Part shown: in pieces, positions 1-64,000 of the stretch
Position numbering within the stretch: position 1 is the first letter of the stretch
Layout of the letters: each line of letters begins with the position of its first letter
Assembly (NCBI RefSeq): GCF_018860705.1
Contig: NZ_JAHKQA010000048.1
Location: forward strand, 1-64,000
DNA length: 64,000 bases
Source of the DNA: Citreicella sp. C3M06
Lineage (GTDB): Bacteria > Pseudomonadota > Alphaproteobacteria > Rhodobacterales > Rhodobacteraceae
Direction: 5' to 3'
Notes under the pieces: generated by a model
Databases searched by the model: none
What the model was told of the DNA's origin: nothing
The model's input: only the letters and a program-made list of their open reading frames with translations
Position numbers and translations under genes: made by a program

Positions 1-1
1 C

Positions 2-265
2 TCCGGCGCCGCCAGCCCCGTTCCCCCCTCCCAAGCGCCGGGCCTGCCCGGCGAGATCCGCAACCGCGCCGATGTCGAAACCGCGCTCGACCGGATCATC
101 GCATTTTACGAGCGCACCGAACCGTCCAGCCCGCTGCCGCATCTGGCCCGGCGGATGCGGCGGATGGTGATGATGGATTTCCTCGAACTGATGGAAGAGG
201 TGGCGCCGTCGGGGCTCAAGGAGTTTCGCAGCGTCGCCGGGGTCGAGGACGGCAAAAAGAAATAG
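2..265 (+). CDS. tssA: T6SS protein TssA (ImpA), C-terminal fragment
   Basis: The window opens inside this gene; only the last 87 codons are present. The readable tail carries an ImpA-type C-terminal pattern (FYERTEPSSPLPHLARRMRR, then DFLELMEEVAPSGLKEF). The PSSP-x(n)-R-x(2)-R and MDF-x(n)-APSG arrangement is typical of the TssA/ImpA C-terminus. In the family, TssA is a cytoplasmic cap protein that helps start baseplate and sheath assembly. It ends 20 bases before tssB, whose ribosome binding site lies in that gap, so the two are probably co-transcribed. Identification rests on a short fragment plus the gene order that follows. Nothing can be said about the N-terminal half. Confidence 0.8.
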   Translation, partial: SGAASPVPPSQAPGLPGEIRNRADVETALDRIIAFYERTEPSSPLPHLARRMRRMVMMDFLELMEEVAPSGLKEFRSVAGVEDGKKK

Positions 266-285
266 CGAACAGGAAAGGGAGTTGA

Positions 286-816
286 ATGGCCGACAGCAAG
301 CAGAAGGTGATCGAACGCAACCGCGCACCGCGGGTCCAGATCGCCTATGACGTCGAACATTACGGATCGGAAACCACCATCGAATTGCCCTTTGTCATGG
401 GCGTGATGGCCGATCTTTCCGGCGCTTCGGAAACCCCGGAGGCGTCCAAGCCGATCCCCGACCGCAGCTTCGTGGAAACCGACGCGGGCAGGTTCGGCAA
501 GTTCATGGAGGCGCTCGCCCCGAGGGTAAAGGCCCGCGTGCCCAATACCTTGCCCGCCGTCGAGGGGGCGGAAAAGGACGAAGAACTCTTCGTCGATCTC
601 AGCTTCAAGAGCATGTCCGATTTCGCCCCCGACAAGATCGCCGCGCAGGTGCCAGCGCTCTCCGAGCTGCTGAAGATGCGCAGCCAGCTGGTCGAGTTGC
701 TGGGCTACATGGACGGCAAGGTCGACGCGGAAAAGCGCATTGCGCAGCTGCTGGGCAACGAGCCGCTGCTGGCGCAGGCCGCCGAGGCCGCGATGGCCGC
801 CGGCAAGGAGGATTGA
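286..816 (+). CDS. tssB: T6SS small sheath subunit TssB (VipA)
   Basis: The 176-residue product has the length and character of TssB. An early segment reading ELPFVMGVMADLSG is the classic TssB signature, and a C-terminal run of short helices follows (about residues 120-165, LLKMRSQLVELLGYMDGK). TssB pairs with TssC to form the contractile cytoplasmic sheath. The start is supported by an AGGAAAGGGAG-type ribosome binding site just upstream. The stop is 3 bases before tssC, so the two partners are tightly linked. Nothing is unusual. Confidence 0.95.
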   Translation: MADSKQKVIERNRAPRVQIAYDVEHYGSETTIELPFVMGVMADLSGASETPEASKPIPDRSFVETDAGRFGKFMEALAPRVKARVPNTLPAVEGAEKDEELFVDLSFKSMSDFAPDKIAAQVPALSELLKMRSQLVELLGYMDGKVDAEKRIAQLLGNEPLLAQAAEAAMAAGKED

Positions 817-819
817 TCC

Positions 820-2325
820 ATGGCAGAAGAACTCAAATCCGACACCGGCGCGGCCGAGGCCGAAGCGCTTGATCTGGGCGAATTCTCGGCGCTGCTGGAA
901 AAGGATTTCCGCGTCAAGGACGAGGCTTCCGACCGGCTCAAGGGTCTTGTCGCCAACCTTGCGCTGGCGGCGCAGGAAAAGGCCGGATCGGCGACGATTT
1001 CCGGCAATGCGGTCAAGTCGATCAAGTCTCTGATCGGCGGTATCGACCAAATCCTGACGGAGCAGATGAACGAGATCCTGCACGCCCCCGAGCTGCGCGA
1101 GATCGAAGGCACATGGCGCGGATTGCATTATCTGGTCAACAACACCGAGACCGATCAGAAGCTGAAGATCCGGGTGATGAACATCCGCAAGGACGATCTG
1201 GCCGATCATCTCGAGGATTACGAAGGCCAGATGTGGGACCAGTCGGCGGTCTTCAAGAAGATCTATTCCGACGAATATTCGATGTTTGGCGGCGAGCCGT
1301 TCGGCGCCATCATCGGGGCCTATGAATTCAGCCACAAGCCCAAGGACGTGAGCATGTTGCGCAACCTGTCCGGGATTTGCGCATCGGCCCATGCCCCCTT
1401 TATCGCCGCCGCCGCGCCGCAGCTCTACCGGATGGAAAGCTGGCAGGAACTGCCCAACCCGCAGGATCTGCAACAGGTGATGTCCTCGCCCGAATATGCC
1501 AGCTGGAATTCTCTGCGCGAGTCCGAGGATGCGCGCTATATCGGCCTGACCATGCCGCGGGTGCTGGGGCGGCTGCCGTACGGCGCCGAGACGGTGCCGG
1601 TGAAGGGTTTCGATTTCGAAGAGCAGATCGACGGTAAGCACGATCATTACGTTTGGATGAACGCGGCCTTTGCCATGGGCGTCAACATCAACCGCAGCCA
1701 CAAGATCAGCGGTTGGGGCACCCAGATCCGCGGCGTTGAATCGGGCGGCACGGTGATGAACCTGCCGGTACACACCTTCCCGACCGATGATGGCTCTGTG
1801 GCGATGAAATGCCCCACCGAGATCGCCATCGACGATCGCCGCGAGGCCGAGCTTGCCAAGCTGGGGATGATGCCGATCCTGCATCGCAAGAACACCGATC
1901 TTGCGGCTTTTATCGGGGCGCATTCGCTTCAGGATGACGAGACCCGCGCCGGCAAGCTGGTCGACCCGGACGCGCAGGCCAACGAGCGGCTGTCGGCCAA
2001 TCTTCCCTATCTTTTCCCCGTGTGCCGCTTTGCACATTACCTGAAGGCGATCGCGCGGGACAAGGTCGGCACGTTCAAGGAACGCGCCGACATGCAGGTT
2101 TGGCTTGGCGAGTGGATCAACCGCTATGTCCTCGCCAATCCGGCCATGGCTGATGAAAAGGCCAAGGCCAAACGGCCACTTGCCGCCGCAGAGGTGCAGG
2201 TGGACAGCGTCGAGGGACGCCCCGGCTATTACAACGCCCGGTTCTACCTTCGGCCGCATTACCAACTGGAAGGCATCAACGCGAGCCTGCGGCTCGTGTC
2301 CGAGCTGCCCTCTGTCAAATCATGA
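820..2325 (+). CDS. tssC: T6SS large sheath subunit TssC (VipB)
   Basis: The 501-residue product matches TssC in length and motifs: EIEGTWRGLHYLV near residue 100, the FGAIIGAYEF block, a central LGRLPYG and a C-terminal RPHYQLEGINASLRLVSELP ending. With TssB it builds the sheath whose contraction drives the Hcp tube outward. The gene starts 3 bases after tssB, with a GGAG site inside the tssB tail. Nothing suggests truncation. It is followed 25 bases later by hcp with its own ribosome binding site, which may allow higher hcp translation. Confidence 0.96.
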   Translation: MAEELKSDTGAAEAEALDLGEFSALLEKDFRVKDEASDRLKGLVANLALAAQEKAGSATISGNAVKSIKSLIGGIDQILTEQMNEILHAPELREIEGTWRGLHYLVNNTETDQKLKIRVMNIRKDDLADHLEDYEGQMWDQSAVFKKIYSDEYSMFGGEPFGAIIGAYEFSHKPKDVSMLRNLSGICASAHAPFIAAAAPQLYRMESWQELPNPQDLQQVMSSPEYASWNSLRESEDARYIGLTMPRVLGRLPYGAETVPVKGFDFEEQIDGKHDHYVWMNAAFAMGVNINRSHKISGWGTQIRGVESGGTVMNLPVHTFPTDDGSVAMKCPTEIAIDDRREAELAKLGMMPILHRKNTDLAAFIGAHSLQDDETRAGKLVDPDAQANERLSANLPYLFPVCRFAHYLKAIARDKVGTFKERADMQVWLGEWINRYVLANPAMADEKAKAKRPLAAAEVQVDSVEGRPGYYNARFYLRPHYQLEGINASLRLVSELPSVKS

Positions 2326-2350
2326 CTTTTGAAGACAATGGAGAGATAAA

Positions 2351-2860
2351 ATGGCATTTACCGGCTATCTGAAAATCCCCGATATCGACGGCGAAAGCCA
2401 GCGCGCCGATCACGAGGATGAAATCGACATCACCGACATCATGTGGTCGATCGAGCAGGCGGCCACCGCGCAGACCGGCCGTGGCCGCGCCCGTGCGCGC
2501 GCCGATGTCAGCTCGCTGGTCTGCAGAAAGGTCTATGATGCCTCCTCGCCCTATATCGCGCTGGCCGCGATGCAGGCGAAAAGCTTCAAGGATGTGATCG
2601 TGACCGTGCGCCGTGACAGCGGCGAAGCGCATCTTGATTACCTGACCATCACCATGACCAACACCATCATCTCGCACTACGAGATCGACGGTGTCGGGCG
2701 CATCACCGACTCTGAACGGGTGGAGCGCGAAGGTCAGGAGTTGCAGGAGCGGATCGGTTTCGCCTTCGAGAACATCAAGGTCAAGTACGTGGTGCAGGAA
2801 GAGGATCACTCTGCCGGCGACGAGCACGAGATCGAGTTCGACATCGCGGCAGGCGTGTGA
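2351..2860 (+). CDS. hcp: T6SS tube protein Hcp (TssD)
   Basis: This 169-residue protein has the Hcp beginning (MAFTGYLKIPDIDGES) and the closing beta-strand pattern of the Hcp1 family (KVKYVVQEEDHSAGDEHEIE). Hcp forms stacked hexameric rings inside the sheath and is secreted, often carrying small effectors. A GGAGAGA ribosome binding site sits 4-5 bases before the start. It lies inside the structural operon rather than in a separate hcp-vgrG island. No C-terminal effector extension is present. Confidence 0.95.
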   Translation: MAFTGYLKIPDIDGESQRADHEDEIDITDIMWSIEQAATAQTGRGRARARADVSSLVCRKVYDASSPYIALAAMQAKSFKDVIVTVRRDSGEAHLDYLTITMTNTIISHYEIDGVGRITDSERVEREGQELQERIGFAFENIKVKYVVQEEDHSAGDEHEIEFDIAAGV

Positions 2861-2884
2861 GCGGTCTGACCAGGGGACCGGTTC

Positions 2885-3607
2885 ATGTCTGACGATCGCC
2901 TGACACAGGCGGTATCCCGGCAGGATGCCGTTCAGCCGTCCCTCTGGGACAGGCTGGTCGATGACCTGCCGGGTCTTAGCGCCGAAGCGGCCGCGCTTGG
3001 CCGCGATCTTGCCCGGGCCATGGGCGCGCCCGAGGCCGCCGAGACGCTTATGGCCGCCGGGCCGCGCGGCATCGAGGCCCGCGACGATATCGCGCCCGAA
3101 ACCCGCCAGTTGGCCCATCGGCTGCTGGCCCTGCGCGCCCGCAAGCGCCGTCTCGAAGAGGCGGGCATCGTGGTGACCTCGGACATTCTGCGCGAGGCGG
3201 TGCGGCGCGACATTGAAATGCTGTTCAACACAGAGCGGATGGAGGCAGATTTCCTGTTGACCCCGCGCGAGGCGCTGGCCCATCAAAGCCCGCGCGACCT
3301 GCTCGCCGATTATCCCGAGGTGCGGCGCAGCGTGCTCAATTACGGGGTGCCGTCGTTTTCGGGGCGCAACGGCGCTGACATCGACGCCGACGCGCTGGCG
3401 CGCGAGCTGAAGCGGGTGCTCAACACCTTCGAGCCGCGCCTTGCGCCGGGCAGTGTCAAGGTGACGGTGTCGCGCTCGGACAAGGCCGGGCTGGTGATCG
3501 CGGTGGATGGCACGCTGTTGCTCTCGCCGGTCCCCGAGCGGCTGCGGCTGTCGACGTCGATCGATCTCGACAACGGCAACGCCCGAACCACGCTGGAGGA
3601 GCGCTAA
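2885..3607 (+). CDS. tssE: T6SS baseplate protein TssE (gp25-like)
   Basis: The 240-residue product has a short N-terminal SLWDRLVDDL motif and a C-terminal gp25/lysozyme-like fold region (about residues 105-235: AVRRDIEMLFNTER, DYPEVRRSVLNYGVPSFSG, then strands ending in the tail). TssE is a baseplate wedge component resembling phage T4 gp25. It is longer than the usual 130-180 residues because about 80 helical residues, rich in Ala and Arg, separate the opening motif from the gp25 domain. The last base of its TAA stop is the first base of the tssF start, so translation is probably coupled. Confidence 0.88.
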   Translation: MSDDRLTQAVSRQDAVQPSLWDRLVDDLPGLSAEAAALGRDLARAMGAPEAAETLMAAGPRGIEARDDIAPETRQLAHRLLALRARKRRLEEAGIVVTSDILREAVRRDIEMLFNTERMEADFLLTPREALAHQSPRDLLADYPEVRRSVLNYGVPSFSGRNGADIDADALARELKRVLNTFEPRLAPGSVKVTVSRSDKAGLVIAVDGTLLLSPVPERLRLSTSIDLDNGNARTTLEER

Positions 3608-5484
3608 TGGACGCGGCCTTCCTTGATTACTACGAAGAAGAGCTTGGCGCGATCCGCGGACTTGCGCAGGATTTCGCGGCGCTGCATCCCAACGTGGCGC
3701 GCAATCTGGCGCTGGACGCGGTGCCATGCCCCGATCCCTATGTCGAGCGGCTGCTTGAAGGCGTGGCGTTTCTGGCGGCACGCACCCGGCTCAAGGTCGA
3801 TGCCGAGGCGTCGCGCTATGTGCGCAACCTGCTCGACATGCTGTATCCCGATCTGGCGGGGCCGTCTCCGGCGATGAGCATGGCGCAGATGGTGCCCGGC
3901 CCGCAGACGCTGCGGATGACCTCGGGCTATACCATGAAGCGTGGCACCCGGCTGGTGGCCGGGCTGCGCGAGGGGTTGGCGACGCGCGCGACCTATACCA
4001 CCGCGCAGCCGGTGGCGCTGTGGCCGATCCGTCTGGCATCGGTGCGCTACCTGCCCGATCGCGGCGCGCTGGCGCAGGCCGGGGTGTCGGCGCAGCTGTC
4101 GCGCGAGGCCTCGGCGGGGCTGCACATCACGCTCGAGCGGCTGGAAGGTGGGCCGCTGTCGGAGCTGCCGCTGGACCGGCTGGAAATATACCTTGGCGCG
4201 GGCGCGCGGGGGGGGGCGCTGCTGGATGCCTGTTTCGGGGGCTGCGCCGGCATCGCGGCGCGCCCCGCCGATGGGCGCACGCCGTTTCGCCCCCTGCCTC
4301 TCCCGCGCCTTGTTGGCATCGACGGCGACGAGGCGCTTTTGCCCCGTGCGCGCCCCTCGTTCGAAGGCTACCGGCTGCTGCGCGAATATTTCCTGATGCC
4401 CGAGCGGTTTCATTACCTCGGGCTATCGGGGCTGGGGCCGGTGGTGCAATCTTGCAGCGACAGCACGCTCGACGTGGTGGTGCTGCTCTGCGAGGAACGC
4501 CCGGCGCTGGCGCAGACCAGCGCGCAGGACATGACGCTGTTCGTGACGCCGGTGCTCAACCTGTTCGAACATGAATGCAATCTGGTCGAGCTGCGCGCCA
4601 ACCGCTCGGCGCATATCGTTCAAGCCGACCGCACCCGCCCCAAGGATTACGAGATCTACCGCCTGCTGCGGGTCGAGGATGCCGAAAGCGATGGCCCGCA
4701 AGCCCGCCTGCGTCCGCTGTTCGGGGTCGAGGCGGGGATGGACAGCGGTCATGTCTATTCCTTCGAACGCCGCCCGAGGCTGCCCGATACCGAAGACGTG
4801 CGGCGCGGCCAGACCCGGTCGAGCTATTCGGGCGACGATCTGTACCTGTCGACCGGCCGCCCGGCGGGGCGCGCATCGGACAGGGCGCTGCGTCGGCTCG
4901 ACGTGCGGGCGCTGTGCACCAACCGCGATCTGCCGATCCTCGACGACATGCCCAAGCTGACGCTGGAAACCGGCGATCCGGTGTCCGAGGTGCGCCTGCT
5001 GCGCAACATGCGCCGCCCGCATCCGTCGCTGCGATCAAGCTTGCCGCAGGGCACCGGGGGCGAGGCGCGGATGGATCACCTGTCGTGGCGCTGGATCTCG
5101 CAGTTGGGGCTGAACCACCTGTCGCTGGCGGAAACCGGCGCCGATGCCGAACCGCTGCGCGCGCTGGTCCAGCTTTATGCCGACCGGGGCGATCCGGCGC
5201 TGCGCCGCCATGGCCGGGCGCTGGAAAAGGTATCGTCGCGCCGGGTGATCGAGCGGCTCGGTCTGCCGGGGCCGATGTGCTTTGGCCATGGCACCGAGAT
5301 CACGCTGCACATCGACGATCAGCTGCTGTCGGGCGGCAGCGATCTGTTGCTGTCGGCCTTGTTGGCGCAGTTGTTCGCGCGCCACGCCGGCGTCAATTCC
5401 TTTGTCCGCACCCGCACGCGGCTGACCCATCAGCAAAGAGAGGTGACATGGCCGATGACTCCCGGCACCCGCGCGCTGATCTGA
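3607..5484 (+). CDS. tssF: T6SS baseplate protein TssF (ImpG)
   Basis: The 625-residue product opens with the typical TssF pattern (LDYYEEELGAIRGLAQDFAA, then HPNVARNLAL) and contains VERLLEGVAFLAAR and YPDLAGPSPAMSMAQ, the family's most conserved N-terminal blocks. The C-terminal GTEITLHIDD and FVRTRTRLTHQQREVTWPM segments also fit. TssF forms baseplate wedges with TssG, TssE and TssK. The gene starts on the tssE stop codon, and its last 37 bases overlap tssG in another frame. The length is normal for the family. Confidence 0.95.
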   Translation: MDAAFLDYYEEELGAIRGLAQDFAALHPNVARNLALDAVPCPDPYVERLLEGVAFLAARTRLKVDAEASRYVRNLLDMLYPDLAGPSPAMSMAQMVPGPQTLRMTSGYTMKRGTRLVAGLREGLATRATYTTAQPVALWPIRLASVRYLPDRGALAQAGVSAQLSREASAGLHITLERLEGGPLSELPLDRLEIYLGAGARGGALLDACFGGCAGIAARPADGRTPFRPLPLPRLVGIDGDEALLPRARPSFEGYRLLREYFLMPERFHYLGLSGLGPVVQSCSDSTLDVVVLLCEERPALAQTSAQDMTLFVTPVLNLFEHECNLVELRANRSAHIVQADRTRPKDYEIYRLLRVEDAESDGPQARLRPLFGVEAGMDSGHVYSFERRPRLPDTEDVRRGQTRSSYSGDDLYLSTGRPAGRASDRALRRLDVRALCTNRDLPILDDMPKLTLETGDPVSEVRLLRNMRRPHPSLRSSLPQGTGGEARMDHLSWRWISQLGLNHLSLAETGADAEPLRALVQLYADRGDPALRRHGRALEKVSSRRVIERLGLPGPMCFGHGTEITLHIDDQLLSGGSDLLLSALLAQLFARHAGVNSFVRTRTRLTHQQREVTWPMTPGTRALI

Positions 5485-6473
5485 GCGCTGAGGCGATTGC
5501 CGAAATGGATGTGTTCGAACTGCTGCGGCGGCTTGAAACCGATGCGGCGCGCTTTGGCCGGTCTGGCCCCGATCCGGCGCGGCTGGGTCAGCTTGCCCGG
5601 CAAAGCTTTGCAACCTCGGATGTCGCCAGCCTGACGCCAGCCAGCGCCGAGCGCCCGGCGCAGGTGGCGATCAATGTGCTGGGGCTGATCGGGCCCGAAG
5701 GTCCGCTGCCGCTGCATATGACGCGCTGGATCATCCAGCGCCTGTCGAACCGCTGGTTCGACGGGGCCGGGCAGGGGGCCCGCGCCGACACCGCCTTTCT
5801 TGATTTCGCCAACCTGCTGCAACACCGGCTGATCGCGCTGTACTGGCGGGCCTGGGCCGATGCGCGCCCCGAAATCCACATCGCCCATGGCGATGGCGAG
5901 CGCATCACCGCGATGCTGCGCGCGCTGGCCGGCATCGGCCTGCCCGGAGAAACGACCGGCGATGCCCGGCTGGACAGCGCGAAACTGCACCACGCCACCT
6001 CGCTCGCACAAGAGGTGCGCGGGCCGCAGCGGCTGACGCGGTTTCTTGAAACCGTGCTGGGGCTGCCGGTGGATGTGGTCGAATGGGCAGGCCATTGGAC
6101 GGCGCTGCCAGAGCGGCTTCAGACCCGGCTTGGCGGGCAGCATTGCGGGCTTGGCAGCGGTGCGGTGGCGGGGGCGCGGATCTTTGATCGCCAGTCGCGC
6201 GCCGAGCTGCGGCTGGGGCCACTGACGCTGGCACAGTTCCACGATTTTCTGAACGACCCCGAGGCATGGGCGCGGCTGCGCCACGCGGTGCTTTCGGCCA
6301 TGGGGCGCGAGATCGCCTTTGATCTGCGCCTTGTGCTGCGCGCCGAAGACGTGCCTCCGGCGCAACTTGGCGGCTGCCAGCTGGGGCGCACGGCTTGGCT
6401 GTCGCCGCTGCCGGGGCGCGACGCAGACGATCTGTGCTTTGCCGCCATAACCGAGGAAAGGCAGGCCGCATGA
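5448..6473 (+). CDS. tssG: T6SS baseplate protein TssG (ImpH)
   Basis: The 341-residue product carries TssG hallmarks: FELLRRLE near the start, a VAINVLGLIGPEGPLPLHMT segment around residues 75-95 and a DFANLLQHRLIALYWRAW block, with a C-terminal LGPLTLAQFHDFL region. The chosen start lies inside the end of tssF and has an AAGAGAGG site 4-5 bases upstream. The open frame continues much further upstream only because it shadows tssF. TssG links the baseplate wedges. The stop overlaps the FHA gene start (ATGA), so the two are translationally coupled. Confidence 0.94.
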   Translation: MADDSRHPRADLSAEAIAEMDVFELLRRLETDAARFGRSGPDPARLGQLARQSFATSDVASLTPASAERPAQVAINVLGLIGPEGPLPLHMTRWIIQRLSNRWFDGAGQGARADTAFLDFANLLQHRLIALYWRAWADARPEIHIAHGDGERITAMLRALAGIGLPGETTGDARLDSAKLHHATSLAQEVRGPQRLTRFLETVLGLPVDVVEWAGHWTALPERLQTRLGGQHCGLGSGAVAGARIFDRQSRAELRLGPLTLAQFHDFLNDPEAWARLRHAVLSAMGREIAFDLRLVLRAEDVPPAQLGGCQLGRTAWLSPLPGRDADDLCFAAITEERQAA

Positions 6474-7930
6474 AGCTGGTGCTGGAACACAGCCCGAGGC
6501 CGCAGGCGCGCACCGAGATGGTGTTCGAGGGCAATCGCCTGAGCATCGGGCGCAGCGAGGATTGCGACTGGCAGCTGGACGATCCTGAGATGTTCATCTC
6601 GCGCCGCCACCTGATCCTGTCCGAACAGGGCGGGCAGGTGATGGTGACCGATGCCTCCTCGGGCGGGCTCTATATCGACAACGCGGCAAACCCGCTGGGG
6701 CCGGGGAACTCCGTGCCTGTGGAGCCGGGGATGAAGCTGCGCCTCGGCGATTTCACCCTGCGCATCGAGGCCATGCCCGACACGCCGCGCCAGACCATCG
6801 CCCCGGCGGTGACCCCCGCCGCGCCGCCACGTCCGGGCGGCTTTGACTTCGGCGCGCGTGAGGCGGCGCCGCCCCCCCCCGAACGCCCCGCCACGCTGCC
6901 CGATCCCTTCGGGCTGAAAGACAGCGGGGCGGCGCTCAACTGGCAAAAGGAGCCGCCCGCGCCGCCGCGCCCGCTCGATCAGGGTGATCCGTTCGAGCTC
7001 GATCTTCAGGGCAGCCCCGGCGAGACCGCGCCGCGCGCCCGCAGTATGGAACGCACCGGGGGCGATGCGTTCTTTGGCAGCGCGCCCGAGCCTGCCGCTC
7101 CCGATCGGGCCACCCCCGATGACCCCCCGGCCAAGCCCGATCTGTTCGCCGGTCTCTCGGCCAGTTTCGAGCCAGAGCCCGCCCCCGAGGTCACACCGCC
7201 CGCGCCAGACCCGGAGGAACAGCCGATCCTGTCGGCGTCCTTTGGCTTTGGCGCGCCGCCAGAGACTGTGCCAGAGCCTGTGCCAGAGCCGCCCGCAGAG
7301 CCCGCACCAGAGCCGACACCAGCGCCGCCACCGGCCGCCAATCCCGTTGCGCCCCGCGCCGCCCCGTCCGAAAACGATCCCATCGAGGCGCTCTATCGCG
7401 GCCTCGGCGTGCAGGGCAGTGCCAGCCCCGAACAGCTTGAACAGATCGGCCGCTCGATGCGGGCGCTGACCGAAGGGCTGATGATCCTGCTGCGCCACCG
7501 CGCGCAGGAACGCGCGCGGGTGCGGGTGGCGCAAACCGTCATCGCCAGCCAGAACGTCAACCCGCTGAAATTCCTCGCCTCGACCGAAGAGGGGCTTGAA
7601 TCGCTGATGGCCCCGCGCGGGCGCGGCTATCTTGATCCAGATCCGGCGCTGGCCGAAGCCTTTCGCGATCTGCACGACCACCAGATGCGCACATGGGCGG
7701 CGATGCAGACCGCGCTGCGCCGGATGCTGGGCAAGTTCGATCCCGCCGAAATCGCCCGCGAGATGGAGGATGTCGGGCGGCTTGAAAGCCTGCTGGCGGG
7801 CGGGCGCAGCGCCAAGCTCTGGCAACTTTACGAGGAACGCTTTCGCGAGATCGCCCGCGCCGCCGAAGAGCAGTTCCTTGGCGAGGTCGGGGTGGATTTC
7901 CGCGATGCCTATGAGAACCGAAAGGAGTGA
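6470..7930 (+). CDS. tagH: T6SS-associated FHA-domain protein TagH (ImpI/Fha type)
   Basis: The 486-residue product starts with an FHA domain (residues about 1-95; GR followed by SRRHLIL gives the conserved GRS...SRRH phosphopeptide-binding residues). A long proline/alanine/glutamate-rich linker follows (about 110-305, with Pro-Glu repeats). The C-terminal domain (about 320-480) resembles the TagH/VasC family tail (ALTEGLMILLRHRAQERARV, then FREIARAAEEQFLGEVG). FHA domains bind phosphothreonine, so this is probably the docking partner of a Thr kinase/phosphatase switch. It overlaps tssG by 4 bases and has a GAGGAAAGG site. The PP2C phosphatase at 20685-21431 would be its partner. Confidence 0.9.
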   Translation: MKLVLEHSPRPQARTEMVFEGNRLSIGRSEDCDWQLDDPEMFISRRHLILSEQGGQVMVTDASSGGLYIDNAANPLGPGNSVPVEPGMKLRLGDFTLRIEAMPDTPRQTIAPAVTPAAPPRPGGFDFGAREAAPPPPERPATLPDPFGLKDSGAALNWQKEPPAPPRPLDQGDPFELDLQGSPGETAPRARSMERTGGDAFFGSAPEPAAPDRATPDDPPAKPDLFAGLSASFEPEPAPEVTPPAPDPEEQPILSASFGFGAPPETVPEPVPEPPAEPAPEPTPAPPPAANPVAPRAAPSENDPIEALYRGLGVQGSASPEQLEQIGRSMRALTEGLMILLRHRAQERARVRVAQTVIASQNVNPLKFLASTEEGLESLMAPRGRGYLDPDPALAEAFRDLHDHQMRTWAAMQTALRRMLGKFDPAEIAREMEDVGRLESLLAGGRSAKLWQLYEERFREIARAAEEQFLGEVGVDFRDAYENRKE

Positions 7931-7934
7931 CGTG

Positions 7935-8387
7935 ATGACCCATTCAAGACGCTTCATCCTTGCCGCGGGGGCCAGCGCGCTGGCGCTTGGCGCCTGCCAA
8001 GAGGCCGCCGCCCCGGTGCTGAGCCTGCGCGCCGATGCCAGCCCCGGCATGAACCCCGGCCCCGATGGCGCCGACCGGCCGGTCACGGTCACGGTGCTTC
8101 AGATGAGCGGGGCCTCGAATTTCGACAGCGCCGATGTCTTCGCGTTGCAAAATGCCTCGGCAGCGGTGGGGGCAGAACTGGTCAAGGCCGATCAGATCGT
8201 GTTGGCCCCCGGCGTCAGCGTATCGCGCGACATCGCCATCGCGCCCGGCACCACGGTGATCGGCGTGACGGCGGGCTTTCGCGACCCGGCAGGCAAGGTG
8301 CTGCGCCGCAAGGTGCCCGCGCCGGGGGCAGACAGCGGGCTGGTGATCTCGGTCGGGCCGGGCGGCATTTCGCTCGTGATGACCTGA
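7935..8387 (+). CDS. tssJ: T6SS outer-membrane lipoprotein TssJ
   Basis: The 150-residue product has a lipoprotein signal peptide with the lipobox LGAC (cysteine at about residue 21) and a beta-sandwich-like remainder, as in TssJ/SciN. TssJ anchors the trans-envelope TssJLM complex to the outer membrane and contacts the periplasmic part of TssM. The ATG is preferred over a GTG one codon upstream because AAAGGAG lies 7 bases before it. The position between tagH and tssK is usual for tssJ. TssJ sequences are poorly conserved, so the call rests on lipobox, size and position. Confidence 0.85.
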   Translation: MTHSRRFILAAGASALALGACQEAAAPVLSLRADASPGMNPGPDGADRPVTVTVLQMSGASNFDSADVFALQNASAAVGAELVKADQIVLAPGVSVSRDIAIAPGTTVIGVTAGFRDPAGKVLRRKVPAPGADSGLVISVGPGGISLVMT

Positions 8388-8401
8388 ACGGAAAGGACAA
8401 C

Positions 8402-9730
8402 ATGACCGACAGCAACAGGGTGGTCTGGTCCGAAGGGTTGTTCCTTCGGACCCAGCATTTCCAGCAACAGGACCGCTTTGCCGCATGGCAGGCGCGACAG
8501 GCGCTTGGCGCGATGCCGCTTCAGGGCTACGGCTTTAGCCAGCTTGGGCTCGATAAGGTGGCGCTGGACGCGGGCCAGATCGCGCTTGAGGGCGCGCGCG
8601 GCGTGATGCCCGACGGCACCTTCTTCAGCCTTGATGCCTGCGCGCCGCTGGCGCCCGCCACGGTGGGGCCGAAAACCGGCGCGGGGCTGGTGCTGCTGGC
8701 GATCCCGGCGACCGGCAGCGGCGCACAGATCGATCCGGCCCATGCCGACCCGTCAGGCGCGCGTTATGTTGGCGAAACCCTCACCCTTGGCGACGAGATC
8801 CGCGGCGGCGCCGAGCCGGTCGAGATCGAGATCGCCCGCCTTGCGCCCAAGCTGCTGCTGCCCGGCGACGAGCCGCGCGGCTATACCGTGCTGCCGGTGG
8901 CGCGGCTCGAAGGGCTGGGCGCCGAGGGCGCGGCGCTGCTGGATGCGGGGTTCCTGCCGCCAGCGCTGAACATCGGGGCGGTGCCATGGTATGCGCAGTT
9001 GCTCAAGGAGCTGGTGACCGGCATCGGGCGCATCGCCGAGGCGCATGGCGGCATGGTGCTGGCGGGCACCGGCGCGTCGATGGAAAACCTGCTGATCCTC
9101 GAGGCGGCCAACAGCGCCCGCGCCCGGCTGACCCATCTGCTGGCGCAGAACGATGTGCACCCGTCGATGCTCTATATGGAACTGGCGGGTATCGCCGGGC
9201 GCTTTGCCACCTATGGTGCCTCGGCGCGTCGGCTGGGCGAGATGCCGCCCTATGATCACACCGATCCGCAGATGCCTTTTGGCGAGCTGGCCGACACGCT
9301 GCGCTCACTGGTGCTGTCTTTGCGCCATGTCGAACCCAAAAGCCGCGCCATGCGGGTGGCGCGCCATTCCGACAACATCTGGACCGTGCGCATCGACAAT
9401 GCCGACATCATCCGCAGCTCGCGCATCGTGCTGCGGGTGGGGGGCGATCTGTCCGAGGCGCTGCTGCGCAAGATGTTCGTCGATCAGGCCACGGTGGGCG
9501 CGGCCGATGATTTCGAGGCGCTGTGGAAATCGCGCCTCACCGGTATCGCGCTGAAACCGCTGGGCTCGCAACCGCGCGAGATCCCCTATGACGGCGAACG
9601 CCTGTGCCTTGAGCTGGACCGCAGCTCGCCGCATTGGGCGGCGTTGGCCGAGGCGCCGGGCTTTGTCGTCGGGGTGGCGGGCAATCTGGAACGAGAGCCG
9701 GAAATCGACTGCTACGCGGTGAGCCGGTGA
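8402..9730 (+). CDS. tssK: T6SS baseplate-membrane connector TssK (ImpJ)
   Basis: The 442-residue product matches TssK end to end: VVWSEGLFLRTQHFQQQDR at residues 7-25, a central shoulder domain and a C-terminal receptor-binding-like domain (IPYDGERLCLELDRSSPHWA). TssK trimers join the baseplate to the TssL/TssM membrane complex. The start has an AAAGGA site 5-6 bases upstream. It lies 14 bases after tssJ and 10 bases before tssL. The length is family-typical and no defects are visible. Confidence 0.96.
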   Translation: MTDSNRVVWSEGLFLRTQHFQQQDRFAAWQARQALGAMPLQGYGFSQLGLDKVALDAGQIALEGARGVMPDGTFFSLDACAPLAPATVGPKTGAGLVLLAIPATGSGAQIDPAHADPSGARYVGETLTLGDEIRGGAEPVEIEIARLAPKLLLPGDEPRGYTVLPVARLEGLGAEGAALLDAGFLPPALNIGAVPWYAQLLKELVTGIGRIAEAHGGMVLAGTGASMENLLILEAANSARARLTHLLAQNDVHPSMLYMELAGIAGRFATYGASARRLGEMPPYDHTDPQMPFGELADTLRSLVLSLRHVEPKSRAMRVARHSDNIWTVRIDNADIIRSSRIVLRVGGDLSEALLRKMFVDQATVGAADDFEALWKSRLTGIALKPLGSQPREIPYDGERLCLELDRSSPHWAALAEAPGFVVGVAGNLEREPEIDCYAVSR

Positions 9731-9740
9731 AGGAAACGCG

Positions 9741-11069
9741 ATGACCAAGGACGATCCCTTTGGGCTGGAAAGCGACGCCGCCCGCACCCGCATCCGCCCG
9801 CGCCCGCAGCTGCGATCGGCGCAGCCTGCGCCGGATGCGCCGGTGCGGTTGCGCGGGGGGCGGGCGTCGGGGAACCCTCTGGTCAACGCCTATGCCGCCC
9901 TGCTGGGCTTTGCGCCCGAGCTGGAAAAGGCCACCGCCCCCGAAAGCCCCGACATGCTGCGCACGCGGCTGCACGAAAACCTGACCCACGCGCGCGACGC
10001 CGCAGTGACGGCGGGCGTCACGCTGACCCGCGCCGATCAGGGGGCGTGGTTCGTGGCGGCGCTGCTCGATGACATCGCGCTCAACACGCCATGGGGCGGG
10101 GCCAGCGGCTGGCCGCGCAACCCGCTGGTGGTGCAGATGTACGGCGATATCGACGCGGGCGAGCGGTTTTTTGCACTGGCCGACGGGCTGGCGCAATACC
10201 CCGAGCGTGACCCTGAACTGCTGGAGCTGGCCTTCCTGTGCCTGTCGCTTGGCTTTCGCGGCAAGCATCGGATCGAGGGCGCGGCGGGCGAGGCAAAGCT
10301 GTCGGCGCTGCGTGGCAAGATTGCCCGCATCCTGCGCGACCGCGATGCGCGCGATGCGCCGCTCTCGCCGCATTGGCGCGGGGTTGCGGCGGCGGACGAA
10401 GAGCGCCGATTCATCGTGCCGCTTTGGGCCATCGCGCTGATCGGCATCGCGCTGCTCACTGGGATCTACATGGCGCTGGGGCTGCGCCTGTCGGGGCGCA
10501 GCGAACAGCTGTTCTCGCTGGCGGGGTTGCTGCCGCCCTCCGAGCGGGCCGAGATCTTTCGCCCGGTGATCGAAACCACCGAAGTGCCGCAGTTCCGCGC
10601 CGATCCGGTGTTGCTGGAACTGCTGCCGCTGTTCGCGCAGGCCGCCCCCGCGGCCACCGGCAAGGCGCTGAGCGGGCGCGAGGATGTCAGCCTTGCCATC
10701 CTTGTGGTGCAGGGCACCGCGCCCGAATTGTTCCGCAGCGCCAAGGCCGACATCAACGCCGAATACACCGCGCTGGTCGGTTCGATCGCGCAGGTGATCC
10801 GCGACAACGCCGAGTTTATCGGCGCGGTCAAGGTGGTGGGCCATACTGACAGCGTGCCGGTGCAGACCTCCAACCCGTTCCGCTCCAATCAGGGCCTGTC
10901 CGAGGCCCGCGCCAGCACCATCGCCGATCTGCTGCGCGCGGGGGGCGTCGATGCCGCGCTGATCAGCTCTGAAGGGCGGGCGGCGGCAGAACCCATCGGT
11001 GACAATGCCACGCGGGAAGGGCGCGCCCGTAACCGGCGCGTCGAAATCATCCTGCAAAAGAAGGTCTAG
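9741..11069 (+). CDS. tssL: T6SS membrane protein TssL with DotU and OmpA domains
   Basis: The 442-residue protein has a cytoplasmic DotU/IcmH domain (about residues 45-215; WFVAALLDDIALNTPWG, YGDIDAGERFF, then LELAFLCLSLGFRGKHR). One membrane helix follows (about 222-242), then a C-terminal OmpA/MotB peptidoglycan-binding domain (about 345-440; VVGHTDSVPV and RARNRRVEIIL). It is therefore the 'extended' TssL that carries its own peptidoglycan anchor. TssL bridges TssK and TssM at the inner membrane. Its TAG stop lies 3 bases before the tssM ATG. Confidence 0.95.
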   Translation: MTKDDPFGLESDAARTRIRPRPQLRSAQPAPDAPVRLRGGRASGNPLVNAYAALLGFAPELEKATAPESPDMLRTRLHENLTHARDAAVTAGVTLTRADQGAWFVAALLDDIALNTPWGGASGWPRNPLVVQMYGDIDAGERFFALADGLAQYPERDPELLELAFLCLSLGFRGKHRIEGAAGEAKLSALRGKIARILRDRDARDAPLSPHWRGVAAADEERRFIVPLWAIALIGIALLTGIYMALGLRLSGRSEQLFSLAGLLPPSERAEIFRPVIETTEVPQFRADPVLLELLPLFAQAAPAATGKALSGREDVSLAILVVQGTAPELFRSAKADINAEYTALVGSIAQVIRDNAEFIGAVKVVGHTDSVPVQTSNPFRSNQGLSEARASTIADLLRAGGVDAALISSEGRAAAEPIGDNATREGRARNRRVEIILQKKV

Positions 11070-11072
11070 GTG

Positions 11073-14000
11073 ATGACCGTTCTGCGCATCCTGTTTCGCA
11101 CCCTGTTGTCCCGCACGCTGTGGACCTTCATCGGCCTTGCGCTGCTGTGCGTGCTGATCTGGCTGTATGGCCCGCTGGTCAGCATCGGTGCGGCGCAACC
11201 GATGGCATCAGACCTGACGCGGGTGATCGTCATCGGGGTCATCGCGATCCTGTGGCTGGTCTCGCTGCTGCTGCGCCAGATCCGCGCCGCGCGCGCCAAC
11301 CGCGCCTTTGTCACCGATCTGGCCGCGCCGCCGCCCGCCGCCCCCGAGGACGAGAGCATCGCCGCCGTGAACGCCAAGTTTCAGGGCGTGCTCGACCAGA
11401 TGAAACGCAGCAAGCTGGGGCGCAAGAAGTTCCTGCGCGACATGCCGTGGTATGTGTTCATCGGCCCGCCCGGCACTGGCAAGACCACCGCGCTGCGCCA
11501 GTCGGGGCTGCATTTTCCCATCGACCTTGGCGATGATCTGAAGGGCATGGGCGGAACGCGCAACTGCGACTGGTTCTTCACCGAAGACGCGGTGCTGATC
11601 GACACCGCCGGGCGTTATGTGCAGCAGGCGTCGGACCCGCAGGTCGATGCCGCCGAATGGACAGGCTTTCTGCGCCTGCTGGTCAAACACCGGGGGCGGC
11701 GGGCGCTCAACGGGGTTATCCTGACGTTGTCGGTACAGGAACTGGCGGGCGACGATGCCTCGATCCGCGATCATGGCCGCGAGATCCGCAAGCGGCTGGC
11801 CGAGCTGCGCGAGGTGACGGGGCTGAAGCTGCCGGTCTATCTGATGATCACCAAGGCCGATCTGATCCCCGGTTTCGAGACGTTTTTCGCCGATCTGTCG
11901 ACCCAGCAGCGCGAACAGGTCTGGGGCGCCAGCCTTGGCACCACCGAGCGCATCGACGACACCGCCATCCTGCGCGAGATGCGCCTGTTGCAAGAGGCGC
12001 TCGAGGCGCGGCTGGGCGCGCGCATCGCCGATGATCTGCCGCTGGCCGAGCGGGCCGAGATATTCCGCTTTCCCGCCCAGCTTGAGGCGCTGATGCGTCC
12101 GCTGACCATCCTCACCGAGGCGGTGTTCGGCGACAGCCGCTACGAGGAAAGCCCGTGGTTGCGTGGGGTCTATTTCAGCTCTGCCACGCAGGAAGGCTCT
12201 CCCATCGACCGGCTGGTGGCGGCCACGGCGGCCTCGTTGGGGATGCGCGCGCCATGGGTCGAGCCGCGCAAACATGGCGCCACCCGCAGCTATTTCCTGC
12301 GCGGCCTGCTGAGCGATCTGGTGTTCCCCGAGGCCGGGCTGGGCCGCTTCGATCCGCGCGCCGAGGATCGTCGGCGGTGGGCGTGGCGCGGCGCGCTGGC
12401 GGGCACGGCGCTGGTGGTGGCGTTGCTTGGCGCGGTGTTCCTGTACAGCTTCCTGCGCTACGACGGCGCGCTGGCCGATCAGGAACGCCAGCTGGCAACG
12501 CTGTCGGCGCGGCTGGCCAATGTCGCGGCGCGGCAGGCACCGACCGATCCGCTTGACCTCGATCTGGCGCTGGATGCCGCGACCCAGACCCTGCAAGCTG
12601 CGACGGTGCTGCGGCCCGCGCCGCTGACGGCGCTAGGCCCCAGCGCCGCGCCGGAACTGGCCCGCGCCGGACAGATCGCTTATGAGCGCATCCTGCGCAA
12701 CGTGCTGGAACCGCGCATGGTTGCCACGCTTGAAGCGACCATGTGGCGCCATGCCCGCGATCCCGAATTCCTGCTGGGCGGGCTCAAGGCCTATCAGATG
12801 CTGACCGGGCAGGCGCCCTATGATGGCGCGTTCCTGTCGATCTGGTGGCAAAGCGTGCTGCCAAGCTTTGCCCCCATCGATATTTTCCCCACCGAGGAGA
12901 GCATCGACCATCAGCTTGCCGCGCTGGCCCGCATGGCGACCGAGGAAACCAAGATCGCGCCCGATCCGCAGCTTGTCGGGGTGGCGCTGGAAAGCATCTG
13001 TACCATTCCGCTGGCGGTGCGCGCCTATAACGCGTTGATGAGCGATCCTGATGTCGCCACCCTTCCGGGCTTTGTACCCGCCGAGGTGGCGGGACCCAAC
13101 GGCAACCGGGTGCTGACGCGATTGTCGGAAACCTCGCTGCGGGTCGGGCTGCCGGGGGCGTTTACCTTTGATGGCTTTCACAACGTCATCCTGTCGCTGG
13201 TGCCCGAGGTCGCCGCGCAAGCCCAGCTTGACCGCGCGGTGTTCGCCGGCGGGTGCAACGAAAGCGCGCAGGCCTCGGTCGATACGCTCGAGGACGATGT
13301 GCTGAAGCTGTATTACGACGATTTCATCGCGCAATGGGATGGGCTGCTGCGCGACATCCGGCTGACGCCGATCGGCGATCTGGATCAGGCGCGGCTGAAC
13401 CTCAAGGATCTGTCCTCGGCCGATTCCGCGCTCAAGCGCCTGCTCGAAGCGGTGGTGCGCGAGACCCATCTGGCCCGCCCCGAGGATCCCGGCATCGAAG
13501 ACAACGCCGCCGCGCAGAAGGCCGGGCAGAAGGCGCTGCTCAAGCTTGGCAAGATCGGCAAGCTGGCCAAGACCGGGCTGAAGATCGCCGCCGCCCAGCC
13601 CGGCGGCGCCGAACCCGCGCCGCCCGGCACGCCGGTATCGGATCATTTCGCCCCGATCCGCGCCACCGTCGAAGAGGTCGACGGTCAGCCGCCGCTGCTG
13701 AACGATGCTATCACCGCGCTGACAGCGCTGTCGAATGAGCTGCAAACTGTGGCGGCCAGCCCCGATCCACGCGGGGCGCTGCTGGCGCGGGGTGGCTTGC
13801 CCTCGCTGACCGGGGCCATCGCCAACGAGGCAGGTGCGCTGCCCGATCCCATCGACGACTGGATCGCGGGCATCGCGGGCGATGCCATCGCGGTGACGCG
13901 CGATGCGGTGGTGGCGCAGCTCAATGCGCGCTGGCGGGCGGATGTGCTGCCGTTTTGCACCTCGGCCACGGCGGGGCGCTATCCGTTCGATCAGGCCTCG

Positions 14001-14603
14001 GCCATCGACGTCAACACGTTGGATTTCGCCCGGCTGTTCGGCAAGGACGGGCTGATCGACAGCTATATCAACGACCATCTTCTGGCCTATGTCGACACCT
14101 CGGTGCGGCCATGGCGCTGGCGGGCGGATTTCGGGTTGAACGACGCGCTGCTGGCGCCCTTTGCCAAGGCGCGATCGATCCGCGATGCGTTGTTCCCCGG
14201 CGGCGCGGGGCCGATCATGGCCTTCAACCTTGAACCGCGCGATCTGTCGCCCAACGCCTCGCGCGTGACGCTGAATGTCGATGGGCAAGTGCTGAGCTAT
14301 TTCAACGCCGCCGCCCGCCCGGTGCCGATGACATGGCCGGGGCCGGACCAGACCAACATGATCACCCTCAGCTTTGCGCCCGTCGATGGCACCGGCGAGG
14401 TCATCACCTCGCAAACCGGGTCATGGGCGTTCTTGCGGCTGATCCGGGGCGGCGCGCTTCAGGCCACGGCCTTGCCCGAGGTGTTCGGGCTGCGCCTTGG
14501 CGCGCGCGGCTTCAGCGCCAGTTTCAACCTGCGCGCCAATTCGGTCGAGAACCCGTTCGATCTTCGCATGTTTTCGGGTTTTTCCTGCCCGCGCGGGTTC
14601 TGA
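11073..14603 (+). CDS. tssM: T6SS inner-membrane protein TssM (IcmF)
   Basis: The 1176-residue protein has two N-terminal membrane helices (about 18-36 and 50-68), then a cytoplasmic NTPase domain with Walker A GPPGTGKTT at about 131-139 and LIDTAGRY as the Walker B/G3-like motif. A third membrane helix lies near residue 440 and a large periplasmic region ends in AGRYPFD...PWRWR and a beta-rich tail. This is the complete IcmF architecture. ATG is chosen over GTG one codon earlier because AAGAAGG lies about 8 bases upstream. Its periplasmic tail resembles the C-terminus of the minus-strand protein at 17440-19824. Confidence 0.96.
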   Translation: MTVLRILFRTLLSRTLWTFIGLALLCVLIWLYGPLVSIGAAQPMASDLTRVIVIGVIAILWLVSLLLRQIRAARANRAFVTDLAAPPPAAPEDESIAAVNAKFQGVLDQMKRSKLGRKKFLRDMPWYVFIGPPGTGKTTALRQSGLHFPIDLGDDLKGMGGTRNCDWFFTEDAVLIDTAGRYVQQASDPQVDAAEWTGFLRLLVKHRGRRALNGVILTLSVQELAGDDASIRDHGREIRKRLAELREVTGLKLPVYLMITKADLIPGFETFFADLSTQQREQVWGASLGTTERIDDTAILREMRLLQEALEARLGARIADDLPLAERAEIFRFPAQLEALMRPLTILTEAVFGDSRYEESPWLRGVYFSSATQEGSPIDRLVAATAASLGMRAPWVEPRKHGATRSYFLRGLLSDLVFPEAGLGRFDPRAEDRRRWAWRGALAGTALVVALLGAVFLYSFLRYDGALADQERQLATLSARLANVAARQAPTDPLDLDLALDAATQTLQAATVLRPAPLTALGPSAAPELARAGQIAYERILRNVLEPRMVATLEATMWRHARDPEFLLGGLKAYQMLTGQAPYDGAFLSIWWQSVLPSFAPIDIFPTEESIDHQLAALARMATEETKIAPDPQLVGVALESICTIPLAVRAYNALMSDPDVATLPGFVPAEVAGPNGNRVLTRLSETSLRVGLPGAFTFDGFHNVILSLVPEVAAQAQLDRAVFAGGCNESAQASVDTLEDDVLKLYYDDFIAQWDGLLRDIRLTPIGDLDQARLNLKDLSSADSALKRLLEAVVRETHLARPEDPGIEDNAAAQKAGQKALLKLGKIGKLAKTGLKIAAAQPGGAEPAPPGTPVSDHFAPIRATVEEVDGQPPLLNDAITALTALSNELQTVAASPDPRGALLARGGLPSLTGAIANEAGALPDPIDDWIAGIAGDAIAVTRDAVVAQLNARWRADVLPFCTSATAGRYPFDQASAIDVNTLDFARLFGKDGLIDSYINDHLLAYVDTSVRPWRWRADFGLNDALLAPFAKARSIRDALFPGGAGPIMAFNLEPRDLSPNASRVTLNVDGQVLSYFNAAARPVPMTWPGPDQTNMITLSFAPVDGTGEVITSQTGSWAFLRLIRGGALQATALPEVFGLRLGARGFSASFNLRANSVENPFDLRMFSGFSCPRGF

Positions 14604-15053
14604 ATGGCGGGTGTCTTTGGCAAGCTGCCAACGCAGGGGGATTTCGTGGCGCGGGGCCTGCCGCCGGGGGTGCAGGGCGCGCTTGATGACTGGGTGACGC
14701 GACATTTGCTGCCCATCGACGCCGAGCGCTGGCCCCAAAGCGGAATCCTTGCGGCGCTGCCAGAGGCGCTGATCCTTGCGGTGCCAAGCTGCGATGCGGT
14801 GGGGCGGGCGTTTGCGCTTTGCGCGGTGACGCATTCGCAGGTGGATCAGCCCGGCGCGGATGGCTGGGCGGCGATGACGCTGCCATATCTCGATGCCGGG
14901 CTCAGCGGCGCGCTGGATCTGGCCGCGCTGGCGCAGGCGCTGGCGCCGCTGACGCCGCCGCGCAGCGCCGCGCCCTTGCGCGCGCCGCTGGTCTGGGCGC
15001 CGGGCAACGCGCCCGCCAGCCCCGAGGCGCTGGCCCGGCTCAGTTCATCTTGA
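14604..15053 (+). CDS. tagF: T6SS regulatory protein TagF (short form)
   Basis: The 149-residue product opens with the TagF/ImpM signature (GVFGKLPTQGDFVARGLP, then DDWVTRHL) and contains a weakened 'PSCDAVGRAFALCAV' block, which in the family reads PSvDrvGRyfPL. TagF is a cytoplasmic repressor that in studied systems acts on the FHA protein independently of phosphorylation. It starts directly after the tssM stop. At under 150 residues it is shorter than many TagF proteins, and its last 14 bases overlap the convergent vgrG end. A natural short form or slight C-terminal loss are both possible. Confidence 0.82.
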   Translation: MAGVFGKLPTQGDFVARGLPPGVQGALDDWVTRHLLPIDAERWPQSGILAALPEALILAVPSCDAVGRAFALCAVTHSQVDQPGADGWAAMTLPYLDAGLSGALDLAALAQALAPLTPPRSAAPLRAPLVWAPGNAPASPEALARLSSS

Positions 15054-17343
15054 CCTTGGCGCCCTTGATGGTGACATCGCTGGAGGCATTGGCATCGATC
15101 TTGCCCGAGCCTTTGAGCGTGATGTCCTTGCCCTCGATGGAGATGGTGCCGTCTTTCTTCATCACGATCTTGGCCTTGCCGCATTTCAGCGTCAGGCTGT
15201 CTTCGGCGGTGATGGTGAAATCCTTGCCGATCTCCATGCCGCCGGATTTGCCGATGCTCATGGTGAAATTCTCGCCCACCGACACCGAACTGTCCTTGCC
15301 CACCGACAGGCTGCGGTTCTCGCCAACCGAAACGCTTTGATCCTTGCCCACCGTCAGCGCCTGATCCTGCCCCACCGAGGTGCTGTCGGAATTGCCGATG
15401 TCATGGCTTTGATCGACGCCCACCGCGACCGAGCGCGTCAGGCCGATGGTGTTGGCCTGCGCCATGCCCACGCTGCGGGTTTCATTCATTGCCACCACGT
15501 CGATGCGGTTGGCCTTGACCGTGACGGTCTGGTTGGCGCCGACCGTCTGGGTGTGGTTCGCGCCGATGGTTTCGGTCGAATTGACCCCGATGGCGATGGT
15601 TTCGTTCACCCCCACGGTGAGGGCGCGGTTGTTGCCCACGGTTTCGGTGTCGTCATGGTCGATGTTGACCGTGCGGTCGACCTTGACATGGGTGGTCTTG
15701 CAATTGTCGACCGTCTCATCGCGGTTGTGGCCGACCCATTGGGTGGCGTCATGCACCACGTCTTCGGACCAGTCATTGCCGATGTGGCGGGTCTCGTTGT
15801 TCTTGACCAGCTCGTCATGGTCTTTTTCGGCTTGAAAATAGACCAGCTCGCTGCCCTTCATGTCTTCGAACATCAGCTCGTTCCAGCCACCGCCACCTTT
15901 GGAGCTGTTGGATTTCCAGCCCGATTTCGTTGCCTCGGCGGGCAGCTCGTAGGGTGGCATCTGTTCGGCATTGTAAACGCGGCCAGTGATGATCGGCTGG
16001 TCGGGATCGCCCTCGAGGAAATCGACGATCACCTCCTGCCCGATGCGGGGGATCTGGATGAAGCCCCAGCCGGACCCGGCCCATGCTGCGCTGACCCGCA
16101 CCCAGCACGAGGCATTTTCATCGCGCTGGCCTTCTCGGTCCCAGTGGAACTGCACCTTCACGCGGCTGTAGGCGTCGGTGTAGATCTCTTCGCCGGCAGG
16201 CCCGACCACCTGCGCCGTTTGCGGGCCGCGCATCACCGGGCGCGGCGCGCGCAGCCTCGGGCGCCACTGGCTGTGTTCGGGCACCAGCCGCCAGCTGGCG
16301 ACAAAGCCGGTCTCGTCGCGATCCATGCGCCCCGAGGCATATTGATCGTCCCACAGCGCATAGTCGGCGCGCAGCAGCACATAAAGCCCGTTTTCGGGCA
16401 TCCTCGGGTGATCGAACAGGGTGATGGTATGCCCCGCCGCCGGAAGGCTGGCCGAGCTTTCTGCAAGCGCCAGATGGCTGTCGCGCTGGCCTTCCTGCCA
16501 GCGCAGGTCGGTAAGCGCATCGCCGCGCCCGGTCTTCAGGTAATGGCCGGGGTAATCATAGCGCTCGAACCCGTCGTTCGGGTGCCCTGCGCGGGCATCG
16601 TGGCGCGCCATCAGATCCGCCGAGGGCTTTTCGAAATCATAGTCGGTCTGGGTCATGATGCCGGGCCGCACCGAGGTCACGCCCTGCCATTTGGTGATCA
16701 CGCCTTCGCCGCGCAGCTGCGCCGCCGCATTCGGTTCAAATCGAATATCCGAAACATCCGAATGCGGTTCCAGCGCGCCCAGATCGTCACACAGGATCAG
16801 CTTGTGCGCCAGATCGTCGAATTCGTGGAAATAGAAGATGCCCTCGTGTTCCAGCAGCCGCTGAATGAAATTCAGCGTGGTTTCGCCATATTGCACGCAA
16901 TAGACCCGCGGCTCGTAGCTGCCGCTCAGGCGCAGCTCGTAATTGGTGATGCCATGCTGGTCGAGCAGCGCGCTGACGATGTCCGGCACCGACATTTCCT
17001 GAAAGATCCGGTTGTCGCGGGTCTTGTCCAGCAACGCCAGCGCCGGGCGCAGCACCAGCGTATAGCGGAACTGCTCGTCCTCGTCGTTGCCGTCAAAGCT
17101 CAGGCTGTCGCAGATGCCGCTGAAATAGCGGATCTGCCCGTCATCTTCTTCGTTGGTGAGCGCCGTGACGCAGCATTCCCGGCCAAGAATGTCGGGCGCA
17201 AGCACAAGATCGTCCTGACACAGCGCGCTGACGCGGAATTCGAAACAGCGGCTGATCTCGTCAAATCCGCTGAGCGCGGCGAATTTCAGGCTGTCTTCGG
17301 GGAGGGCAATCGGCGTTTCAAGCGTGGCAATTCGGGCGGGCAT
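15040..17343 (-). CDS. vgrG: T6SS spike protein VgrG (TssI)
   Basis: The 767-residue product has the gp27/gp44-like N-terminal domains (about 1-370; FEFRVSALCQDD, RLLEHEGIFYFHEF). The gp5 OB-fold follows (about 385-470; VKVQFHWDREGQRDENASCW, AGSGWGFIQIPRIGQEVIV, FLEGDPDQPIITG). A long C-terminal array of about 8-residue VGxNxTxT-type repeats comes next (about 540-700), forming the needle beta-helix, and a lysine-rich end finishes it. It has no extra effector domain after the needle. It is convergent with tagF, with a 14-base tail overlap. GAGAAAGGGACAG precedes the start. No PAAR or adaptor gene is adjacent. Confidence 0.95.
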   Translation of the reverse strand: MPARIATLETPIALPEDSLKFAALSGFDEISRCFEFRVSALCQDDLVLAPDILGRECCVTALTNEEDDGQIRYFSGICDSLSFDGNDEDEQFRYTLVLRPALALLDKTRDNRIFQEMSVPDIVSALLDQHGITNYELRLSGSYEPRVYCVQYGETTLNFIQRLLEHEGIFYFHEFDDLAHKLILCDDLGALEPHSDVSDIRFEPNAAAQLRGEGVITKWQGVTSVRPGIMTQTDYDFEKPSADLMARHDARAGHPNDGFERYDYPGHYLKTGRGDALTDLRWQEGQRDSHLALAESSASLPAAGHTITLFDHPRMPENGLYVLLRADYALWDDQYASGRMDRDETGFVASWRLVPEHSQWRPRLRAPRPVMRGPQTAQVVGPAGEEIYTDAYSRVKVQFHWDREGQRDENASCWVRVSAAWAGSGWGFIQIPRIGQEVIVDFLEGDPDQPIITGRVYNAEQMPPYELPAEATKSGWKSNSSKGGGGWNELMFEDMKGSELVYFQAEKDHDELVKNNETRHIGNDWSEDVVHDATQWVGHNRDETVDNCKTTHVKVDRTVNIDHDDTETVGNNRALTVGVNETIAIGVNSTETIGANHTQTVGANQTVTVKANRIDVVAMNETRSVGMAQANTIGLTRSVAVGVDQSHDIGNSDSTSVGQDQALTVGKDQSVSVGENRSLSVGKDSSVSVGENFTMSIGKSGGMEIGKDFTITAEDSLTLKCGKAKIVMKKDGTISIEGKDITLKGSGKIDANASSDVTIKGAKVKMN

Positions 17344-17371
17344 CTGTCCTGTCCCTTTCTCCGGACGGGTC

Positions 17372-17413
17372 CGGGATCAAATATGCACTGTATAATTGAT
17401 CCCGACTATACAG
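17372..17413 (-). promoter_or_regulatory. Two interlocked inverted repeats upstream of vgrG
   Basis: On the plus strand the arms run CGGGATCAA (17372-17380), CTGTATA (17388-17394), TTGATCCCG (17396-17404) and TATACAG (17407-17413). Arms 1 and 3 are exact reverse complements (9 bp), and so are arms 2 and 4 (7 bp), so the two dyads cross in A-B-A'-B' order. They sit 29-70 bases before the vgrG start in otherwise AT-rich intergenic DNA. They could be overlapping operators or, in RNA, a pseudoknot. Function is inferred only from position. Confidence 0.5.
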
Positions 17414-17439
17414 GGATTCCCGCCCTTGCGGCAGGTAAT

Positions 17440-19824
17440 TTACAGCTTTGGCGGGCAGACTAGGCCGCTTAGCACCGGGCGGACCGAGACAGGGTTCAGC
17501 GCCTCGGCAAAGCCCAGCTCCAGAAACACCCGCCCTTGCGCATTGCGCAGATCGAGCAGGGCGCGCGCGCCATCGTCGCGCAGCCGCAGCCGCGTGCCGT
17601 CGATGAGCCGCAGCAGGCCCCACGGGCCGGGCTCTGTCAGCCGCGCCGCATCGGCGTTGTCGCGAAAGGAAATTTCGATACCGGCGGCGGGCTCGGGGCC
17701 GGGCCAGCGCAGGGTTGCGGGCGCTCCGCTGGCGCGCACCGGGGCGGCAACGGTGCCGATGGCGACAAGGGTCTGGCCGCGCTCTGCCAGCGCCGCGAAT
17801 GTGATCGCATGATCCAGCGCGCCGCCCGCAAACAGGCCCTGCGACACCAGCATCGCCGTTTCCAGAAACGCCGCACTGTCGTTTTCAAGCCCGGCAAACC
17901 GTGCTTCTGGTTTCCAGCGCCACGGGCTTTGCGAGCTGTCGAGCAGCGGCTGCGCGCTGCCTTGCACGAAGCGCGGCACAAGCCCATCCGGCCCCAGCAG
18001 CGCGGCCAGCGCGGCAGGGTCGGCATCGGGGCCGTCGGCAAAGGGATAGCGCCCGGCCAGCGCGGCGCGGCAGGCGGCAAACATCTGCGTCTGCCAGCCG
18101 CGCGACAGCGGATTGCCCGAGGTATCGGCGGCCTCGGGCTGGGCAGCCCCGGCAAGCACGTCTTCGGCGATCTGCACCACGATGCGCGGCGCGCTTTTCA
18201 GCGCGGCGATGCTGCGCGCCTTGTCCTGAAACGTCATCAGCCGCCGGGTGGCGCGTCTGGCGTCGATGTCCACCGCGCCAAGCGCCACGTTCAGCCCCGA
18301 GAACAGCCGCGAGAGTTCGGCCATGCGCCCCTGTTCGACATATTGGATCATCGGGCCCAACTGGCGGGCCAGCAGCAGTTGCTGAGCATGGCTGCGGCTG
18401 CGATCAAGCCCGCCCGCCTGCAGCCAGACCTGCGAGAGCAGCCGACTGAGCGGATTGTCCGCCAGCGACAGGTGCCCCGAAACGATGATCGCGGTTTCGC
18501 GGTCGGCAAAGGGGCGCACCCGCAGATCGGCGAGCCAGCCGGTCCAGCGCTCCAGCGTCTCGCGGTTCAGCCGGTCGGCCAGCAGGTCGGGCGAGCGGTT
18601 TTCGGCGGCGAGCTGGACGCCAGTGATGGGGCGGGCCTGCGCGCGGGCGGTCTGCACCGCCAGCCCGACGCCGGTGCGCAGCGCGGCCTCCCAGCCGCCT
18701 GCGGTGAACAGCCCCGGCATCGGCGTTGCCAGATCCATCCCCGAGCGGCGCAGCAGCACATCGCCCAGCCCCGGCACCGCTCGCGTCGGCACCCAGCCGG
18801 GCAGGGCGCGCATGTCATCGCTGCGCAGCAATTCCAGCCACGCGCGGTCCGGTTCGGGCACCTCGGCGGCGAAGGTGCGTGCCTGATCCATCACCACCGT
18901 ATCGGTGGGCACGACATTGGCGGGCCCCTGCAACGGCGCAGCATGGCGCGCCAGCCCGCCCAGCCCGTGATCTTCGAGCCAGCCCGCCAGATAGCCCGGC
19001 TGCCAATCGGCCTCGCCGGTCAGTACCGCCCATGCCCGCAGCGTATCATACAGCGCCAGCCCGTCGCCGGTGCTTGCCAGCCGCTGTTCCAGCGTCTTGG
19101 CCAGGGCGGGGGGAAGCTGGCGGCGGGCGGCCTCGGCATAGCTGGCCTCGGCCAAGGTTTCGCTGTCGCCGGGCAGGCGGATCAGCCGGCGCAGCGGCGC
19201 ATGGCGCGCGGTCTCGGCCACCCGGTCTGCGGCGGCGCGCAGGGCATCAAGGCGCGAGGTCAGCTCGGCACCCTCCTGCGGGCGGTCAAGCCCGATCAAC
19301 AGCGCCTCTTGCCGGAAATCCGCTGCAATCTGGCGGTGATAGCGCCATTCCAGCGCCCCGGCATAGCCTGCCAGCCCCAGCCCCAGCAGCAGCGCAAAAC
19401 CCAGCGCGTACCAGCCCCAGCCGCTGACCCTGCGCCGATGGCCATGGCGCAGCCCGTCAAGGCGTGCCTGCACATCCCCCAGCAGCGCGTCGAGCTCGGC
19501 CAGCCCTTCGGCCTGCGCGGTGCGGCGAAAATCGGCCAGCCGGGCGGGCGGCATGTCGCGCCCTTCGAACAGCGTGCGGGCGGCGATCACCGACCATGTC
19601 GACAGCTTGAGCCCCGGCATCGCCCGCACCCGCTGATCGAGCAGCATCGCCAGCGCGTAGCGCGCGGGCTTGATCGACACCGGGGGGGCACCAGTCTGCG
19701 CCGCGGCGGTTTCGAACTGCGCCAGCATCCGGGCGGCCTCGGCGGCGATGGCGCGCGCGCCGTCCTTGGGGCTGAGGCTGTCAATGAATCCCAGCACCGG
19801 CTCGGCAGCGCGAACAAGGCTCAT
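17440..19824 (-). CDS. TssM-like T6SS membrane protein lacking the GTPase domain
   Basis: The 794-residue protein has an N-terminal cytoplasmic part (about 1-134), one membrane helix (about 137-157) and a large periplasmic part. Its C-terminus is clearly related to TssM: AGRYPFADG and SQSPWRWK near residues 590-650, and a beta-rich end (PGPWGLLRLIDG to SGLVCPPKL) matching TssM's tail. No Walker A motif is present. The N-terminal part (RYALAMLLDQRVRAMPG, then LFEGRDMP) faintly resembles the DotU core LLDDIALNTPWG, so it may be a TssL/TssM-like hybrid. It starts by ATGA overlap with the peptidase gene and probably forms an accessory envelope component. The function is unproven. Confidence 0.7.
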   Translation of the reverse strand: MSLVRAAEPVLGFIDSLSPKDGARAIAAEAARMLAQFETAAAQTGAPPVSIKPARYALAMLLDQRVRAMPGLKLSTWSVIAARTLFEGRDMPPARLADFRRTAQAEGLAELDALLGDVQARLDGLRHGHRRRVSGWGWYALGFALLLGLGLAGYAGALEWRYHRQIAADFRQEALLIGLDRPQEGAELTSRLDALRAAADRVAETARHAPLRRLIRLPGDSETLAEASYAEAARRQLPPALAKTLEQRLASTGDGLALYDTLRAWAVLTGEADWQPGYLAGWLEDHGLGGLARHAAPLQGPANVVPTDTVVMDQARTFAAEVPEPDRAWLELLRSDDMRALPGWVPTRAVPGLGDVLLRRSGMDLATPMPGLFTAGGWEAALRTGVGLAVQTARAQARPITGVQLAAENRSPDLLADRLNRETLERWTGWLADLRVRPFADRETAIIVSGHLSLADNPLSRLLSQVWLQAGGLDRSRSHAQQLLLARQLGPMIQYVEQGRMAELSRLFSGLNVALGAVDIDARRATRRLMTFQDKARSIAALKSAPRIVVQIAEDVLAGAAQPEAADTSGNPLSRGWQTQMFAACRAALAGRYPFADGPDADPAALAALLGPDGLVPRFVQGSAQPLLDSSQSPWRWKPEARFAGLENDSAAFLETAMLVSQGLFAGGALDHAITFAALAERGQTLVAIGTVAAPVRASGAPATLRWPGPEPAAGIEISFRDNADAARLTEPGPWGLLRLIDGTRLRLRDDGARALLDLRNAQGRVFLELGFAEALNPVSVRPVLSGLVCPPKL

Positions 19825-20681
19825 AGCAGGCCCATCGCCTGCCACTTTCGCAGGGTCTCGACGCCGACTTCGAAATGCATGGAATCCTCGCGCCGATAGC
19901 CTGCGCCCCAATACCAGCCTTCGTCGTTGAACAGTTCGGCCAGCAGCAACAGGCCGAACTGGGTGCCACCATCGCCAAAGCCGTCCAGCTGGCCCTGAAG
20001 CTTGAGGTCGATCGCCGTGCCCCAGCTGTGGTTCGAGATCGACGAGCTGGAGCCCCGGATCAGCCGGGCGCAGATCGCCCCGGCGGTGCCAAGCGCGGCA
20101 TAGATGTCGGGCTCGTCCTGTTGCAGCCGATCGAGGATGCGTTGCAGGCTGTCGAGCGCCGGTTTCACCATGGTCACCCGGATCGGCCCGATCTGGCGGG
20201 TTTCCATCAGCGCCCTGAGCCGGGGCTGGGTGACTGGCTGGCAGGTGGTGGAATAGCTCGACCGGGGCTGGCCCAGCACCTCGAGCATGACGCGGTTGCC
20301 CGGCTGGGTGATGCCCCTGTTGAACCGCGCCTTGGCGGTCAGCATTTCCTCGGTCATGGCTTCGGTGCCGGGGATGTCCTCGGCGGCGCCGATGATCTCG
20401 GGCAGGGCGGCCTGCGGCAGCGGCTCCAGCGGCGCGGGGGCGGTGGCAAGCGCGATCTCTTCGCCAAGGCGTTCGATCTCGGCTTCAGCGTCGCGCAGTT
20501 CGGATCGCAGCGTGTCTATGCCGCTGCGCAGCCGGGCCAGTTCAGCCTCGCTCCGTTCCAGCCGCAGCTCGGTGCGCCCGTCGGCGGTTTGCAGCAGCGC
20601 GCCGACCACGGCAAAGCAGACCGCCGCGACCACAAGGCCGATGGCGATGATGATCGGTCCGATCAGGGCGCCTTCGCGCAT
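19821..20681 (-). CDS. Membrane-anchored M15-type peptidoglycan peptidase, T6SS-linked
   Basis: The 286-residue product has an N-terminal membrane helix (about 7-30), a coiled coil (about 36-78, heptads of Leu, Glu and Arg) and a C-terminal catalytic domain. The zinc-site pattern of M15 (VanY/L-Ala-D-Glu peptidase type) enzymes is visible: S-x-H-x2-G-x-A-x-D at residues 216-225 (H218, D225) and HFE at 269-271 (H269). It would cleave the peptide stems of peptidoglycan in the periplasm. Between two T6SS genes, it may open the wall for the secretion complex, as proposed for TagX in Acinetobacter. A secreted effector is less likely given the anchor and the lack of an immunity gene. Confidence 0.75.
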   Translation of the reverse strand: MREGALIGPIIIAIGLVVAAVCFAVVGALLQTADGRTELRLERSEAELARLRSGIDTLRSELRDAEAEIERLGEEIALATAPAPLEPLPQAALPEIIGAAEDIPGTEAMTEEMLTAKARFNRGITQPGNRVMLEVLGQPRSSYSTTCQPVTQPRLRALMETRQIGPIRVTMVKPALDSLQRILDRLQQDEPDIYAALGTAGAICARLIRGSSSSISNHSWGTAIDLKLQGQLDGFGDGGTQFGLLLLAELFNDEGWYWGAGYRREDSMHFEVGVETLRKWQAMGLL

Positions 20682-20684
20682 GGT

Positions 20685-21431
20685 TCAGCCCTCCACGCCG
20701 ACCACGATGACCGAGACATTGTCGGGCGCGCCCGCCTCCAGCGCGGCGCGCAGCAGGTCGGTGCAGGCCTCACGCGGATCGCCCGCAGCGCCGATCAGAT
20801 CGGCGATGCGGCTGTCGGGCAGGCAGGTGGTCAGCCCGTCGCTGCACAACAGCAGCCGGTCGCCCGGCACCAGCGGCGCCGAGACATGGTCGATTTCTAG
20901 CGCCGGGTCCGCGCCCACGGCGCGGGTCACCACATGGCGCTGCGGGTGGCGTTCGCGGTTCTCGTCGCTCAGCAAGCCTTCGTCGATCATCTCTTGCACC
21001 ACGGTGTGATCGCGGCTCAGCAGCCGCAGATGCCCGGCCCGCAGCAGGTAGGCGCGGCAATCCCCGGCCCATGCCAGATGGGCGACGCAGGACTGGATCA
21101 GCGCCACCACCGCCGTTGCGCCGATCTGGCCAAGGTTCTGCTGCGCGGCCAGATCAAGGATCGCCGCGTTCGCCGCCAGCAGCGCCGCGCGCAGTGTCGG
21201 CGCTGCTGGCGCATGATCGTCAAGCTTTGCCACATGGTCGATGACGATGTCCGAAGCCATCGCGCCATGCCCTTGCCCGCCCATGCCATCGGCCACCGCC
21301 CAGAGCAGCCCGGCGGGATCGGTCAGGATGCTGTCTTCGTTCTCGTCGCGCACCCGCCCGACATGGGTCAACCCGGCACCTTGCAGGCGCGGCGCCATGG
21401 GGGCAGGGTTGCGGGTCGTTGGGGGGATCAT
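20685..21431 (-). CDS. pppA: PP2C-type Ser/Thr protein phosphatase (T6SS PppA/Stp type)
   Basis: The product contains the PP2C metal and catalytic motifs: GRVRDENEDSIL near residue 25, VADGMGGQGHG, SRDHTVVQEM, LCSDGLTTCL and DNVSVIVV at the end. In T6SS loci such phosphatases reverse phosphorylation of the FHA protein. The start used (248 residues) has GGAG 8 bases upstream. A longer frame beginning at 21542 (285 residues, AAGG nearby) is possible but would run through the divergent promoter region. It lies 3 bases before the M15 gene. No kinase partner is in the window. Confidence 0.88.
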   Translation of the reverse strand: MIPPTTRNPAPMAPRLQGAGLTHVGRVRDENEDSILTDPAGLLWAVADGMGGQGHGAMASDIVIDHVAKLDDHAPAAPTLRAALLAANAAILDLAAQQNLGQIGATAVVALIQSCVAHLAWAGDCRAYLLRAGHLRLLSRDHTVVQEMIDEGLLSDENRERHPQRHVVTRAVGADPALEIDHVSAPLVPGDRLLLCSDGLTTCLPDSRIADLIGAAGDPREACTDLLRAALEAGAPDNVSVIVVGVEG

Positions 21432-21593
21432 GCGGGGCGCTCCGCCGCCCGGGGCCGGCATCTGCCGAATGATTGCGGCCTCTGGTCGGGTATACCTGAC
21501 ATGGGCGGCCCTCGAAAAAAGCTGATCTGAAACGCTGTCCATGCTACCTTCTTTCGTGCATCCCACCAACTTTTTTCGCTGAAAGGGCTTCTG

Positions 21594-22313
21594 ATGTTTT
21601 CCCGAGCCGTTCGTGTTTCCGTTTTCGCGTTGATCGCCATGGGTTTGCCCGCCCTTGCCCCGGCACAATCCGTGGATGAGTTGTCGGTGGAAGAGCTGAA
21701 GCGACTCTTTCAGGCGCAAAAGCAGGTGTTCAAAGAGGCCGAGGCCGGCAATCTTGGCGCAACGCGCGGCCTGCGTCTGGTGACGGTCGACGATGTGCAG
21801 GCCGAAAGCGCCGCGCCGCAGCTGGCCACCACCGCGCCGCAGCTGAGCGCGCCGTCCCCGGACACGGGCGTGTCGATCGCCGCCACCGCCGCGCCGGGCG
21901 CGCGCCCGGTCGATCCCAACAAGCCGCTGCTGGCGGCGGCCACCGACGCCCCCGTGGTGTTCGGAGAACTGGCCCCCGAATTGCAGGTCAACCTGCACAT
22001 CGCCTTTGGCTTTGACAGCGCCGCCATCGCCGACGATCAGGCCCCCAAGCTCGCCGCCATGTGTCAGGCCCTGTCCGAGGCGGATCTGTCGATGGTGCGC
22101 ATCGTTGGGCACACCGACAGTTCGGGCACCGACGCTTATAATCAGCGGCTGTCGGTGCTGCGCGCCAAGGAGGTCGCCCGCCATCTGATCGAGGAATGCG
22201 GCATTCCCGCCACCAAGCTGCAAACCGTTGGCATGGGCGAGAAATTCCCCTTCAACAAGGCCAACCCTCGCGCCGACGAGAACCGCCGGGTGGAGTTTCA
22301 GGCGCTCAGCTGA
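21594..22313 (+). CDS. Secreted OmpA-domain protein next to the T6SS locus
   Basis: The 239-residue product has a cleavable signal peptide (about 1-25, ending APAQS) with no lipobox cysteine. A variable Ala/Pro-rich middle follows, then a C-terminal OmpA-like peptidoglycan-binding domain (about 130-239; IAFGFDSAAI, IVGHTDSSGTDAYNQRLS, RADENRRVEF). It would be a soluble periplasmic, wall-bound protein. It is divergent from the phosphatase and abuts the end of the convergent transporter gene with no spacer. It may be an extra wall anchor for the T6SS, but generic OmpA-family proteins are common, so the link is positional only. Confidence 0.75.
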   Translation: MFSRAVRVSVFALIAMGLPALAPAQSVDELSVEELKRLFQAQKQVFKEAEAGNLGATRGLRLVTVDDVQAESAAPQLATTAPQLSAPSPDTGVSIAATAAPGARPVDPNKPLLAAATDAPVVFGELAPELQVNLHIAFGFDSAAIADDQAPKLAAMCQALSEADLSMVRIVGHTDSSGTDAYNQRLSVLRAKEVARHLIEECGIPATKLQTVGMGEKFPFNKANPRADENRRVEFQALS

Positions 22314-23852
22314 TCAGCAGCAATCGTCACGGATGCTGCCGCGCAGCCCCGCACCGGCGCCGCGCCGGATCCAGCGCGACAGCGCGTCGATGCCCGCCGT
22401 CATCAGCCCGGTGGCGATCAGCAGAACCAGCGCCCGGTCAAGCCGCAGCTCGGCAAGGGCGCTGTCGATATAGAACCCCAGCGTGGCGATGCCGAGCAGG
22501 CCCATCACCGCGGTCTCGCGCAGGATGATCTCCCAGCGATACAGGCAAAGCGCAAGAAACGGCCCGAACAGGCGCGGCACCAGTTCCCAGCCCCAAAGGG
22601 TCAGCCCGCGCGGCGCGTCGCGGCGCAGCTTGGGCACAAGGCTTTCGCCCTCGCGCCCGGTCAGATGGGCAATGATCGCGGCATTGTGCAGCGCCAGTGC
22701 CAGCACCGCGGGCAGCATCGACGGGCCGAGGATCTGCAGGAACAGGTAGGCCAGCATGTATTCGGGAAAGCTGCGCAGGATCACCAGTAGCATATGCCCC
22801 GCCAGCCGCCCGGCGCGCGAGGTGACGCGCGGCACGATCAGGCCAAAGCCGGTAAAGGCCAGCGCCCCGGTCAGGATCAGCGCGATCTGCGCCACGATCA
22901 GCGTGGCGATCAGGCCCGGCAGCGCCTCATGGGCGGCGATATCGCCCAGCCATGCCAGCAGCGCCGCGCCATCCCAGCCGCCCCGCAGCGGGCCGGGCAC
23001 GATGTCCTGCGTCAGGAACCGCATCAGCGCGCCGGAGCCCATGGGCGGCGATGTGATTAGCGCCAGCGTGACGATGGACGCGGCCAGCCATGGCAACGCC
23101 AGCACGGGGCGCATCCACAGCCGGATCGACGCGATCAGCGCCACGTAGCAGATCATGATCGCCGAAGCCGCGCCGTAATCGCCCATGCGGAAAAAGCTGT
23201 CGAGCTGAAAGCCCAGCGTCGGCAGCCCGACAAAGCCCAGCACGGCGCTGGCCCGCAGCCCGCATTCCAGCCGATACAGCGTGTAATGTTTCATCGCGCT
23301 CAGCGCCAGCGGTGCGCGCGCCCATAGAAACCGGCTGAGCGGGTCGGTCTTGGGCAAGACCTCGGAGGGGCGCTGATCGGCCTCTTCAAGCTGCTCGGCA
23401 AAGACCTTGGCGAAAATTCCCATATAGGGCAGGGCGATGGCCAGCACCCCGGTCAGCGGTGAGATCCCCATGACCTGCATCAGCATCAGCGCCCAGAACA
23501 GCTCGTGCACCGAGCGCAGCGCGATGCAGACCCAGCGCACGGATCGCAAATGATAGAACGGCGCCAGCGCCAGCCCGGTGCCCGCGCCAAGGGCCACGCC
23601 GCAGCAGGCAAAGGCGACGGTCAGCCAGACGGCGCGGCCGATGCGTTCTACCGCGCCGAAATCGGGGCGCAGAAAGCCCGCGCCCATGCGCCCCAGTGCC
23701 GCCCACGGATCGTGCCCCGCCAGCGAAAAATCCGCAAAGGGCAGCGCCAGCACGGCCAGCGCAACGAACAAGGTGACAACGCGCGGCCGGCTCAGCGCCG
23801 TGGCGCTGCCGGGGATGCGCTTAACGGGTATAGAGCGCGGCGATATCGGCAT
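22314..23852 (-). CDS. phnE: PhnE-type ABC transporter permease, two fused permease domains
   Basis: The 512-residue membrane protein contains two copies of the permease unit, each ending in a similar segment (first VGLPTLGFQLDSFFRMGDYG, second MGLLGIATLGFYIDSALAE). Single-domain PhnE proteins are about half this size, so this is the fused form. The start has an ideal AGGAGGT site 6 bases upstream and lies 32 bases inside the end of the ATPase gene. It would form the channel of an importer for an oxyanion such as phosphonate, phosphite or selenate. It ends flush against the OmpA-like gene. Confidence 0.88.
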   Translation of the reverse strand: MPISPRSIPVKRIPGSATALSRPRVVTLFVALAVLALPFADFSLAGHDPWAALGRMGAGFLRPDFGAVERIGRAVWLTVAFACCGVALGAGTGLALAPFYHLRSVRWVCIALRSVHELFWALMLMQVMGISPLTGVLAIALPYMGIFAKVFAEQLEEADQRPSEVLPKTDPLSRFLWARAPLALSAMKHYTLYRLECGLRASAVLGFVGLPTLGFQLDSFFRMGDYGAASAIMICYVALIASIRLWMRPVLALPWLAASIVTLALITSPPMGSGALMRFLTQDIVPGPLRGGWDGAALLAWLGDIAAHEALPGLIATLIVAQIALILTGALAFTGFGLIVPRVTSRAGRLAGHMLLVILRSFPEYMLAYLFLQILGPSMLPAVLALALHNAAIIAHLTGREGESLVPKLRRDAPRGLTLWGWELVPRLFGPFLALCLYRWEIILRETAVMGLLGIATLGFYIDSALAELRLDRALVLLIATGLMTAGIDALSRWIRRGAGAGLRGSIRDDCC

Positions 23853-24483
23853 CGCTGACCTCCTGCGGCGGGGCGTCGAACAGGATGCCGCCGCGCGCGA
23901 TGCCCACCAGCCTTGTGGCAAAGCCCCGCGCCAGCGCCACGTCATGCAGCGCCAGCATCGAGGTATCAAAGCGCCCCTGCATCTGCGCCAGCAGCGCCTG
24001 CGCCTGCGTTTCATCCACGGCAGACACCGGCTCGTCGCCGATCAGCACCGCGCCGCCGCGCCAGAAGGCGCGGGCCAGCGCCACGCGCTGCTTCTGCCCG
24101 CCCGACAATTGCCCGACGGGGCGGTCGATCTCGGGCGCAAGGCCCACCGCATCCAGCACCTTTGCCACGCCGTCGCGGTCTGTCCGCGGCGGGCACACCA
24201 GCGCGCGCAGGTTACGCCATGCGGAATGATCGCTCAGCCGCCCCATCATGACGTTGCGCAGCACCGACAGCTGCGGCACCAGCGCCTGATCCTGCGGCAC
24301 CAGCGCCACGCGATTGCCGGGGGCGAGCCGGTCATGCACCGCCCCCAGCAGCGTCGATTTGCCCGCGCCGGAGCGCCCCAGAAGCACCACACGCTCGCCC
24401 GCGCAAAGCGTCAGCGACAGCTCGCGCAGAACCGCCATGTGGCCATAGCCAAGCGTCTCGCGATCAAGCGAGAGCAGCGTCAT
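23821..24483 (-). CDS. phnC: PhnC-type ABC transporter ATP-binding protein
   Basis: The 220-residue ATPase has Walker A GRSGAGKST (about 36-44), the Q-loop region VPQDQALVPQL, signature LSGGQKQRVALARA and Walker B VLIGDEP. It powers the permease encoded next to it. It overlaps the binding-protein gene by 4 bases (ATGA) and the permease by 32 bases, so the three are one operon in the order binding protein, ATPase, permease. Slightly compact compared with typical PhnC (about 240-280 residues). The substrate cannot be read from this subunit. Confidence 0.9.
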   Translation of the reverse strand: MTLLSLDRETLGYGHMAVLRELSLTLCAGERVVLLGRSGAGKSTLLGAVHDRLAPGNRVALVPQDQALVPQLSVLRNVMMGRLSDHSAWRNLRALVCPPRTDRDGVAKVLDAVGLAPEIDRPVGQLSGGQKQRVALARAFWRGGAVLIGDEPVSAVDETQAQALLAQMQGRFDTSMLALHDVALARGFATRLVGIARGGILFDAPPQEVSDADIAALYTR

Positions 24484-25352
24484 TCGATCAGGCCCAGCTC
24501 CTTCGCGGTGTCCTCGATGGGCTGGAAGTCTTCGCTGGCGGCGGCAATGAACGCCTCGCGCGGGAAGCTGGCCAGCAGCTCGGGATCGGACATGCCGATG
24601 ATCGCCGCCTGCACCTTGTCGGCAAACCCTTCGCCAAAGCGCGCGTCGACGTCGCCGCGGATGGTCCAGTTGTAATCGGGGTAGGGCGGGGTCTGCCAGA
24701 TCACCTTGGCGGTGTCGGTTTCCGGCGCGCCCTCTTCGAGCGCCTTGTCATAGACGGCGTAGTTCAGCGCACCGATCTGCCATGCGCCCGAGGATACCAG
24801 CCGCAGCGTCTGGCTGTGATCGCCCGAAAATCCGACCTTGTCGAAAAACGCCTCGGGGGCTTCGCCGGTCTCTTTGCGGATGTAATATTCCGGCATCAGG
24901 CGCCCCGAGGTCGAGGTCTTGGCGCCAAAGGTGAAGGACATGCCTCTGGCCGCCTCGGGGAAGCTGTCGGATGCCTCTAGCCCGGTGTCGGTGTTGGCGA
25001 TGAAATAGCTCACGAAGATCGGGTCTTCCTTGCCCTGCGCGATGGCGCGGGCATCGGGAACCATCAGCCGGGCCTGCACGCCGGTCAGCCCGCCGAACCA
25101 TGCCAGCTGGATCTGATCGTTGCGGAACGCGGTGACAGAGGCGGCGTAGCTTTTCACCGGCACGAATTCCACATCGACGCCAAGTTCGGCCTCGAGGTAA
25201 TCGGCGACCTTGGAAAACCGCTCGACGAGCCGGGTTTCGTCTTCGTCGGGGATGGCCGAGAAATACAGCGTGTCGGCTGCGGCGCTGGTGGCCATCAGCG
25301 CAAGCGCGATGGCGAGGGCAGGTTTTCGGGCGGTGGCAATCGTAAGGGGCAT
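24480..25352 (-). CDS. phnD: Periplasmic binding protein of a PhnD-like ABC importer (phosphonate/phosphite or selenate type)
   Basis: The 290-residue product has a signal peptide (about 1-26, ending SAAAD) and a PhnD-type fold. FSAIPDEDETRL follows the signal, then FRNDQIQLAWFGGLTGVQAR, TSTSGRLMPEYYIRK and GFSGDHSQTLRLV. From memory, this FSAIPDEDET/VGFSGDHS combination resembles the group labelled 'putative selenate' binding proteins more than classic PhnD. No C-P lyase, phosphonatase or phosphite dehydrogenase is nearby. The start has AGGA 8-9 bases upstream. It is divergent from the ammonia-lyase gene across about 207 bases. The substrate remains open. Confidence 0.82.
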   Translation of the reverse strand: MPLTIATARKPALAIALALMATSAAADTLYFSAIPDEDETRLVERFSKVADYLEAELGVDVEFVPVKSYAASVTAFRNDQIQLAWFGGLTGVQARLMVPDARAIAQGKEDPIFVSYFIANTDTGLEASDSFPEAARGMSFTFGAKTSTSGRLMPEYYIRKETGEAPEAFFDKVGFSGDHSQTLRLVSSGAWQIGALNYAVYDKALEEGAPETDTAKVIWQTPPYPDYNWTIRGDVDARFGEGFADKVQAAIIGMSDPELLASFPREAFIAAASEDFQPIEDTAKELGLIE

Positions 25353-25559
25353 GGGGCGCGTCCTTTCTGCTGTTGAGCGGAGAGGCGCGCGTCCACTCCG
25401 GCAAGAGGGGCACCGGGGCGGTGCCACGTGAATGAGGCGGTGAAACGGCGTTTCGCGCTGCCTGTCAAGGGTGCGGAGGATGCATTTGGATCGCCTTGGG
25501 GGTTGGCGCTCCGTTGCTGACGCTTGACGCCGCCGCCCGATGACGGTTGAAACTGCCCC

Positions 25560-26798
25560 ATGAACACATCGATCACCCGTGGCGCAGGGACCGACGCCGC
25601 CTTCACCCTTGTCATGAACCCCCTCGCCGAACGCGGCGCGGCCTGGAGCGATGCGCAGAACGCGATCCTGTCCGAAGACGGGCTGGCCTTGGCGCGCGAA
25701 ACCATCTCGGGCTGGCCGGGCTATGCGCCGACGCCGCTGGTGGCGCTGCCGGGGCTTGCGGCGCAGACCGGCGTGGCGCAGCTTCATTACAAGGACGAGG
25801 GCGGGCGCTTTGGCCTTGGCTCGTTCAAGGCGCTTGGCGGGGCCTATGCGGTGGCGCGGCTGCTGGCGAAACAGCTCTCGGGCGCGCTCGGGCGTGAGGT
25901 GACGCTGGACGAGGTGACGAACAAGGCCTTCCCCGAAGAGGCGGCAAAGATCACCGTATGCTGCGCCACTGATGGCAACCACGGGCGCTCTGTCGCATGG
26001 GGCGCGCAGAATTTTGGCTGCAACTGCGTGATCTTCATCCATGCCACCGTCTCCGAGGCCCGCAAAACCGCGATCGAGGCCTATGGGGCGCAGGTCCGCC
26101 GCTGCGAGGGCAACTATGACGACAGCGTGCGCGAGGCGCAGCGCATGGCGACCGAGAACGGCTGGTTCGTGGTCTCGGACACCTCATACGAGGGCTACAT
26201 GGAGATCCCGCGCGACGTGATGCAGGGCTACGAGGTGATGGCCGCCGAGGCGTTCGATGCCCTGAACGCGGCCCCGACCCATATCTTTTTGCAGACCGGG
26301 GTGGGTGGCATGGCGGCAGCGGTGGCGGGGCTTGCGGTGCGGCGCTGGGGCGCGGCGCGCCCGGTGATCGTGCTGTGCGATCCCGACCAGTCGGCCTGCT
26401 GGCTGGAAAGCTACCGCGCCGGCGCGCCGACCGCCGTGACCGGCGATCTCGACACGCTTATGGCGGGACTGGCCTGCGGCGAGGTCTCGGCTTTGGCGTG
26501 GGAGGTGTTGCGAGTGCACGGTGATGCGGTGATCGCGCTGACCGACGCGGCTGCCATCAGCGCCATGCGCCTGCTGGCGCGCCCCGAAACCGATACGCCG
26601 ATCGCCGCGGGCGAAAGCGCCGTCGCCGGTCTCGCCGGGCTGATCGCGGTGTCGGGCGACGAAGACGCGCGGGCCGCGCTTGGGCTTGACGGCACCTCGC
26701 GCGTGGTGGTGTTCGGCACCGAGGGCGACACCGACGCGGCGCTTTACGAAGAGCTGGTCGGGGCCACGGCAGAGGCAGTGCGCAGCGGCTCTGCCTGA
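25560..26798 (+). CDS. dpaL: Diaminopropionate ammonia-lyase (PLP enzyme)
   Basis: The 412-residue product is a fold-type II PLP enzyme. Its Schiff-base lysine is K90 in GRFGLGSFKALGG, with the substrate-side CCATDGNHGRSVAWGA motif and a glycine-rich phosphate loop (LQTGVGGMAAAVAGLA). This pattern fits YgeX/diaminopropionate ammonia-lyase, which converts 2,3-diaminopropionate to pyruvate and two ammonia. The gene stands alone on the plus strand, divergent from the ABC importer and convergent with the small membrane protein downstream. The ribosome binding site is weak. Confidence 0.9.
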   Translation: MNTSITRGAGTDAAFTLVMNPLAERGAAWSDAQNAILSEDGLALARETISGWPGYAPTPLVALPGLAAQTGVAQLHYKDEGGRFGLGSFKALGGAYAVARLLAKQLSGALGREVTLDEVTNKAFPEEAAKITVCCATDGNHGRSVAWGAQNFGCNCVIFIHATVSEARKTAIEAYGAQVRRCEGNYDDSVREAQRMATENGWFVVSDTSYEGYMEIPRDVMQGYEVMAAEAFDALNAAPTHIFLQTGVGGMAAAVAGLAVRRWGAARPVIVLCDPDQSACWLESYRAGAPTAVTGDLDTLMAGLACGEVSALAWEVLRVHGDAVIALTDAAAISAMRLLARPETDTPIAAGESAVAGLAGLIAVSGDEDARAALGLDGTSRVVVFGTEGDTDAALYEELVGATAEAVRSGSA

Positions 26799-26803
26799 AC
26801 AAG

Positions 26804-27319
26804 TCAGTCGCGGGCGGGGCAATCCTCGCCCAGCGGCGTGCCGTCATAGGCCTTGTCGCCGCAATCGTTGATCTCTTCCCAGATCCAGCCGCGCCCGTCG
26901 CTGGCTACGGCGATCACCCGGTCGATGCCGTATTCGACGTTGCGCTGCGCCGCATAGACATGCGCCTCGCCGGTTTCGATCAACAGGCCAATGGCCTCGG
27001 CGTCAAAGCAGCCGAACCAGAACGGCGCATTGCGCGGTTGCGCGGCGGTGTAGCGTTCGAACCGCGCATCGAGCGATTGCAGCGTTTCGGGGGTGCGGAA
27101 ACAGCCGCGAAAGCGGATCGGCGAGGAGCTTGCGTCGATGCCTTCGAAGTCATTGTAGACGATGTGCTGCGGCGCGCCGCCATCGCGCGGCGTCAGGAAC
27201 ACCTCGCCCGCGTCGTCACTGACCGTTTCGTAATAGTAGAACACCTGAAAGTAATACACCGCCGCGCCAAAGATCAGCGCGGTGGCGACAATGGCAATGG
27301 CAAGGATCTTGCCGCTCAT
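26804..27319 (-). CDS. Small membrane-anchored protein following glyQ (DUF6446-like)
   Basis: The 171-residue product has one N-terminal membrane helix (about 4-24, [19 protein letters not shown]) and a soluble C-terminal domain containing four cysteines (GCFRT, FGCFDA, NDCGD and EDCP), which suggests a periplasmic, perhaps disulfide-bonded, domain. It resembles small proteins that in my memory lie next to glyQ and glyS in Rhodobacterales (DUF6446). The start overlaps the glyQ stop by 4 bases, so it is coupled to glyQ. Function unknown. The usual glyS neighbour is not downstream here. Confidence 0.72.
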
Positions 27320-28260
27320 GCCTCGGTCAGCTCGGGGGTGTATCCCCCGGCCTCGGTCAGCACGAAGGCATCGGCGCATTTCTTCGCCAGCGCCCGCACG
27401 CGGCCGATATAGGCCTGCCGCTCGGTGACAGAGATCACCCCGCGCGCGTCGAGCAGGTTGAACAGATGGCTGGCCTTGATGCACTGGTCATAGGCTGGGT
27501 GGGCCATGACGATGCGCTTGCCGGTCTTGGGATCTTCGGCGGGCCGATCGAGGATGCGCTGGCATTCGGCTTCGGCGTCCTCGAAATGCTGAAGCAGCGT
27601 CGCGGTGTCGGCCACGTCGAAGTTCCAGCGCGAGTATTCCTCTTCGGTCTGGCGGAAGACATCGCCGTATTTCAGCGGGATCGGCGAGGCCGGATCGTTG
27701 AAGGGCATGTCCATCACGTGATCAATGCCCAGAACATACATCGCCAGCCGTTCGAGGCCATAGGTCAGCTCGCCCGAAACCGGGGTGCAGTCATGCCCGC
27801 CGACCTGTTGGAAATAGGTGAACTGCGACACTTCCATGCCGTCGCACCAGACCTCCCAGCCAAGCCCCCAAGCGCCCAGCGTCGGGCTTTCCCAGTCGTC
27901 TTCGACAAAGCGCACATCGTGCAGCGCCATGTCGATGCCGATGGCCTGAAGCGAGCCAAGGTAGAGATCCTGAAGATCGGGCGGCGACGGTTTGATCAGC
28001 ACCTGAAACTGGTAATAATGCTGCAACCGGTTGGGGTTTTCGCCATAGCGCCCGTCGGTCGGGCGGCGCGAGGGCTGCACATAGGCGGCTGCCCATGGCT
28101 TTGATCCCAGCGCGCGCAGGGTGGTGGCGGGGTGAAAGGTGCCCGCGCCGACCTCTAGGTCATAGGGTTGCAACACGGCGCAGCCCTTGGTGGCCCAATA
28201 GGTCTGAAGCCGCAGGATGATCTCCTGGAAACTGCGCGGTTTGTCCTGGATGCCGGTCAT
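27316..28260 (-). CDS. glyQ: Glycyl-tRNA synthetase alpha subunit
   Basis: The 314-residue product has all the family motifs: [60 protein letters not shown] and [19 protein letters not shown]. The alpha subunit holds the class II aminoacylation site of the bacterial alpha2beta2 enzyme, which charges tRNA-Gly. It is followed by the small membrane protein with a 4-base overlap. The beta subunit gene (glyS) is not in this window downstream, so it must be encoded elsewhere. Confidence 0.97.
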
Positions 28261-28444
28261 GCTGTGCCCCTGCTGTCTGTCGCATCCTGCATTATGCGCA
28301 GCGGCGCGGAGGGTCAATGCACGAGGGGCTGGCGCTGCGGCCACAGCTTGCCACTCTCGCGCAGAATTGCAGGTGACGGTGCGCCGGGGTCTGTTACAAC
28401 GCCCTGAAACGCAACACGACATGACGACTTGGGGCTATACGGGT

Positions 28445-30157
28445 ATGTTTCGGACCTTTCTTATGGCAAGCGCGGCGGCCCTGCTGATCGCGAACAGGGC
28501 AGATGCGCAGGAGACGGTCTATATCCAGATCGAGGCCCAGCCGAGCCTGCGCGAGGCCGAGGATGCGGTGCGCGGCTATGCCGCCGCGCTTAACGATGTG
28601 AACGGATTTACGCTCGGCGGTGGCTGGTATGGCATCGCGCTCGGGCCCTATGCGCCCGACGCGGCCAATGCGATGCTGCGCCAGCTGCGCGGCAGCGGGC
28701 GGATCCCGAGCGATGCCTATCTTGCCGCCAGCAGCGAATACCGCGACCGGTTCTTCCCGGTGGGTGGGGTGCTGAACGTGCCGGATCCGGCCCCCGCGCC
28801 GCAGGTGGTGCCTGTCCCGCAGTCCCAGCCGCAAATCGACGAATCCCCGCGCGAGGCCCGCGCCAGCGAGGCCCGGCTGACGCATGGCCAGCGCGAGATG
28901 CTTCAGGTCGCGTTGAAATGGGCGGGCGTCTATACTGCGGGCATCGACGGCGCGTTTGGTGCCGGTACCCGCCGCGCCATGGCCGACTGGCAGGCGCGTC
29001 AGGGCTATGACGTCACCGGCGTGCTGACCACGCTGCAGCGCGCCGATCTGCTGGGCCAGTACAACGCCGTGCTCGACGGGCTGGACATGGCGCTGGTCAA
29101 CGACAGCCGCGCCGGCATTTCCATCGAGATGCCGACCGGCGCGGTTGCCTTTGATCGCTACGAGGCGCCCTTTGCCATTTACGAGCCCAGCGGCGATCTC
29201 GCCGCCCGCGTGCTGTTGATCAGCCAGCCCGGTGATCGCCAGACCCTCAATGGCCTGTACGAGATCATGCAGACGCTGGAAATCGTGCCGCCCGAGGGCG
29301 CACGGACGCGCAACCGCGACGGATTTGTGCTGACCGGGGCCAATGAGCGTCTCACCAGCCACACCGAGGTGACGCTGCAAGGGGGGCAGATCAAGGGCTG
29401 GACGCTGATCTGGCCCGCCGGTGACGCAGAACGGCAAAGCCGGGTCATGGCGTTGATGAAGGCGTCTTTCGCCACCTCGGACGGGGTGCTCGACCCGGCG
29501 GCGGTGAGCGTGGATGGTCAGGCGGTTGATCTTGTGTCCGGGCTTCAGGTTCGCCAGCCGCGCCAAAGCGTGTCGGGCTTTTTCGTCAGCCCCGGCGGGG
29601 CTGTTGTGACCGCCGCTGACGCGGTGGCAAGCTGCGGGCGGGTGACGCTGGACGGCGCATATGAGGCCACTGTTGCGGCAAGCGACGCGGCGCTTGGCGT
29701 GGCGCTGCTGCAACCGGCGGTGGCGCTGGCGCCGCGCGGCGTGGCCGCATTTGGCGGCGAGGTGCCGCGGCTGAAATCGGAAATCGCCGTGGCGGGGTAT
29801 TCCTTTGGCGGCGTGCTGAGCGCGCCGACCCTGACATGGGGCACCATCGAGGACATGCGCGGCCTCAATGGCGAAGAGAATGTCGAACGCCTTGCCGTTG
29901 CCACGCGGGACGGCGACAGCGGCGGGCCGGTGCTGGACATGAGCGGGGCGGTGCTGGGCATGTTGCTGCCCAAGGCGACGGGCGCTGCGCAGCTGCCTGC
30001 CGATGTCGGCTTTGCCGCCGATGCCGAAGCTTTGCGGGCGTTCCTGTCAAGCTCCGGGGTGCAGGGCCTTGCCGCGCGGGGCGGCGGCGCACTGGCCCCC
30101 GAAGACCTGACAACGACCGCCACCGCGATGACGGTCAAGGTCAGCTGCTGGGAGTGA
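28445..30157 (+). CDS. Exported trypsin-fold protein with peptidoglycan-binding domain, probable pseudoprotease
   Basis: The 570-residue product has a signal peptide (about 1-22), a SPOR-like first domain (about 25-105), a peptidoglycan_binding_1 domain (about 145-205; GIDGAFGAGTRRAMADWQ) and a C-terminal trypsin-like domain (about 375-535). The serine motif GDSGGPVLD is intact (S492). The position of the catalytic histidine in FVSPGGAVVTAADAV reads Asp (D392), and the usual D-L-A-L-L aspartate position reads GVALL (G418). The triad therefore looks broken. The ATG chosen gives the best signal peptide; one 24 bases upstream is also possible. It probably binds peptidoglycan in the periplasm. 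Confidence 0.75.
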   Translation: MFRTFLMASAAALLIANRADAQETVYIQIEAQPSLREAEDAVRGYAAALNDVNGFTLGGGWYGIALGPYAPDAANAMLRQLRGSGRIPSDAYLAASSEYRDRFFPVGGVLNVPDPAPAPQVVPVPQSQPQIDESPREARASEARLTHGQREMLQVALKWAGVYTAGIDGAFGAGTRRAMADWQARQGYDVTGVLTTLQRADLLGQYNAVLDGLDMALVNDSRAGISIEMPTGAVAFDRYEAPFAIYEPSGDLAARVLLISQPGDRQTLNGLYEIMQTLEIVPPEGARTRNRDGFVLTGANERLTSHTEVTLQGGQIKGWTLIWPAGDAERQSRVMALMKASFATSDGVLDPAAVSVDGQAVDLVSGLQVRQPRQSVSGFFVSPGGAVVTAADAVASCGRVTLDGAYEATVAASDAALGVALLQPAVALAPRGVAAFGGEVPRLKSEIAVAGYSFGGVLSAPTLTWGTIEDMRGLNGEENVERLAVATRDGDSGGPVLDMSGAVLGMLLPKATGAAQLPADVGFAADAEALRAFLSSSGVQGLAARGGGALAPEDLTTTATAMTVKVSCWE

Positions 30158-30403
30158 TCCCGACGCCCCGGCCCGTGCTTTGCGGCGCGCTCCGGGGGCT
30201 GAGACGAAGTGCGATGCTGCGCGCGGCGCGGATCAACGGCCCGACTGCTCGAGGCCATATCTGTGCCAGCCCCGGATAAGGGCGCGCATGACGCCTGAGC
30301 GGGCATTCACGCGGCACATGTCGCCTTTGCGCTGCCATCCTCTTGCGCTGTGCGCTGGCGCCAGTCTTAATTCCACCATGCCTCCTTGCGACGGAGCCTG
30401 CCC

Positions 30404-30751
30404 TTGCTGACCTACCTTACCCTGATCTTTGCCTGCCAGCTTCTCGGAGAGCTGCTGGTCGGTGCCTTGGCGCTGCCGATCCCCGGACCGGTGGTCGGCA
30501 TGGTGCTGATGTTCGTCTTCCTGTTGATCCGGGGCCATGTGCCCGAAGACCTGGGGCGCGTCACGGCCGGGCTGCTGGGCACGATGTCGCTGCTGTTCGT
30601 ACCGGCGGGCACCGGGGTGATGCTGCATTTCCACCTGCTTGGAGAGGCGGCCTTGCCCTTGGGCGCGGGGCTGCTGGTCAGCACGCTGGCGACCATCGCG
30701 GTGACCGGGGTGCTGATGGCATGGCTTGGCGCGGAGCGCTCGGATGGGTAG
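30404..30751 (+). CDS. lrgA: LrgA/CidA family holin-like membrane protein
   Basis: The 115-residue protein has four predicted membrane helices and the CidA/LrgA core (CQLLGELLVGALALPIPGPV, then GLLGTMSLLFVPAGTGVM). The start is taken as TTG because GGAG lies 7 bases before it; an in-frame TTG six codons upstream lacks such spacing. It overlaps lrgB by 8 bases. LrgAB-type pairs affect murein hydrolase activity in Gram-positive bacteria and act as metabolite transporters in others. The role here is not evident. Confidence 0.85.
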   Translation: MLTYLTLIFACQLLGELLVGALALPIPGPVVGMVLMFVFLLIRGHVPEDLGRVTAGLLGTMSLLFVPAGTGVMLHFHLLGEAALPLGAGLLVSTLATIAVTGVLMAWLGAERSDG

Positions 30752-31472
30752 CTTGCAGAACCTGTCGGAGACGTGGATCTATCTCAGCGCGTCGCCACTG
30801 TTCCACCTGACGCTGACCCTTGTGGCGTTTCAGGCCGCTGCGTGGCTGTTCGAAAAGGGCGGGCGCAACCCGTTGCTGAACCCGGTGATGGTGGCGGTGG
30901 TGATCATCGTCATCGTGCTGTCCGCCACCGGCACCAGCTATGCCAGCTATTTCGAAGGCGCGCAGTTTGTGCATTTCCTGCTTGGCCCCGCCACGGTGGC
31001 GCTGGCGGTCCCGCTGTACCGGCAATGGCATGTGGTGAAACGCTCGGGCGTGGCCATCGCCATCAGCCTGCTTTGCGGCTCGCTGACCGCCATCGCCACC
31101 TCGGTCGCCATGGCGTGGCTGCTGGGCGCCACGCCCGAGATCATGGCGACCATCGCGCCCAAATCGGTGACGGCGCCGGTGGCCATGGCCATCGCCGAGG
31201 AGATCGGCGGGCTGCCATCGGTGACGGCGGTTCTGGTGATCCTGACCGGCATCATCGGGGCGATGTTCGGCACCATGGTGCTCAACGCCTGCCGGGTGCG
31301 GCCATGGACGGCGCGCGGCCTTGCCATGGGCACTGCCAGCCACGGCATCGGCACCGCCCGCGCCTTGCAGGTCAACGAGACGGCGGGGGCGTTTTCCGGC
31401 CTTGCCATGGGGCTGAACGCGCTGGCGACGGCGATCCTACTGCCGATCCTGTGGGGGCTGGTGTTCCGCTGA
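30744..31472 (+). CDS. lrgB: LrgB family membrane protein
   Basis: The 242-residue protein is strongly hydrophobic and has LrgB blocks: NPLLNPVMVAVV, FLLGPATVALAVPLYRQW, IAPKSVTAPVAMAIAEEIGG and GTASHGIGTARALQVNETAG. It is the usual partner of LrgA and is encoded in an 8-base overlap with it, with GGAG 8 bases before its start inside lrgA. It may form a transporter or holin-like complex with LrgA. No LytS/LytR-type regulator is adjacent. Confidence 0.92.
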   Translation: MGSLQNLSETWIYLSASPLFHLTLTLVAFQAAAWLFEKGGRNPLLNPVMVAVVIIVIVLSATGTSYASYFEGAQFVHFLLGPATVALAVPLYRQWHVVKRSGVAIAISLLCGSLTAIATSVAMAWLLGATPEIMATIAPKSVTAPVAMAIAEEIGGLPSVTAVLVILTGIIGAMFGTMVLNACRVRPWTARGLAMGTASHGIGTARALQVNETAGAFSGLAMGLNALATAILLPILWGLVFR

Positions 31473-31594
31473 CCCGATGACAGATCCGTGAACGCCCTGT
31501 GCACTGCGCCGGGCTGGTCTAGCCTTGCCTGTGAACCACAACCCTGAGGAGACTTACCCTTGTCGTTAAACCATGATCATGAGGAGCACTGTCC

Positions 31595-32980
31595 ATGGGA
31601 CTGATCGGGATCATCCTGTCACTGGGATTGTTGATGTATCTTGCATACAGGGGGATCAACGTGCTGATCCTAGCGCCCTTGCTGGCCTGTCTTGCGGTGC
31701 TGATGTCGGGCGGTTTGCCGGTGCTGGCGACCTATACGCAGGTGTTCATGCAAAGCCTTGGCGGCTACGTGATCACCTATTTCCCACTGTTCCTGCTTGG
31801 CGCGATCTTTGGCAAGGTCATGGCCGATGGCGGCGCGGCGCGCACCATCGCCGAGCGCATCGTGGAATGGGTCGGCCCCGGACAGGCGGTGCTGGCCGTG
31901 GTGCTGGCTTGCGGCGTGCTGACCTTTGGCGGGGTATCGCTGTTCGTGGTGGCCTTTGCGATCTATCCGATCGCCAATGCGCTGTTCCGCCGGGCCGATG
32001 TGCCCAAGCGGTTGCTGCCTGCGGCTATCGCGCTGGGATCGTTTACCTTTACCATGACGGCCTTCCCCGGCACCCCGGCGATTCAGAACGCCATTCCGAT
32101 CCCGTTCTTCGGCACCAACGTCTTTGCCGCGCCGCTGCTGGGTACGCTGGCGGGGGTGATCATGCTGGGCGGCGGGACGTTTTGGCTGAACCGGCGCCGC
32201 TCTGCCGCGCAGGGCCGGGGCGAGGGCTATGGCGAGCACGAGGAAACCGGCGCCGACAGCACGCTGCCAAGCGATGTGGTGCTGCCGAATTTCGCCGTCG
32301 CGATTGCGCCGGTGATCGCGGTGATCACTCTGAACGCGCTGTTCACCTATGTGGTGATCCCGATGATGAGCGCCGACTACCTTGCCGAGCCGAAATACGG
32401 CGCGACCTCGCTGTCTTCGGTCGCAGGGATCTGGGCCATCATCGTGTCGCTGACCCTGTCGATCCTGCTGGCCATCGCGCTGAACTGGGCGCGGTTCAAG
32501 GATCTGCTCGATACCGTGAACACTGGCACCATGGGCTCGCTTCTGCCGGTGTTCAACACCGCTTCCGAGGTCGGCTACGGCGCGGTGATCGCGTCGCTGC
32601 CCGCCTTCGGCCTGATCCGTGATGCGGTGCTGGGACTGTTTCCCGACAACCCGGTCGCCTCGCTGGCGGTGGCGGTCAACGTGCTGGCGGGGATCACCGG
32701 ATCGGCCTCGGGCGGCATGTCGATCGCGCTGAACGCGCTTGGCGAGCGCTTTGCCGAGATGGGGCAGGCGCAGGGTGTCAGCATGGGGCTGATGCACCGG
32801 GTGACGGCGCTGTCCTCCGGGGGCTTTGATGCGCTGCCGCACAATGGCGCGGTGATCACCCTGCTGGCGATCACCGGCATGACCCACAAGAAAAGCTATG
32901 CTGATATCTTTGTGGTTGCCGTCTGCATCCCGGTGCTGGCGACGATCCTTGTGATCGTGCTGGGCTCTCTGGGGCTGTAA
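31595..32980 (+). CDS. GntP-family permease
   Basis: The 461-residue product has about 12-14 hydrophobic helices and fits the GntP/CitMHS-like group (LSLGLLMYLAYRGINVLILA at the start; FPLFLLGAIFGKVMADGGAA; GSFTFTMTAFPGTPAIQN; GITGSASGGMSIALNALG). Such permeases import gluconate or other organic acids with protons. The start has a GAGGAG site about 9 bases upstream. The gene stands alone between lrgAB and the convergent ilvC terminator, so its substrate cannot be inferred. Confidence 0.85.
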   Translation: MGLIGIILSLGLLMYLAYRGINVLILAPLLACLAVLMSGGLPVLATYTQVFMQSLGGYVITYFPLFLLGAIFGKVMADGGAARTIAERIVEWVGPGQAVLAVVLACGVLTFGGVSLFVVAFAIYPIANALFRRADVPKRLLPAAIALGSFTFTMTAFPGTPAIQNAIPIPFFGTNVFAAPLLGTLAGVIMLGGGTFWLNRRRSAAQGRGEGYGEHEETGADSTLPSDVVLPNFAVAIAPVIAVITLNALFTYVVIPMMSADYLAEPKYGATSLSSVAGIWAIIVSLTLSILLAIALNWARFKDLLDTVNTGTMGSLLPVFNTASEVGYGAVIASLPAFGLIRDAVLGLFPDNPVASLAVAVNVLAGITGSASGGMSIALNALGERFAEMGQAQGVSMGLMHRVTALSSGGFDALPHNGAVITLLAITGMTHKKSYADIFVVAVCIPVLATILVIVLGSLGL

Positions 32981-32989
32981 GCGCGCATG

Positions 32990-33019
32990 AAAAAGGCCCG
33001 CGCCGGGATGGCGCGGGCC
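32990..33019 (-). terminator. Rho-independent terminator of ilvC
   Basis: A perfect 10-bp stem (GGCCCGCGCC at 32995-33004 and GGCGCGGGCC at 33010-33019) with a 5-base loop is followed, read on the minus strand, by five T residues. It lies 23 bases after the ilvC stop, so it should end ilvC transcription. In the plus direction it lacks a T tract. Confidence 0.88.
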
Positions 33020-33041
33020 GGATGATGCGGCGTGGGCCGGA

Positions 33042-34106
<1,065 letters not shown>

Positions 34107-34171
34107 TTAGGCGGGGTTGCGGCTATTTTGCTTTCGTTTTTCTTGCTGTTTTCGCCGAAAGGTGAAAGATC

Positions 34172-34189
34172 ATTCGTCTAATGGCGAAT
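34172..34189. promoter_or_regulatory. Possible Lrp-type operator between ilvC and lrp genes
   Basis: The dyad ATTCG-N8-CGAAT lies 14 bases before the first Lrp gene and about 108 bases before ilvC, in a T-rich intergenic stretch. Lrp/AsnC proteins usually bind such imperfect palindromes near their own gene. The arms are only 5 bp, so chance is possible. Confidence 0.3.
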
Positions 34190-34202
34190 ATGCGGAAAAT
34201 AC

Positions 34203-34658
34203 ATGCTTGACGATACGGACAGGCGCATCCTGCGCCAGTATCAGGCCGACCCAGAGGCCCCGATGGCCGAACTGGCCGAGCGCGCCGGGGTGACACCCTC
34301 GACGCTGGCACGGCGGCTGGCGGGCCTGCGCGACAGCGGGGTGCTGCGCGGAGTACGCGGGGTGATCGACTGGGGCGTGCTGGGATACAGCATCGAGGTC
34401 ATGCTGCGGGTGACGCTGGACAAGACCGAGCCGCGCGCCTTTGACGAATTCCTTGCCGAGGCGCGCTGTGTGCCGGAAGTGATCGAGATACAGACCTTTT
34501 TGGGGACGGTCGATCTGCGGCTGGCGGTGATCGCGCGCGATCTGGCGCATTACCAGCGCCTGTATCGTGAACGGCTGCTGGTGCTGCCGCATCTCTCGGA
34601 TGTGGAGGCGCTGATGCATGTGAGCTTGGTGAAATCAGACGAAACGGTGCCGCTGTGA
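34203..34658 (+). CDS. Lrp/AsnC family transcriptional regulator (first of pair)
   Basis: The 151-residue product has an N-terminal winged helix (LDDTDRRILRQYQADPEAPM, AELAERAGVTPSTLARRLAGL) and a C-terminal RAM ligand-binding domain (VPEVIEIQTFLGTVDLRLAV). This is the common Lrp/AsnC layout, in which amino acids modulate DNA binding. It is divergent from ilvC, so control of branched-chain amino acid synthesis is a reasonable guess. Its stop overlaps the second Lrp gene by 4 bases (GTGA). Confidence 0.88.
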   Translation: MLDDTDRRILRQYQADPEAPMAELAERAGVTPSTLARRLAGLRDSGVLRGVRGVIDWGVLGYSIEVMLRVTLDKTEPRAFDEFLAEARCVPEVIEIQTFLGTVDLRLAVIARDLAHYQRLYRERLLVLPHLSDVEALMHVSLVKSDETVPL

Positions 34659-35113
34659 GCCTTGAGCTGGATGAGATCGACCGGGCGCTGGTGCGGGCCT
34701 TGGCGGCGGATGCCACCGCCAGCGCTGGCGCGTTGGGGCGGGCGCTGGGGCTGTCGCAACCGGCGTGCTGGCGGCGAATCCAGCGGCTGCGCAGCGCGGG
34801 GGTGTTTCGCGGGGCGCGGCTGGATCTGGATCTTGAGAAGCTGGGCTTTGGCGTGACGGTGTTTCTGGGCATCAAGCTGGCGACCAAGGGGCGGGTGAGC
34901 CTTGAAGATTTCGAGCGCGCGGTGCGGGCGATCCCCGAGGTACAGGTGGTCGACCATGTGCTGGGGGCGTTCGATTATCGCCTGCGGGTGGTGGCGCGCG
35001 ATTTGCCGGATTTTGAGCGGGTGCTGCGGCGGCGGATCATGACACTGCCGGGGGTGGGCAATGTCGAGGCCAACGTGATGCTGAGCGAGGAGCGCCGTCC
35101 GGGGCCGTTGTGA
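34655..35113 (+). CDS. Lrp/AsnC family transcriptional regulator (second of pair)
   Basis: The 152-residue product is a second Lrp-like protein: LELDEIDRALVRALAADATA, LGRALGLSQPACWRRIQRL as the recognition region, and a RAM domain (IPEVQVVDHVLGAFDYRLRV). It begins with GTG overlapping the first regulator's stop, so the two are made together. They are only moderately alike, which suggests a heteromeric pair or different ligands rather than a recent duplication. The DNA target may include the ilvC promoter. Confidence 0.88.
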   Translation: MSLELDEIDRALVRALAADATASAGALGRALGLSQPACWRRIQRLRSAGVFRGARLDLDLEKLGFGVTVFLGIKLATKGRVSLEDFERAVRAIPEVQVVDHVLGAFDYRLRVVARDLPDFERVLRRRIMTLPGVGNVEANVMLSEERRPGPL

Positions 35114-35249
35114 GCGTGCCGTTGTTGTGACGGGACCGGCGCTCGCGCTGCGCGCATCGCCCCGCCCTCCGTCCCACAAAGCCTTACGGAGGCGTTGGCC
35201 TTTCGCCCGCGATGGTCTAGCCATGGCGCGAATATGCAAGGAGCTTACC

Positions 35250-36374
35250 ATGCCTCAGCGCAGTGATGTCGACCCGACCGGGCTTGACGAATTTTCGGTG
35301 GTCTTCACGGACCGCTCTCTCAACCACATGTCCGCCGCGTTTCAGGAGGTGATGCGCGACATCTCGGGGCTGTTGCGCGAGGTGTATGGCGCCGATGGCG
35401 TGGCGCTGGTGCCCGGTGGTGGCACCTTTGGCATGGAGGCCGTCGCCCGACAGTTCGGGCAGGGCGCCAAGGCGCTTGTGGCGCGCAACGGCTGGTTCTC
35501 CTTCCGCTGGTCGCAGATTTTCGACGCGGGCGGCTTTGGCGGCGAGGTCACCGTGATGAAGGCGCGCCAGACTGGCAACGCGCCGACCTCGGGTTTTGCG
35601 CCAGCGCCGATCGCCGAGGTCTGCGAGGCGATCCGCCGCGAGGCACCGCAGATCGTCTTTGCGCCGCATGTCGAGACATCCTCCGGGATCATCCTGCCTG
35701 AGGATTACATCACGCAGATGGCGCAGGCGGCGCATGAGGTCGGCGCGCTGATGGTGCTGGATTGCATCGCCTCGGGCTGTGTCTGGGTCGACATGCGCGC
35801 CACTGGCGTCGATGTGCTGATCTCTGCCCCGCAGAAGGGCTGGTCGGCCACGCCCTGCGCCGGGCTGGTGATGCTGTCGCAGCGGGCTTTGGAGCGTATG
35901 GACGCCACCGCCTCGAACAGCTTTGCCATGGATCTGAAGAAATGGCGCGACATCATGGCGGCCTATGAGGCGGGCGGCCACGCCTATCACGCCACCATGC
36001 CCACCGACGGCTTGCGGATGTTCCGCGATGCGATGTTGGAAACGCAGCAGATGGGCTTTGACCAAGCCAAGGCGGCGCAATGGGAGCTTGGCGACAAGGT
36101 GCGTGCGCTGCTGGCGGGGCGCGGTGTCGCCTCGGTTGCGGCCGAAGGCTATGGCGCGCCGGGCGTCGTGGTCAGCTATACCGACCGGCCTGAGATCAAG
36201 TCGGGCAAGGCCTTTGCCGAGCAGGGCACGCAGATTGCCGCCGGGGTGCCGTTGCAGGTGGGCGAGCCCGAGGGGTTCTCGACCTTCCGGCTGGGGCTGT
36301 TCGGGCTCGACAAGCTGGCGGATGTGGATGGCACGGTGGCGCGGCTTGGCCGGGCTCTGGACGCAGTGCTCTAG
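35250..36374 (+). CDS. Class V PLP-dependent aminotransferase (alanine/serine-glyoxylate type)
   Basis: The 374-residue product has class V aminotransferase features: LVPGGGTFGMEAVARQF, a SSGI block (VETSSGIILPEDYI), DCIASGCVWVD (PLP-binding Asp) and the lysine motif ISAPQKGWSATPCAGLVML (Schiff-base Lys). It probably transfers amino groups between an amino acid and glyoxylate or pyruvate; the exact substrate is not visible. The start has AAGGAG 6 bases upstream; an ATG nine codons earlier lacks this. It stands alone, 136 bases after the Lrp pair. Confidence 0.85.
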   Translation: MPQRSDVDPTGLDEFSVVFTDRSLNHMSAAFQEVMRDISGLLREVYGADGVALVPGGGTFGMEAVARQFGQGAKALVARNGWFSFRWSQIFDAGGFGGEVTVMKARQTGNAPTSGFAPAPIAEVCEAIRREAPQIVFAPHVETSSGIILPEDYITQMAQAAHEVGALMVLDCIASGCVWVDMRATGVDVLISAPQKGWSATPCAGLVMLSQRALERMDATASNSFAMDLKKWRDIMAAYEAGGHAYHATMPTDGLRMFRDAMLETQQMGFDQAKAAQWELGDKVRALLAGRGVASVAAEGYGAPGVVVSYTDRPEIKSGKAFAEQGTQIAAGVPLQVGEPEGFSTFRLGLFGLDKLADVDGTVARLGRALDAVL

Positions 36375-36672
36375 CGCGCGGGCGCCCACCACACCCCGGC
36401 CCTGCGCAATTGTGGGGCCGGGGCAGGGCTGTTGGCGTCTCGTTCTGTCGGGGCAGGCGGCCTCTTACAGAAATAAATCATTTGTTTCAAAACTGTTAAA
36501 TTTTTCACGCCCAATTTCCGGGCACGAGGCGCACACCCGATGGATATGCTTGCGCCCAAGTGGATTGTATAGTGACAAGCCGAGTCCCATGGGATAATTC
36601 CAGCCACGTAAGGGGTGCCGGAGTCGTTCAGGGGTCAACCATGAAGGGGCCGGCTTTCAAGAGGGAGCAGAA
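36375..36672 (+). promoter_or_regulatory. Intergenic region upstream of dksA
   Basis: This 298-base gap has no convincing reading frame. Its first part holds a GC-rich hairpin (9-bp stem, CCCCGGCCC at 36394-36402 with GGGCCGGGG at 36415-36423) without a following T tract. The middle (about 36470-36520) is AT-rich, unlike its surroundings. A TATAGT hexamer at 36568-36573 could be a -10 box, but no good -35 is paired with it. It probably carries the dksA promoter and a long 5' leader. Confidence 0.4.
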
Positions 36673-37095
36673 ATGAAGCCCGAGACCTTTCTTCCAGACG
36701 ATTATAGTCCGGCAGACAGCGAGCCGTTCATGAATGAGCGCCAGCTCGAATATTTCCGGCGCAAATTGCTTGCGTGGAAAAATGATATTCTTGCCGAAAG
36801 CCGCGATACCATCGAGGCCTTGCAGGATTCCACCCGCAACATTCCTGATGTCACCGACCGTGCCAGCGAGGAAACCGACCGGGCGCTCGAATTGCGCACC
36901 CGGGACCGGCAGCGCAAGCTTGTCGCCAAGATCGACAGCGCCCTGCGGCGCATCGACGAGCGCGAATATGGCTATTGCGAAGTCACCGGCGAGCCGATTT
37001 CGCTCAAGCGGCTTGATGCGCGGCCTATCGCGACCATGAGCCTCGAGGCGCAGGAGCGTCATGAGCGGCGTGAGAAAGTGCACCGCGACGACTGA
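36673..37095 (+). CDS. dksA: RNA polymerase-binding transcription factor DksA (zinc-independent type)
   Basis: The 140-residue product has the DksA coiled coil with the tip motif D-x2-D-x-A (D59, D62, A64 within NIPDVTDRAS) and the C-terminal globular region. Of the four zinc cysteines of E. coli DksA only one remains (C102; the other positions read T105, S123 and A126). A one-cysteine DksA is known from Rhodobacter sphaeroides. DksA binds the secondary channel of RNA polymerase and, with ppGpp, mediates the stringent response. A GAGGGAG ribosome binding site precedes the start, and a strong hairpin follows the gene. Confidence 0.95.
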   Translation: MKPETFLPDDYSPADSEPFMNERQLEYFRRKLLAWKNDILAESRDTIEALQDSTRNIPDVTDRASEETDRALELRTRDRQRKLVAKIDSALRRIDEREYGYCEVTGEPISLKRLDARPIATMSLEAQERHERREKVHRDD

Positions 37096-37124
37096 CGCCT
37101 TCGGGCGGCAGCGTGGCAGCAAGT

Positions 37125-37155
37125 AGGACGCCGGGGTTGCACGCCCCGGCGTCCT
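37125..37155 (+). terminator. Probable terminator hairpin after dksA
   Basis: A perfect 12-bp stem (AGGACGCCGGGG and CCCCGGCGTCCT) with a 7-base loop starts 30 bases after the dksA stop. Only TTT follows a few bases later, so the T tract is weak; it may act as a terminator or as an RNA 3'-end stabiliser. Confidence 0.6.
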
Positions 37156-37190
37156 GCGTTTCGGGCAGACGAACCTTGGGGAAGCAGGGC

Positions 37191-38360
37191 ATGGCACTGG
37201 CAGGCAGGCAGATCATCGTCGCGGGCGCAGGCATCGGAGGATTGGCGGCGGCGCTGGCACTGCGCCAGCGCGGCGCCGAGGTGACGGTGCTGGAACTGGC
37301 AGAGGCGATCCGCGAAGTTGGGGCCGGTCTTCAGATCAGCCCCAACGGGCTGCGGGTGATCGAGGCGCTTGGGCAAAGCGCAGCGCTGAGCGCGCGGGCC
37401 AGCAAGGCGCGGGCCGTGGTGCTGCGCGATCATCGCGCCGGGCGCGAGGTGCTTCGGCTGGATCTTGGCAAGCTGCCCGAGGGGCAGGGCTATCTCTTTG
37501 CCCACCGCGCCGATCTGGTCGAACTGCTGGCCGACGCGGCGCGCGCAGCTGGCGTTCAGATCCAGCTGGGGCAGGCAATCACGCAGATTACGCCCGGAAC
37601 GCCGCCAGAGGCGACGTTGGTAAATGGGGACAAGCGCTCGGCGGATCTGATCATCGGCGCGGATGGGTTGCATTCGGTGCTGCGCGGCGCGCTCAACGGC
37701 GCGGCGCCAGCGTCATTCACCGGGCAGGTGGCGTGGCGCGCCCTCATCCCCAATGATTTCGGCCATCCGCCCGAGGTCACGGTGCATATGGGGCCGGGGC
37801 GGCATCTGGTCAGTTATCCGCTGCGCAATGGCACGCTGGTCAACATCGTTGCTGCCGAGGAACGCAAGGGCTGGACCCCCGAAGGTTGGGCCCATGAGGA
37901 TGACCCGGCCAATCTGCGCGCCGCCTTCTCGGGGTTTGGCGGCAGCGTTCCGCAGATGCTCAGCCGGGTCGACAAGGTCGGGCTTTGGGGGCTGTTTCGT
38001 CACCCGGTGGCGCGGCGCTGGTATGGCGAAGGATGCGCGCTGCTGGGCGACGCGGCCCACCCGACGCTGCCGTTTCTCGCCCAAGGCGCAAACATGGCGC
38101 TGGAGGATGGCTGGACGCTTGCACGCTGCCTTGATGAAAGCGCCGATCAGCCGCAGGCCTTGGCGCGCTACCAGCAGCTTCGCCGGGATCGCTGCGCGCG
38201 GATCGTCGCCGCAGCCACCGGCAATGCGTGGAAATATCATCTGAGCAACCCGCTGGTCCGCCGCGCGGCGCATCTGGGCCTTGCGGCGGCGGGGCGTATC
38301 GCGCCGGATCGCATTCTGCGCCAGTTCGACTGGATTTACGGCCACGATGTGACCGCCTGA
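37191..38360 (+). CDS. FAD-dependent aromatic monooxygenase (salicylate/3-hydroxybenzoate hydroxylase type)
   Basis: The 389-residue flavoprotein has the N-terminal dinucleotide motif GAGIGGLAAALALRQRG, a GADGLHS block (about 155-165) and LLGDAAHPTLPFLAQGANMA near residue 285, the three fingerprints of class A flavin monooxygenases. These enzymes hydroxylate aromatic rings using NAD(P)H and oxygen. No other aromatic catabolism gene is nearby, so the substrate is unknown. It lies downstream of the dksA hairpin and is convergent with creA (4 bases between stops). Confidence 0.85.
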   Translation: MALAGRQIIVAGAGIGGLAAALALRQRGAEVTVLELAEAIREVGAGLQISPNGLRVIEALGQSAALSARASKARAVVLRDHRAGREVLRLDLGKLPEGQGYLFAHRADLVELLADAARAAGVQIQLGQAITQITPGTPPEATLVNGDKRSADLIIGADGLHSVLRGALNGAAPASFTGQVAWRALIPNDFGHPPEVTVHMGPGRHLVSYPLRNGTLVNIVAAEERKGWTPEGWAHEDDPANLRAAFSGFGGSVPQMLSRVDKVGLWGLFRHPVARRWYGEGCALLGDAAHPTLPFLAQGANMALEDGWTLARCLDESADQPQALARYQQLRRDRCARIVAAATGNAWKYHLSNPLVRRAAHLGLAAAGRIAPDRILRQFDWIYGHDVTA

Positions 38361-38364
38361 TCGT

Positions 38365-38823
38365 TCAGTCCGCGCTGGAGCCGTAAAGCGGCACCGTCGA
38401 GATCGCCAGCTTGGCAGAGCCGTCTGCCACCTGCTGCGCGTGCACAAGATAGATCAGCGTCTGGTTTTCTTCGTCAAAGATCCGTTTTACCCGAAGGCTT
38501 TTGAACACTATGGAGCGCGAGGTGCGGAACACGTCTTCGCCCTCTTCGCTGCGGTCGATGTCGCCGATGGTGATCGGCCCGGTCTGTCGGCAGGCGATCG
38601 ACGCATTCGACGGGTCTTCGAACCAGTTGCCTTTGGACAGCCGGTCGATCAGCCCGCGATCGAAATAGGCGACATGGCAGGTCACGCCCTCGACCTTGGG
38701 GTCGGCAACGGCATCGATGATGATGTCGTTGCCCGTCCAGTCGACGCCGACCTCGCCGACCTGCTCGGCCTGCGCCATCAACGGAAAAGCACAGAGCAGG
38801 GCGGCAAGGCGGATAGTCTTCAT
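38365..38823 (-). CDS. creA: CreA family periplasmic protein
   Basis: The 152-residue product has a signal peptide (about 1-19, ending MAQAE) and the CreA core: VGVDWTGNDIIIDAVADPKV, VTCHVAYFDRG and RSIVFKSLRVKRIFDEENQT. CreA-family proteins are exported proteins of unknown role that occur widely in Proteobacteria. Two cysteines, in VTCHV and IACRQ, could form a disulfide. AGGGA lies about 8 bases before the start. It follows the PNPOx-like gene on the same strand after 22 bases and may be co-transcribed. Confidence 0.88.
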   Translation of the reverse strand: MKTIRLAALLCAFPLMAQAEQVGEVGVDWTGNDIIIDAVADPKVEGVTCHVAYFDRGLIDRLSKGNWFEDPSNASIACRQTGPITIGDIDRSEEGEDVFRTSRSIVFKSLRVKRIFDEENQTLIYLVHAQQVADGSAKLAISTVPLYGSSAD

Positions 38824-38845
38824 CGGATGATTCCCTGAGGTCAGA

Positions 38846-39316
38846 TCAGAACACCACCCGACCATGCTCGCCCGCGTCCGGCGTGTCACCCGTCAAATTC
38901 GCCTTGGCAATCTCGTAGAGAAAGCTGATGCCACCATCACCAGACCAGACTTCGGCCTCGCGCGGGGTGAATTTGACCAGCTGCACGGCGGCATCTTCGC
39001 GGCCATTCTCGAACCACGCGGCGGCAAAGGCATTCCACAGCTCGTCAAGTTTTTCGCTGTCGTTCACCGCCTCCAGCGCGCCAAAGACGTTGGCATAAAG
39101 ATGCGCCTTCGAATCGGCGATGTAAAACGTCGCCTCGCCGCCGGATTTGGCGCCCCGGTCAGCGGCGCTGCCGCGCGCGGTGATGAACCAGATCGCCTTG
39201 GCCTCGGCATCGCCCTGCGGCGACATCGGCACCGGGCGCTCGCCGTCAGCGGCCAGAAGGCCGGCGCGCACATCTTTGAGCTGGCTCCAGAATTCGTCTT
39301 TCAGATCCTTGGTCAT
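38846..39316 (-). CDS. Pyridoxamine 5'-phosphate oxidase-like flavoprotein (general stress protein 26 type)
   Basis: The 156-residue protein starts [20 protein letters not shown] and has a split-barrel FMN-binding pattern ([37 protein letters not shown]) followed by a C-terminal helix region ([13 protein letters not shown]). This is the YzzA/general stress 26 branch rather than true PdxH. The ligand may be FMN or F420-like cofactors; the substrate is unknown. AAAGGA lies 8 bases before the start. It is divergent from the leucine catabolic operon and shares its upstream region. Confidence 0.82.
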
Positions 39317-39406
39317 GGGGGTGTCCTTTCCTTGTTGTGCACCCAACGCGCCGGGCCCGCCCGATGTTCCTTTCGCTTGACGGATCACCCATCGCGCGCC
39401 AAGATA

Positions 39407-39420
39407 TGAACAAGCGTTCA
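39407..39420. promoter_or_regulatory. TetR-style palindromic operator before ivd
   Basis: The sequence TGAAC-AAGC-GTTCA is a perfect 5-bp dyad 27 bases upstream of the isovaleryl-CoA dehydrogenase start. A TTGACG hexamer at 39377-39382 could be the -35 box, which would place the palindrome at the -10/start region, a repressor position. Operators of this form are common for TetR-family regulators of acyl-CoA genes. No regulator gene is adjacent. Confidence 0.45.
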
Positions 39421-39447
39421 AATAAATCGTCAGGAGGAGGGCGGGAT

Positions 39448-40611
39448 ATGTTCGGCGCAGGCATGAGCTTTGATCTTGGAGAGGACGTGAACGCGCTGCG
39501 CGACATGGTCCACCGCTGGGCGCAGGAGCGGGTAAAGCCGCTTGCGGCGCAGGTTGACGCAAGCAACGCCTTTCCAAATGAGCTTTGGCCCGAGATGGGA
39601 GAGCTTGGGCTGCTCGGCATCACGGTGCCCGAGGAATACGGCGGGGCGGGGATGGGCTATCTGGCCCATGTCATCGCGGTCGAGGAAATCGCGCGGGCTT
39701 CGGCCTCGGTCTCGCTGAGCTATGGGGCGCATAGCAACCTGTGCGTCAACCAGATCAAGCTGAACGGCAGCGATGCGCAGCGGCAGAAATACCTGCCGGG
39801 GCTGATTTCCGGCGAACATATCGGGGCGCTGGCGATGTCCGAGGCTTCGGCTGGCTCTGACGTGGTGAGCATGAAGCTGCGGGCGGAAAAGAAGAACGAC
39901 CGCTTCGTGCTGAACGGCAACAAATACTGGATCACCAATGGCCCGGACGCCGACACGCTGGTGGTCTATGCCAAGACCGACCCCGAAGCCGGATCCAAGG
40001 GCATCACCGCTTTTCTGATCGAGAAGTCGATGACCGGCTTTTCGACAAGCCCGCATTTCGACAAGCTGGGGATGCGCGGGTCGAACACCGCCGAGCTGAT
40101 TTTTGACAATGTAGAAGTGCCGTTCGACAATATCCTTGGCGAGGAAGGCCGCGGCGTGCGCGTGCTGATGTCGGGGCTTGATTACGAACGGGTGGTGCTG
40201 GCGGGGATCGGCACCGGGATCATGGCGGCCTGTCTGGACGAGGTGATGCCCTATCTTGCCGAGCGTCAGCAATTCGGCAAGCCCATCGGCTCGTTCCAGC
40301 TGATGCAGGGCAAGATCGCTGACATGTACACCGCGATGAATTCCGCCCGGGCCTATGTCTACGAGGTCGCCAAGGCGTGCGACCGGGGCGACGTGACGCG
40401 GCAGGACGCAGCGGCCTGCTGTCTGTATGCCAGCGAACAGGCGATGGTGCAGGCGCATCAGGCGGTGCAGGCGATGGGCGGCGCGGGGTTTCTGGCGGAT
40501 GCGCCGGTGGCGCGGCTGTTCCGCGATGCCAAGCTGATGGAGATCGGCGCGGGCACATCGGAAATCCGCCGGATGTTGGTCGGGCGCGAGCTGATGTCGG
40601 CTGTGAGCTGA
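39448..40611 (+). CDS. ivd: Isovaleryl-CoA dehydrogenase
   Basis: The 387-residue product is an acyl-CoA dehydrogenase with [46 protein letters not shown] and the [12 protein letters not shown] helix, in which the glutamate matches the catalytic base of isovaleryl-CoA dehydrogenase. It oxidises isovaleryl-CoA to 3-methylcrotonyl-CoA, passing electrons to ETF. The start has a GGAGGAGGG site about 7 bases upstream. It heads a leucine degradation operon with mccB, mccA, HMG-CoA lyase and a hydratase. Confidence 0.95.
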
Positions 40612-40682
40612 GCCATGTATCTGTCTGAAATTGCGTTGGTTCCATCATGACGAGGCCGATGCGTGAATGCCGGGCGCGGGCC

Positions 40683-42230
40683 ATGCTGTGCCACAATGCC
40701 GATTACGAAACCCTGCGCGACAGGTTCGCGTGGCCGGTGCGCACGCAGGTGAATCTTGCCGACGAGGTCTGCGACAGCTGGGCAGCGGTGGTGCCCTCGC
40801 GTACGGCGATCATTGATCTGCGCGGGCCAGAGCCGATCCCGGTCAGCTATGGTGCCTTGCAACGGCTGTCGCGGCAGGTCGAGGCGTGGCTGCGGGCGCA
40901 GGGCGTTGCGCGCGGCGACCGGGTGGCTGTGTTGCTCTCGCAAAGCCCGCTCTGCGCCGCGGCCCATATCGCGGCATGGCGCATGGGCGCGATATCGGTG
41001 CCGCTGTTCAAGCTATTCCGCCGCGATGCTCTTGCATCACGGCTGGCCGACAGCGGCGCGCGCGTTGCGGTCAGCGACGATGAGGGCGCGGCGATGCTGG
41101 CGCCATTTGCGCTGCCGGTGTTGACGGCCGGGGCGCTGCCGGAGCCGGGCGCATGGCCCGCTGCCGAAACTTCGCCCGGCGATCCGGCGATCATCATCTA
41201 CACCTCTGGCACCACCGGTGCGCCAAAGGGCGCGCTGCACGGGCATGGGGCTCTGGCGGGCCATCTGCCCGGCGTCGAGATGAGCCATGATCTGCTTGGT
41301 CAGGATGATGACATCCTGTGGACCCCGGCGGATTGGGCGTGGATCGGCGGGCTGTTCGATGTGCTGATGCCGGGCCTTTATCTGGGCATTCCGGTGGTGG
41401 CGGCGCGCATGGCGCGGTTCGAGATCGACGGCTGTCTCAGGATTTGCCGCGACGGCCTTGTCCGCAACGTGTTCTTGCCACCGACCGCGCTGCGGATGCT
41501 GAAAGCCGCGAACACCGGCATTCCCGGCCTGCGCTCTGTCGCGAGCGGCGGCGAACCGCTGGGGGCCGAGATGCTGGACTGGGGGCGCAATGCCTTTGGT
41601 GTGGCGATCAACGAATTCTACGGTCAGACCGAATGCAACATGGTTGCAAGCTCTTGCGGGGCGCTTTTCACGCCGCGTCCAGGCTGCATCGGCAAGCCCG
41701 CGCCGGGGTTTCGCATCGGCGTGATCGATGCTGAGGGCGCAGAAACCCCGGGCGAAGGCGACATAGCGATTGCCAGAGGTGCAGGCGCCATGATGTTGGA
41801 ATACTGGAACAATCCGCAGGAAACCGCGCGCAAGTTTCGCGGTGACTGGCTGGTGACCGGGGATCGTGGGCGATGGGAAGACGGCTATCTGCGCTTTGTC
41901 GGGCGCGAGGATGATGTGATCACCTCCGCGGGCTACCGCATCGGCCCCGCCGAGATCGAGGATTGCCTGCTGTCTCATCCCGCCGTTGCGACGGTTGGCG
42001 TGGTGGGCAAGCCCGACGCGCTGCGCACCGAGATCGTCAAAGCCTATGTGGTGCTCAAACCCGGCGCGCAGGCCAGCGCCGCAGACTTGCAGCACTACGT
42101 CAAGGAACGGCTATCAAGCTATTCATACCCAAGGGAAATCGCCTTTGTCGAGGGGCTGCCGATGACCGTGACCGGCAAGGTGATCCGCAAGGATCTCAGG
42201 GCGCGCGCCGCGGCAGAGGGCGCGCCGTGA
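40683..42230 (+). CDS. Acyl-CoA synthetase (AMP-forming) of the leucine/isovalerate cluster
   Basis: The 515-residue enzyme has the AMP-binding motif [29 protein letters not shown], a hinge [20 protein letters not shown] and the catalytic lysine in [13 protein letters not shown]. It activates a short or branched acid with CoA; in this setting isovalerate or acetoacetate are candidates. The ATG used best matches relatives that start just before 'YETLRDRF'; two in-frame ATGs up to 12 codons upstream are possible. It is placed 71 bases after ivd. Confidence 0.87.
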
Positions 42231-42288
42231 GCCCGCGCGCCGACAATGCGCCAACAGAGCAGATGTTCACCCGTCTGGAGGAGACCTC

Positions 42289-43884
42289 ATGAAACTGCAA
42301 TCCCAGGCGCTTCCCACGTCAGAAGCCTTTGTGCAGAACCGCGCCGCCCATCTCGAGGCGCTGGCCGCGATCCGCGATGCCGCAGCGCTGGCGGCGGAAG
42401 GCGGCGGCGCCAAGGCGCGCGATCGGCATGTGGCGCGCGGCAAGATGCTGCCGCGTGAACGGGTTGCCAACCTGCTTGATCCCGGCGCGCCGTTTCTGGA
42501 AATCGGCGCGATGGCGGCGCATAGCATGTATGATGGCGCGGCCCCGGCGGCGGGCGTGGTTGCGGGCATCGGGCTAGTCGCGGGGCGGCAGGTCATGGTG
42601 CTGTGCAACGACGCCACGGTGAAGGGCGGCACCTATTACCCGATGTCGGTCAAGAAACACCTGCGCGCGCAGGAGATCGCCGAGGAAAACCGGCTGCCCT
42701 GCATTTATCTGGTCGACAGCGGCGGCGCCAACCTGCCCAATCAGGACGAGGTGTTCCCCGACCGCGACCATTTCGGCCGCATCTTCTACAATCAGGCGCG
42801 GATGTCGGCCAAGGGCATTGCGCAGATCGCCGTGGTCATGGGCTCTTGCACCGCCGGGGGCGCCTATGTGCCCGCGATGTCGGATGTCACCATCATCGTG
42901 CGCGAGCAGGGCACGATCTTTCTGGCCGGCCCGCCGCTGGTCAAGGCCGCCACTGGCGAGGTGGTCACCGCCGAGGATCTGGGCGGCGGCGATGTGCACA
43001 CCCGGTTGTCCGGGGTCGCGGATTACCTTGCCGAAGACGATGCCCATGCGCTGGCGCTGGCGCGGCGCGCCGTCGGCTCGCTGAACCTGCCGGGCGCCTT
43101 GGGCCTGACCGGCGAAGCGCCGGCCTATGACCCCGAAGAGATCCTTGGCGTGGTGCCCGGCGATCTGCGCACGCCCTATGACATCCGCGAGGTCATCGCC
43201 CGGCTGGTGGATGGCTCGTACTTCGACGAGTTCAAGCCGCGCTACGGCGACACACTGGTCACGGGCTTTGCGCAGGTCATGGGCATGCCGGTCGGCATCG
43301 TCGCCAACAATGGCGTGCTGTTTTCCGAAGCGGCGCAAAAGGGCGCGCATTTCATTGAACTATGCTCGCAGCGCAATATCCCGCTGGTGTTCCTGCAGAA
43401 CATCACCGGCTTCATGGTTGGGCGCAAATACGAAAACGAGGGCATCGCGCGCCACGGGGCCAAGATGGTGACGGCGGTGGCCACCACCAACGTGCCCAAG
43501 ATCACCATGCTGGTCGGCGGCTCTTTCGGGGCGGGCAATTACGGCATGGCGGGCCGGGCCTATCAGCCACGGTTCCTGTGGACATGGCCGAACAGCCGCA
43601 TTTCGGTGATGGGCGGCGCGCAGGCCGCCGGGGTTCTGGCCACGGTCAAGCGCGATGCGATCGAGCGCGCGGGCGGCAGCTGGTCCCCCGAGGAAGAAGC
43701 CACGTTCAAGGCCCCGACGGTCGAGATGTTCGAGCGCCAGTCGCACCCATTATATGCCACGGCGCGGCTTTGGGACGACGGCATCATCGATCCGCGCATA
43801 TCGCGCGAGGTGCTGGCGCTGTCGCTGCGCGCCGCGCTGAACGCGCCCATCGAAGAGACGCGCTTTGGCGTGTTCCGGATGTAA
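42289..43884 (+). CDS. mccB: Methylcrotonoyl-CoA carboxylase beta subunit (carboxyltransferase)
   Basis: The 531-residue protein is a biotin-dependent carboxyltransferase. It shows [20 protein letters not shown], GGAFxxGG-like motifs ([33 protein letters not shown]) and [20 protein letters not shown] followed by [20 protein letters not shown]. These match MCC beta more closely than propionyl- or geranyl-CoA carboxylases. It moves the carboxyl group from biotin to 3-methylcrotonyl-CoA. GGAGGAG precedes the start. It is followed by the alpha subunit after 41 bases. Confidence 0.95.
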
Positions 43885-43925
43885 GCGCGCTGTTGTGGCG
43901 GGGAAAACAGGTGGGAGGGTCTGAG

Positions 43926-45863
43926 ATGTTTGACACGGTGTTGATCGCCAACCGGGGCGAGATCGCCTGCCGGGTGATGGAAACCGCGCGCGCCATGGGG
44001 CTGCGCTGCGTTGCGGTGCATTCGGATGTGGATGCCGGGGCCAAGCATGTTGCCATGGCCGACGCGGCGGTGTGCATCGGCGGGGCGTCTCCGGGCGAAA
44101 GCTATCTGCGCGGCGATGTCATCATCAAGGCGGCGCTGGATACACGGGCGGGGGCGATCCATCCGGGCTATGGTTTCCTGTCCGAAAACCCCGATTTCGT
44201 CGATGCCGTCGAAGCGGCGGGGCTGGTGTTTGTCGGGCCGGGCGCGGCGGCGATCCGGGCGATGGGGCTCAAGGACGCGGCCAAGCGGCTGATGCACGAG
44301 GCAGGCGTGCCGGTGGTGCCGGGCTATCACGGCGCGGAACAAGGCGCGGATTTCCTAGCGCAGCAGGCGGATCAGATCGGCTATCCGGTGCTGATCAAGG
44401 CGGTTGCGGGCGGCGGTGGCAAGGGGATGCGGCTGGTCGACAGCGCGGCGGGCTTTGCCGATGCGCTGGCCTCGGCGCAGGGCGAGGCGCGCGGTGCCTT
44501 TGGCAACCCGGCGGTTCTGATCGAGAAATTCGTCACCGCGCCGCGCCATATCGAAGTGCAGGTGTTTGGCGATGGCACCCGCGCCGTGCATCTGTTCGAA
44601 CGCGACTGTTCGCTGCAACGGCGTCATCAGAAGGTGATCGAGGAAGCGCCCGCGCCGGGCATGAGGCCCGAGATGCGCGACGCGATGGGCGCGGCGGCGG
44701 TGCGCGCCGCCGAGGCGATCAGCTACAAGGGCGCGGGCACGGTGGAATTCATCGTCGATGGTTCGCAGGGGCTGCGCCCCGATGGCTTCTGGTTCATGGA
44801 GATGAACACCCGCCTTCAGGTCGAACATCCGGTGACCGAGGCGATCACCGGCGTCGATCTGGTGGAATGGCAGCTGCGGGTGGCGGCGGGGGAGCCCTTG
44901 CCCTGCGCCCAGGAGGACCTGACCATCACCGGCCACGCCTTTGAGGCGCGGCTTTATGCCGAGGACGTGCCGGCGGGGTTCTTGCCGGCAACAGGGCGGT
45001 TGTCGGCGCTGCGCTTCCCGCCGCAGCTGCGGGCCGATAGCGGGGTGCGCGCCGGGGATGTGATCTCGCCGCATTACGATCCGATGATCGCCAAGGTCAT
45101 CGTGCACGGCCCAACCCGCAACATCGCGCTGCGCAAGCTGGCGCAGGGGCTGGCGCAAACGCAGGTGGCCGGAACGGTGACCAACCTCGCCTTTCTGGGC
45201 GCGCTGGCCCGGCACGAAGGCTTTGCGCGCGGCGAGGTCGATACCGGGCTGATCGGGCGCGATCTGGCCGAGCTGACCGCGCAGGCGCCAACCCCTGCAG
45301 CGCTGGTGGCGCAGGCGGCGATCTGCGCGGCGGGTCTGTGGGAAGACGCCCCGGCGCTGGCCGGGCTGACACTGTGGCAGCCGTTGGCGCGAACGGTGGT
45401 TCTGGAACATGACGGCGAAGAGATCGCGGCGGTTCTGCGGGTGATCTCGGCCCATCGTATCGAGGTGACGCTGGGCGAAGACCTTGTGTTGGCCGAGCGT
45501 ATCGGCGCGGGCTGGCGCATCGGCGGTGGCCCCGCGCCAGAGCTGCTGCGCGATGGCCAGACGGTGACGCTGTTCCACGGCGGCGGCGCGGTGTTCCGCA
45601 TCATCGATCCGCTGGCACGGGCGGCGGCGGCGGGCGCGTCGGGCAACCTGATCGAAGCGCCGATGCCGGGGCGGGTGGTCGCGGTTCTGGCCAGCGTGGG
45701 GCAGGCGGTGCAGGCGGGCGACCGGCTTGCGGTGCTCGAGGCGATGAAGATGGAACACACGCTGACCGCCGCGCGCGATGGCATCATCGCCGAGCTGCTG
45801 GTCGCACCCGGCGCGCAGGTCGAGGCGGGCGCGGCGCTGATCCGGCTGGAGGAAGAGGCGTGA
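43926..45863 (+). CDS. mccA: Methylcrotonoyl-CoA carboxylase alpha subunit (biotin carboxylase/BCCP)
   Basis: The 645-residue protein has a biotin carboxylase domain (about 1-445; TVLIANRGEIACRVMETARA, ATP-grasp loop KAVAGGGGKGMRLV, FMEMNTRLQVEHPVTE), a middle linking domain and a C-terminal biotinyl domain with the AMKM motif (biotin lysine K608). It carboxylates its own biotin using ATP and bicarbonate. The start has GGGAGGG about 8 bases upstream; the long open frame upstream only shadows mccB. The stop overlaps the GST-like gene by 4 bases (GTGA). Confidence 0.96.
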   Translation: MFDTVLIANRGEIACRVMETARAMGLRCVAVHSDVDAGAKHVAMADAAVCIGGASPGESYLRGDVIIKAALDTRAGAIHPGYGFLSENPDFVDAVEAAGLVFVGPGAAAIRAMGLKDAAKRLMHEAGVPVVPGYHGAEQGADFLAQQADQIGYPVLIKAVAGGGGKGMRLVDSAAGFADALASAQGEARGAFGNPAVLIEKFVTAPRHIEVQVFGDGTRAVHLFERDCSLQRRHQKVIEEAPAPGMRPEMRDAMGAAAVRAAEAISYKGAGTVEFIVDGSQGLRPDGFWFMEMNTRLQVEHPVTEAITGVDLVEWQLRVAAGEPLPCAQEDLTITGHAFEARLYAEDVPAGFLPATGRLSALRFPPQLRADSGVRAGDVISPHYDPMIAKVIVHGPTRNIALRKLAQGLAQTQVAGTVTNLAFLGALARHEGFARGEVDTGLIGRDLAELTAQAPTPAALVAQAAICAAGLWEDAPALAGLTLWQPLARTVVLEHDGEEIAAVLRVISAHRIEVTLGEDLVLAERIGAGWRIGGGPAPELLRDGQTVTLFHGGGAVFRIIDPLARAAAAGASGNLIEAPMPGRVVAVLASVGQAVQAGDRLAVLEAMKMEHTLTAARDGIIAELLVAPGAQVEAGAALIRLEEEA

Positions 45864-46510
45864 TCCGTCTTCACCACGTGCCGCAGTCCCGCTCGATGCG
45901 GGTGCTATGGCTGCTGCACGAACTCGGGCTTGACCACGAGGTGATCCCCCATCCGTTCGACCGCTCGCTGCGCGCGCCGGACTATCTGGCGCTGTCCCCG
46001 GCGGGGCGGGTGCCGGCGCTGGAAATCGACGGCGCGGTGCTGTTCGAAAGCCTCGCGATGATGGAATTCCTGTGCGAGCTTCATCCGGGGCCGCTGTGGC
46101 GCGCGCCCGGCGATGCGCAGCGGGCCGACTGGCTGTCGTGGCTGCATTTCGCGGAAACCATCAGCCAGCATTGCGCGACCTTGACCCAGCAGCACATCAT
46201 GCTGCGCGAGGATGCCATGCGCTCGCCCATCATCATGCAGCTTGAGGCAAAGCGGCTTGGCAAATGCTACGCGGCGATCGAGGCGCGGCTTGCCGGGCGC
46301 GCCCATCTGCTGGGCGATTTCACGGCGGTGGATGTGGCGGTCGGGCAGGCGGTCTATATGGCGGGGCATTTCGCGGCGCTCGACGGCGTCCCGCGCGTTG
46401 CGGATTGGTATGCCCGGATCACCGCGCGCCCCGCTTTCAAGGCGGCGCTTCCGGGCGGTCAGCAGCCGCTATATGCAAAGCCGTTCTATCCGGCGTGGGA
46501 GCTGGCATGA
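45860..46510 (+). CDS. Glutathione S-transferase family protein
   Basis: The 216-residue product has a thioredoxin-like N-terminal domain with a candidate catalytic Ser in HVPQSRSMRVLWLLHELGL, the glutathione-binding GRVPALEIDG and FESLAMMEFLCE (ES motif), then an all-helical C-terminal domain (VDVAVGQAVYMAGHF). It starts with GTG overlapping the mccA stop and is followed by HMG-CoA lyase, so it is embedded in the operon. A GST is not a standard step of leucine breakdown; it might detoxify a reactive enoyl-CoA by-product. Function inferred only. Confidence 0.85.
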   Translation: MIRLHHVPQSRSMRVLWLLHELGLDHEVIPHPFDRSLRAPDYLALSPAGRVPALEIDGAVLFESLAMMEFLCELHPGPLWRAPGDAQRADWLSWLHFAETISQHCATLTQQHIMLREDAMRSPIIMQLEAKRLGKCYAAIEARLAGRAHLLGDFTAVDVAVGQAVYMAGHFAALDGVPRVADWYARITARPAFKAALPGGQQPLYAKPFYPAWELA

Positions 46511-46530
46511 GCAGCAGCAGGGGGGGCACG

Positions 46531-47388
46531 ATGAGCGATTACGTCGAAATCTTCGAGGTCGGGCCGCGCGATGGCTTGCAGAACGAGGCGCGCCAGATTC
46601 CGGCGGCGGAAAAGATCGCGCTGGTGGATATCCTGTCGCGCGCCGGGTTTAAACGCATCGAATGTGCCAGTTTCGTCAGCCCGAAATGGGTGCCGCAGAT
46701 GGCAAGCTCGGCCGAGGTGCTGGCCGGGATCACGCGGGCGCCGGGGGTGTCTTATGCGGCGCTGACTCCCAACATGAAGGGGTTCGATGCGGCGATGGCG
46801 GCGGGGGCGGACGAGGTGGCGATCTTTGGCTCGGCCTCCGAGGGGTTCAGCCGCGCCAATATCAACGCCTCGATCGAGGAAAGCCTCGCGCGGTTCCGCC
46901 CGGTGGCGCAGGCGGCGCAGGACCGGGGCGTGCCGGTGCGCGGCTATGTCTCCTGCGTGGTGGAATGCCCCTACGACGGCGCGGTGGCCCCTCTGGCGGC
47001 GGCGCGGGTTGCGGGTGCGCTGCGGGCGATGGGCTGCTACGAGGTCTCGCTCGGCGATACCATCGGGCGCGGCACCCCCGAGGCGGTGGACGCGATGCTG
47101 GCGGCGGTGCTCGGCGAGGTCGATGCCTCGGCGCTGGCGGGGCATTTCCACGACACCGGCGGGCAGGCGCTGGCCAATGTGCAGGTCGCCCTGTCGCGTG
47201 GGCTGCGGGTGTTCGACGCGGCGGTCGGCGGGCTTGGCGGCTGCCCCTATGCGCCGGGCGCGGCGGGCAACGTCGCAACCGAAGTGCTGGCCGCGCGGCT
47301 GGTGGCGCTGGGATATGACACCGGGCTTGACGCATCGGTGCTGAACGAGGCGGCGGCATTGGCCCGCGCCATGCGGGGGGCAACATGA
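46531..47388 (+). CDS. mvaB: Hydroxymethylglutaryl-CoA lyase
   Basis: The 285-residue enzyme has the DRE-TIM fold motifs EVGPRDGLQNEARQIP, FVSPKWVPQMA, SLGDTIGRGTPEAVD, HFHDTGGQALANV and the active-site loop GGLGGCPYAPGAAGNVATE with its catalytic cysteine. It splits HMG-CoA into acetoacetate and acetyl-CoA, the last leucine-specific step. The ATG used has AGGGGGG upstream; another ATG eight codons earlier overlaps the GST stop (ATGA) and may also serve. It overlaps the hydratase gene by 4 bases. Confidence 0.95.
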   Translation: MSDYVEIFEVGPRDGLQNEARQIPAAEKIALVDILSRAGFKRIECASFVSPKWVPQMASSAEVLAGITRAPGVSYAALTPNMKGFDAAMAAGADEVAIFGSASEGFSRANINASIEESLARFRPVAQAAQDRGVPVRGYVSCVVECPYDGAVAPLAAARVAGALRAMGCYEVSLGDTIGRGTPEAVDAMLAAVLGEVDASALAGHFHDTGGQALANVQVALSRGLRVFDAAVGGLGGCPYAPGAAGNVATEVLAARLVALGYDTGLDASVLNEAAALARAMRGAT

Positions 47389-48161
47389 CTGAGGTTCGCA
47401 TAGAGCGCGACGCGCGCGGGGTGGCGACGCTGTGGCTGAGCCGCGCCGAAAAGCACAACGCCCTGTCGGCCGCGATGATGGGCGAGATCGAAGCCGCCTG
47501 CGCCGCGCTGGCCGGTGACGAAACGGTGCGCGTCGTGGTGCTTGCCGCCGAGGGCAAGAGCTTTTGCGCCGGGGGCGATCTGGCATGGATGCAGGCGCAG
47601 TTCGACATGGATGGCGCGACCCGCCGCACGGAATCGCGGCGGATTGCGGCGGCGCTGCAGGCGCTGGCAGGGTTGCCACAGCCGCTGATCGGGCGGGTGC
47701 AGGGCAATGCCCTTGGCGGTGGCGTCGGGCTTATCTCGGTTTGCGATGTCGCGGTCGGGGTCGAGACGGCAAAGCTGGGCTTTACCGAGGTCAGGCTGGG
47801 GCTGATCCCGGCCAATATCGGGCCCTTCGTGGTGGCGAAGATGGGCGCGCGGGCGGCGCGCGAGGTGTTCATGAACGGGCGGATCTTTAGCGCGCCCGAG
47901 GCGGTGCGGCTGGGGCTGCTTACCCGCTGCGTCGGCCCCGAGGCGCTGGATGCGGCGCTTGAGGCCGAGATCGCGCCGTATCTCTCCTGTGCGCCGCAGG
48001 CGGTGCGCGAGGCCAAGGCGCTGCTGAACGCGCTGGCCGGACAGGTGACGCCGGAACAGGTCGACATGGCCATCGACGCGCTTGCCGCCCGCTGGGAAAC
48101 CGATGAAGCCCGCAGCGGCATCTCGGCGTTTTTCGACAAGCGCCCGGCGCCATGGGCCTGA
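47385..48161 (+). CDS. liuC: Enoyl-CoA hydratase, probable methylglutaconyl-CoA hydratase
   Basis: The 258-residue crotonase-fold protein has SRAEKHNALSAAMMGEI, the oxyanion-hole segment AEGKSFCAGGDLAWMQAQ and QGNALGGGVGLISVCDVAVG followed by FTEVRLGLIPANIGPFVVAK, which carries the catalytic glutamate. In this operon the fitting role is hydration of 3-methylglutaconyl-CoA to HMG-CoA. Its start overlaps the HMG-CoA lyase stop (ATGA). It is the last gene of the leucine set. Substrate is inferred from position. Confidence 0.88.
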   Translation: MTEVRIERDARGVATLWLSRAEKHNALSAAMMGEIEAACAALAGDETVRVVVLAAEGKSFCAGGDLAWMQAQFDMDGATRRTESRRIAAALQALAGLPQPLIGRVQGNALGGGVGLISVCDVAVGVETAKLGFTEVRLGLIPANIGPFVVAKMGARAAREVFMNGRIFSAPEAVRLGLLTRCVGPEALDAALEAEIAPYLSCAPQAVREAKALLNALAGQVTPEQVDMAIDALAARWETDEARSGISAFFDKRPAPWA

Positions 48162-48223
48162 GGTCGCCGGTTGGGCGGACGTGCCGCGTGGCAGGCTAGG
48201 GCGCGCAAACGGGGACAGAGGCG

Positions 48224-48574
48224 GTGACCGTTCAGATCGCTCATTTATATGCAACGCTCTGCGGAGCGATCATTATCTTCCATCTGGCGCTCGCGGTCGG
48301 GGCCCCTTGGGCGGCGGCGGCCCCGGCAGCGCGCACCGGGCGGGCACTGTCGCTGATCCACGTGCCGGTCTACGGGCTTCTGGCGCTGGCCATCCTGTCG
48401 GCCGCCGGGTTTCCGGGGCTGGGCTGGCCGCGCCACAGCGGCTGGGCGGCGCTGGCGTTGCAATTGGCCCTGACGCTGCTGCACGCGGCATCGCGCAAGC
48501 CGATCGAGCGGCAGCTCTGGGCGCCTCTCGGGGCGGTGATGACGGCGCTGGCCCTCGTGGTCCTGAGCCGCTGA
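48224..48574 (+). CDS. Small membrane protein of unknown function
   Basis: The 116-residue product starts with GTG (AGAGG just upstream, short spacing) and has about three to four hydrophobic helices (IAHLYATLCGAIIIFHLALA; HVPVYGLLALAILSAAG; ALALQLALTLLHA; GAVMTALALVVL). I do not recognise the family. It lies between the leucine operon and nuoA, on the same strand, 62 bases after the hydratase. It could belong to either transcript or be independent. Confidence 0.55.
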   Translation: MTVQIAHLYATLCGAIIIFHLALAVGAPWAAAAPAARTGRALSLIHVPVYGLLALAILSAAGFPGLGWPRHSGWAALALQLALTLLHAASRKPIERQLWAPLGAVMTALALVVLSR

Positions 48575-48732
48575 GTCTGCACCGCCGAGTCTGCGCCGCG
48601 CGCGTCTGCACGCCGGATATCTATCCGCCAGCAAAGAACAAAAATCCCAATATGTGTCGCTATTGGCCAGAGATCCCCGGTATCCTTCTGAAAAATATGG
48701 TGTTCACCTTTTCTGAATATTCTCTGAGCTTG

Positions 48733-48769
48733 TTGACCCCGCGCTAGACCAGCGATAGATCAGGGGTCA
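48733..48769 (+). promoter_or_regulatory. Candidate promoter with flanking inverted repeat upstream of nuoA
   Basis: TTGACC (48733-48738) and TAGATC (48756-48761) are separated by 17 bases, a possible sigma-70-type pair. The exact dyad TGACCCC (48735-48741) and GGGGTCA (48763-48769) spans the -10 region and could be a regulator site. The region from about 48630 is AT-rich compared with its surroundings, as expected of a promoter. No experimental support. Confidence 0.4.
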
Positions 48770-48833
48770 GCAAGGCAAGATCGCCATGGTCCCAGCGCCG
48801 GACAATCGGTGCCCCTGTGCAAGGAGCCAGCCA

Positions 48834-49199
48834 GTGGAAGAGTTGCTGCGGGAGTACCTCCCGATCCTCGTGTTCCTCGCCGTCGCAATCGCGCTAGGCG
48901 CCATTCTCATCCTCGCCGCCGTGGTGCTTGCGGTGCGCCATCCGGATCCCGAGAAAGTGTCGGCCTACGAATGCGGCTTCAATGCATTCGACGATGCGCG
49001 GATGAAATTCGACGTCCGGTTCTATCTGGTGTCGATCCTGTTCATCATCTTCGATCTCGAGATCGCCTTTCTTTTTCCGTGGGCCACCGCGTTCAAGGAT
49101 GTCAGCGACGCCGGCTTCTGGTCGATGATGGTGTTTCTGGCGGTGCTCACCGCGGGCTTTGCCTATGAATGGAAGAAAGGGGCGCTGGAATGGGAGTGA
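48834..49199 (+). CDS. nuoA: NADH-quinone oxidoreductase subunit A
   Basis: The 121-residue protein has three membrane helices and the NuoA motifs [20 protein letters not shown] (conserved Cys loop) and [20 protein letters not shown]. It is a small core membrane subunit near the quinone site of complex I. GTG is chosen as start because AAGGAG lies 7 bases upstream and the resulting length equals that of relatives. It heads the nuo operon and its end overlaps nuoB by 10 bases. Confidence 0.95.
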
Positions 49200-49723
49200 T
49201 GACAGGGGCGAACACCGCCGGCGGTGACCGCGAGGTCGCCACGCAGGCGCTCAATCGCGAATTGTCCGACAAGGGCTTCCTGCTGACCTCGGTCGATGAT
49301 GTGATCAACTGGGCGCGCACCGGCTCGCTGCACTGGATGACCTTCGGCCTTGCCTGCTGCGCCGTCGAGATGATGCACAGCTCGATGCCGCGCTACGATC
49401 TGGAACGTTTCGGCACCGCCCCGCGCGCCAGCCCGCGCCAGTCTGACCTGATGATCGTCGCTGGTACCCTGACCAACAAGATGGCCCCGGCGCTGCGCAA
49501 GGTCTACGATCAGATGCCCGAGCCGCGCTATGTGATCTCGATGGGGTCCTGCGCCAATGGCGGCGGCTATTACCATTACAGCTATTCGGTGGTGCGCGGC
49601 TGCGATCGCATCGTTCCGGTCGACGTTTATGTGCCCGGCTGCCCGCCGACCGCCGAGGCGCTGATGTACGGGCTGATGGCGCTTCAGAAAAAGATCCGCC
49701 GCACCGGCACCATCGTGCGCTGA
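49190..49723 (+). CDS. nuoB: NADH-quinone oxidoreductase subunit B
   Basis: The 177-residue product carries the N2 cluster cysteines in [21 protein letters not shown] and [11 protein letters not shown]. It holds the final iron-sulfur cluster before quinone. The start at ATG within the nuoA tail gives [12 protein letters not shown], as in relatives; an ATG three codons later is an alternative. It is followed by nuoC after 13 bases with a GGAG-rich site. Confidence 0.96.
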
Positions 49724-49736
49724 GGAGAGCAGAGGC

Positions 49737-50342
49737 ATGACACAGGCACTCAAGGACCTTGGCGGCCATATCGAGATGAAACGCCCCGATTGCGTGATCG
49801 GCTGGGAAGTGGCGTTTGGCGAGCTGACCATCGACGTGGCGCCAGCGAACATCGCGGGCTTTGTCGAGTTTCTCAAGGGCGATGCGTCCTGCCGGTTTTC
49901 GTCGCTGGTCGATATCACCGCGGTTGATTACCCCGAGCGGGCCAAGCGCTTCGATGTGGTCTATCACTTCCTGTCGATGTACCAGAACCATCGCGTGCGC
50001 CTGCGGGTTTCGGCACGCGACGGCGAGACCGTGCCCTCGATCACCAAGGTGCACCCGTCGGCGGACTGGTTCGAACGCGAGGTGTTCGACATGTTCGGGA
50101 TCATCTTCTCGGGCCACCCGGACCTGCGCCGCATCCTCACCGATTACGGCTTTCGCGGCCACCCGCTGCGCAAGGATTTTCCGACCACCGGCTATGTCGA
50201 GGTGCGCTATGACGAAGAGCTCAAGCGCGTCGTCTACGAGCCGGTGAAGCTGGTGCAGGAATACCGCCAGTTCGATTTCATGTCGCCGTGGGAAGGCGCA
50301 AACTACATCCTTCCCGGTGACGAGAAGGCCGAGGCGAAGTGA
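49737..50342 (+). CDS. nuoC: NADH-quinone oxidoreductase subunit C
   Basis: The 201-residue product has the 30-kDa subunit pattern: [54 protein letters not shown] and the signature [20 protein letters not shown]. It is a hydrophilic-arm core subunit that contacts NuoB and NuoD. AGGAGAGCAGAGG precedes the start. It is separate from nuoD, not fused as in E. coli, with a 109-base gap containing a palindrome. Confidence 0.96.
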
Positions 50343-50405
50343 TGCCCGCTTTGTCCGAGCCCCGGGTTTCTCATGCGAGAAATCTGTGTACCGCCCGCGC
50401 TGATC

Positions 50406-50423
50406 GATCTTCGAGCGAAGATC
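50406..50423. repeat. Near-perfect palindrome in the nuoC-nuoD gap
   Basis: GATCTTCG-AG-CGAAGATC has exact 8-bp arms around a 2-base centre, 29 bases before nuoD. A hairpin with a 2-base loop would be strained but a 4-base loop form is possible. It may be an RNA processing or stability element within the operon, or a DNA-binding site. Confidence 0.4.
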
Positions 50424-50451
50424 TGTCCCGCCCCCGTGTGAGAGGTCTGAA

Positions 50452-51684
50452 ATGATGGACGGCTCCAAATTCGACGACGGCAGCGTGGACGCGCTGTCCG
50501 GCGAGCAGCAGATCCGCAACTTCAACATCAACTTCGGGCCGCAACACCCGGCGGCGCATGGCGTGCTGCGGCTGGTGTTGGAGCTTGACGGCGAAATCGT
50601 CGAGCGCTGCGATCCGCATATCGGCCTGCTGCATCGCGGCACCGAAAAGCTGATGGAAAGCCGCACCTACCTGCAGAACCTGCCGTATTTCGACCGGCTC
50701 GATTACGTTGGCACGATGAATCAGGAACACGCATGGTGCCTGGCCATCGAACGGCTCACCGGCACCGAGGTTCCGCGCCGCGCCCAGCTGATCCGCGTGC
50801 TGTATTGCGAGATCGGGCGCATCCTGAACCACCTGCTGAACGTGACCACGCAGGCCATGGATGTCGGCGCGCTGACGCCGCCGCTCTGGGGCTTCGAGGA
50901 ACGCGAGAAGCTGATGATCTTCTACGAGCGGGCCAGCGGTGCGCGTCTGCACGCGGCCTATTTCCGGCCCGGCGGGGTGCATCAGGATCTGCCGCCCGCG
51001 CTGATCGACGATATCGAGGCATGGTGCGGCACGTTTCCGAAGATGCTCGATGACATCGACGGGCTGCTGACCGAGAACCGCATCTTCAAACAGCGCAATG
51101 CCGACATCGGCATCGTGACCGAACAGGACATTCAGGATTACGGCTATTCCGGTGTCATGGTGCGTGGCTCTGGCCTTGCGTGGGACCTGCGCCGCGCCCA
51201 ACCCTATGAGTGCTACGACGAGTTCGACTTCCAGATCCCCGTTGGCAAGAACGGCGATTGCTATGACCGCTATCTTTGCCGCATGGCCGAGATGCGCGAG
51301 AGCGTGAAGATCATGAAGCAGGCCATCGACAAGCTGCGCCTGCCGGAAAATCAGGGCGATGTGCTGGCCCGTGGCAAGGTGACGCCGCCGAAGCGGAGCG
51401 AGATGAAGACCTCGATGGAGGCGCTCATCCACCACTTCAAGCTTTACACCGAAGGCTTTCACGTTCCGACGGGCGAGATCTACGCCTGTGTCGAGGCACC
51501 GAAGGGCGAATTCGGCGTCTACCTCGTGGCGGATGGCAGCAACAAGCCGTATCGCGCCAAGCTGCGCGCGCCGGGGTTCCTGCATCTGCAATCGATGGAT
51601 TACCTGTGCAAGGGGCACCAGCTCGCCGACGTGGCGGCTGTGCTCGGCTCGCTCGATATCGTGTTCGGCGAGGTCGACCGCTGA
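50452..51684 (+). CDS. nuoD: NADH-quinone oxidoreductase subunit D
   Basis: The 410-residue core subunit has the 49-kDa motifs [40 protein letters not shown] and [20 protein letters not shown]. Its C-terminal region includes KCxLPxG-like ancestral hydrogenase residues reduced to the typical complex I pattern (DPVFGEVDR-type ending, here DIVFGEVDR). It forms the quinone pocket with NuoB. Two adjacent ATG codons open the gene, with GAGAGGTC upstream. It is complete and ordinary. Confidence 0.97.
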
Positions 51685-51772
51685 TCTGGCAGGGGCGGCG
51701 CGCCGCCCCGCTCATCCGCCGCGTGGGGAACCGCCAAGGCGCAAGACAAGACCAAAGGACCGTGGACCCGTG

Positions 51773-52105
51773 ATGTTGAAGAAAACTCTGGCCTTGTTGC
51801 CCATCGCCGCTGTTGCGGGATGCGTGCTGGCACTGCCGCCCGAGGGCACGGACAAGGCCGATCTTCTGGCCTTTGACGATGCGGTCGCCTCGATCGGCTG
51901 CAATCTGGTGACCGAGGCCGATTATCTTCCGGTCGAGCTTCAGACCGGGCTGAGCCGAGATGAGGTGCGACTGATCGCGCAATACAAGGTCAAGGCGGGT
52001 GATGCGGTGCCGCTTGACGGCGGTGGTTTGCGCCTTGTCACCGGACGCTGCGCCCCGGTCGCGCCCGCCCCCGAACCCGCCCTCGCGCCCGTCGCCGCTG
52101 GCTGA
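51773..52105 (+). CDS. Small lipoprotein encoded between nuoD and nuoE
   Basis: The 110-residue product has a signal peptide with lipobox VAGC (MLKKTLALLPIAAVAGC) and a short soluble part ending in Pro/Ala-rich sequence. One further cysteine pair is possible (SIGCNLV and TGRCAP). I do not recognise a named family. Its place inside the nuo operon recalls the unidentified reading frames reported in the Paracoccus denitrificans complex I gene cluster. A GTG one codon upstream is an alternative start. It may be an assembly or periplasm-facing accessory factor. Confidence 0.65.
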   Translation: MLKKTLALLPIAAVAGCVLALPPEGTDKADLLAFDDAVASIGCNLVTEADYLPVELQTGLSRDEVRLIAQYKVKAGDAVPLDGGGLRLVTGRCAPVAPAPEPALAPVAAG

Positions 52106-52196
52106 CCGGATGCGCGTCGCCGATAACCCGTTCTTGCCCGTCAGGGCAGCCGCGCCCCGCGCGGACATGATCCACAGTTGAGAGGCCATCCCGCCG

Positions 52197-53054
52197 ATGC
52201 TTCGCCGTCTTCATCCCGACCAGCCCGAAAGCTTCGCCTTCACCGATGCCAACCTCGCATGGGCCGAGGGCCAGATCAGCAAGTACCCCGAGGGCCGTCA
52301 GGCCTCGGCGGTGATCCCGCTGCTGTGGCGCGCGCAGGAACAGGAAGGCTGGCTGTCGCGCCCGGCGATTGAAACCGTCGCCGAGATGCTGGGGCTGGCC
52401 TATATCCGCGTGCTCGAGGTGGCGACGTTTTACTTCATGTTCCAGCTGCAACCGGTGGGCAGCATCGCCCATGTGCAGATCTGTGGCACCACCACCTGCA
52501 TGATCTGCGGCGCCGAAGACCTGATGGCGGTGTGCAAGGACAAGATCGCCCCCAAGGCGCATATGGTCTCGGCCGATGGCAAGTTCAGCTGGGAAGAGGT
52601 GGAATGCCTCGGCTCCTGTGCCAATGCGCCGATGGCGCAGATCGGCAAGGATTACTATGAGGATCTGACCGCCGAGAAGCTGACGCAGATCCTTGATAAA
52701 CTGGCGGCGGGCGAGGTGCCGGCACCGGGGCCGCAGAACGGGCGCTTTGCATCGGAACCGCTGGGTGGGCCGGTGGTGCTGACCGATCATGTCGAAGGCC
52801 GGATGGATCAGAACGCTTCGGTCGAGCTGGCGCTTGCCATCGGCGATACGGTGAAACGCATCGACGGCACCGAGGTGCCGCTGCGCACGCCGTGGCGCGA
52901 TCGCAGCCACGAAAAGGGCGACGCCGAACCGGATCTGCACACGCCGCAGCTGTCCGAAGGGGCGCCAGCGGATGAGACCGGCATCGACAAGCGCGAAGCG
53001 CCGGTGGAAAACGCGACCAAGGTCGAAAACCCGGCGGAGGGCGATAAAGGGTAG
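52197..53054 (+). CDS. nuoE: NADH-quinone oxidoreductase subunit E with C-terminal extension
   Basis: The 285-residue product has the thioredoxin-like [2Fe-2S] (N1a) domain in residues 1-175. The ligand cysteines are visible as C96 and C101 in [11 protein letters not shown] and C137 and C141 in [10 protein letters not shown]. Beyond it lies a roughly 110-residue acidic, low-complexity extension rich in Glu, Asp and Pro, absent from E. coli NuoE (166 residues). Similar tails occur in other alphaproteobacteria. The next gene encodes a domain that in rhizobia is fused to NuoE's end. Confidence 0.94.
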
Positions 53055-53108
53055 AAAGGGCTACCTTGCCGCCCGAGGGGCGGCTGCAACCCGGGGGGAG
53101 ACAGGAAC

Positions 53109-53780
53109 ATGGGCAAAGCTTCGATGAATGCAGCAAACAGCAAGAACACCTATATTGCCGCCGGCATCGCCGGTGCGCTGGTGTTTTTGTTCGGGATCGC
53201 CAGCAAGGGATTTTTCGCGGCATTGCTGCTGGGTCTGATCGTGGCGCTGCTGCTGGGGGCGCTGCTGGTCTGGCTGGCTGCGCCGGTGCCGCAGCTGACC
53301 GCGCTCAAGCCCTCGCCGATCCCGGCGCCCAAGGTTACGCCGCAGCCGCCGGTTGCCCAAGAGCCCGCGTCTGACCCGGTCATCGCCCCCGAGGCGGCAG
53401 CGCCGGCCCCGGTGGCTGGAAAGCCCGCCGAGGCCCCGCTGATCACGGCAAGCAAGCCGCTTGCGGGCGAGCAGGACCTTGCCAGCCGCAAGGGCAGCTG
53501 GCGTTATGAGGCGGTGGCAGATGAGCAGCGCCCCGAAGCGCGCGACAGGCCGGCGGGCGGCGCCGACGATCTGCGCCAGATCAAGGGCATCGGCCCGGCG
53601 CTCGAAGCGCAGCTGAACGAACTGGGGGTCTGGAGCTTTGAGCAGATCGCCGAATGGAACGCACCGGAAATTGCCTGGATGGATGACAATCTGAAGGGCT
53701 TCCGGGGCAGGGTGTCGCGCGATGACTGGGTCGGGCAGGCGAGGACGCTTGCGTCCGGCGCCCGGACCGACGCCTCGTAG
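53109..53780 (+). CDS. Membrane protein with helix-hairpin-helix tail, nuo-associated
   Basis: The 223-residue product has two hydrophobic helices (about 15-33 and 35-57), an Ala/Pro-rich linker (about 60-120) and a C-terminal helix-hairpin-helix-like domain (about 152-215; DDLRQIKGIGPALEAQLNEL, FEQIAEWNAPEIAWMDD, then FRGRVSRDDWVGQARTLA). From memory this tail matches the C-terminal extension of rhizobial NuoE proteins, so it looks like that module on a separate, membrane-anchored gene. It would tether an accessory domain near complex I. Function unknown. Confidence 0.7.
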   Translation: MGKASMNAANSKNTYIAAGIAGALVFLFGIASKGFFAALLLGLIVALLLGALLVWLAAPVPQLTALKPSPIPAPKVTPQPPVAQEPASDPVIAPEAAAPAPVAGKPAEAPLITASKPLAGEQDLASRKGSWRYEAVADEQRPEARDRPAGGADDLRQIKGIGPALEAQLNELGVWSFEQIAEWNAPEIAWMDDNLKGFRGRVSRDDWVGQARTLASGARTDAS

Positions 53781-53826
53781 GGTTTGGAAAAGGGCGGCGT
53801 CTGCGAAGGCGCCGCAAGGCGAACGA

Positions 53827-54054
53827 ATGACCGGCAAGGACCGACATAACCGGCAAGGGCGCGTGATCGCGCTGCTGATCGCCGGAACCGGCCTTGCCTG
53901 GATCGCCGCTACTGTGGCGGGCGATCTGCTGGGCTGGACCCAGCGCACACGGGCTTTCTTTGATCTGGCGGCGCTCGCCGGGTTCGGGACGGCGATTTGG
54001 ATGATCTACGGGCTCTGGCGTGCGCGCCAGAAGGACCGCTCGAACGAGGAGTGA
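53827..54054 (+). CDS. Small two-helix membrane protein in the nuo operon (DUF5337-like)
   Basis: The 75-residue protein has two hydrophobic helices (about 13-33, [20 protein letters not shown], and about 43-63, [20 protein letters not shown]) with a charged C-terminus. The start at ATG is favoured because the longer frame upstream overlaps the preceding gene and has Arg/Pro-rich non-biological composition. It lies 4 bases before nuoF. I recall similar small proteins (DUF5337) beside nuoF in Rhodobacterales, but no function is known. Confidence 0.65.
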
Positions 54055-54058
54055 TGCG

Positions 54059-55354
54059 ATGCTGAAGGACGAGGACCGCATTTTCACCAACCTGTACGGC
54101 ATGCATGACCGCTCGCTCGCGGGCGCGAAAATGCGTGGCCATTGGGATGGGACGGCACAGATCATCGGCAAGGGCCGCGACTGGATCATCGACGAGATGA
54201 AAGCCAGCGGTCTGCGCGGACGCGGCGGCGCAGGTTTCCCGACCGGGCTCAAATGGTCGTTCATGCCCAAGGAATCCGACGGTCGCCCGGCCTATCTGGT
54301 GATCAACGCCGATGAATCCGAGCCCGCGACCTGCAAGGACCGCGAGATCATGCGCCACGATCCGCACACGCTGATCGAGGGCGCGCTGATCGCCAGCTTC
54401 GCGATGCAGGCGCATACATCGTATATCTATATCCGCGGCGAATACATCCGCGAGAAAGAGGCGCTGCAGGCGGCGATCGACGAATGCTATGACGCTGGGC
54501 TTCTGGGCAAGAACGCCGCCGGGTCGGGCTGGGATTTCGATCTGTATCTGCATCACGGCGCCGGGGCCTATATCTGCGGCGAGGAAACCTCGTTGCTGGA
54601 AAGCCTTGAAGGCAAGAAGGGCATGCCCCGGATGAAGCCGCCATTCCCGGCGGGATCGGGGCTTTACGGGTGCCCGACCACGGTGAACAACGTCGAATCC
54701 ATCGCCGTCTGCCCGACCATCCTGCGGCGCGGCGCATCGTGGTTCTCGGGCTTCGGGCGCAAGAACAACTCGGGCACCAAGCTGATGGCGCTGACCGGCC
54801 ACGTCAACACGCCCTCGGTGTTCGAGGAAGAGATGTCGATGTCGGTGCGCGAGATCATTGAAAAGCATGGCGGCGGTGTGCGCGGCGGCTGGGACAATCT
54901 CAAGGCGATCATCCCCGGCGGGGCGTCCTGCCCGGTGCTGCCGAAGGCCTCGCTCGAAGACGCGATCTTTGATTTCGACTGGATGCGCGAGAACAAGTCG
55001 TCCTTTGGCACCGGCTGCATGATCGTCATGGATCAGAACACCGATGTGATCAAAGCCGTGTGGCGGCTGTCCAAGTTCTTCAAGCATGAAAGCTGCGGCC
55101 AGTGCACGCCTTGCCGCGAGGGCACCGGCTGGATGATGCGTGTGATGGATCGTCTGGTGACCGGGGAGGCTGAGGTCGAGGAAATCGACATGCTGCTCGA
55201 CGTGACCAAGCAGGTTGAAGGCCACACGATCTGCGCGCTTGGCGATGCGGCGGCCTGGCCGATTCAGGGTCTGATCCGGCATTTCCGCAACGAGATCGAA
55301 GACCGCATCAAATACAAGAAGACCGGCCGCGTCAGCGCCGTGGCTGCTGAGTGA
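54059..55354 (+). CDS. nuoF: NADH-quinone oxidoreductase subunit F (NADH-binding)
   Basis: The 431-residue product has the NADH site [19 protein letters not shown], the FMN region [31 protein letters not shown] and the N3 [4Fe-4S] cysteines in [13 protein letters not shown] plus C-terminal [12 protein letters not shown]. It oxidises NADH at the tip of the hydrophilic arm. The start is 4 bases after the preceding stop, with a GAGGAG site. Its stop overlaps the next small gene (GTGA). Confidence 0.97.
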
Positions 55355-55701
55355 GGGGCGCCGTGCGACAGACACGCATCTTGCGGATCACTCTGGCGGC
55401 GCTGCTGCTCTCGGGGCTTGCGGCCTGCTCCAGCAAGACCGGCATCGAATATGGCGGCGTCACCTTCGACGGTAAGGTCAAGGCGAGCAAGGCCGACCGG
55501 TCGCAATTCGTGTCCACCGGCGGGCCGGTCAGCGCCTCGATCGACGGGGCAAGCAGCGCGGCGCGCTATCAGGGCACGGTCTATTGCATGTCCTATCTCG
55601 GCACGTCGGACATCGACTGGCAGATCGGGCCGGACACGCCGCAGGGCCAGTTGCCGATCGACGACAACAGGGTGGTGTTTCAGGGGCGGTGCGTCGAGTG
55701 A
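55351..55701 (+). CDS. Small lipoprotein following nuoF
   Basis: The 116-residue frame has a lipoprotein signal with lipobox LAAC (SGLAACSSK) and a short beta-rich body with two cysteines (YCMSY and GRCVE). It starts with GTG overlapping the nuoF stop; a GTG four codons later is an alternative. I do not recognise the family. With the lipoproteins at 51773 and 58349 it makes three exported small proteins inside the operon. Confidence 0.62.
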
Positions 55702-55817
55702 GCAAAAGCCTGCATATCGCCGCGCGCTCGCGGGGGCGTGACTGGAAGGCCGGGGACGGTCGGCGCAGGGTGTACGGCACCGAGGGCGTTGCCCTCGCCA
55801 GCAACCGGAGAGAGACC

Positions 55818-56228
55818 ATGACCCGACTGTTTGCCACTGCTTCGCTGATCTGTCTGGCCGCGCTGCCCGCCACCGGGCAGGCGCGCCCCACGACGCTGGG
55901 CGAGGTCGATGAAATTCATCGCGGCCTTCTGGCTGTTGGCATCGCCGATGAGATCCGCAATGTCTGCGACGACATCGACGCGCGGATGATCACCGCCTTT
56001 GCCTATCTGGCATCGCTGAAGGACTCGGCGCGCGCGCAGGGCTTCAGCGATGATGAGATCGACGATTACGTCACCTCGAAGGACGAGAAGCGCAGGTATC
56101 GCGCCGAGGGCGAGGCCTGGCTGACATCCAGAGGGGTTACGCTTGGCGAGGCAGAGGGTTACTGCCGCGTCGGGCTTGAAGAAATCGAGAAGGGCACGCA
56201 GATCGGCGTGCTTCTCAGGGCGAAATGA
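55818..56228 (+). CDS. Small secreted protein before nuoG (DUF5333-like)
   Basis: The 136-residue product has a cleavable signal peptide (about 1-22, ending TGQAR) and a helical body with two conserved-looking cysteines (IRNVCDDID and EGYCRVG) that could form a disulfide. It resembles the DUF5333 group that I recall from nuo operons of Rhodobacterales. GGAGAGAG precedes the start. It is probably periplasmic. Its role in complex I assembly or stability is only a guess. Confidence 0.68.
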   Translation: MTRLFATASLICLAALPATGQARPTTLGEVDEIHRGLLAVGIADEIRNVCDDIDARMITAFAYLASLKDSARAQGFSDDEIDDYVTSKDEKRRYRAEGEAWLTSRGVTLGEAEGYCRVGLEEIEKGTQIGVLLRAK

Positions 56229-56297
56229 GGCGGGCTGTCCGAGCCTGCGCCGCGTCGGGCCAAAGGGCCCCGGGGAAATTCTGTTGGGAAGATGCCA

Positions 56298-58352
56298 ATG
56301 ACTGACCTGCGCAAGATCATCATCGACGGGGCCGAAATCGAGGTCGACCCCGCCATGACGCTGATCCAGGCCTGCGAAGAAGCCGGGATCGAAGTGCCGC
56401 GCTTTTGCTATCACGAGCGCCTGTCGATCGCGGGCAACTGCCGCATGTGCCTTGTCGAGGTGGTGGGCGGACCGCCCAAGCCCGCGGCAAGCTGCGCCAT
56501 GCAGGTGCGCGATCTGCGCCCCGGCCCGGAAGGCGCGCCGCCGGTGATCAAGACGAACTCGCCGATGGTCAAGAAGGCCCGCGAAGGGGTGATGGAGTTT
56601 CTGCTCATCAACCACCCGCTCGACTGCCCGATCTGCGATCAGGGCGGCGAGTGCGATCTTCAGGATCAGGCCGTCGCTTACGGCGTTGATTTCTCGCGCT
56701 TCCGCGAGGCGAAGCGGGCGTCGGACGATCTTGATCTTGGGCCGCTGGTCGAAACCCACATGACGCGCTGCATTTCCTGCACCCGCTGCGTGCGCTTCAC
56801 CACCGAGGTTGCCGGGATTTCCCAGATGGGTCAGACCGGGCGCGGCGAAGATGCCGAGATCACCAGCTACCTGAACCAGACGCTGGATTCCAACATTCAG
56901 GGCAACATCATCGATCTGTGCCCGGTGGGCGCGCTGGTGTCCAAACCCTATGCCTTTACCGCCCGCCCGTGGGAGCTCACCAAGACCGAATCCATCGATG
57001 TGATGGATGCGCTTGGCTCGAACATCCGCGTCGATACAAAGGGGCGCGAAGTCATGCGCTTCCTGCCGCGCAACCATGATGGCATCAACGAGGAGTGGCT
57101 GTCGGACAAGTCGCGTTTCGTCTGGGACGGTCTGCGCCGCCAGCGGCTCGACAAGCCGTATATCCGCAAGAATGGCAAGCTCACCCCGGCGACATGGCCC
57201 GAGGCGCTGGCGCTGGTTGCCGACAAGCTCAGAGGCGCGTCCAAGGTGGCTGGCCTTGTCGGCGATCTGGCCCCGGTCGAGGCGATCTATTCGCTGAAGA
57301 TGCTCCTCGACGGGCTGGGCGGCAGCATTGAATGCCGCACCGATGGCGCAAAGCTGCCTGCCGGCAACCGTTCGGGATATGTCGGCACCGCCAGCATCGA
57401 AGATCTTGACCATGCGGCCTTCATCCAGCTGATCGGCACCAACCCGCGCGAGGAAGCGCCGGTGCTCAATGCCCGGATCCGCAAGGCGTGGCTGGCCGGG
57501 GCCCGGATCGGGCTGGTCGGCGAGGCGGTCGATCTGACCTATGACTACGCCCATGTCGGCACCGACCGCGCGGCGCTGTCCTCGCTGCTGGACGCGGATC
57601 ACGGCGCGGTGCTGGACGCACCGTCGGTGGTCATCGTCGGGCAGGGGGCGTTGCAGGAAGCCGATGGCGCGGCGGTTCTGGCTGCGGCGATGCAGCTGGC
57701 GAGCGATACGCACAGCAAGCTGATGGTGCTGCACACCGCTGCCAGCCGCGTCGGGGCGCTGGACGTTGGCGCTGTCACCGAGGGCGGCTTGCCTGCCGCC
57801 ATCGAGGGCGCGGATGTGATCTGGTCGCTGGGCGCGGACGAAGTGGAAATCGCTGGGGGCGCAAGCAGCGACGCGGTCGCGCAGGACGAGGGCGCCTTTG
57901 TGATCTATCAGGGCAGCCATGGCGACCGGGGCGCACACCGCGCCGATGTCATCCTGCCGGGCGCGGCCTATACCGAGGAAAACGGCCTGTTCGTGAACAC
58001 CGAAGGCCGCCCGCAGCTGGCGATGCGCGCCTGTTTCGCGCCGGGTGAGGCCAAGGAAAACTGGGCGATCCTGCGGGCGCTGTCTGCCGAAATCGGCGCG
58101 ACTCTGCCGTGGGACAGTCTGGCGCAGCTGCGCCAGAAGCTGGTGGCGGAAGTGCCGCATCTTGGCAAGATCGACGAGGTGGCGCAAAACGACTGGACGC
58201 CGACCGAGACTGGCAGCCTTGGTGAGGCCTCGTTCCGCTACGCGATCAGGGATCACTGGCTGACCAACCCGATCGCCCGCTCGAGCGTGCTGATGGCAGA
58301 GCTGTCGGCGAACCAGAAAGCCCGTTGTAGCGCGCCGCTGGCGGCAGAATGA
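56298..58352 (+). CDS. nuoG: NADH-quinone oxidoreductase subunit G
   Basis: The 684-residue protein has the N-terminal [2Fe-2S] cysteines ([20 protein letters not shown]), the HxxxC motif ([19 protein letters not shown]), a [4Fe-4S] set ([14 protein letters not shown]...VGAL) and a molybdopterin oxidoreductase-like remainder without a cofactor. It is the largest electron-carrying subunit of the hydrophilic arm. ATG is chosen two codons after another ATG because GGGAAG then lies 6 bases upstream. It overlaps the following lipoprotein gene by 4 bases. Confidence 0.96.
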
Positions 58353-58741
58353 ACCGGATGCGTCTCCTCCCCTTTGCGGCGCTGGTCGTGCTTTCAGGCT
58401 GCGAGGCAAGCTCGCGGCAGGAAATGCCGTTCATGCCGCAATATGAGGGGGTCGAGACGCGGCTTCTGGACGGGGATCTGGTAAGTTTCCTCGTGCAAAT
58501 GCGCGGCGCCCGCGATACCGGCGACGTCGAGGATTATGCGAATTGCGTCGCGGCGCAATACGCGCTTATTCGCGGATATGGATTCGCCCGGCATCTGCGC
58601 ACGAATGTGGCGCAAGAGGGTGGTCTCTGGCGCGGAGATGCTGTTTACACGATCTCGGCGGCGCTGCCCCGAGGGCTCAAGACCATCGACGCCGAAGTCG
58701 TCGCTCTGGCCTGTGCCGAGAACGGAATACCGATGGTGTGA
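58349..58741 (+). CDS. Small lipoprotein between nuoG and nuoH
   Basis: The 130-residue product has a signal peptide with lipobox LSGC ([12 protein letters not shown]) and a small body with two later cysteines (ANCVAAQ and ALACAEN). Its start overlaps the nuoG stop (ATGA), so it is translated with nuoG. I do not recognise the family. It is one of three lipoproteins within the operon and may act on the periplasmic face during complex I assembly; this is conjecture. Confidence 0.65.
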
Positions 58742-58751
58742 GGGACACTTG

Positions 58752-59789
58752 ATGGCAAATTTCTTTGCAACCCCATTCGGGACATTCGTGATCATCCTCG
58801 CCCAGTGCGTGGCCGTGCTGGCATTCGTGATGATCTCGCTGCTGTTCCTGGTCTATGGCGACCGAAAGATCTGGGCCGCCGTGCAGATGCGCCGGGGCCC
58901 CAACGTGGTCGGGATCTTCGGGATCCTGCAATCGGTGGCGGACGCGCTCAAGTATGTGCTCAAGGAAGTGGTGATCCCGGCGGGCTCTGACAAGGCCGTG
59001 TTCATCATGGCGCCGCTGGTTTCCTTTGTCTGCGCGATGATCGCATGGGCGGTGATCCCGTTCAACGAGGGCTGGGTTCTGGCCGATATCAACGTCGCCA
59101 TCCTGTATGTCTTCGCGATTTCCTCGCTTGAGGTTTACGGCGTGATCATGGGGGGCTGGGCGTCGAACTCGAAATACCCGTTCCTCGGCTCGCTGCGCTC
59201 GGCGGCGCAGATGATCTCTTATGAGGTCAGCATCGGTCTGATCATCATCGGCGTGATCATCTCCACCGGGTCGATGAATTTCAGCGCCATCGTGCAGGCG
59301 CAGGACACCGGCTGGGGGTTCTTTGGCTGGTACTGGCTGCCGCATTTTCCGATGGTGTTTTTGTTCTTCATCTCGGCGCTGGCCGAAACCAACCGCCCGC
59401 CCTTCGACCTTCCCGAAGCGGAATCCGAACTGGTCGCGGGCTATCAGGTGGAATATTCGGCAACGCCCTTCCTGCTGTTCATGGCGGGCGAATACATCGC
59501 CATCTTCCTGATGTGCGCGCTGACCTCGCTGCTGTTCTTCGGCGGCTGGCTGTCGCCGATCCCCGGCCTGCCGGATGGCGTGCTGTGGATGGTCGGCAAG
59601 ATGGCGTTCTTTTTCTTCCTCTTCGCGATGGTGAAGGCGATCACCCCGCGCTACCGCTACGACCAGCTGATGCGGCTTGGCTGGAAGGTGTTCCTTCCGT
59701 TCAGCCTCGTCTGGGTGGTCTTTACCGCATTTGCCGCAAGGTTCGACTGGTTCTGGGGGCTGTTCGCCCGCTGGACGACCGGAGTATAA
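58752..59789 (+). CDS. nuoH: NADH-quinone oxidoreductase subunit H
   Basis: The 345-residue membrane subunit has about eight helices and NuoH signatures: [56 protein letters not shown] and [20 protein letters not shown]. It links the quinone chamber to the proton-pumping arm. Upstream the frame is open only because it shadows the lipoprotein gene. The length equals that of Paracoccus and Rhodobacter relatives. Confidence 0.97.
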
Positions 59790-59792
59790 AGC

Positions 59793-60287
59793 ATGACCCA
59801 GATCGATTATGGCCGCGCCGCGAAATACTTCCTGCTGGTGGATTTCATCAAGGGTTTCGGCCTTGGACTGAAGTATTTCTTCGCGCCCAAGCCGACGCTG
59901 AACTACCCGCATGAAAAGGGCTATCTCTCGCCCCGGTTCCGCGGCGAACATGCGCTGCGCCGTTATCCCAACGGCGAGGAACGCTGCATCGCCTGCAAGC
60001 TGTGCGAGGCGATTTGCCCGGCGCAGGCCATCACCATCGACGCCGAGCCGCGCGACGATGGCTCGCGCCGCACCACGCGCTATGACATCGACATGACGAA
60101 ATGCATCTACTGCGGCTTCTGTCAGGAAGCCTGCCCGGTGGATGCCATCGTCGAAGGTCCGAATTTCGAGTTTTCCACCGAGACCCGCGAAGAGCTGTTC
60201 TACGACAAGACCAAGCTGCTGGAAAACGGCGACCGCTGGGAAGCCGAAATCGCGCGGAACCTTGAACTGGATGCGCCTTACCGATGA
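59793..60287 (+). CDS. nuoI: NADH-quinone oxidoreductase subunit I
   Basis: The 164-residue ferredoxin-type subunit has two [4Fe-4S] motifs, [16 protein letters not shown] and [19 protein letters not shown], carrying clusters N6a and N6b. It passes electrons from NuoG to NuoB. GGAG lies 8 bases before the start, within the end of nuoH. Its stop overlaps an ATG that opens a very short frame leading into the CMD-like gene. Confidence 0.97.
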
Positions 60288-60391
60288 GCCAGGGGGAGTT
60301 GCAGATGGCGCTGTCTGGCGGGATGCCCGCCATGGTCAACGCGCTCGACGCGGCGATTGAGGTCTGCAAGACCGAGGAGGACGGGGCATGA
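60284..60391 (+). CDS. Very short open frame (35 codons) between nuoI and the CMD-like gene
   Basis: This frame overlaps the nuoI stop (ATGA) and ends overlapping the next start (ATGA). The maximal frame encodes 35 residues; an internal ATG at 60305 has a strong AGGGGGAG site 6 bases upstream and gives 28 residues ([20 protein letters not shown] then CKTEEDGA). The helix-prone composition looks protein-like. It could be a genuine small protein, or a device coupling translation of its neighbours. No family recognised. Confidence 0.45.
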
Positions 60392-60795
60392 GCGACGCCA
60401 AGACACCATTCGAACTGATGATGCAGCAGGCGCAGGAAATGGCCAAGGCCTTCAACCCTGCACTCGAGAACTTTTCGCCCAAGGGCTATGAAAAGCTCTG
60501 GCCGACCATGCCCAAGGACATGATGGAGTTCTGGTTCGGCAAGGGCATGTCGAAAGACGGGCTGGATGCCAAGACCCGGTTGATGCTGACGCTGGCGGGG
60601 CTGACCATGCAGGGCGCGCAGGCCGACACCCCGGTGCGCATGACCGTGCGCCACCTGATCGAGGCGGGCGCCACCAAGGACGAGATCGCCGAGACCATCG
60701 CGCATATGTCGATGTTTGCCGGCATACCCGCCATGACCCGCGCCATGGAGCTGGCGCGCGAGGTCATGGAAGACACAAAGGATGACGAAGCATGA
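60388..60795 (+). CDS. Carboxymuconolactone decarboxylase-like protein in the nuo operon
   Basis: The 135-residue, all-helical product has the CMD/AhpD-type core ([40 protein letters not shown], then [19 protein letters not shown]). It contains no cysteine, so the CxxC of AhpD-type peroxidases is missing and peroxidase activity is unlikely. It overlaps the short frame upstream and nuoJ downstream by 4 bases each, so it is fully embedded in the operon. The role in complex I biology is unknown. Confidence 0.82.
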
Positions 60796-61394
60796 TGGTT
60801 TTCGCCTTCTACCTGTTTGCCCTCTGCGCCATCGTGGGCGGGCTGTTCACCGTCATCAGCCGCAACCCGGTGCATTCGGTGCTGTGGTTGATCCTCGCCT
60901 TTCTCAGCTCGGCCGGGCTGTTCGTGCTGCTGGGCGCGGAATTCGTGGCGATGCTGCTGGTGATCGTCTACGTCGGCGCGGTGGCGGTGCTGTTCCTGTT
61001 CGTGGTGATGATGCTGGACGTCGATTTTGCCGAGCTCAAGGCGGGCATGGCGAAATACATGCCTCTGGCGCTGCTGATCGGCCTCGTGTTCCTGATGGAA
61101 CTGGGCATGGCCTTTGGCGCGTGGGAAACCAGCGAACTGGCCGCCAGCCAGCTGAGCGCACCGGCACCGGCCGGGGTGCAGAACACCGCCGCGCTGGGGA
61201 TGCTGGTCTATGACCGCTACTTCCTTGCCTTCCAGCTGTCGGGGCTGATCCTGCTGGTTGCGATGATCGGGGCCATCGTGCTGACGCTGCGCCACCGCAA
61301 GGATGTGAAACGCCAGAATGTGCTGGCGCAGATGTACCGCGACCCCGCCAAGGCGATGGAGCTGCGCGACGTGAAACCGGGGCAGGGGCTGTAG
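60792..61394 (+). CDS. nuoJ: NADH-quinone oxidoreductase subunit J
   Basis: The 200-residue membrane protein has five helices and NuoJ motifs ([40 protein letters not shown], including the conserved helix 3 pi-bulge region; [11 protein letters not shown]). It contributes to the proton channel between NuoH and the antiporter-like subunits. It starts with two adjacent ATGs overlapping the CMD gene stop. A 166-base gap with two hairpins separates it from nuoK. Confidence 0.95.
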
Positions 61395-61477
61395 GCCCTT
61401 ACCCGACCTGATTAGCGGGGCGACCCGCACGCAAGACCAATCGCCCCGGGGGAACCGGGGCAGGAAGAGGGACAGCG

Positions 61478-61564
61478 ATGAGCAAAGCCAGCTGGACAGC
61501 CATCTTTATCGCGGGCATTCGGCCTGCCGTCCTGAGGACGCAGGCCGGGGAGGGCCGCACATGA
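61478..61564 (+). CDS. Very short open frame (28 codons) leading into nuoK
   Basis: A 28-residue frame ([20 protein letters not shown] then TQAGEGRT) starts with a good AGAGGG site 6 bases upstream and stops by ATGA overlap with nuoK. It spans the hairpin at 61520-61547. It may be a translated leader that unfolds the hairpin so that nuoK can be translated, or a small protein. No family recognised. Confidence 0.4.
61520..61547 (+). other. Strong RNA hairpin before nuoK
   Basis: The arms CGGCCTG-C-CGTCC and GGACG-CAGGCCG pair over 12 bp with one bulged C and a 3-base TGA loop. The nuoK ribosome binding site (GGGGAGGG) starts right at its 3' base. A smaller 7-bp hairpin (GCCCCGG with CCGGGGC, 61443-61461) lies upstream. 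It may act as a processing signal or a translation control element; no T tract follows, so it is not a terminator. Confidence 0.55.
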
Positions 61565-61866
61565 TCGGGCTCGAGCATTACCTTACCGTTGCGGCGGTGC
61601 TGTTTGTGATCGGCATCTTCGGGATCTTCCTGAACCGCAAGAACGTGATCATCCTGCTGATGAGCATCGAATTGATCCTGCTGTCGGTGAACATCAATTT
61701 CGTCGCCTTCTCGTCCTATCTGGGCGATCTGGCGGGACAGGTGTTCACGCTGTTCGTCCTGACGGTGGCGGCGGCAGAGGCGGCCATCGGGCTTGCGATC
61801 CTCGTCTGCTTCTTCCGCAACCGCGGCAGCATCGCCGTGGAAGACGTCAACGTGATGAAAGGCTGA
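61561..61866 (+). CDS. nuoK: NADH-quinone oxidoreductase subunit K
   Basis: The 101-residue protein has three membrane helices and the conserved glutamates in [20 protein letters not shown] and [20 protein letters not shown], needed for proton transfer. It is the smallest pumping-arm subunit. GGGGAGGG lies about 6 bases before the start. It is followed by nuoL after 6 bases. Confidence 0.97.
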
Positions 61867-61872
61867 CCCGCC

Positions 61873-63969
61873 ATGGTGACGATCATTCTCTTCGCGCCGC
61901 TGGTGGGCGCGCTTCTCGCTGGCTTCGGCTGGAGGCTGATGGGCGAGAAAGCCGCGCAGTGGACCACCACGGGCCTGTTGTTCCTTGCGGCCTTGCTGTC
62001 CTGGGTGACCTTCCTCACCCTTGGCGATGCCTACACCGTCACGCTGTTCCGCTTCATTGAATCGGGCACGCTCAGCACCGACTGGGCGATCCGGGTCGAC
62101 CGGCTGACGGCGATCATGCTGATCGTGGTCACCACGGTCTCGGCGCTCGTGCATCTGTATAGCTTCGGCTACATGGCGCATGACCCGCAGTTCGAGCACA
62201 CGCCTTACCGGGCGCGCTTTTTCGCGTATCTGTCGCTGTTCACCTTCGCCATGCTGTCACTGGTGACGGCGGACAATCTTGTGCAGATGTTCTTTGGCTG
62301 GGAAGGCGTGGGCCTCGCGTCCTATCTGCTGATCGGCTTTTACTACAAGAAGCCAAGCGCCAATGCCGCCGCGATCAAGGCTTTTGTGGTCAACCGGGTT
62401 GGCGACTTCGGCTTTGCGCTGGGGATCTTCGGGCTGTTCTACCTGACCGACAGCATCCAGTTCGACACCATCTTCAACGAGGTGCCCCGCATTGCGGAAA
62501 CCCAGCTGCATTTCCTGTGGCGTGACTGGAACGCCGCGAATCTGCTGGCTTTCCTGCTGTTCATCGGCGCGATGGGCAAATCGGCGCAGCTGTTCCTGCA
62601 CACATGGCTGCCCGATGCGATGGAAGGTCCGACGCCGGTGTCGGCGCTGATCCACGCGGCCACCATGGTGACGGCGGGGGTTTTCCTTGTCTGCCGCATG
62701 TCGCCGCTGATGGAATTCGCACCGCAGGCGACGGCCTTCATCACCTTCCTTGGCGCAACCACGGCATTCTTTGCCGCCACGGTCGGCCTTGTGCAGAATG
62801 ACATCAAGCGGGTGATCGCCTATTCGACCTGCTCGCAGCTGGGCTACATGTTCGTGGCGGCGGGCGTCGGGGTCTATTCGGTGGCGATGTTCCACCTGCT
62901 GACCCACGCTTTCTTCAAGGCGATGCTGTTCCTTGGCGCTGGCTCGGTGATCCACGCCATGCATCACGAGCAGGACATGCGCAACTACGGCGCGCTCAAG
63001 CACAAGATCCCGATGACCTATTGGGCGATGATGATCGGCACACTGGCGATCACCGGCGTCGGCATTCCGCTGACCGGCTGGTTCGGCTTTGCTGGCTTCG
63101 TGTCCAAGGATGCGATCATCGAAAGCGCATGGGCGGGCACCGGCGGCGGCTATGCCTTCTGGATGCTGGTCGTTGCGGCGCTGTTCACAAGCTTCTACAG
63201 CTGGCGGCTGATGTTCCTGACCTTCTTCGGCAAGGCGCGCGGCGACAAGCACACCCATGACCATGCGCATGAATCGCCCAAGGTCATGCTGATCCCGCTG
63301 GGGGTTCTGGCGATCGGCGCGGTGTTCTCGGGGATGGTGTTCTACTCGGTGTTTTTCGGCAACCACGACAAGGTGCTGAGCTTCTTTGGAATGCCCGCGC
63401 ATCACGCCGAAGCCTCTGAAAGCCACGGCGAACCTGTGGTGGACGATCATGCGGCTGACACTGCAACCGAAGACCATGGCACTGCAACGGCAGAGGGCCA
63501 CGCAGCCACGGGGCTGGAGTATGGTGCGATCTACATGTCGCCCGAGAACAACGTCATGGATGAGGCGCACCACGCCCCGGTCTGGGTCAAGCTCTCGCCC
63601 TTTGTAGCCATGGTTATCGGTTTCGCCGTCGCTTACCTGTTCTACATCGTGAACCCGACGCTGCCGCGCCGGCTCGCCGAGAACCAGCGCCCGCTGTACC
63701 TGTTCCTGCTGAACAAATGGTATTTCGACGAGGCTTATGACTTCCTCTTCGTCCGGCCGCTGCGGGCGCTTGGGCGGATCTTCTGGAAACGTGGCGATGG
63801 CAATGTCATCGACGGCTCGATCAACGGGATCGCCATGGGGATCATACCCTTCTTTACCAAACTGGCGGGGCGCGCACAGTCCGGCTACATCTTCACCTAT
63901 GCCTTTGCCATGGTGATCGGGATCGCGATCCTGGTGACCTGGATGTCGATCCTCGGAGGGGCCCACTGA
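61873..63969 (+). CDS. nuoL: NADH-quinone oxidoreductase subunit L
   Basis: The 698-residue antiporter-like subunit has the motifs [40 protein letters not shown] (key Lys), [20 protein letters not shown] and [21 protein letters not shown] roughly 100-residue histidine- and glutamate-rich stretch (about residues 455-560; HTHDHAHES, then further HA/HG clusters) sits before the C-terminal lateral helix region. It makes the protein longer than E. coli NuoL (613). NuoL is the distal proton pump. The stop overlaps the nuoM start (ATGA). Confidence 0.97.
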
Positions 63970-64000
63970 TGGACAACCTTCTTTCCATCGTTACCTTCCT
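63969..64000 (+). CDS. nuoM: NADH-quinone oxidoreductase subunit M, first codons only
   Basis: An ATG overlapping the nuoL stop opens a frame ([10 protein letters not shown]) that runs off the window. NuoM normally follows nuoL and relatives begin in a similar hydrophobic way, so this is almost certainly its start. Only ten codons are visible. Confidence 0.75.
   Translation, partial: MDNLLSIVTF

Follow-up and report, generated by a model that had tools for sequence, protein, structure and literature searches.

In a T6SS cluster of Citreicella sp. C3M06, within the 64,000-nt stretch of DNA analysed here (the window), a single gene codes for a hybrid protein. Its sequence shows a cytoplasmic module that resembles DotU/TssL but is shortened, then one membrane helix, then a periplasmic part of TssM type. 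There is good support for this anatomy and for the fixed place that the gene has in a single T6SS lineage. The mechanism we infer: on balance, we consider it somewhat probable that, in one alphaproteobacterial T6SS lineage, the protein serves the trans-envelope complex as a fixed extra subunit that has no NTPase and docks an M15 peptidase at the channel. The T6SS is a bacterial molecular spear gun whose membrane complex is usually described as consisting of TssJ, TssL and TssM, to which helpers that bind or cut the cell wall may be added; the lineage found here in Rhodobacterales and Rhizobium/Sinorhizobium retains an additional protein of TssL-like and TssM-like parts. If the hybrid is a working subunit, it would show which halves of TssL and TssM act without the NTPase, offer a natural experiment on the purpose of the NTPase in TssM, and be a candidate for what connects the channel to the wall-opening enzyme.

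The first-pass annotation had placed the gene at the coordinates that we retain (Table 1), the strand being minus, and had proposed a TssL/TssM-type hybrid without a GTPase domain, encoded within a T6SS; Pfam, profile comparisons and the predicted structure all support this proposal. As it had also stated, no Walker A motif was retrieved by pattern search in the window hybrid, and Pfam gave no match to the TssM NTPase domain PF14331; an isolated Walker A pattern match occurs in one (L123) of 65 hybrids. Hydropathy confirmed one membrane helix as against three in the window TssM. Fifty-one of the 65 hybrids show a single hydropathy segment, the other 14 having one or two further weak, near-threshold segments elsewhere. 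The window hybrid was aligned with 16 full-length relatives and also with 63 from named genomes. The structure predicted from an alignment of 64 sequences was rated confident (mean pLDDT 87.7, pTM 0.65); in it, six short helices are followed by a long membrane helix, after which come a long helical stretch and a beta sandwich.

Table 1. Features of the hybrid gene and of its neighbours in the window.
Feature	Position	Strand	Evidence or remark
Hybrid gene	17440..19824	minus	ATG at 19824, stop 17440-17442, 794 aa
DotU/TssL-like cytoplasmic module, shortened	19444..19818	minus	residues 3-127; Pfam DotU 3-78, profile comparison 3-120
Membrane helix	19351..19407	minus	residues 140-158, hydropathy; model helix 136-177
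IcmF-related periplasmic helical region of TssM	18424..19254	minus	residues 191-467, PF06761, E 2.5e-32
IcmF helical domain	17878..18111	minus	residues 572-649, PF21070, E 1.1e-4, 22.8 bits, slightly below cut-off 24.1
C-terminal C2-like beta domain	17512..17721	minus	residues 702-771, PF06744 (IcmF_C), E 3e-10
TssJ lipoprotein, start approximate	7935..8387	plus	PF12790, E 1.7e-21, scanned as 7905-8387
Canonical TssL (DotU plus OmpA)	9741..11069	plus	Pfam DotU 2e-48, OmpA 3.1e-15
Canonical TssM	11073..14603	plus	three membrane helices, Walker A GPPGTGKT, TIGR03348 1129.9 bits
VgrG, next gene downstream, not constant	15040..17343	minus	Pfam, locus comparison
M15 peptidase, N-terminal membrane helix	19821..20681	minus	PF13539, E 1.2e-11
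PP2C phosphatase, gene start approximate	20685..21500	minus	PF00481 on 20685-21530; conserved cassette
Divergent OmpA-family protein	21594..22313	plus	PF00691; conserved cassette

The similarity of the hybrid to TssM is far past chance level. By profile comparison, residues 134–794 align with residues 437–1184 of TssM (numbering of the relative at locus L105), from the third helix to the last residue, with an E value of 4.6e-53. The first-pass annotation had noticed a common C-terminal third, which we also find, but the region shared with TssM is really the whole periplasmic one; likewise, the common signature that it had quoted, AGRYPF...PWRWK, is present as such in the hybrid, but the window TssM has PWRWR at that place. 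The periplasmic part of the hybrid is about 75 residues shorter than that of TssM (661 vs 737), and the NCBIfam TssM model (TIGR03348) scores it at 181.5 bits, below the cut-off of 388.15. Two cysteines, 585 and 790 in hybrid numbering, are common to 19/19 hybrids and 33/33 TssM in the alignment. The periplasmic parts of TssM build the pillar of the complex, and the C2-like region of the hybrid, whose model has beta strands between residues 672 and 771, corresponds to the region of E. coli TssM that was reportedly crystallised with TssJ. A PDB sequence search with the window protein as sole query found neither TssM nor DotU; searched with a profile of 17 hybrids, the PDB returned the E. coli TssM C-terminal structures 4y7l/4y7m at E 2e-10, and DotU at E 0.07.

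Similarity of the N-terminal part to DotU is weaker than that to TssM, but it is real and beyond chance. The Pfam DotU model (PF09850) matched at 28.2 bits (cut-off 27), over profile positions 2–80 of 205 only, while the NCBIfam model (TIGR03349) gave 22.8 bits, below its cut-off of 89.95. Comparison of the profile of residues 3–120 with that of TssL residues 57–179 scored 45.8; the highest of 200 column shuffles reached 22.9, and the other controls gave 12.4 with the reversed profile, 17.5 against TssM and 13.7 against M15. In the reverse direction, the hybrid profile recognised TssL in 14 of 15 hybrid-free regions holding TssM (E 6e-10 to 4e-6), TssL being cut in the fifteenth. The best PDB match for a profile of 48 N-terminal parts was a DotU chain, at an E value of only 0.0084. 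In the module, six helices are predicted (residues 3–15, 23–43, 48–67, 74–84, 93–105 and 109–127), to be set against the two three-helix bundles of the DotU fold. The DotU-like pattern proposed earlier for this end (LLDQRV...PG...LFEGRDMP) is present and is joined by profile similarity, but what it marks is only a shortened copy. Across relatives, Pfam detected the DotU part in 14/17 hybrids at E values up to 0.01 and, at up to 0.1, in 8/10 further hybrids, the two in which Pfam did not find it coming from Paracoccus denitrificans and versutus. Its presence, by Pfam, in five proteins of the Rhizobium/Sinorhizobium type makes it probable that the DotU part is ancestral and was partly lost. It also diverges faster, with a mean distance of 0.61 vs 0.51 for the whole hybrid.

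Distribution was surveyed in samples of the order (390 genomes), the class and the phylum, two candidates being scored per genome. The full-length hybrid was found in 17 genomes of the order sample; besides that of the window, there are 16 at 44–68% identity. TssM occurs in 111 of the 390, and its identity to the window TssM falls into two groups, 59–100% (17 genomes) and at most 38% (94 genomes). The 17 genomes with a close TssM are exactly those with the hybrid, and no hybrid was found, at two scored candidates per genome, in the 94 with a distant one; a survey of whether T6SS loci keep both proteins, as the first-pass annotation had suggested, therefore gives 17/17 for order genomes with a close TssM. 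When all ORFs of 100 aa or longer in 16 regions from 15 hybrid-free genomes were searched with the hybrid profile, no diverged hybrid was retrieved; TssM (15 regions) and TssL (14 regions) were the only matches. The phylum sample contained the full-length hybrid in 2/398 genomes, the window's own and another of the same class (G987), and no independent hybrid outside Alphaproteobacteria was seen among these 398. In G987 the M15, PP2C and OmpA genes stand beside the hybrid and TssM is 58% identical to the window's, the same value as for the TssM of a Rhizobium plasmid bearing the hybrid. The window's own was the only hybrid among the 385 genomes of the class sample, which therefore missed the Rhizobium kind. 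Some further candidates were discarded: a short TssM frame from another class (L219) is a TssM in two frames, and three long frames hinting at a TssL-TssM fusion (L216, L217, L218) match TssM and none of them TssL.

A scan of named genomes with peptide patterns of close relatives, overlapping the order sample, yielded 72 loci. The hybrid is intact in 63 of them, cut by a contig end in three and in two frames in two; one locus is chimeric and three are TssM genes. The last three (L152-L154) score as TssM and were rejected as hybrids, while the chimeric-looking one (L151, Paraglaciecola MAG, 1-3402), in which a hybrid fragment is in frame with about 1000 residues of unrelated protein, was set aside, so that hybrid loci number 68. 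According to record titles, the hosts are mostly Rhodobacterales (Salipiger, Paracoccus, Sulfitobacter, Ruegeria, Rhodovulum and others) and Rhizobium/Sinorhizobium, with Ensifer, a "Rhizobiales bacterium" and MAGs named to higher rank only. In two loci (L138 and L141) the hybrid gene is split over two reading frames. These two, and the fast divergence of the N-terminal part, are what could be expected of a functionless decaying duplicate or of an assembly artefact. We disfavour that explanation as highly improbable, because the named genomes hold 63 intact full-length frames, 71 columns are invariant across 64 sequences, the gene order of the window recurs in 16 further clusters (one cut), and the samples show the opposite of a gene lost in many members of the lineage.

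The cluster surrounding the hybrid reads, along the plus strand, tssB, tssC, hcp, tssE, tssF, tssG, fha, tssJ, tssK, tssL, tssM and tagF, followed by vgrG, the hybrid, the M15 peptidase and PP2C genes (minus) and then the OmpA gene (plus). Genes were assigned by Pfam/NCBIfam, except tssF and tssG, which were assigned by position and annotated relatives. The contig begins just before tssB, at the start of the window, so that tssA and tssH (ATPase) lie outside the view; tssH is next to the OmpA end of the hybrid cassette in Rhizobium sophoriradicis and about 9 kb past the cassette in Paracoccus zhejiangensis. TagF (14604-15053) is short (149 aa) and covers positions 1–98 of the 135 of the TagF profile only; the end of its gene overlaps that of the opposite-strand vgrG. 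The window has tssJ, tssL and tssM, and so have 15 of 16 further hybrid clusters examined, the contig of the sixteenth (L047) starting just upstream of tssL, with tssJ outside the view. Since these three genes lie in the same cluster, the hybrid is an addition, and the earlier idea of a replacement for part of the TssJLM core is not supported.

The immediate neighbours are not equally constant. The M15 gene, whose stop overlaps the hybrid start by 4 bp in the window, lies directly upstream of the hybrid in all 65 loci (among the 68) where that side is covered, with a spacing of -25 to +34 nt in 63/63 loci (start codons hand-chosen). VgrG is encoded directly downstream in 54/68 loci, a position which would suit an adaptor for the adjoining VgrG or its cargo; this function is disfavoured as very unlikely, for no match to the window VgrG was found within 700 nt downstream in the other 14 (Rhizobium, Sinorhizobium, Ensifer and one record titled Rhizobiales bacterium), where M15, PP2C and OmpA still adjoin.

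Of 82 relatives of the M15 protein, some from hybrid-free clusters, 78 have the metal-site pattern and 81 an N-terminal membrane helix. In the 16 hybrid-free regions, where TssM is 32–35% identical to the window's, M15 was found in 13, PP2C in 14 and OmpA in 9; the peptidase is thus not dependent on the hybrid everywhere. M15 and PP2C also accompany, without the hybrid, a second, distant TssM lineage of the same order. In Acinetobacter, TagX (pfam13539) binds TssM and is required for the complex (PMC5061870, PMC10564176). The hybrid might on this precedent (PMC10564176) do nothing but recruit the M15 peptidase, being a membrane scaffold in loose contact with the core and with no place in the pillars, as its constant and tightly spaced M15 neighbour, next to a variable VgrG, would allow. 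This appears unlikely to us: a mere recruiter would hardly need the periplasmic part of TssM down to the last residues, nor the cysteine pair shared with TssM by 19/19 hybrids, and the M15 protein has a membrane helix of its own and occurs hybrid-free in the other lineage.

A part in regulation would be another possibility. A TssM without its NTPase might insert into the complex and block it until its own release, possibly in connection with the PP2C phosphatase encoded two genes upstream. The missing NTPase part and the membership of PP2C in the same cassette are in line with it, as is the control of the T6SS by phosphorylation that has reportedly been described in Agrobacterium. Nevertheless, PP2C is also present in 14/16 hybrid-free regions and we saw no sign of inhibition, so that a regulator is quite unlikely.

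The reading that we favour, an extra subunit docking the peptidase, would work as follows. The periplasmic part of the hybrid would join the TssM/TssJ core and its DotU-like part would occupy the TssL/baseplate layer, thus bringing the membrane-bound M15 peptidase to the spot where the cell wall must open for the channel. That the hybrid may position the peptidase there is suggested because M15 is its constant neighbour and because TagX, of the same Pfam domain, binds TssM in Acinetobacter. A more specific arrangement can be drawn from the E. coli structures, which have two TssM places per fivefold unit. In a heteromeric complex, TssM with its NTPase could take one place and the hybrid the other, the DotU module replacing a separate TssL and the periplasmic part holding the peptidase in the ring; we regard this version as rather unlikely.

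Compared with known components, the hybrid resembles TssM (IcmF, TIGR03348) in the third membrane helix, in the periplasmic part with its helical and C2-like C-terminal domains and in the cysteine pair, but lacks the first two helices and the NTPase domain (PF14331). With TssL (DotU, PF09850 / TIGR03349) it shares a cytoplasmic helical module ahead of a membrane helix; however, the module is cut to about 127 residues and, instead of the OmpA part, a TssM-type periplasmic part follows. PdpB of Francisella is thought to substitute for TssM, whereas the hybrid comes on top of the canonical TssM. The C-terminal region of PdpB is IcmF-like (PMC2660368), a feature that it shares with the hybrid. The non-canonical complex of Acinetobacter (TsmK, TslA and TagX with TssL and TssM), as far as described in the available sections of PMC10564176, likewise has lineage-specific extra membrane subunits and includes a peptidase whose Pfam domain is also that of the window M15; it is, however, without TssJ, while the hybrid clusters have tssJ, tssL and tssM, and its extra subunits are not described there as TssL- or TssM-like, whereas the hybrid is built of such parts. 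The T6SS of R. etli Mim1, a Rhizobium system that has been studied, is assigned to another group, group 5 (PMC10215855). In open-licence literature, including the available sections of PMC2660368, PMC5813230, PMC5061870, PMC10564176 and PMC10215855, no description of a DotU-IcmF hybrid was found.

Public records do contain the protein. Among the 30 of 47 matches listed, 14 of the 15 annotated records name it "ImcF-related family protein" and one a hypothetical conserved protein. Records of Paracoccus, Sulfitobacter, Rhodobacter and Rhizobium bearing the former name are of the same protein; none attaches a function, and the name refers to one domain only. The first-pass annotation would have been contradicted by an already named, common T6SS accessory family, but we found only this generic name and no described family.

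A tree was built from the periplasmic parts of 19 of the 65 hybrids and of 33 TssM. All 19 hybrids group on a single branch and the 18 TssM from hybrid-bearing clusters on another (SH-aLRT of 100 for each); long branches meet in this tree, which does not fix the root of the hybrids. Conserved positions shared by the hybrids with their own-lineage TssM alone number 13, those shared with the other lineage alone 9 at the 70% level, and 7 and 2 respectively at the 85% level; many of these positions also occur in the two outgroup TssM, so that either TssM lineage may be the parent. Across 18 genomes, hybrid and TssM distances correlate with r = 0.93 (0/5000 permutations as high), a value that would also follow from mere co-inheritance in one cluster. 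Order sample, locus survey and this correlation show that T6SS clusters encode the hybrid and that the two are inherited together, the hybrid evolving faster than TssM (mean distance 0.51 vs 0.33). The hybrid may have originated from a copied tssL-tssM pair that lost everything between the DotU domain and the third helix of TssM; a single deletion could yield it, because tssL and tssM adjoin and their products run through the membrane in the same direction where the junction helix lies. A second cysteine pair (643, 728), absent from 19/19 hybrids and from 15/15 other TssM, is present in 18/18 TssM of the hybrid lineage.
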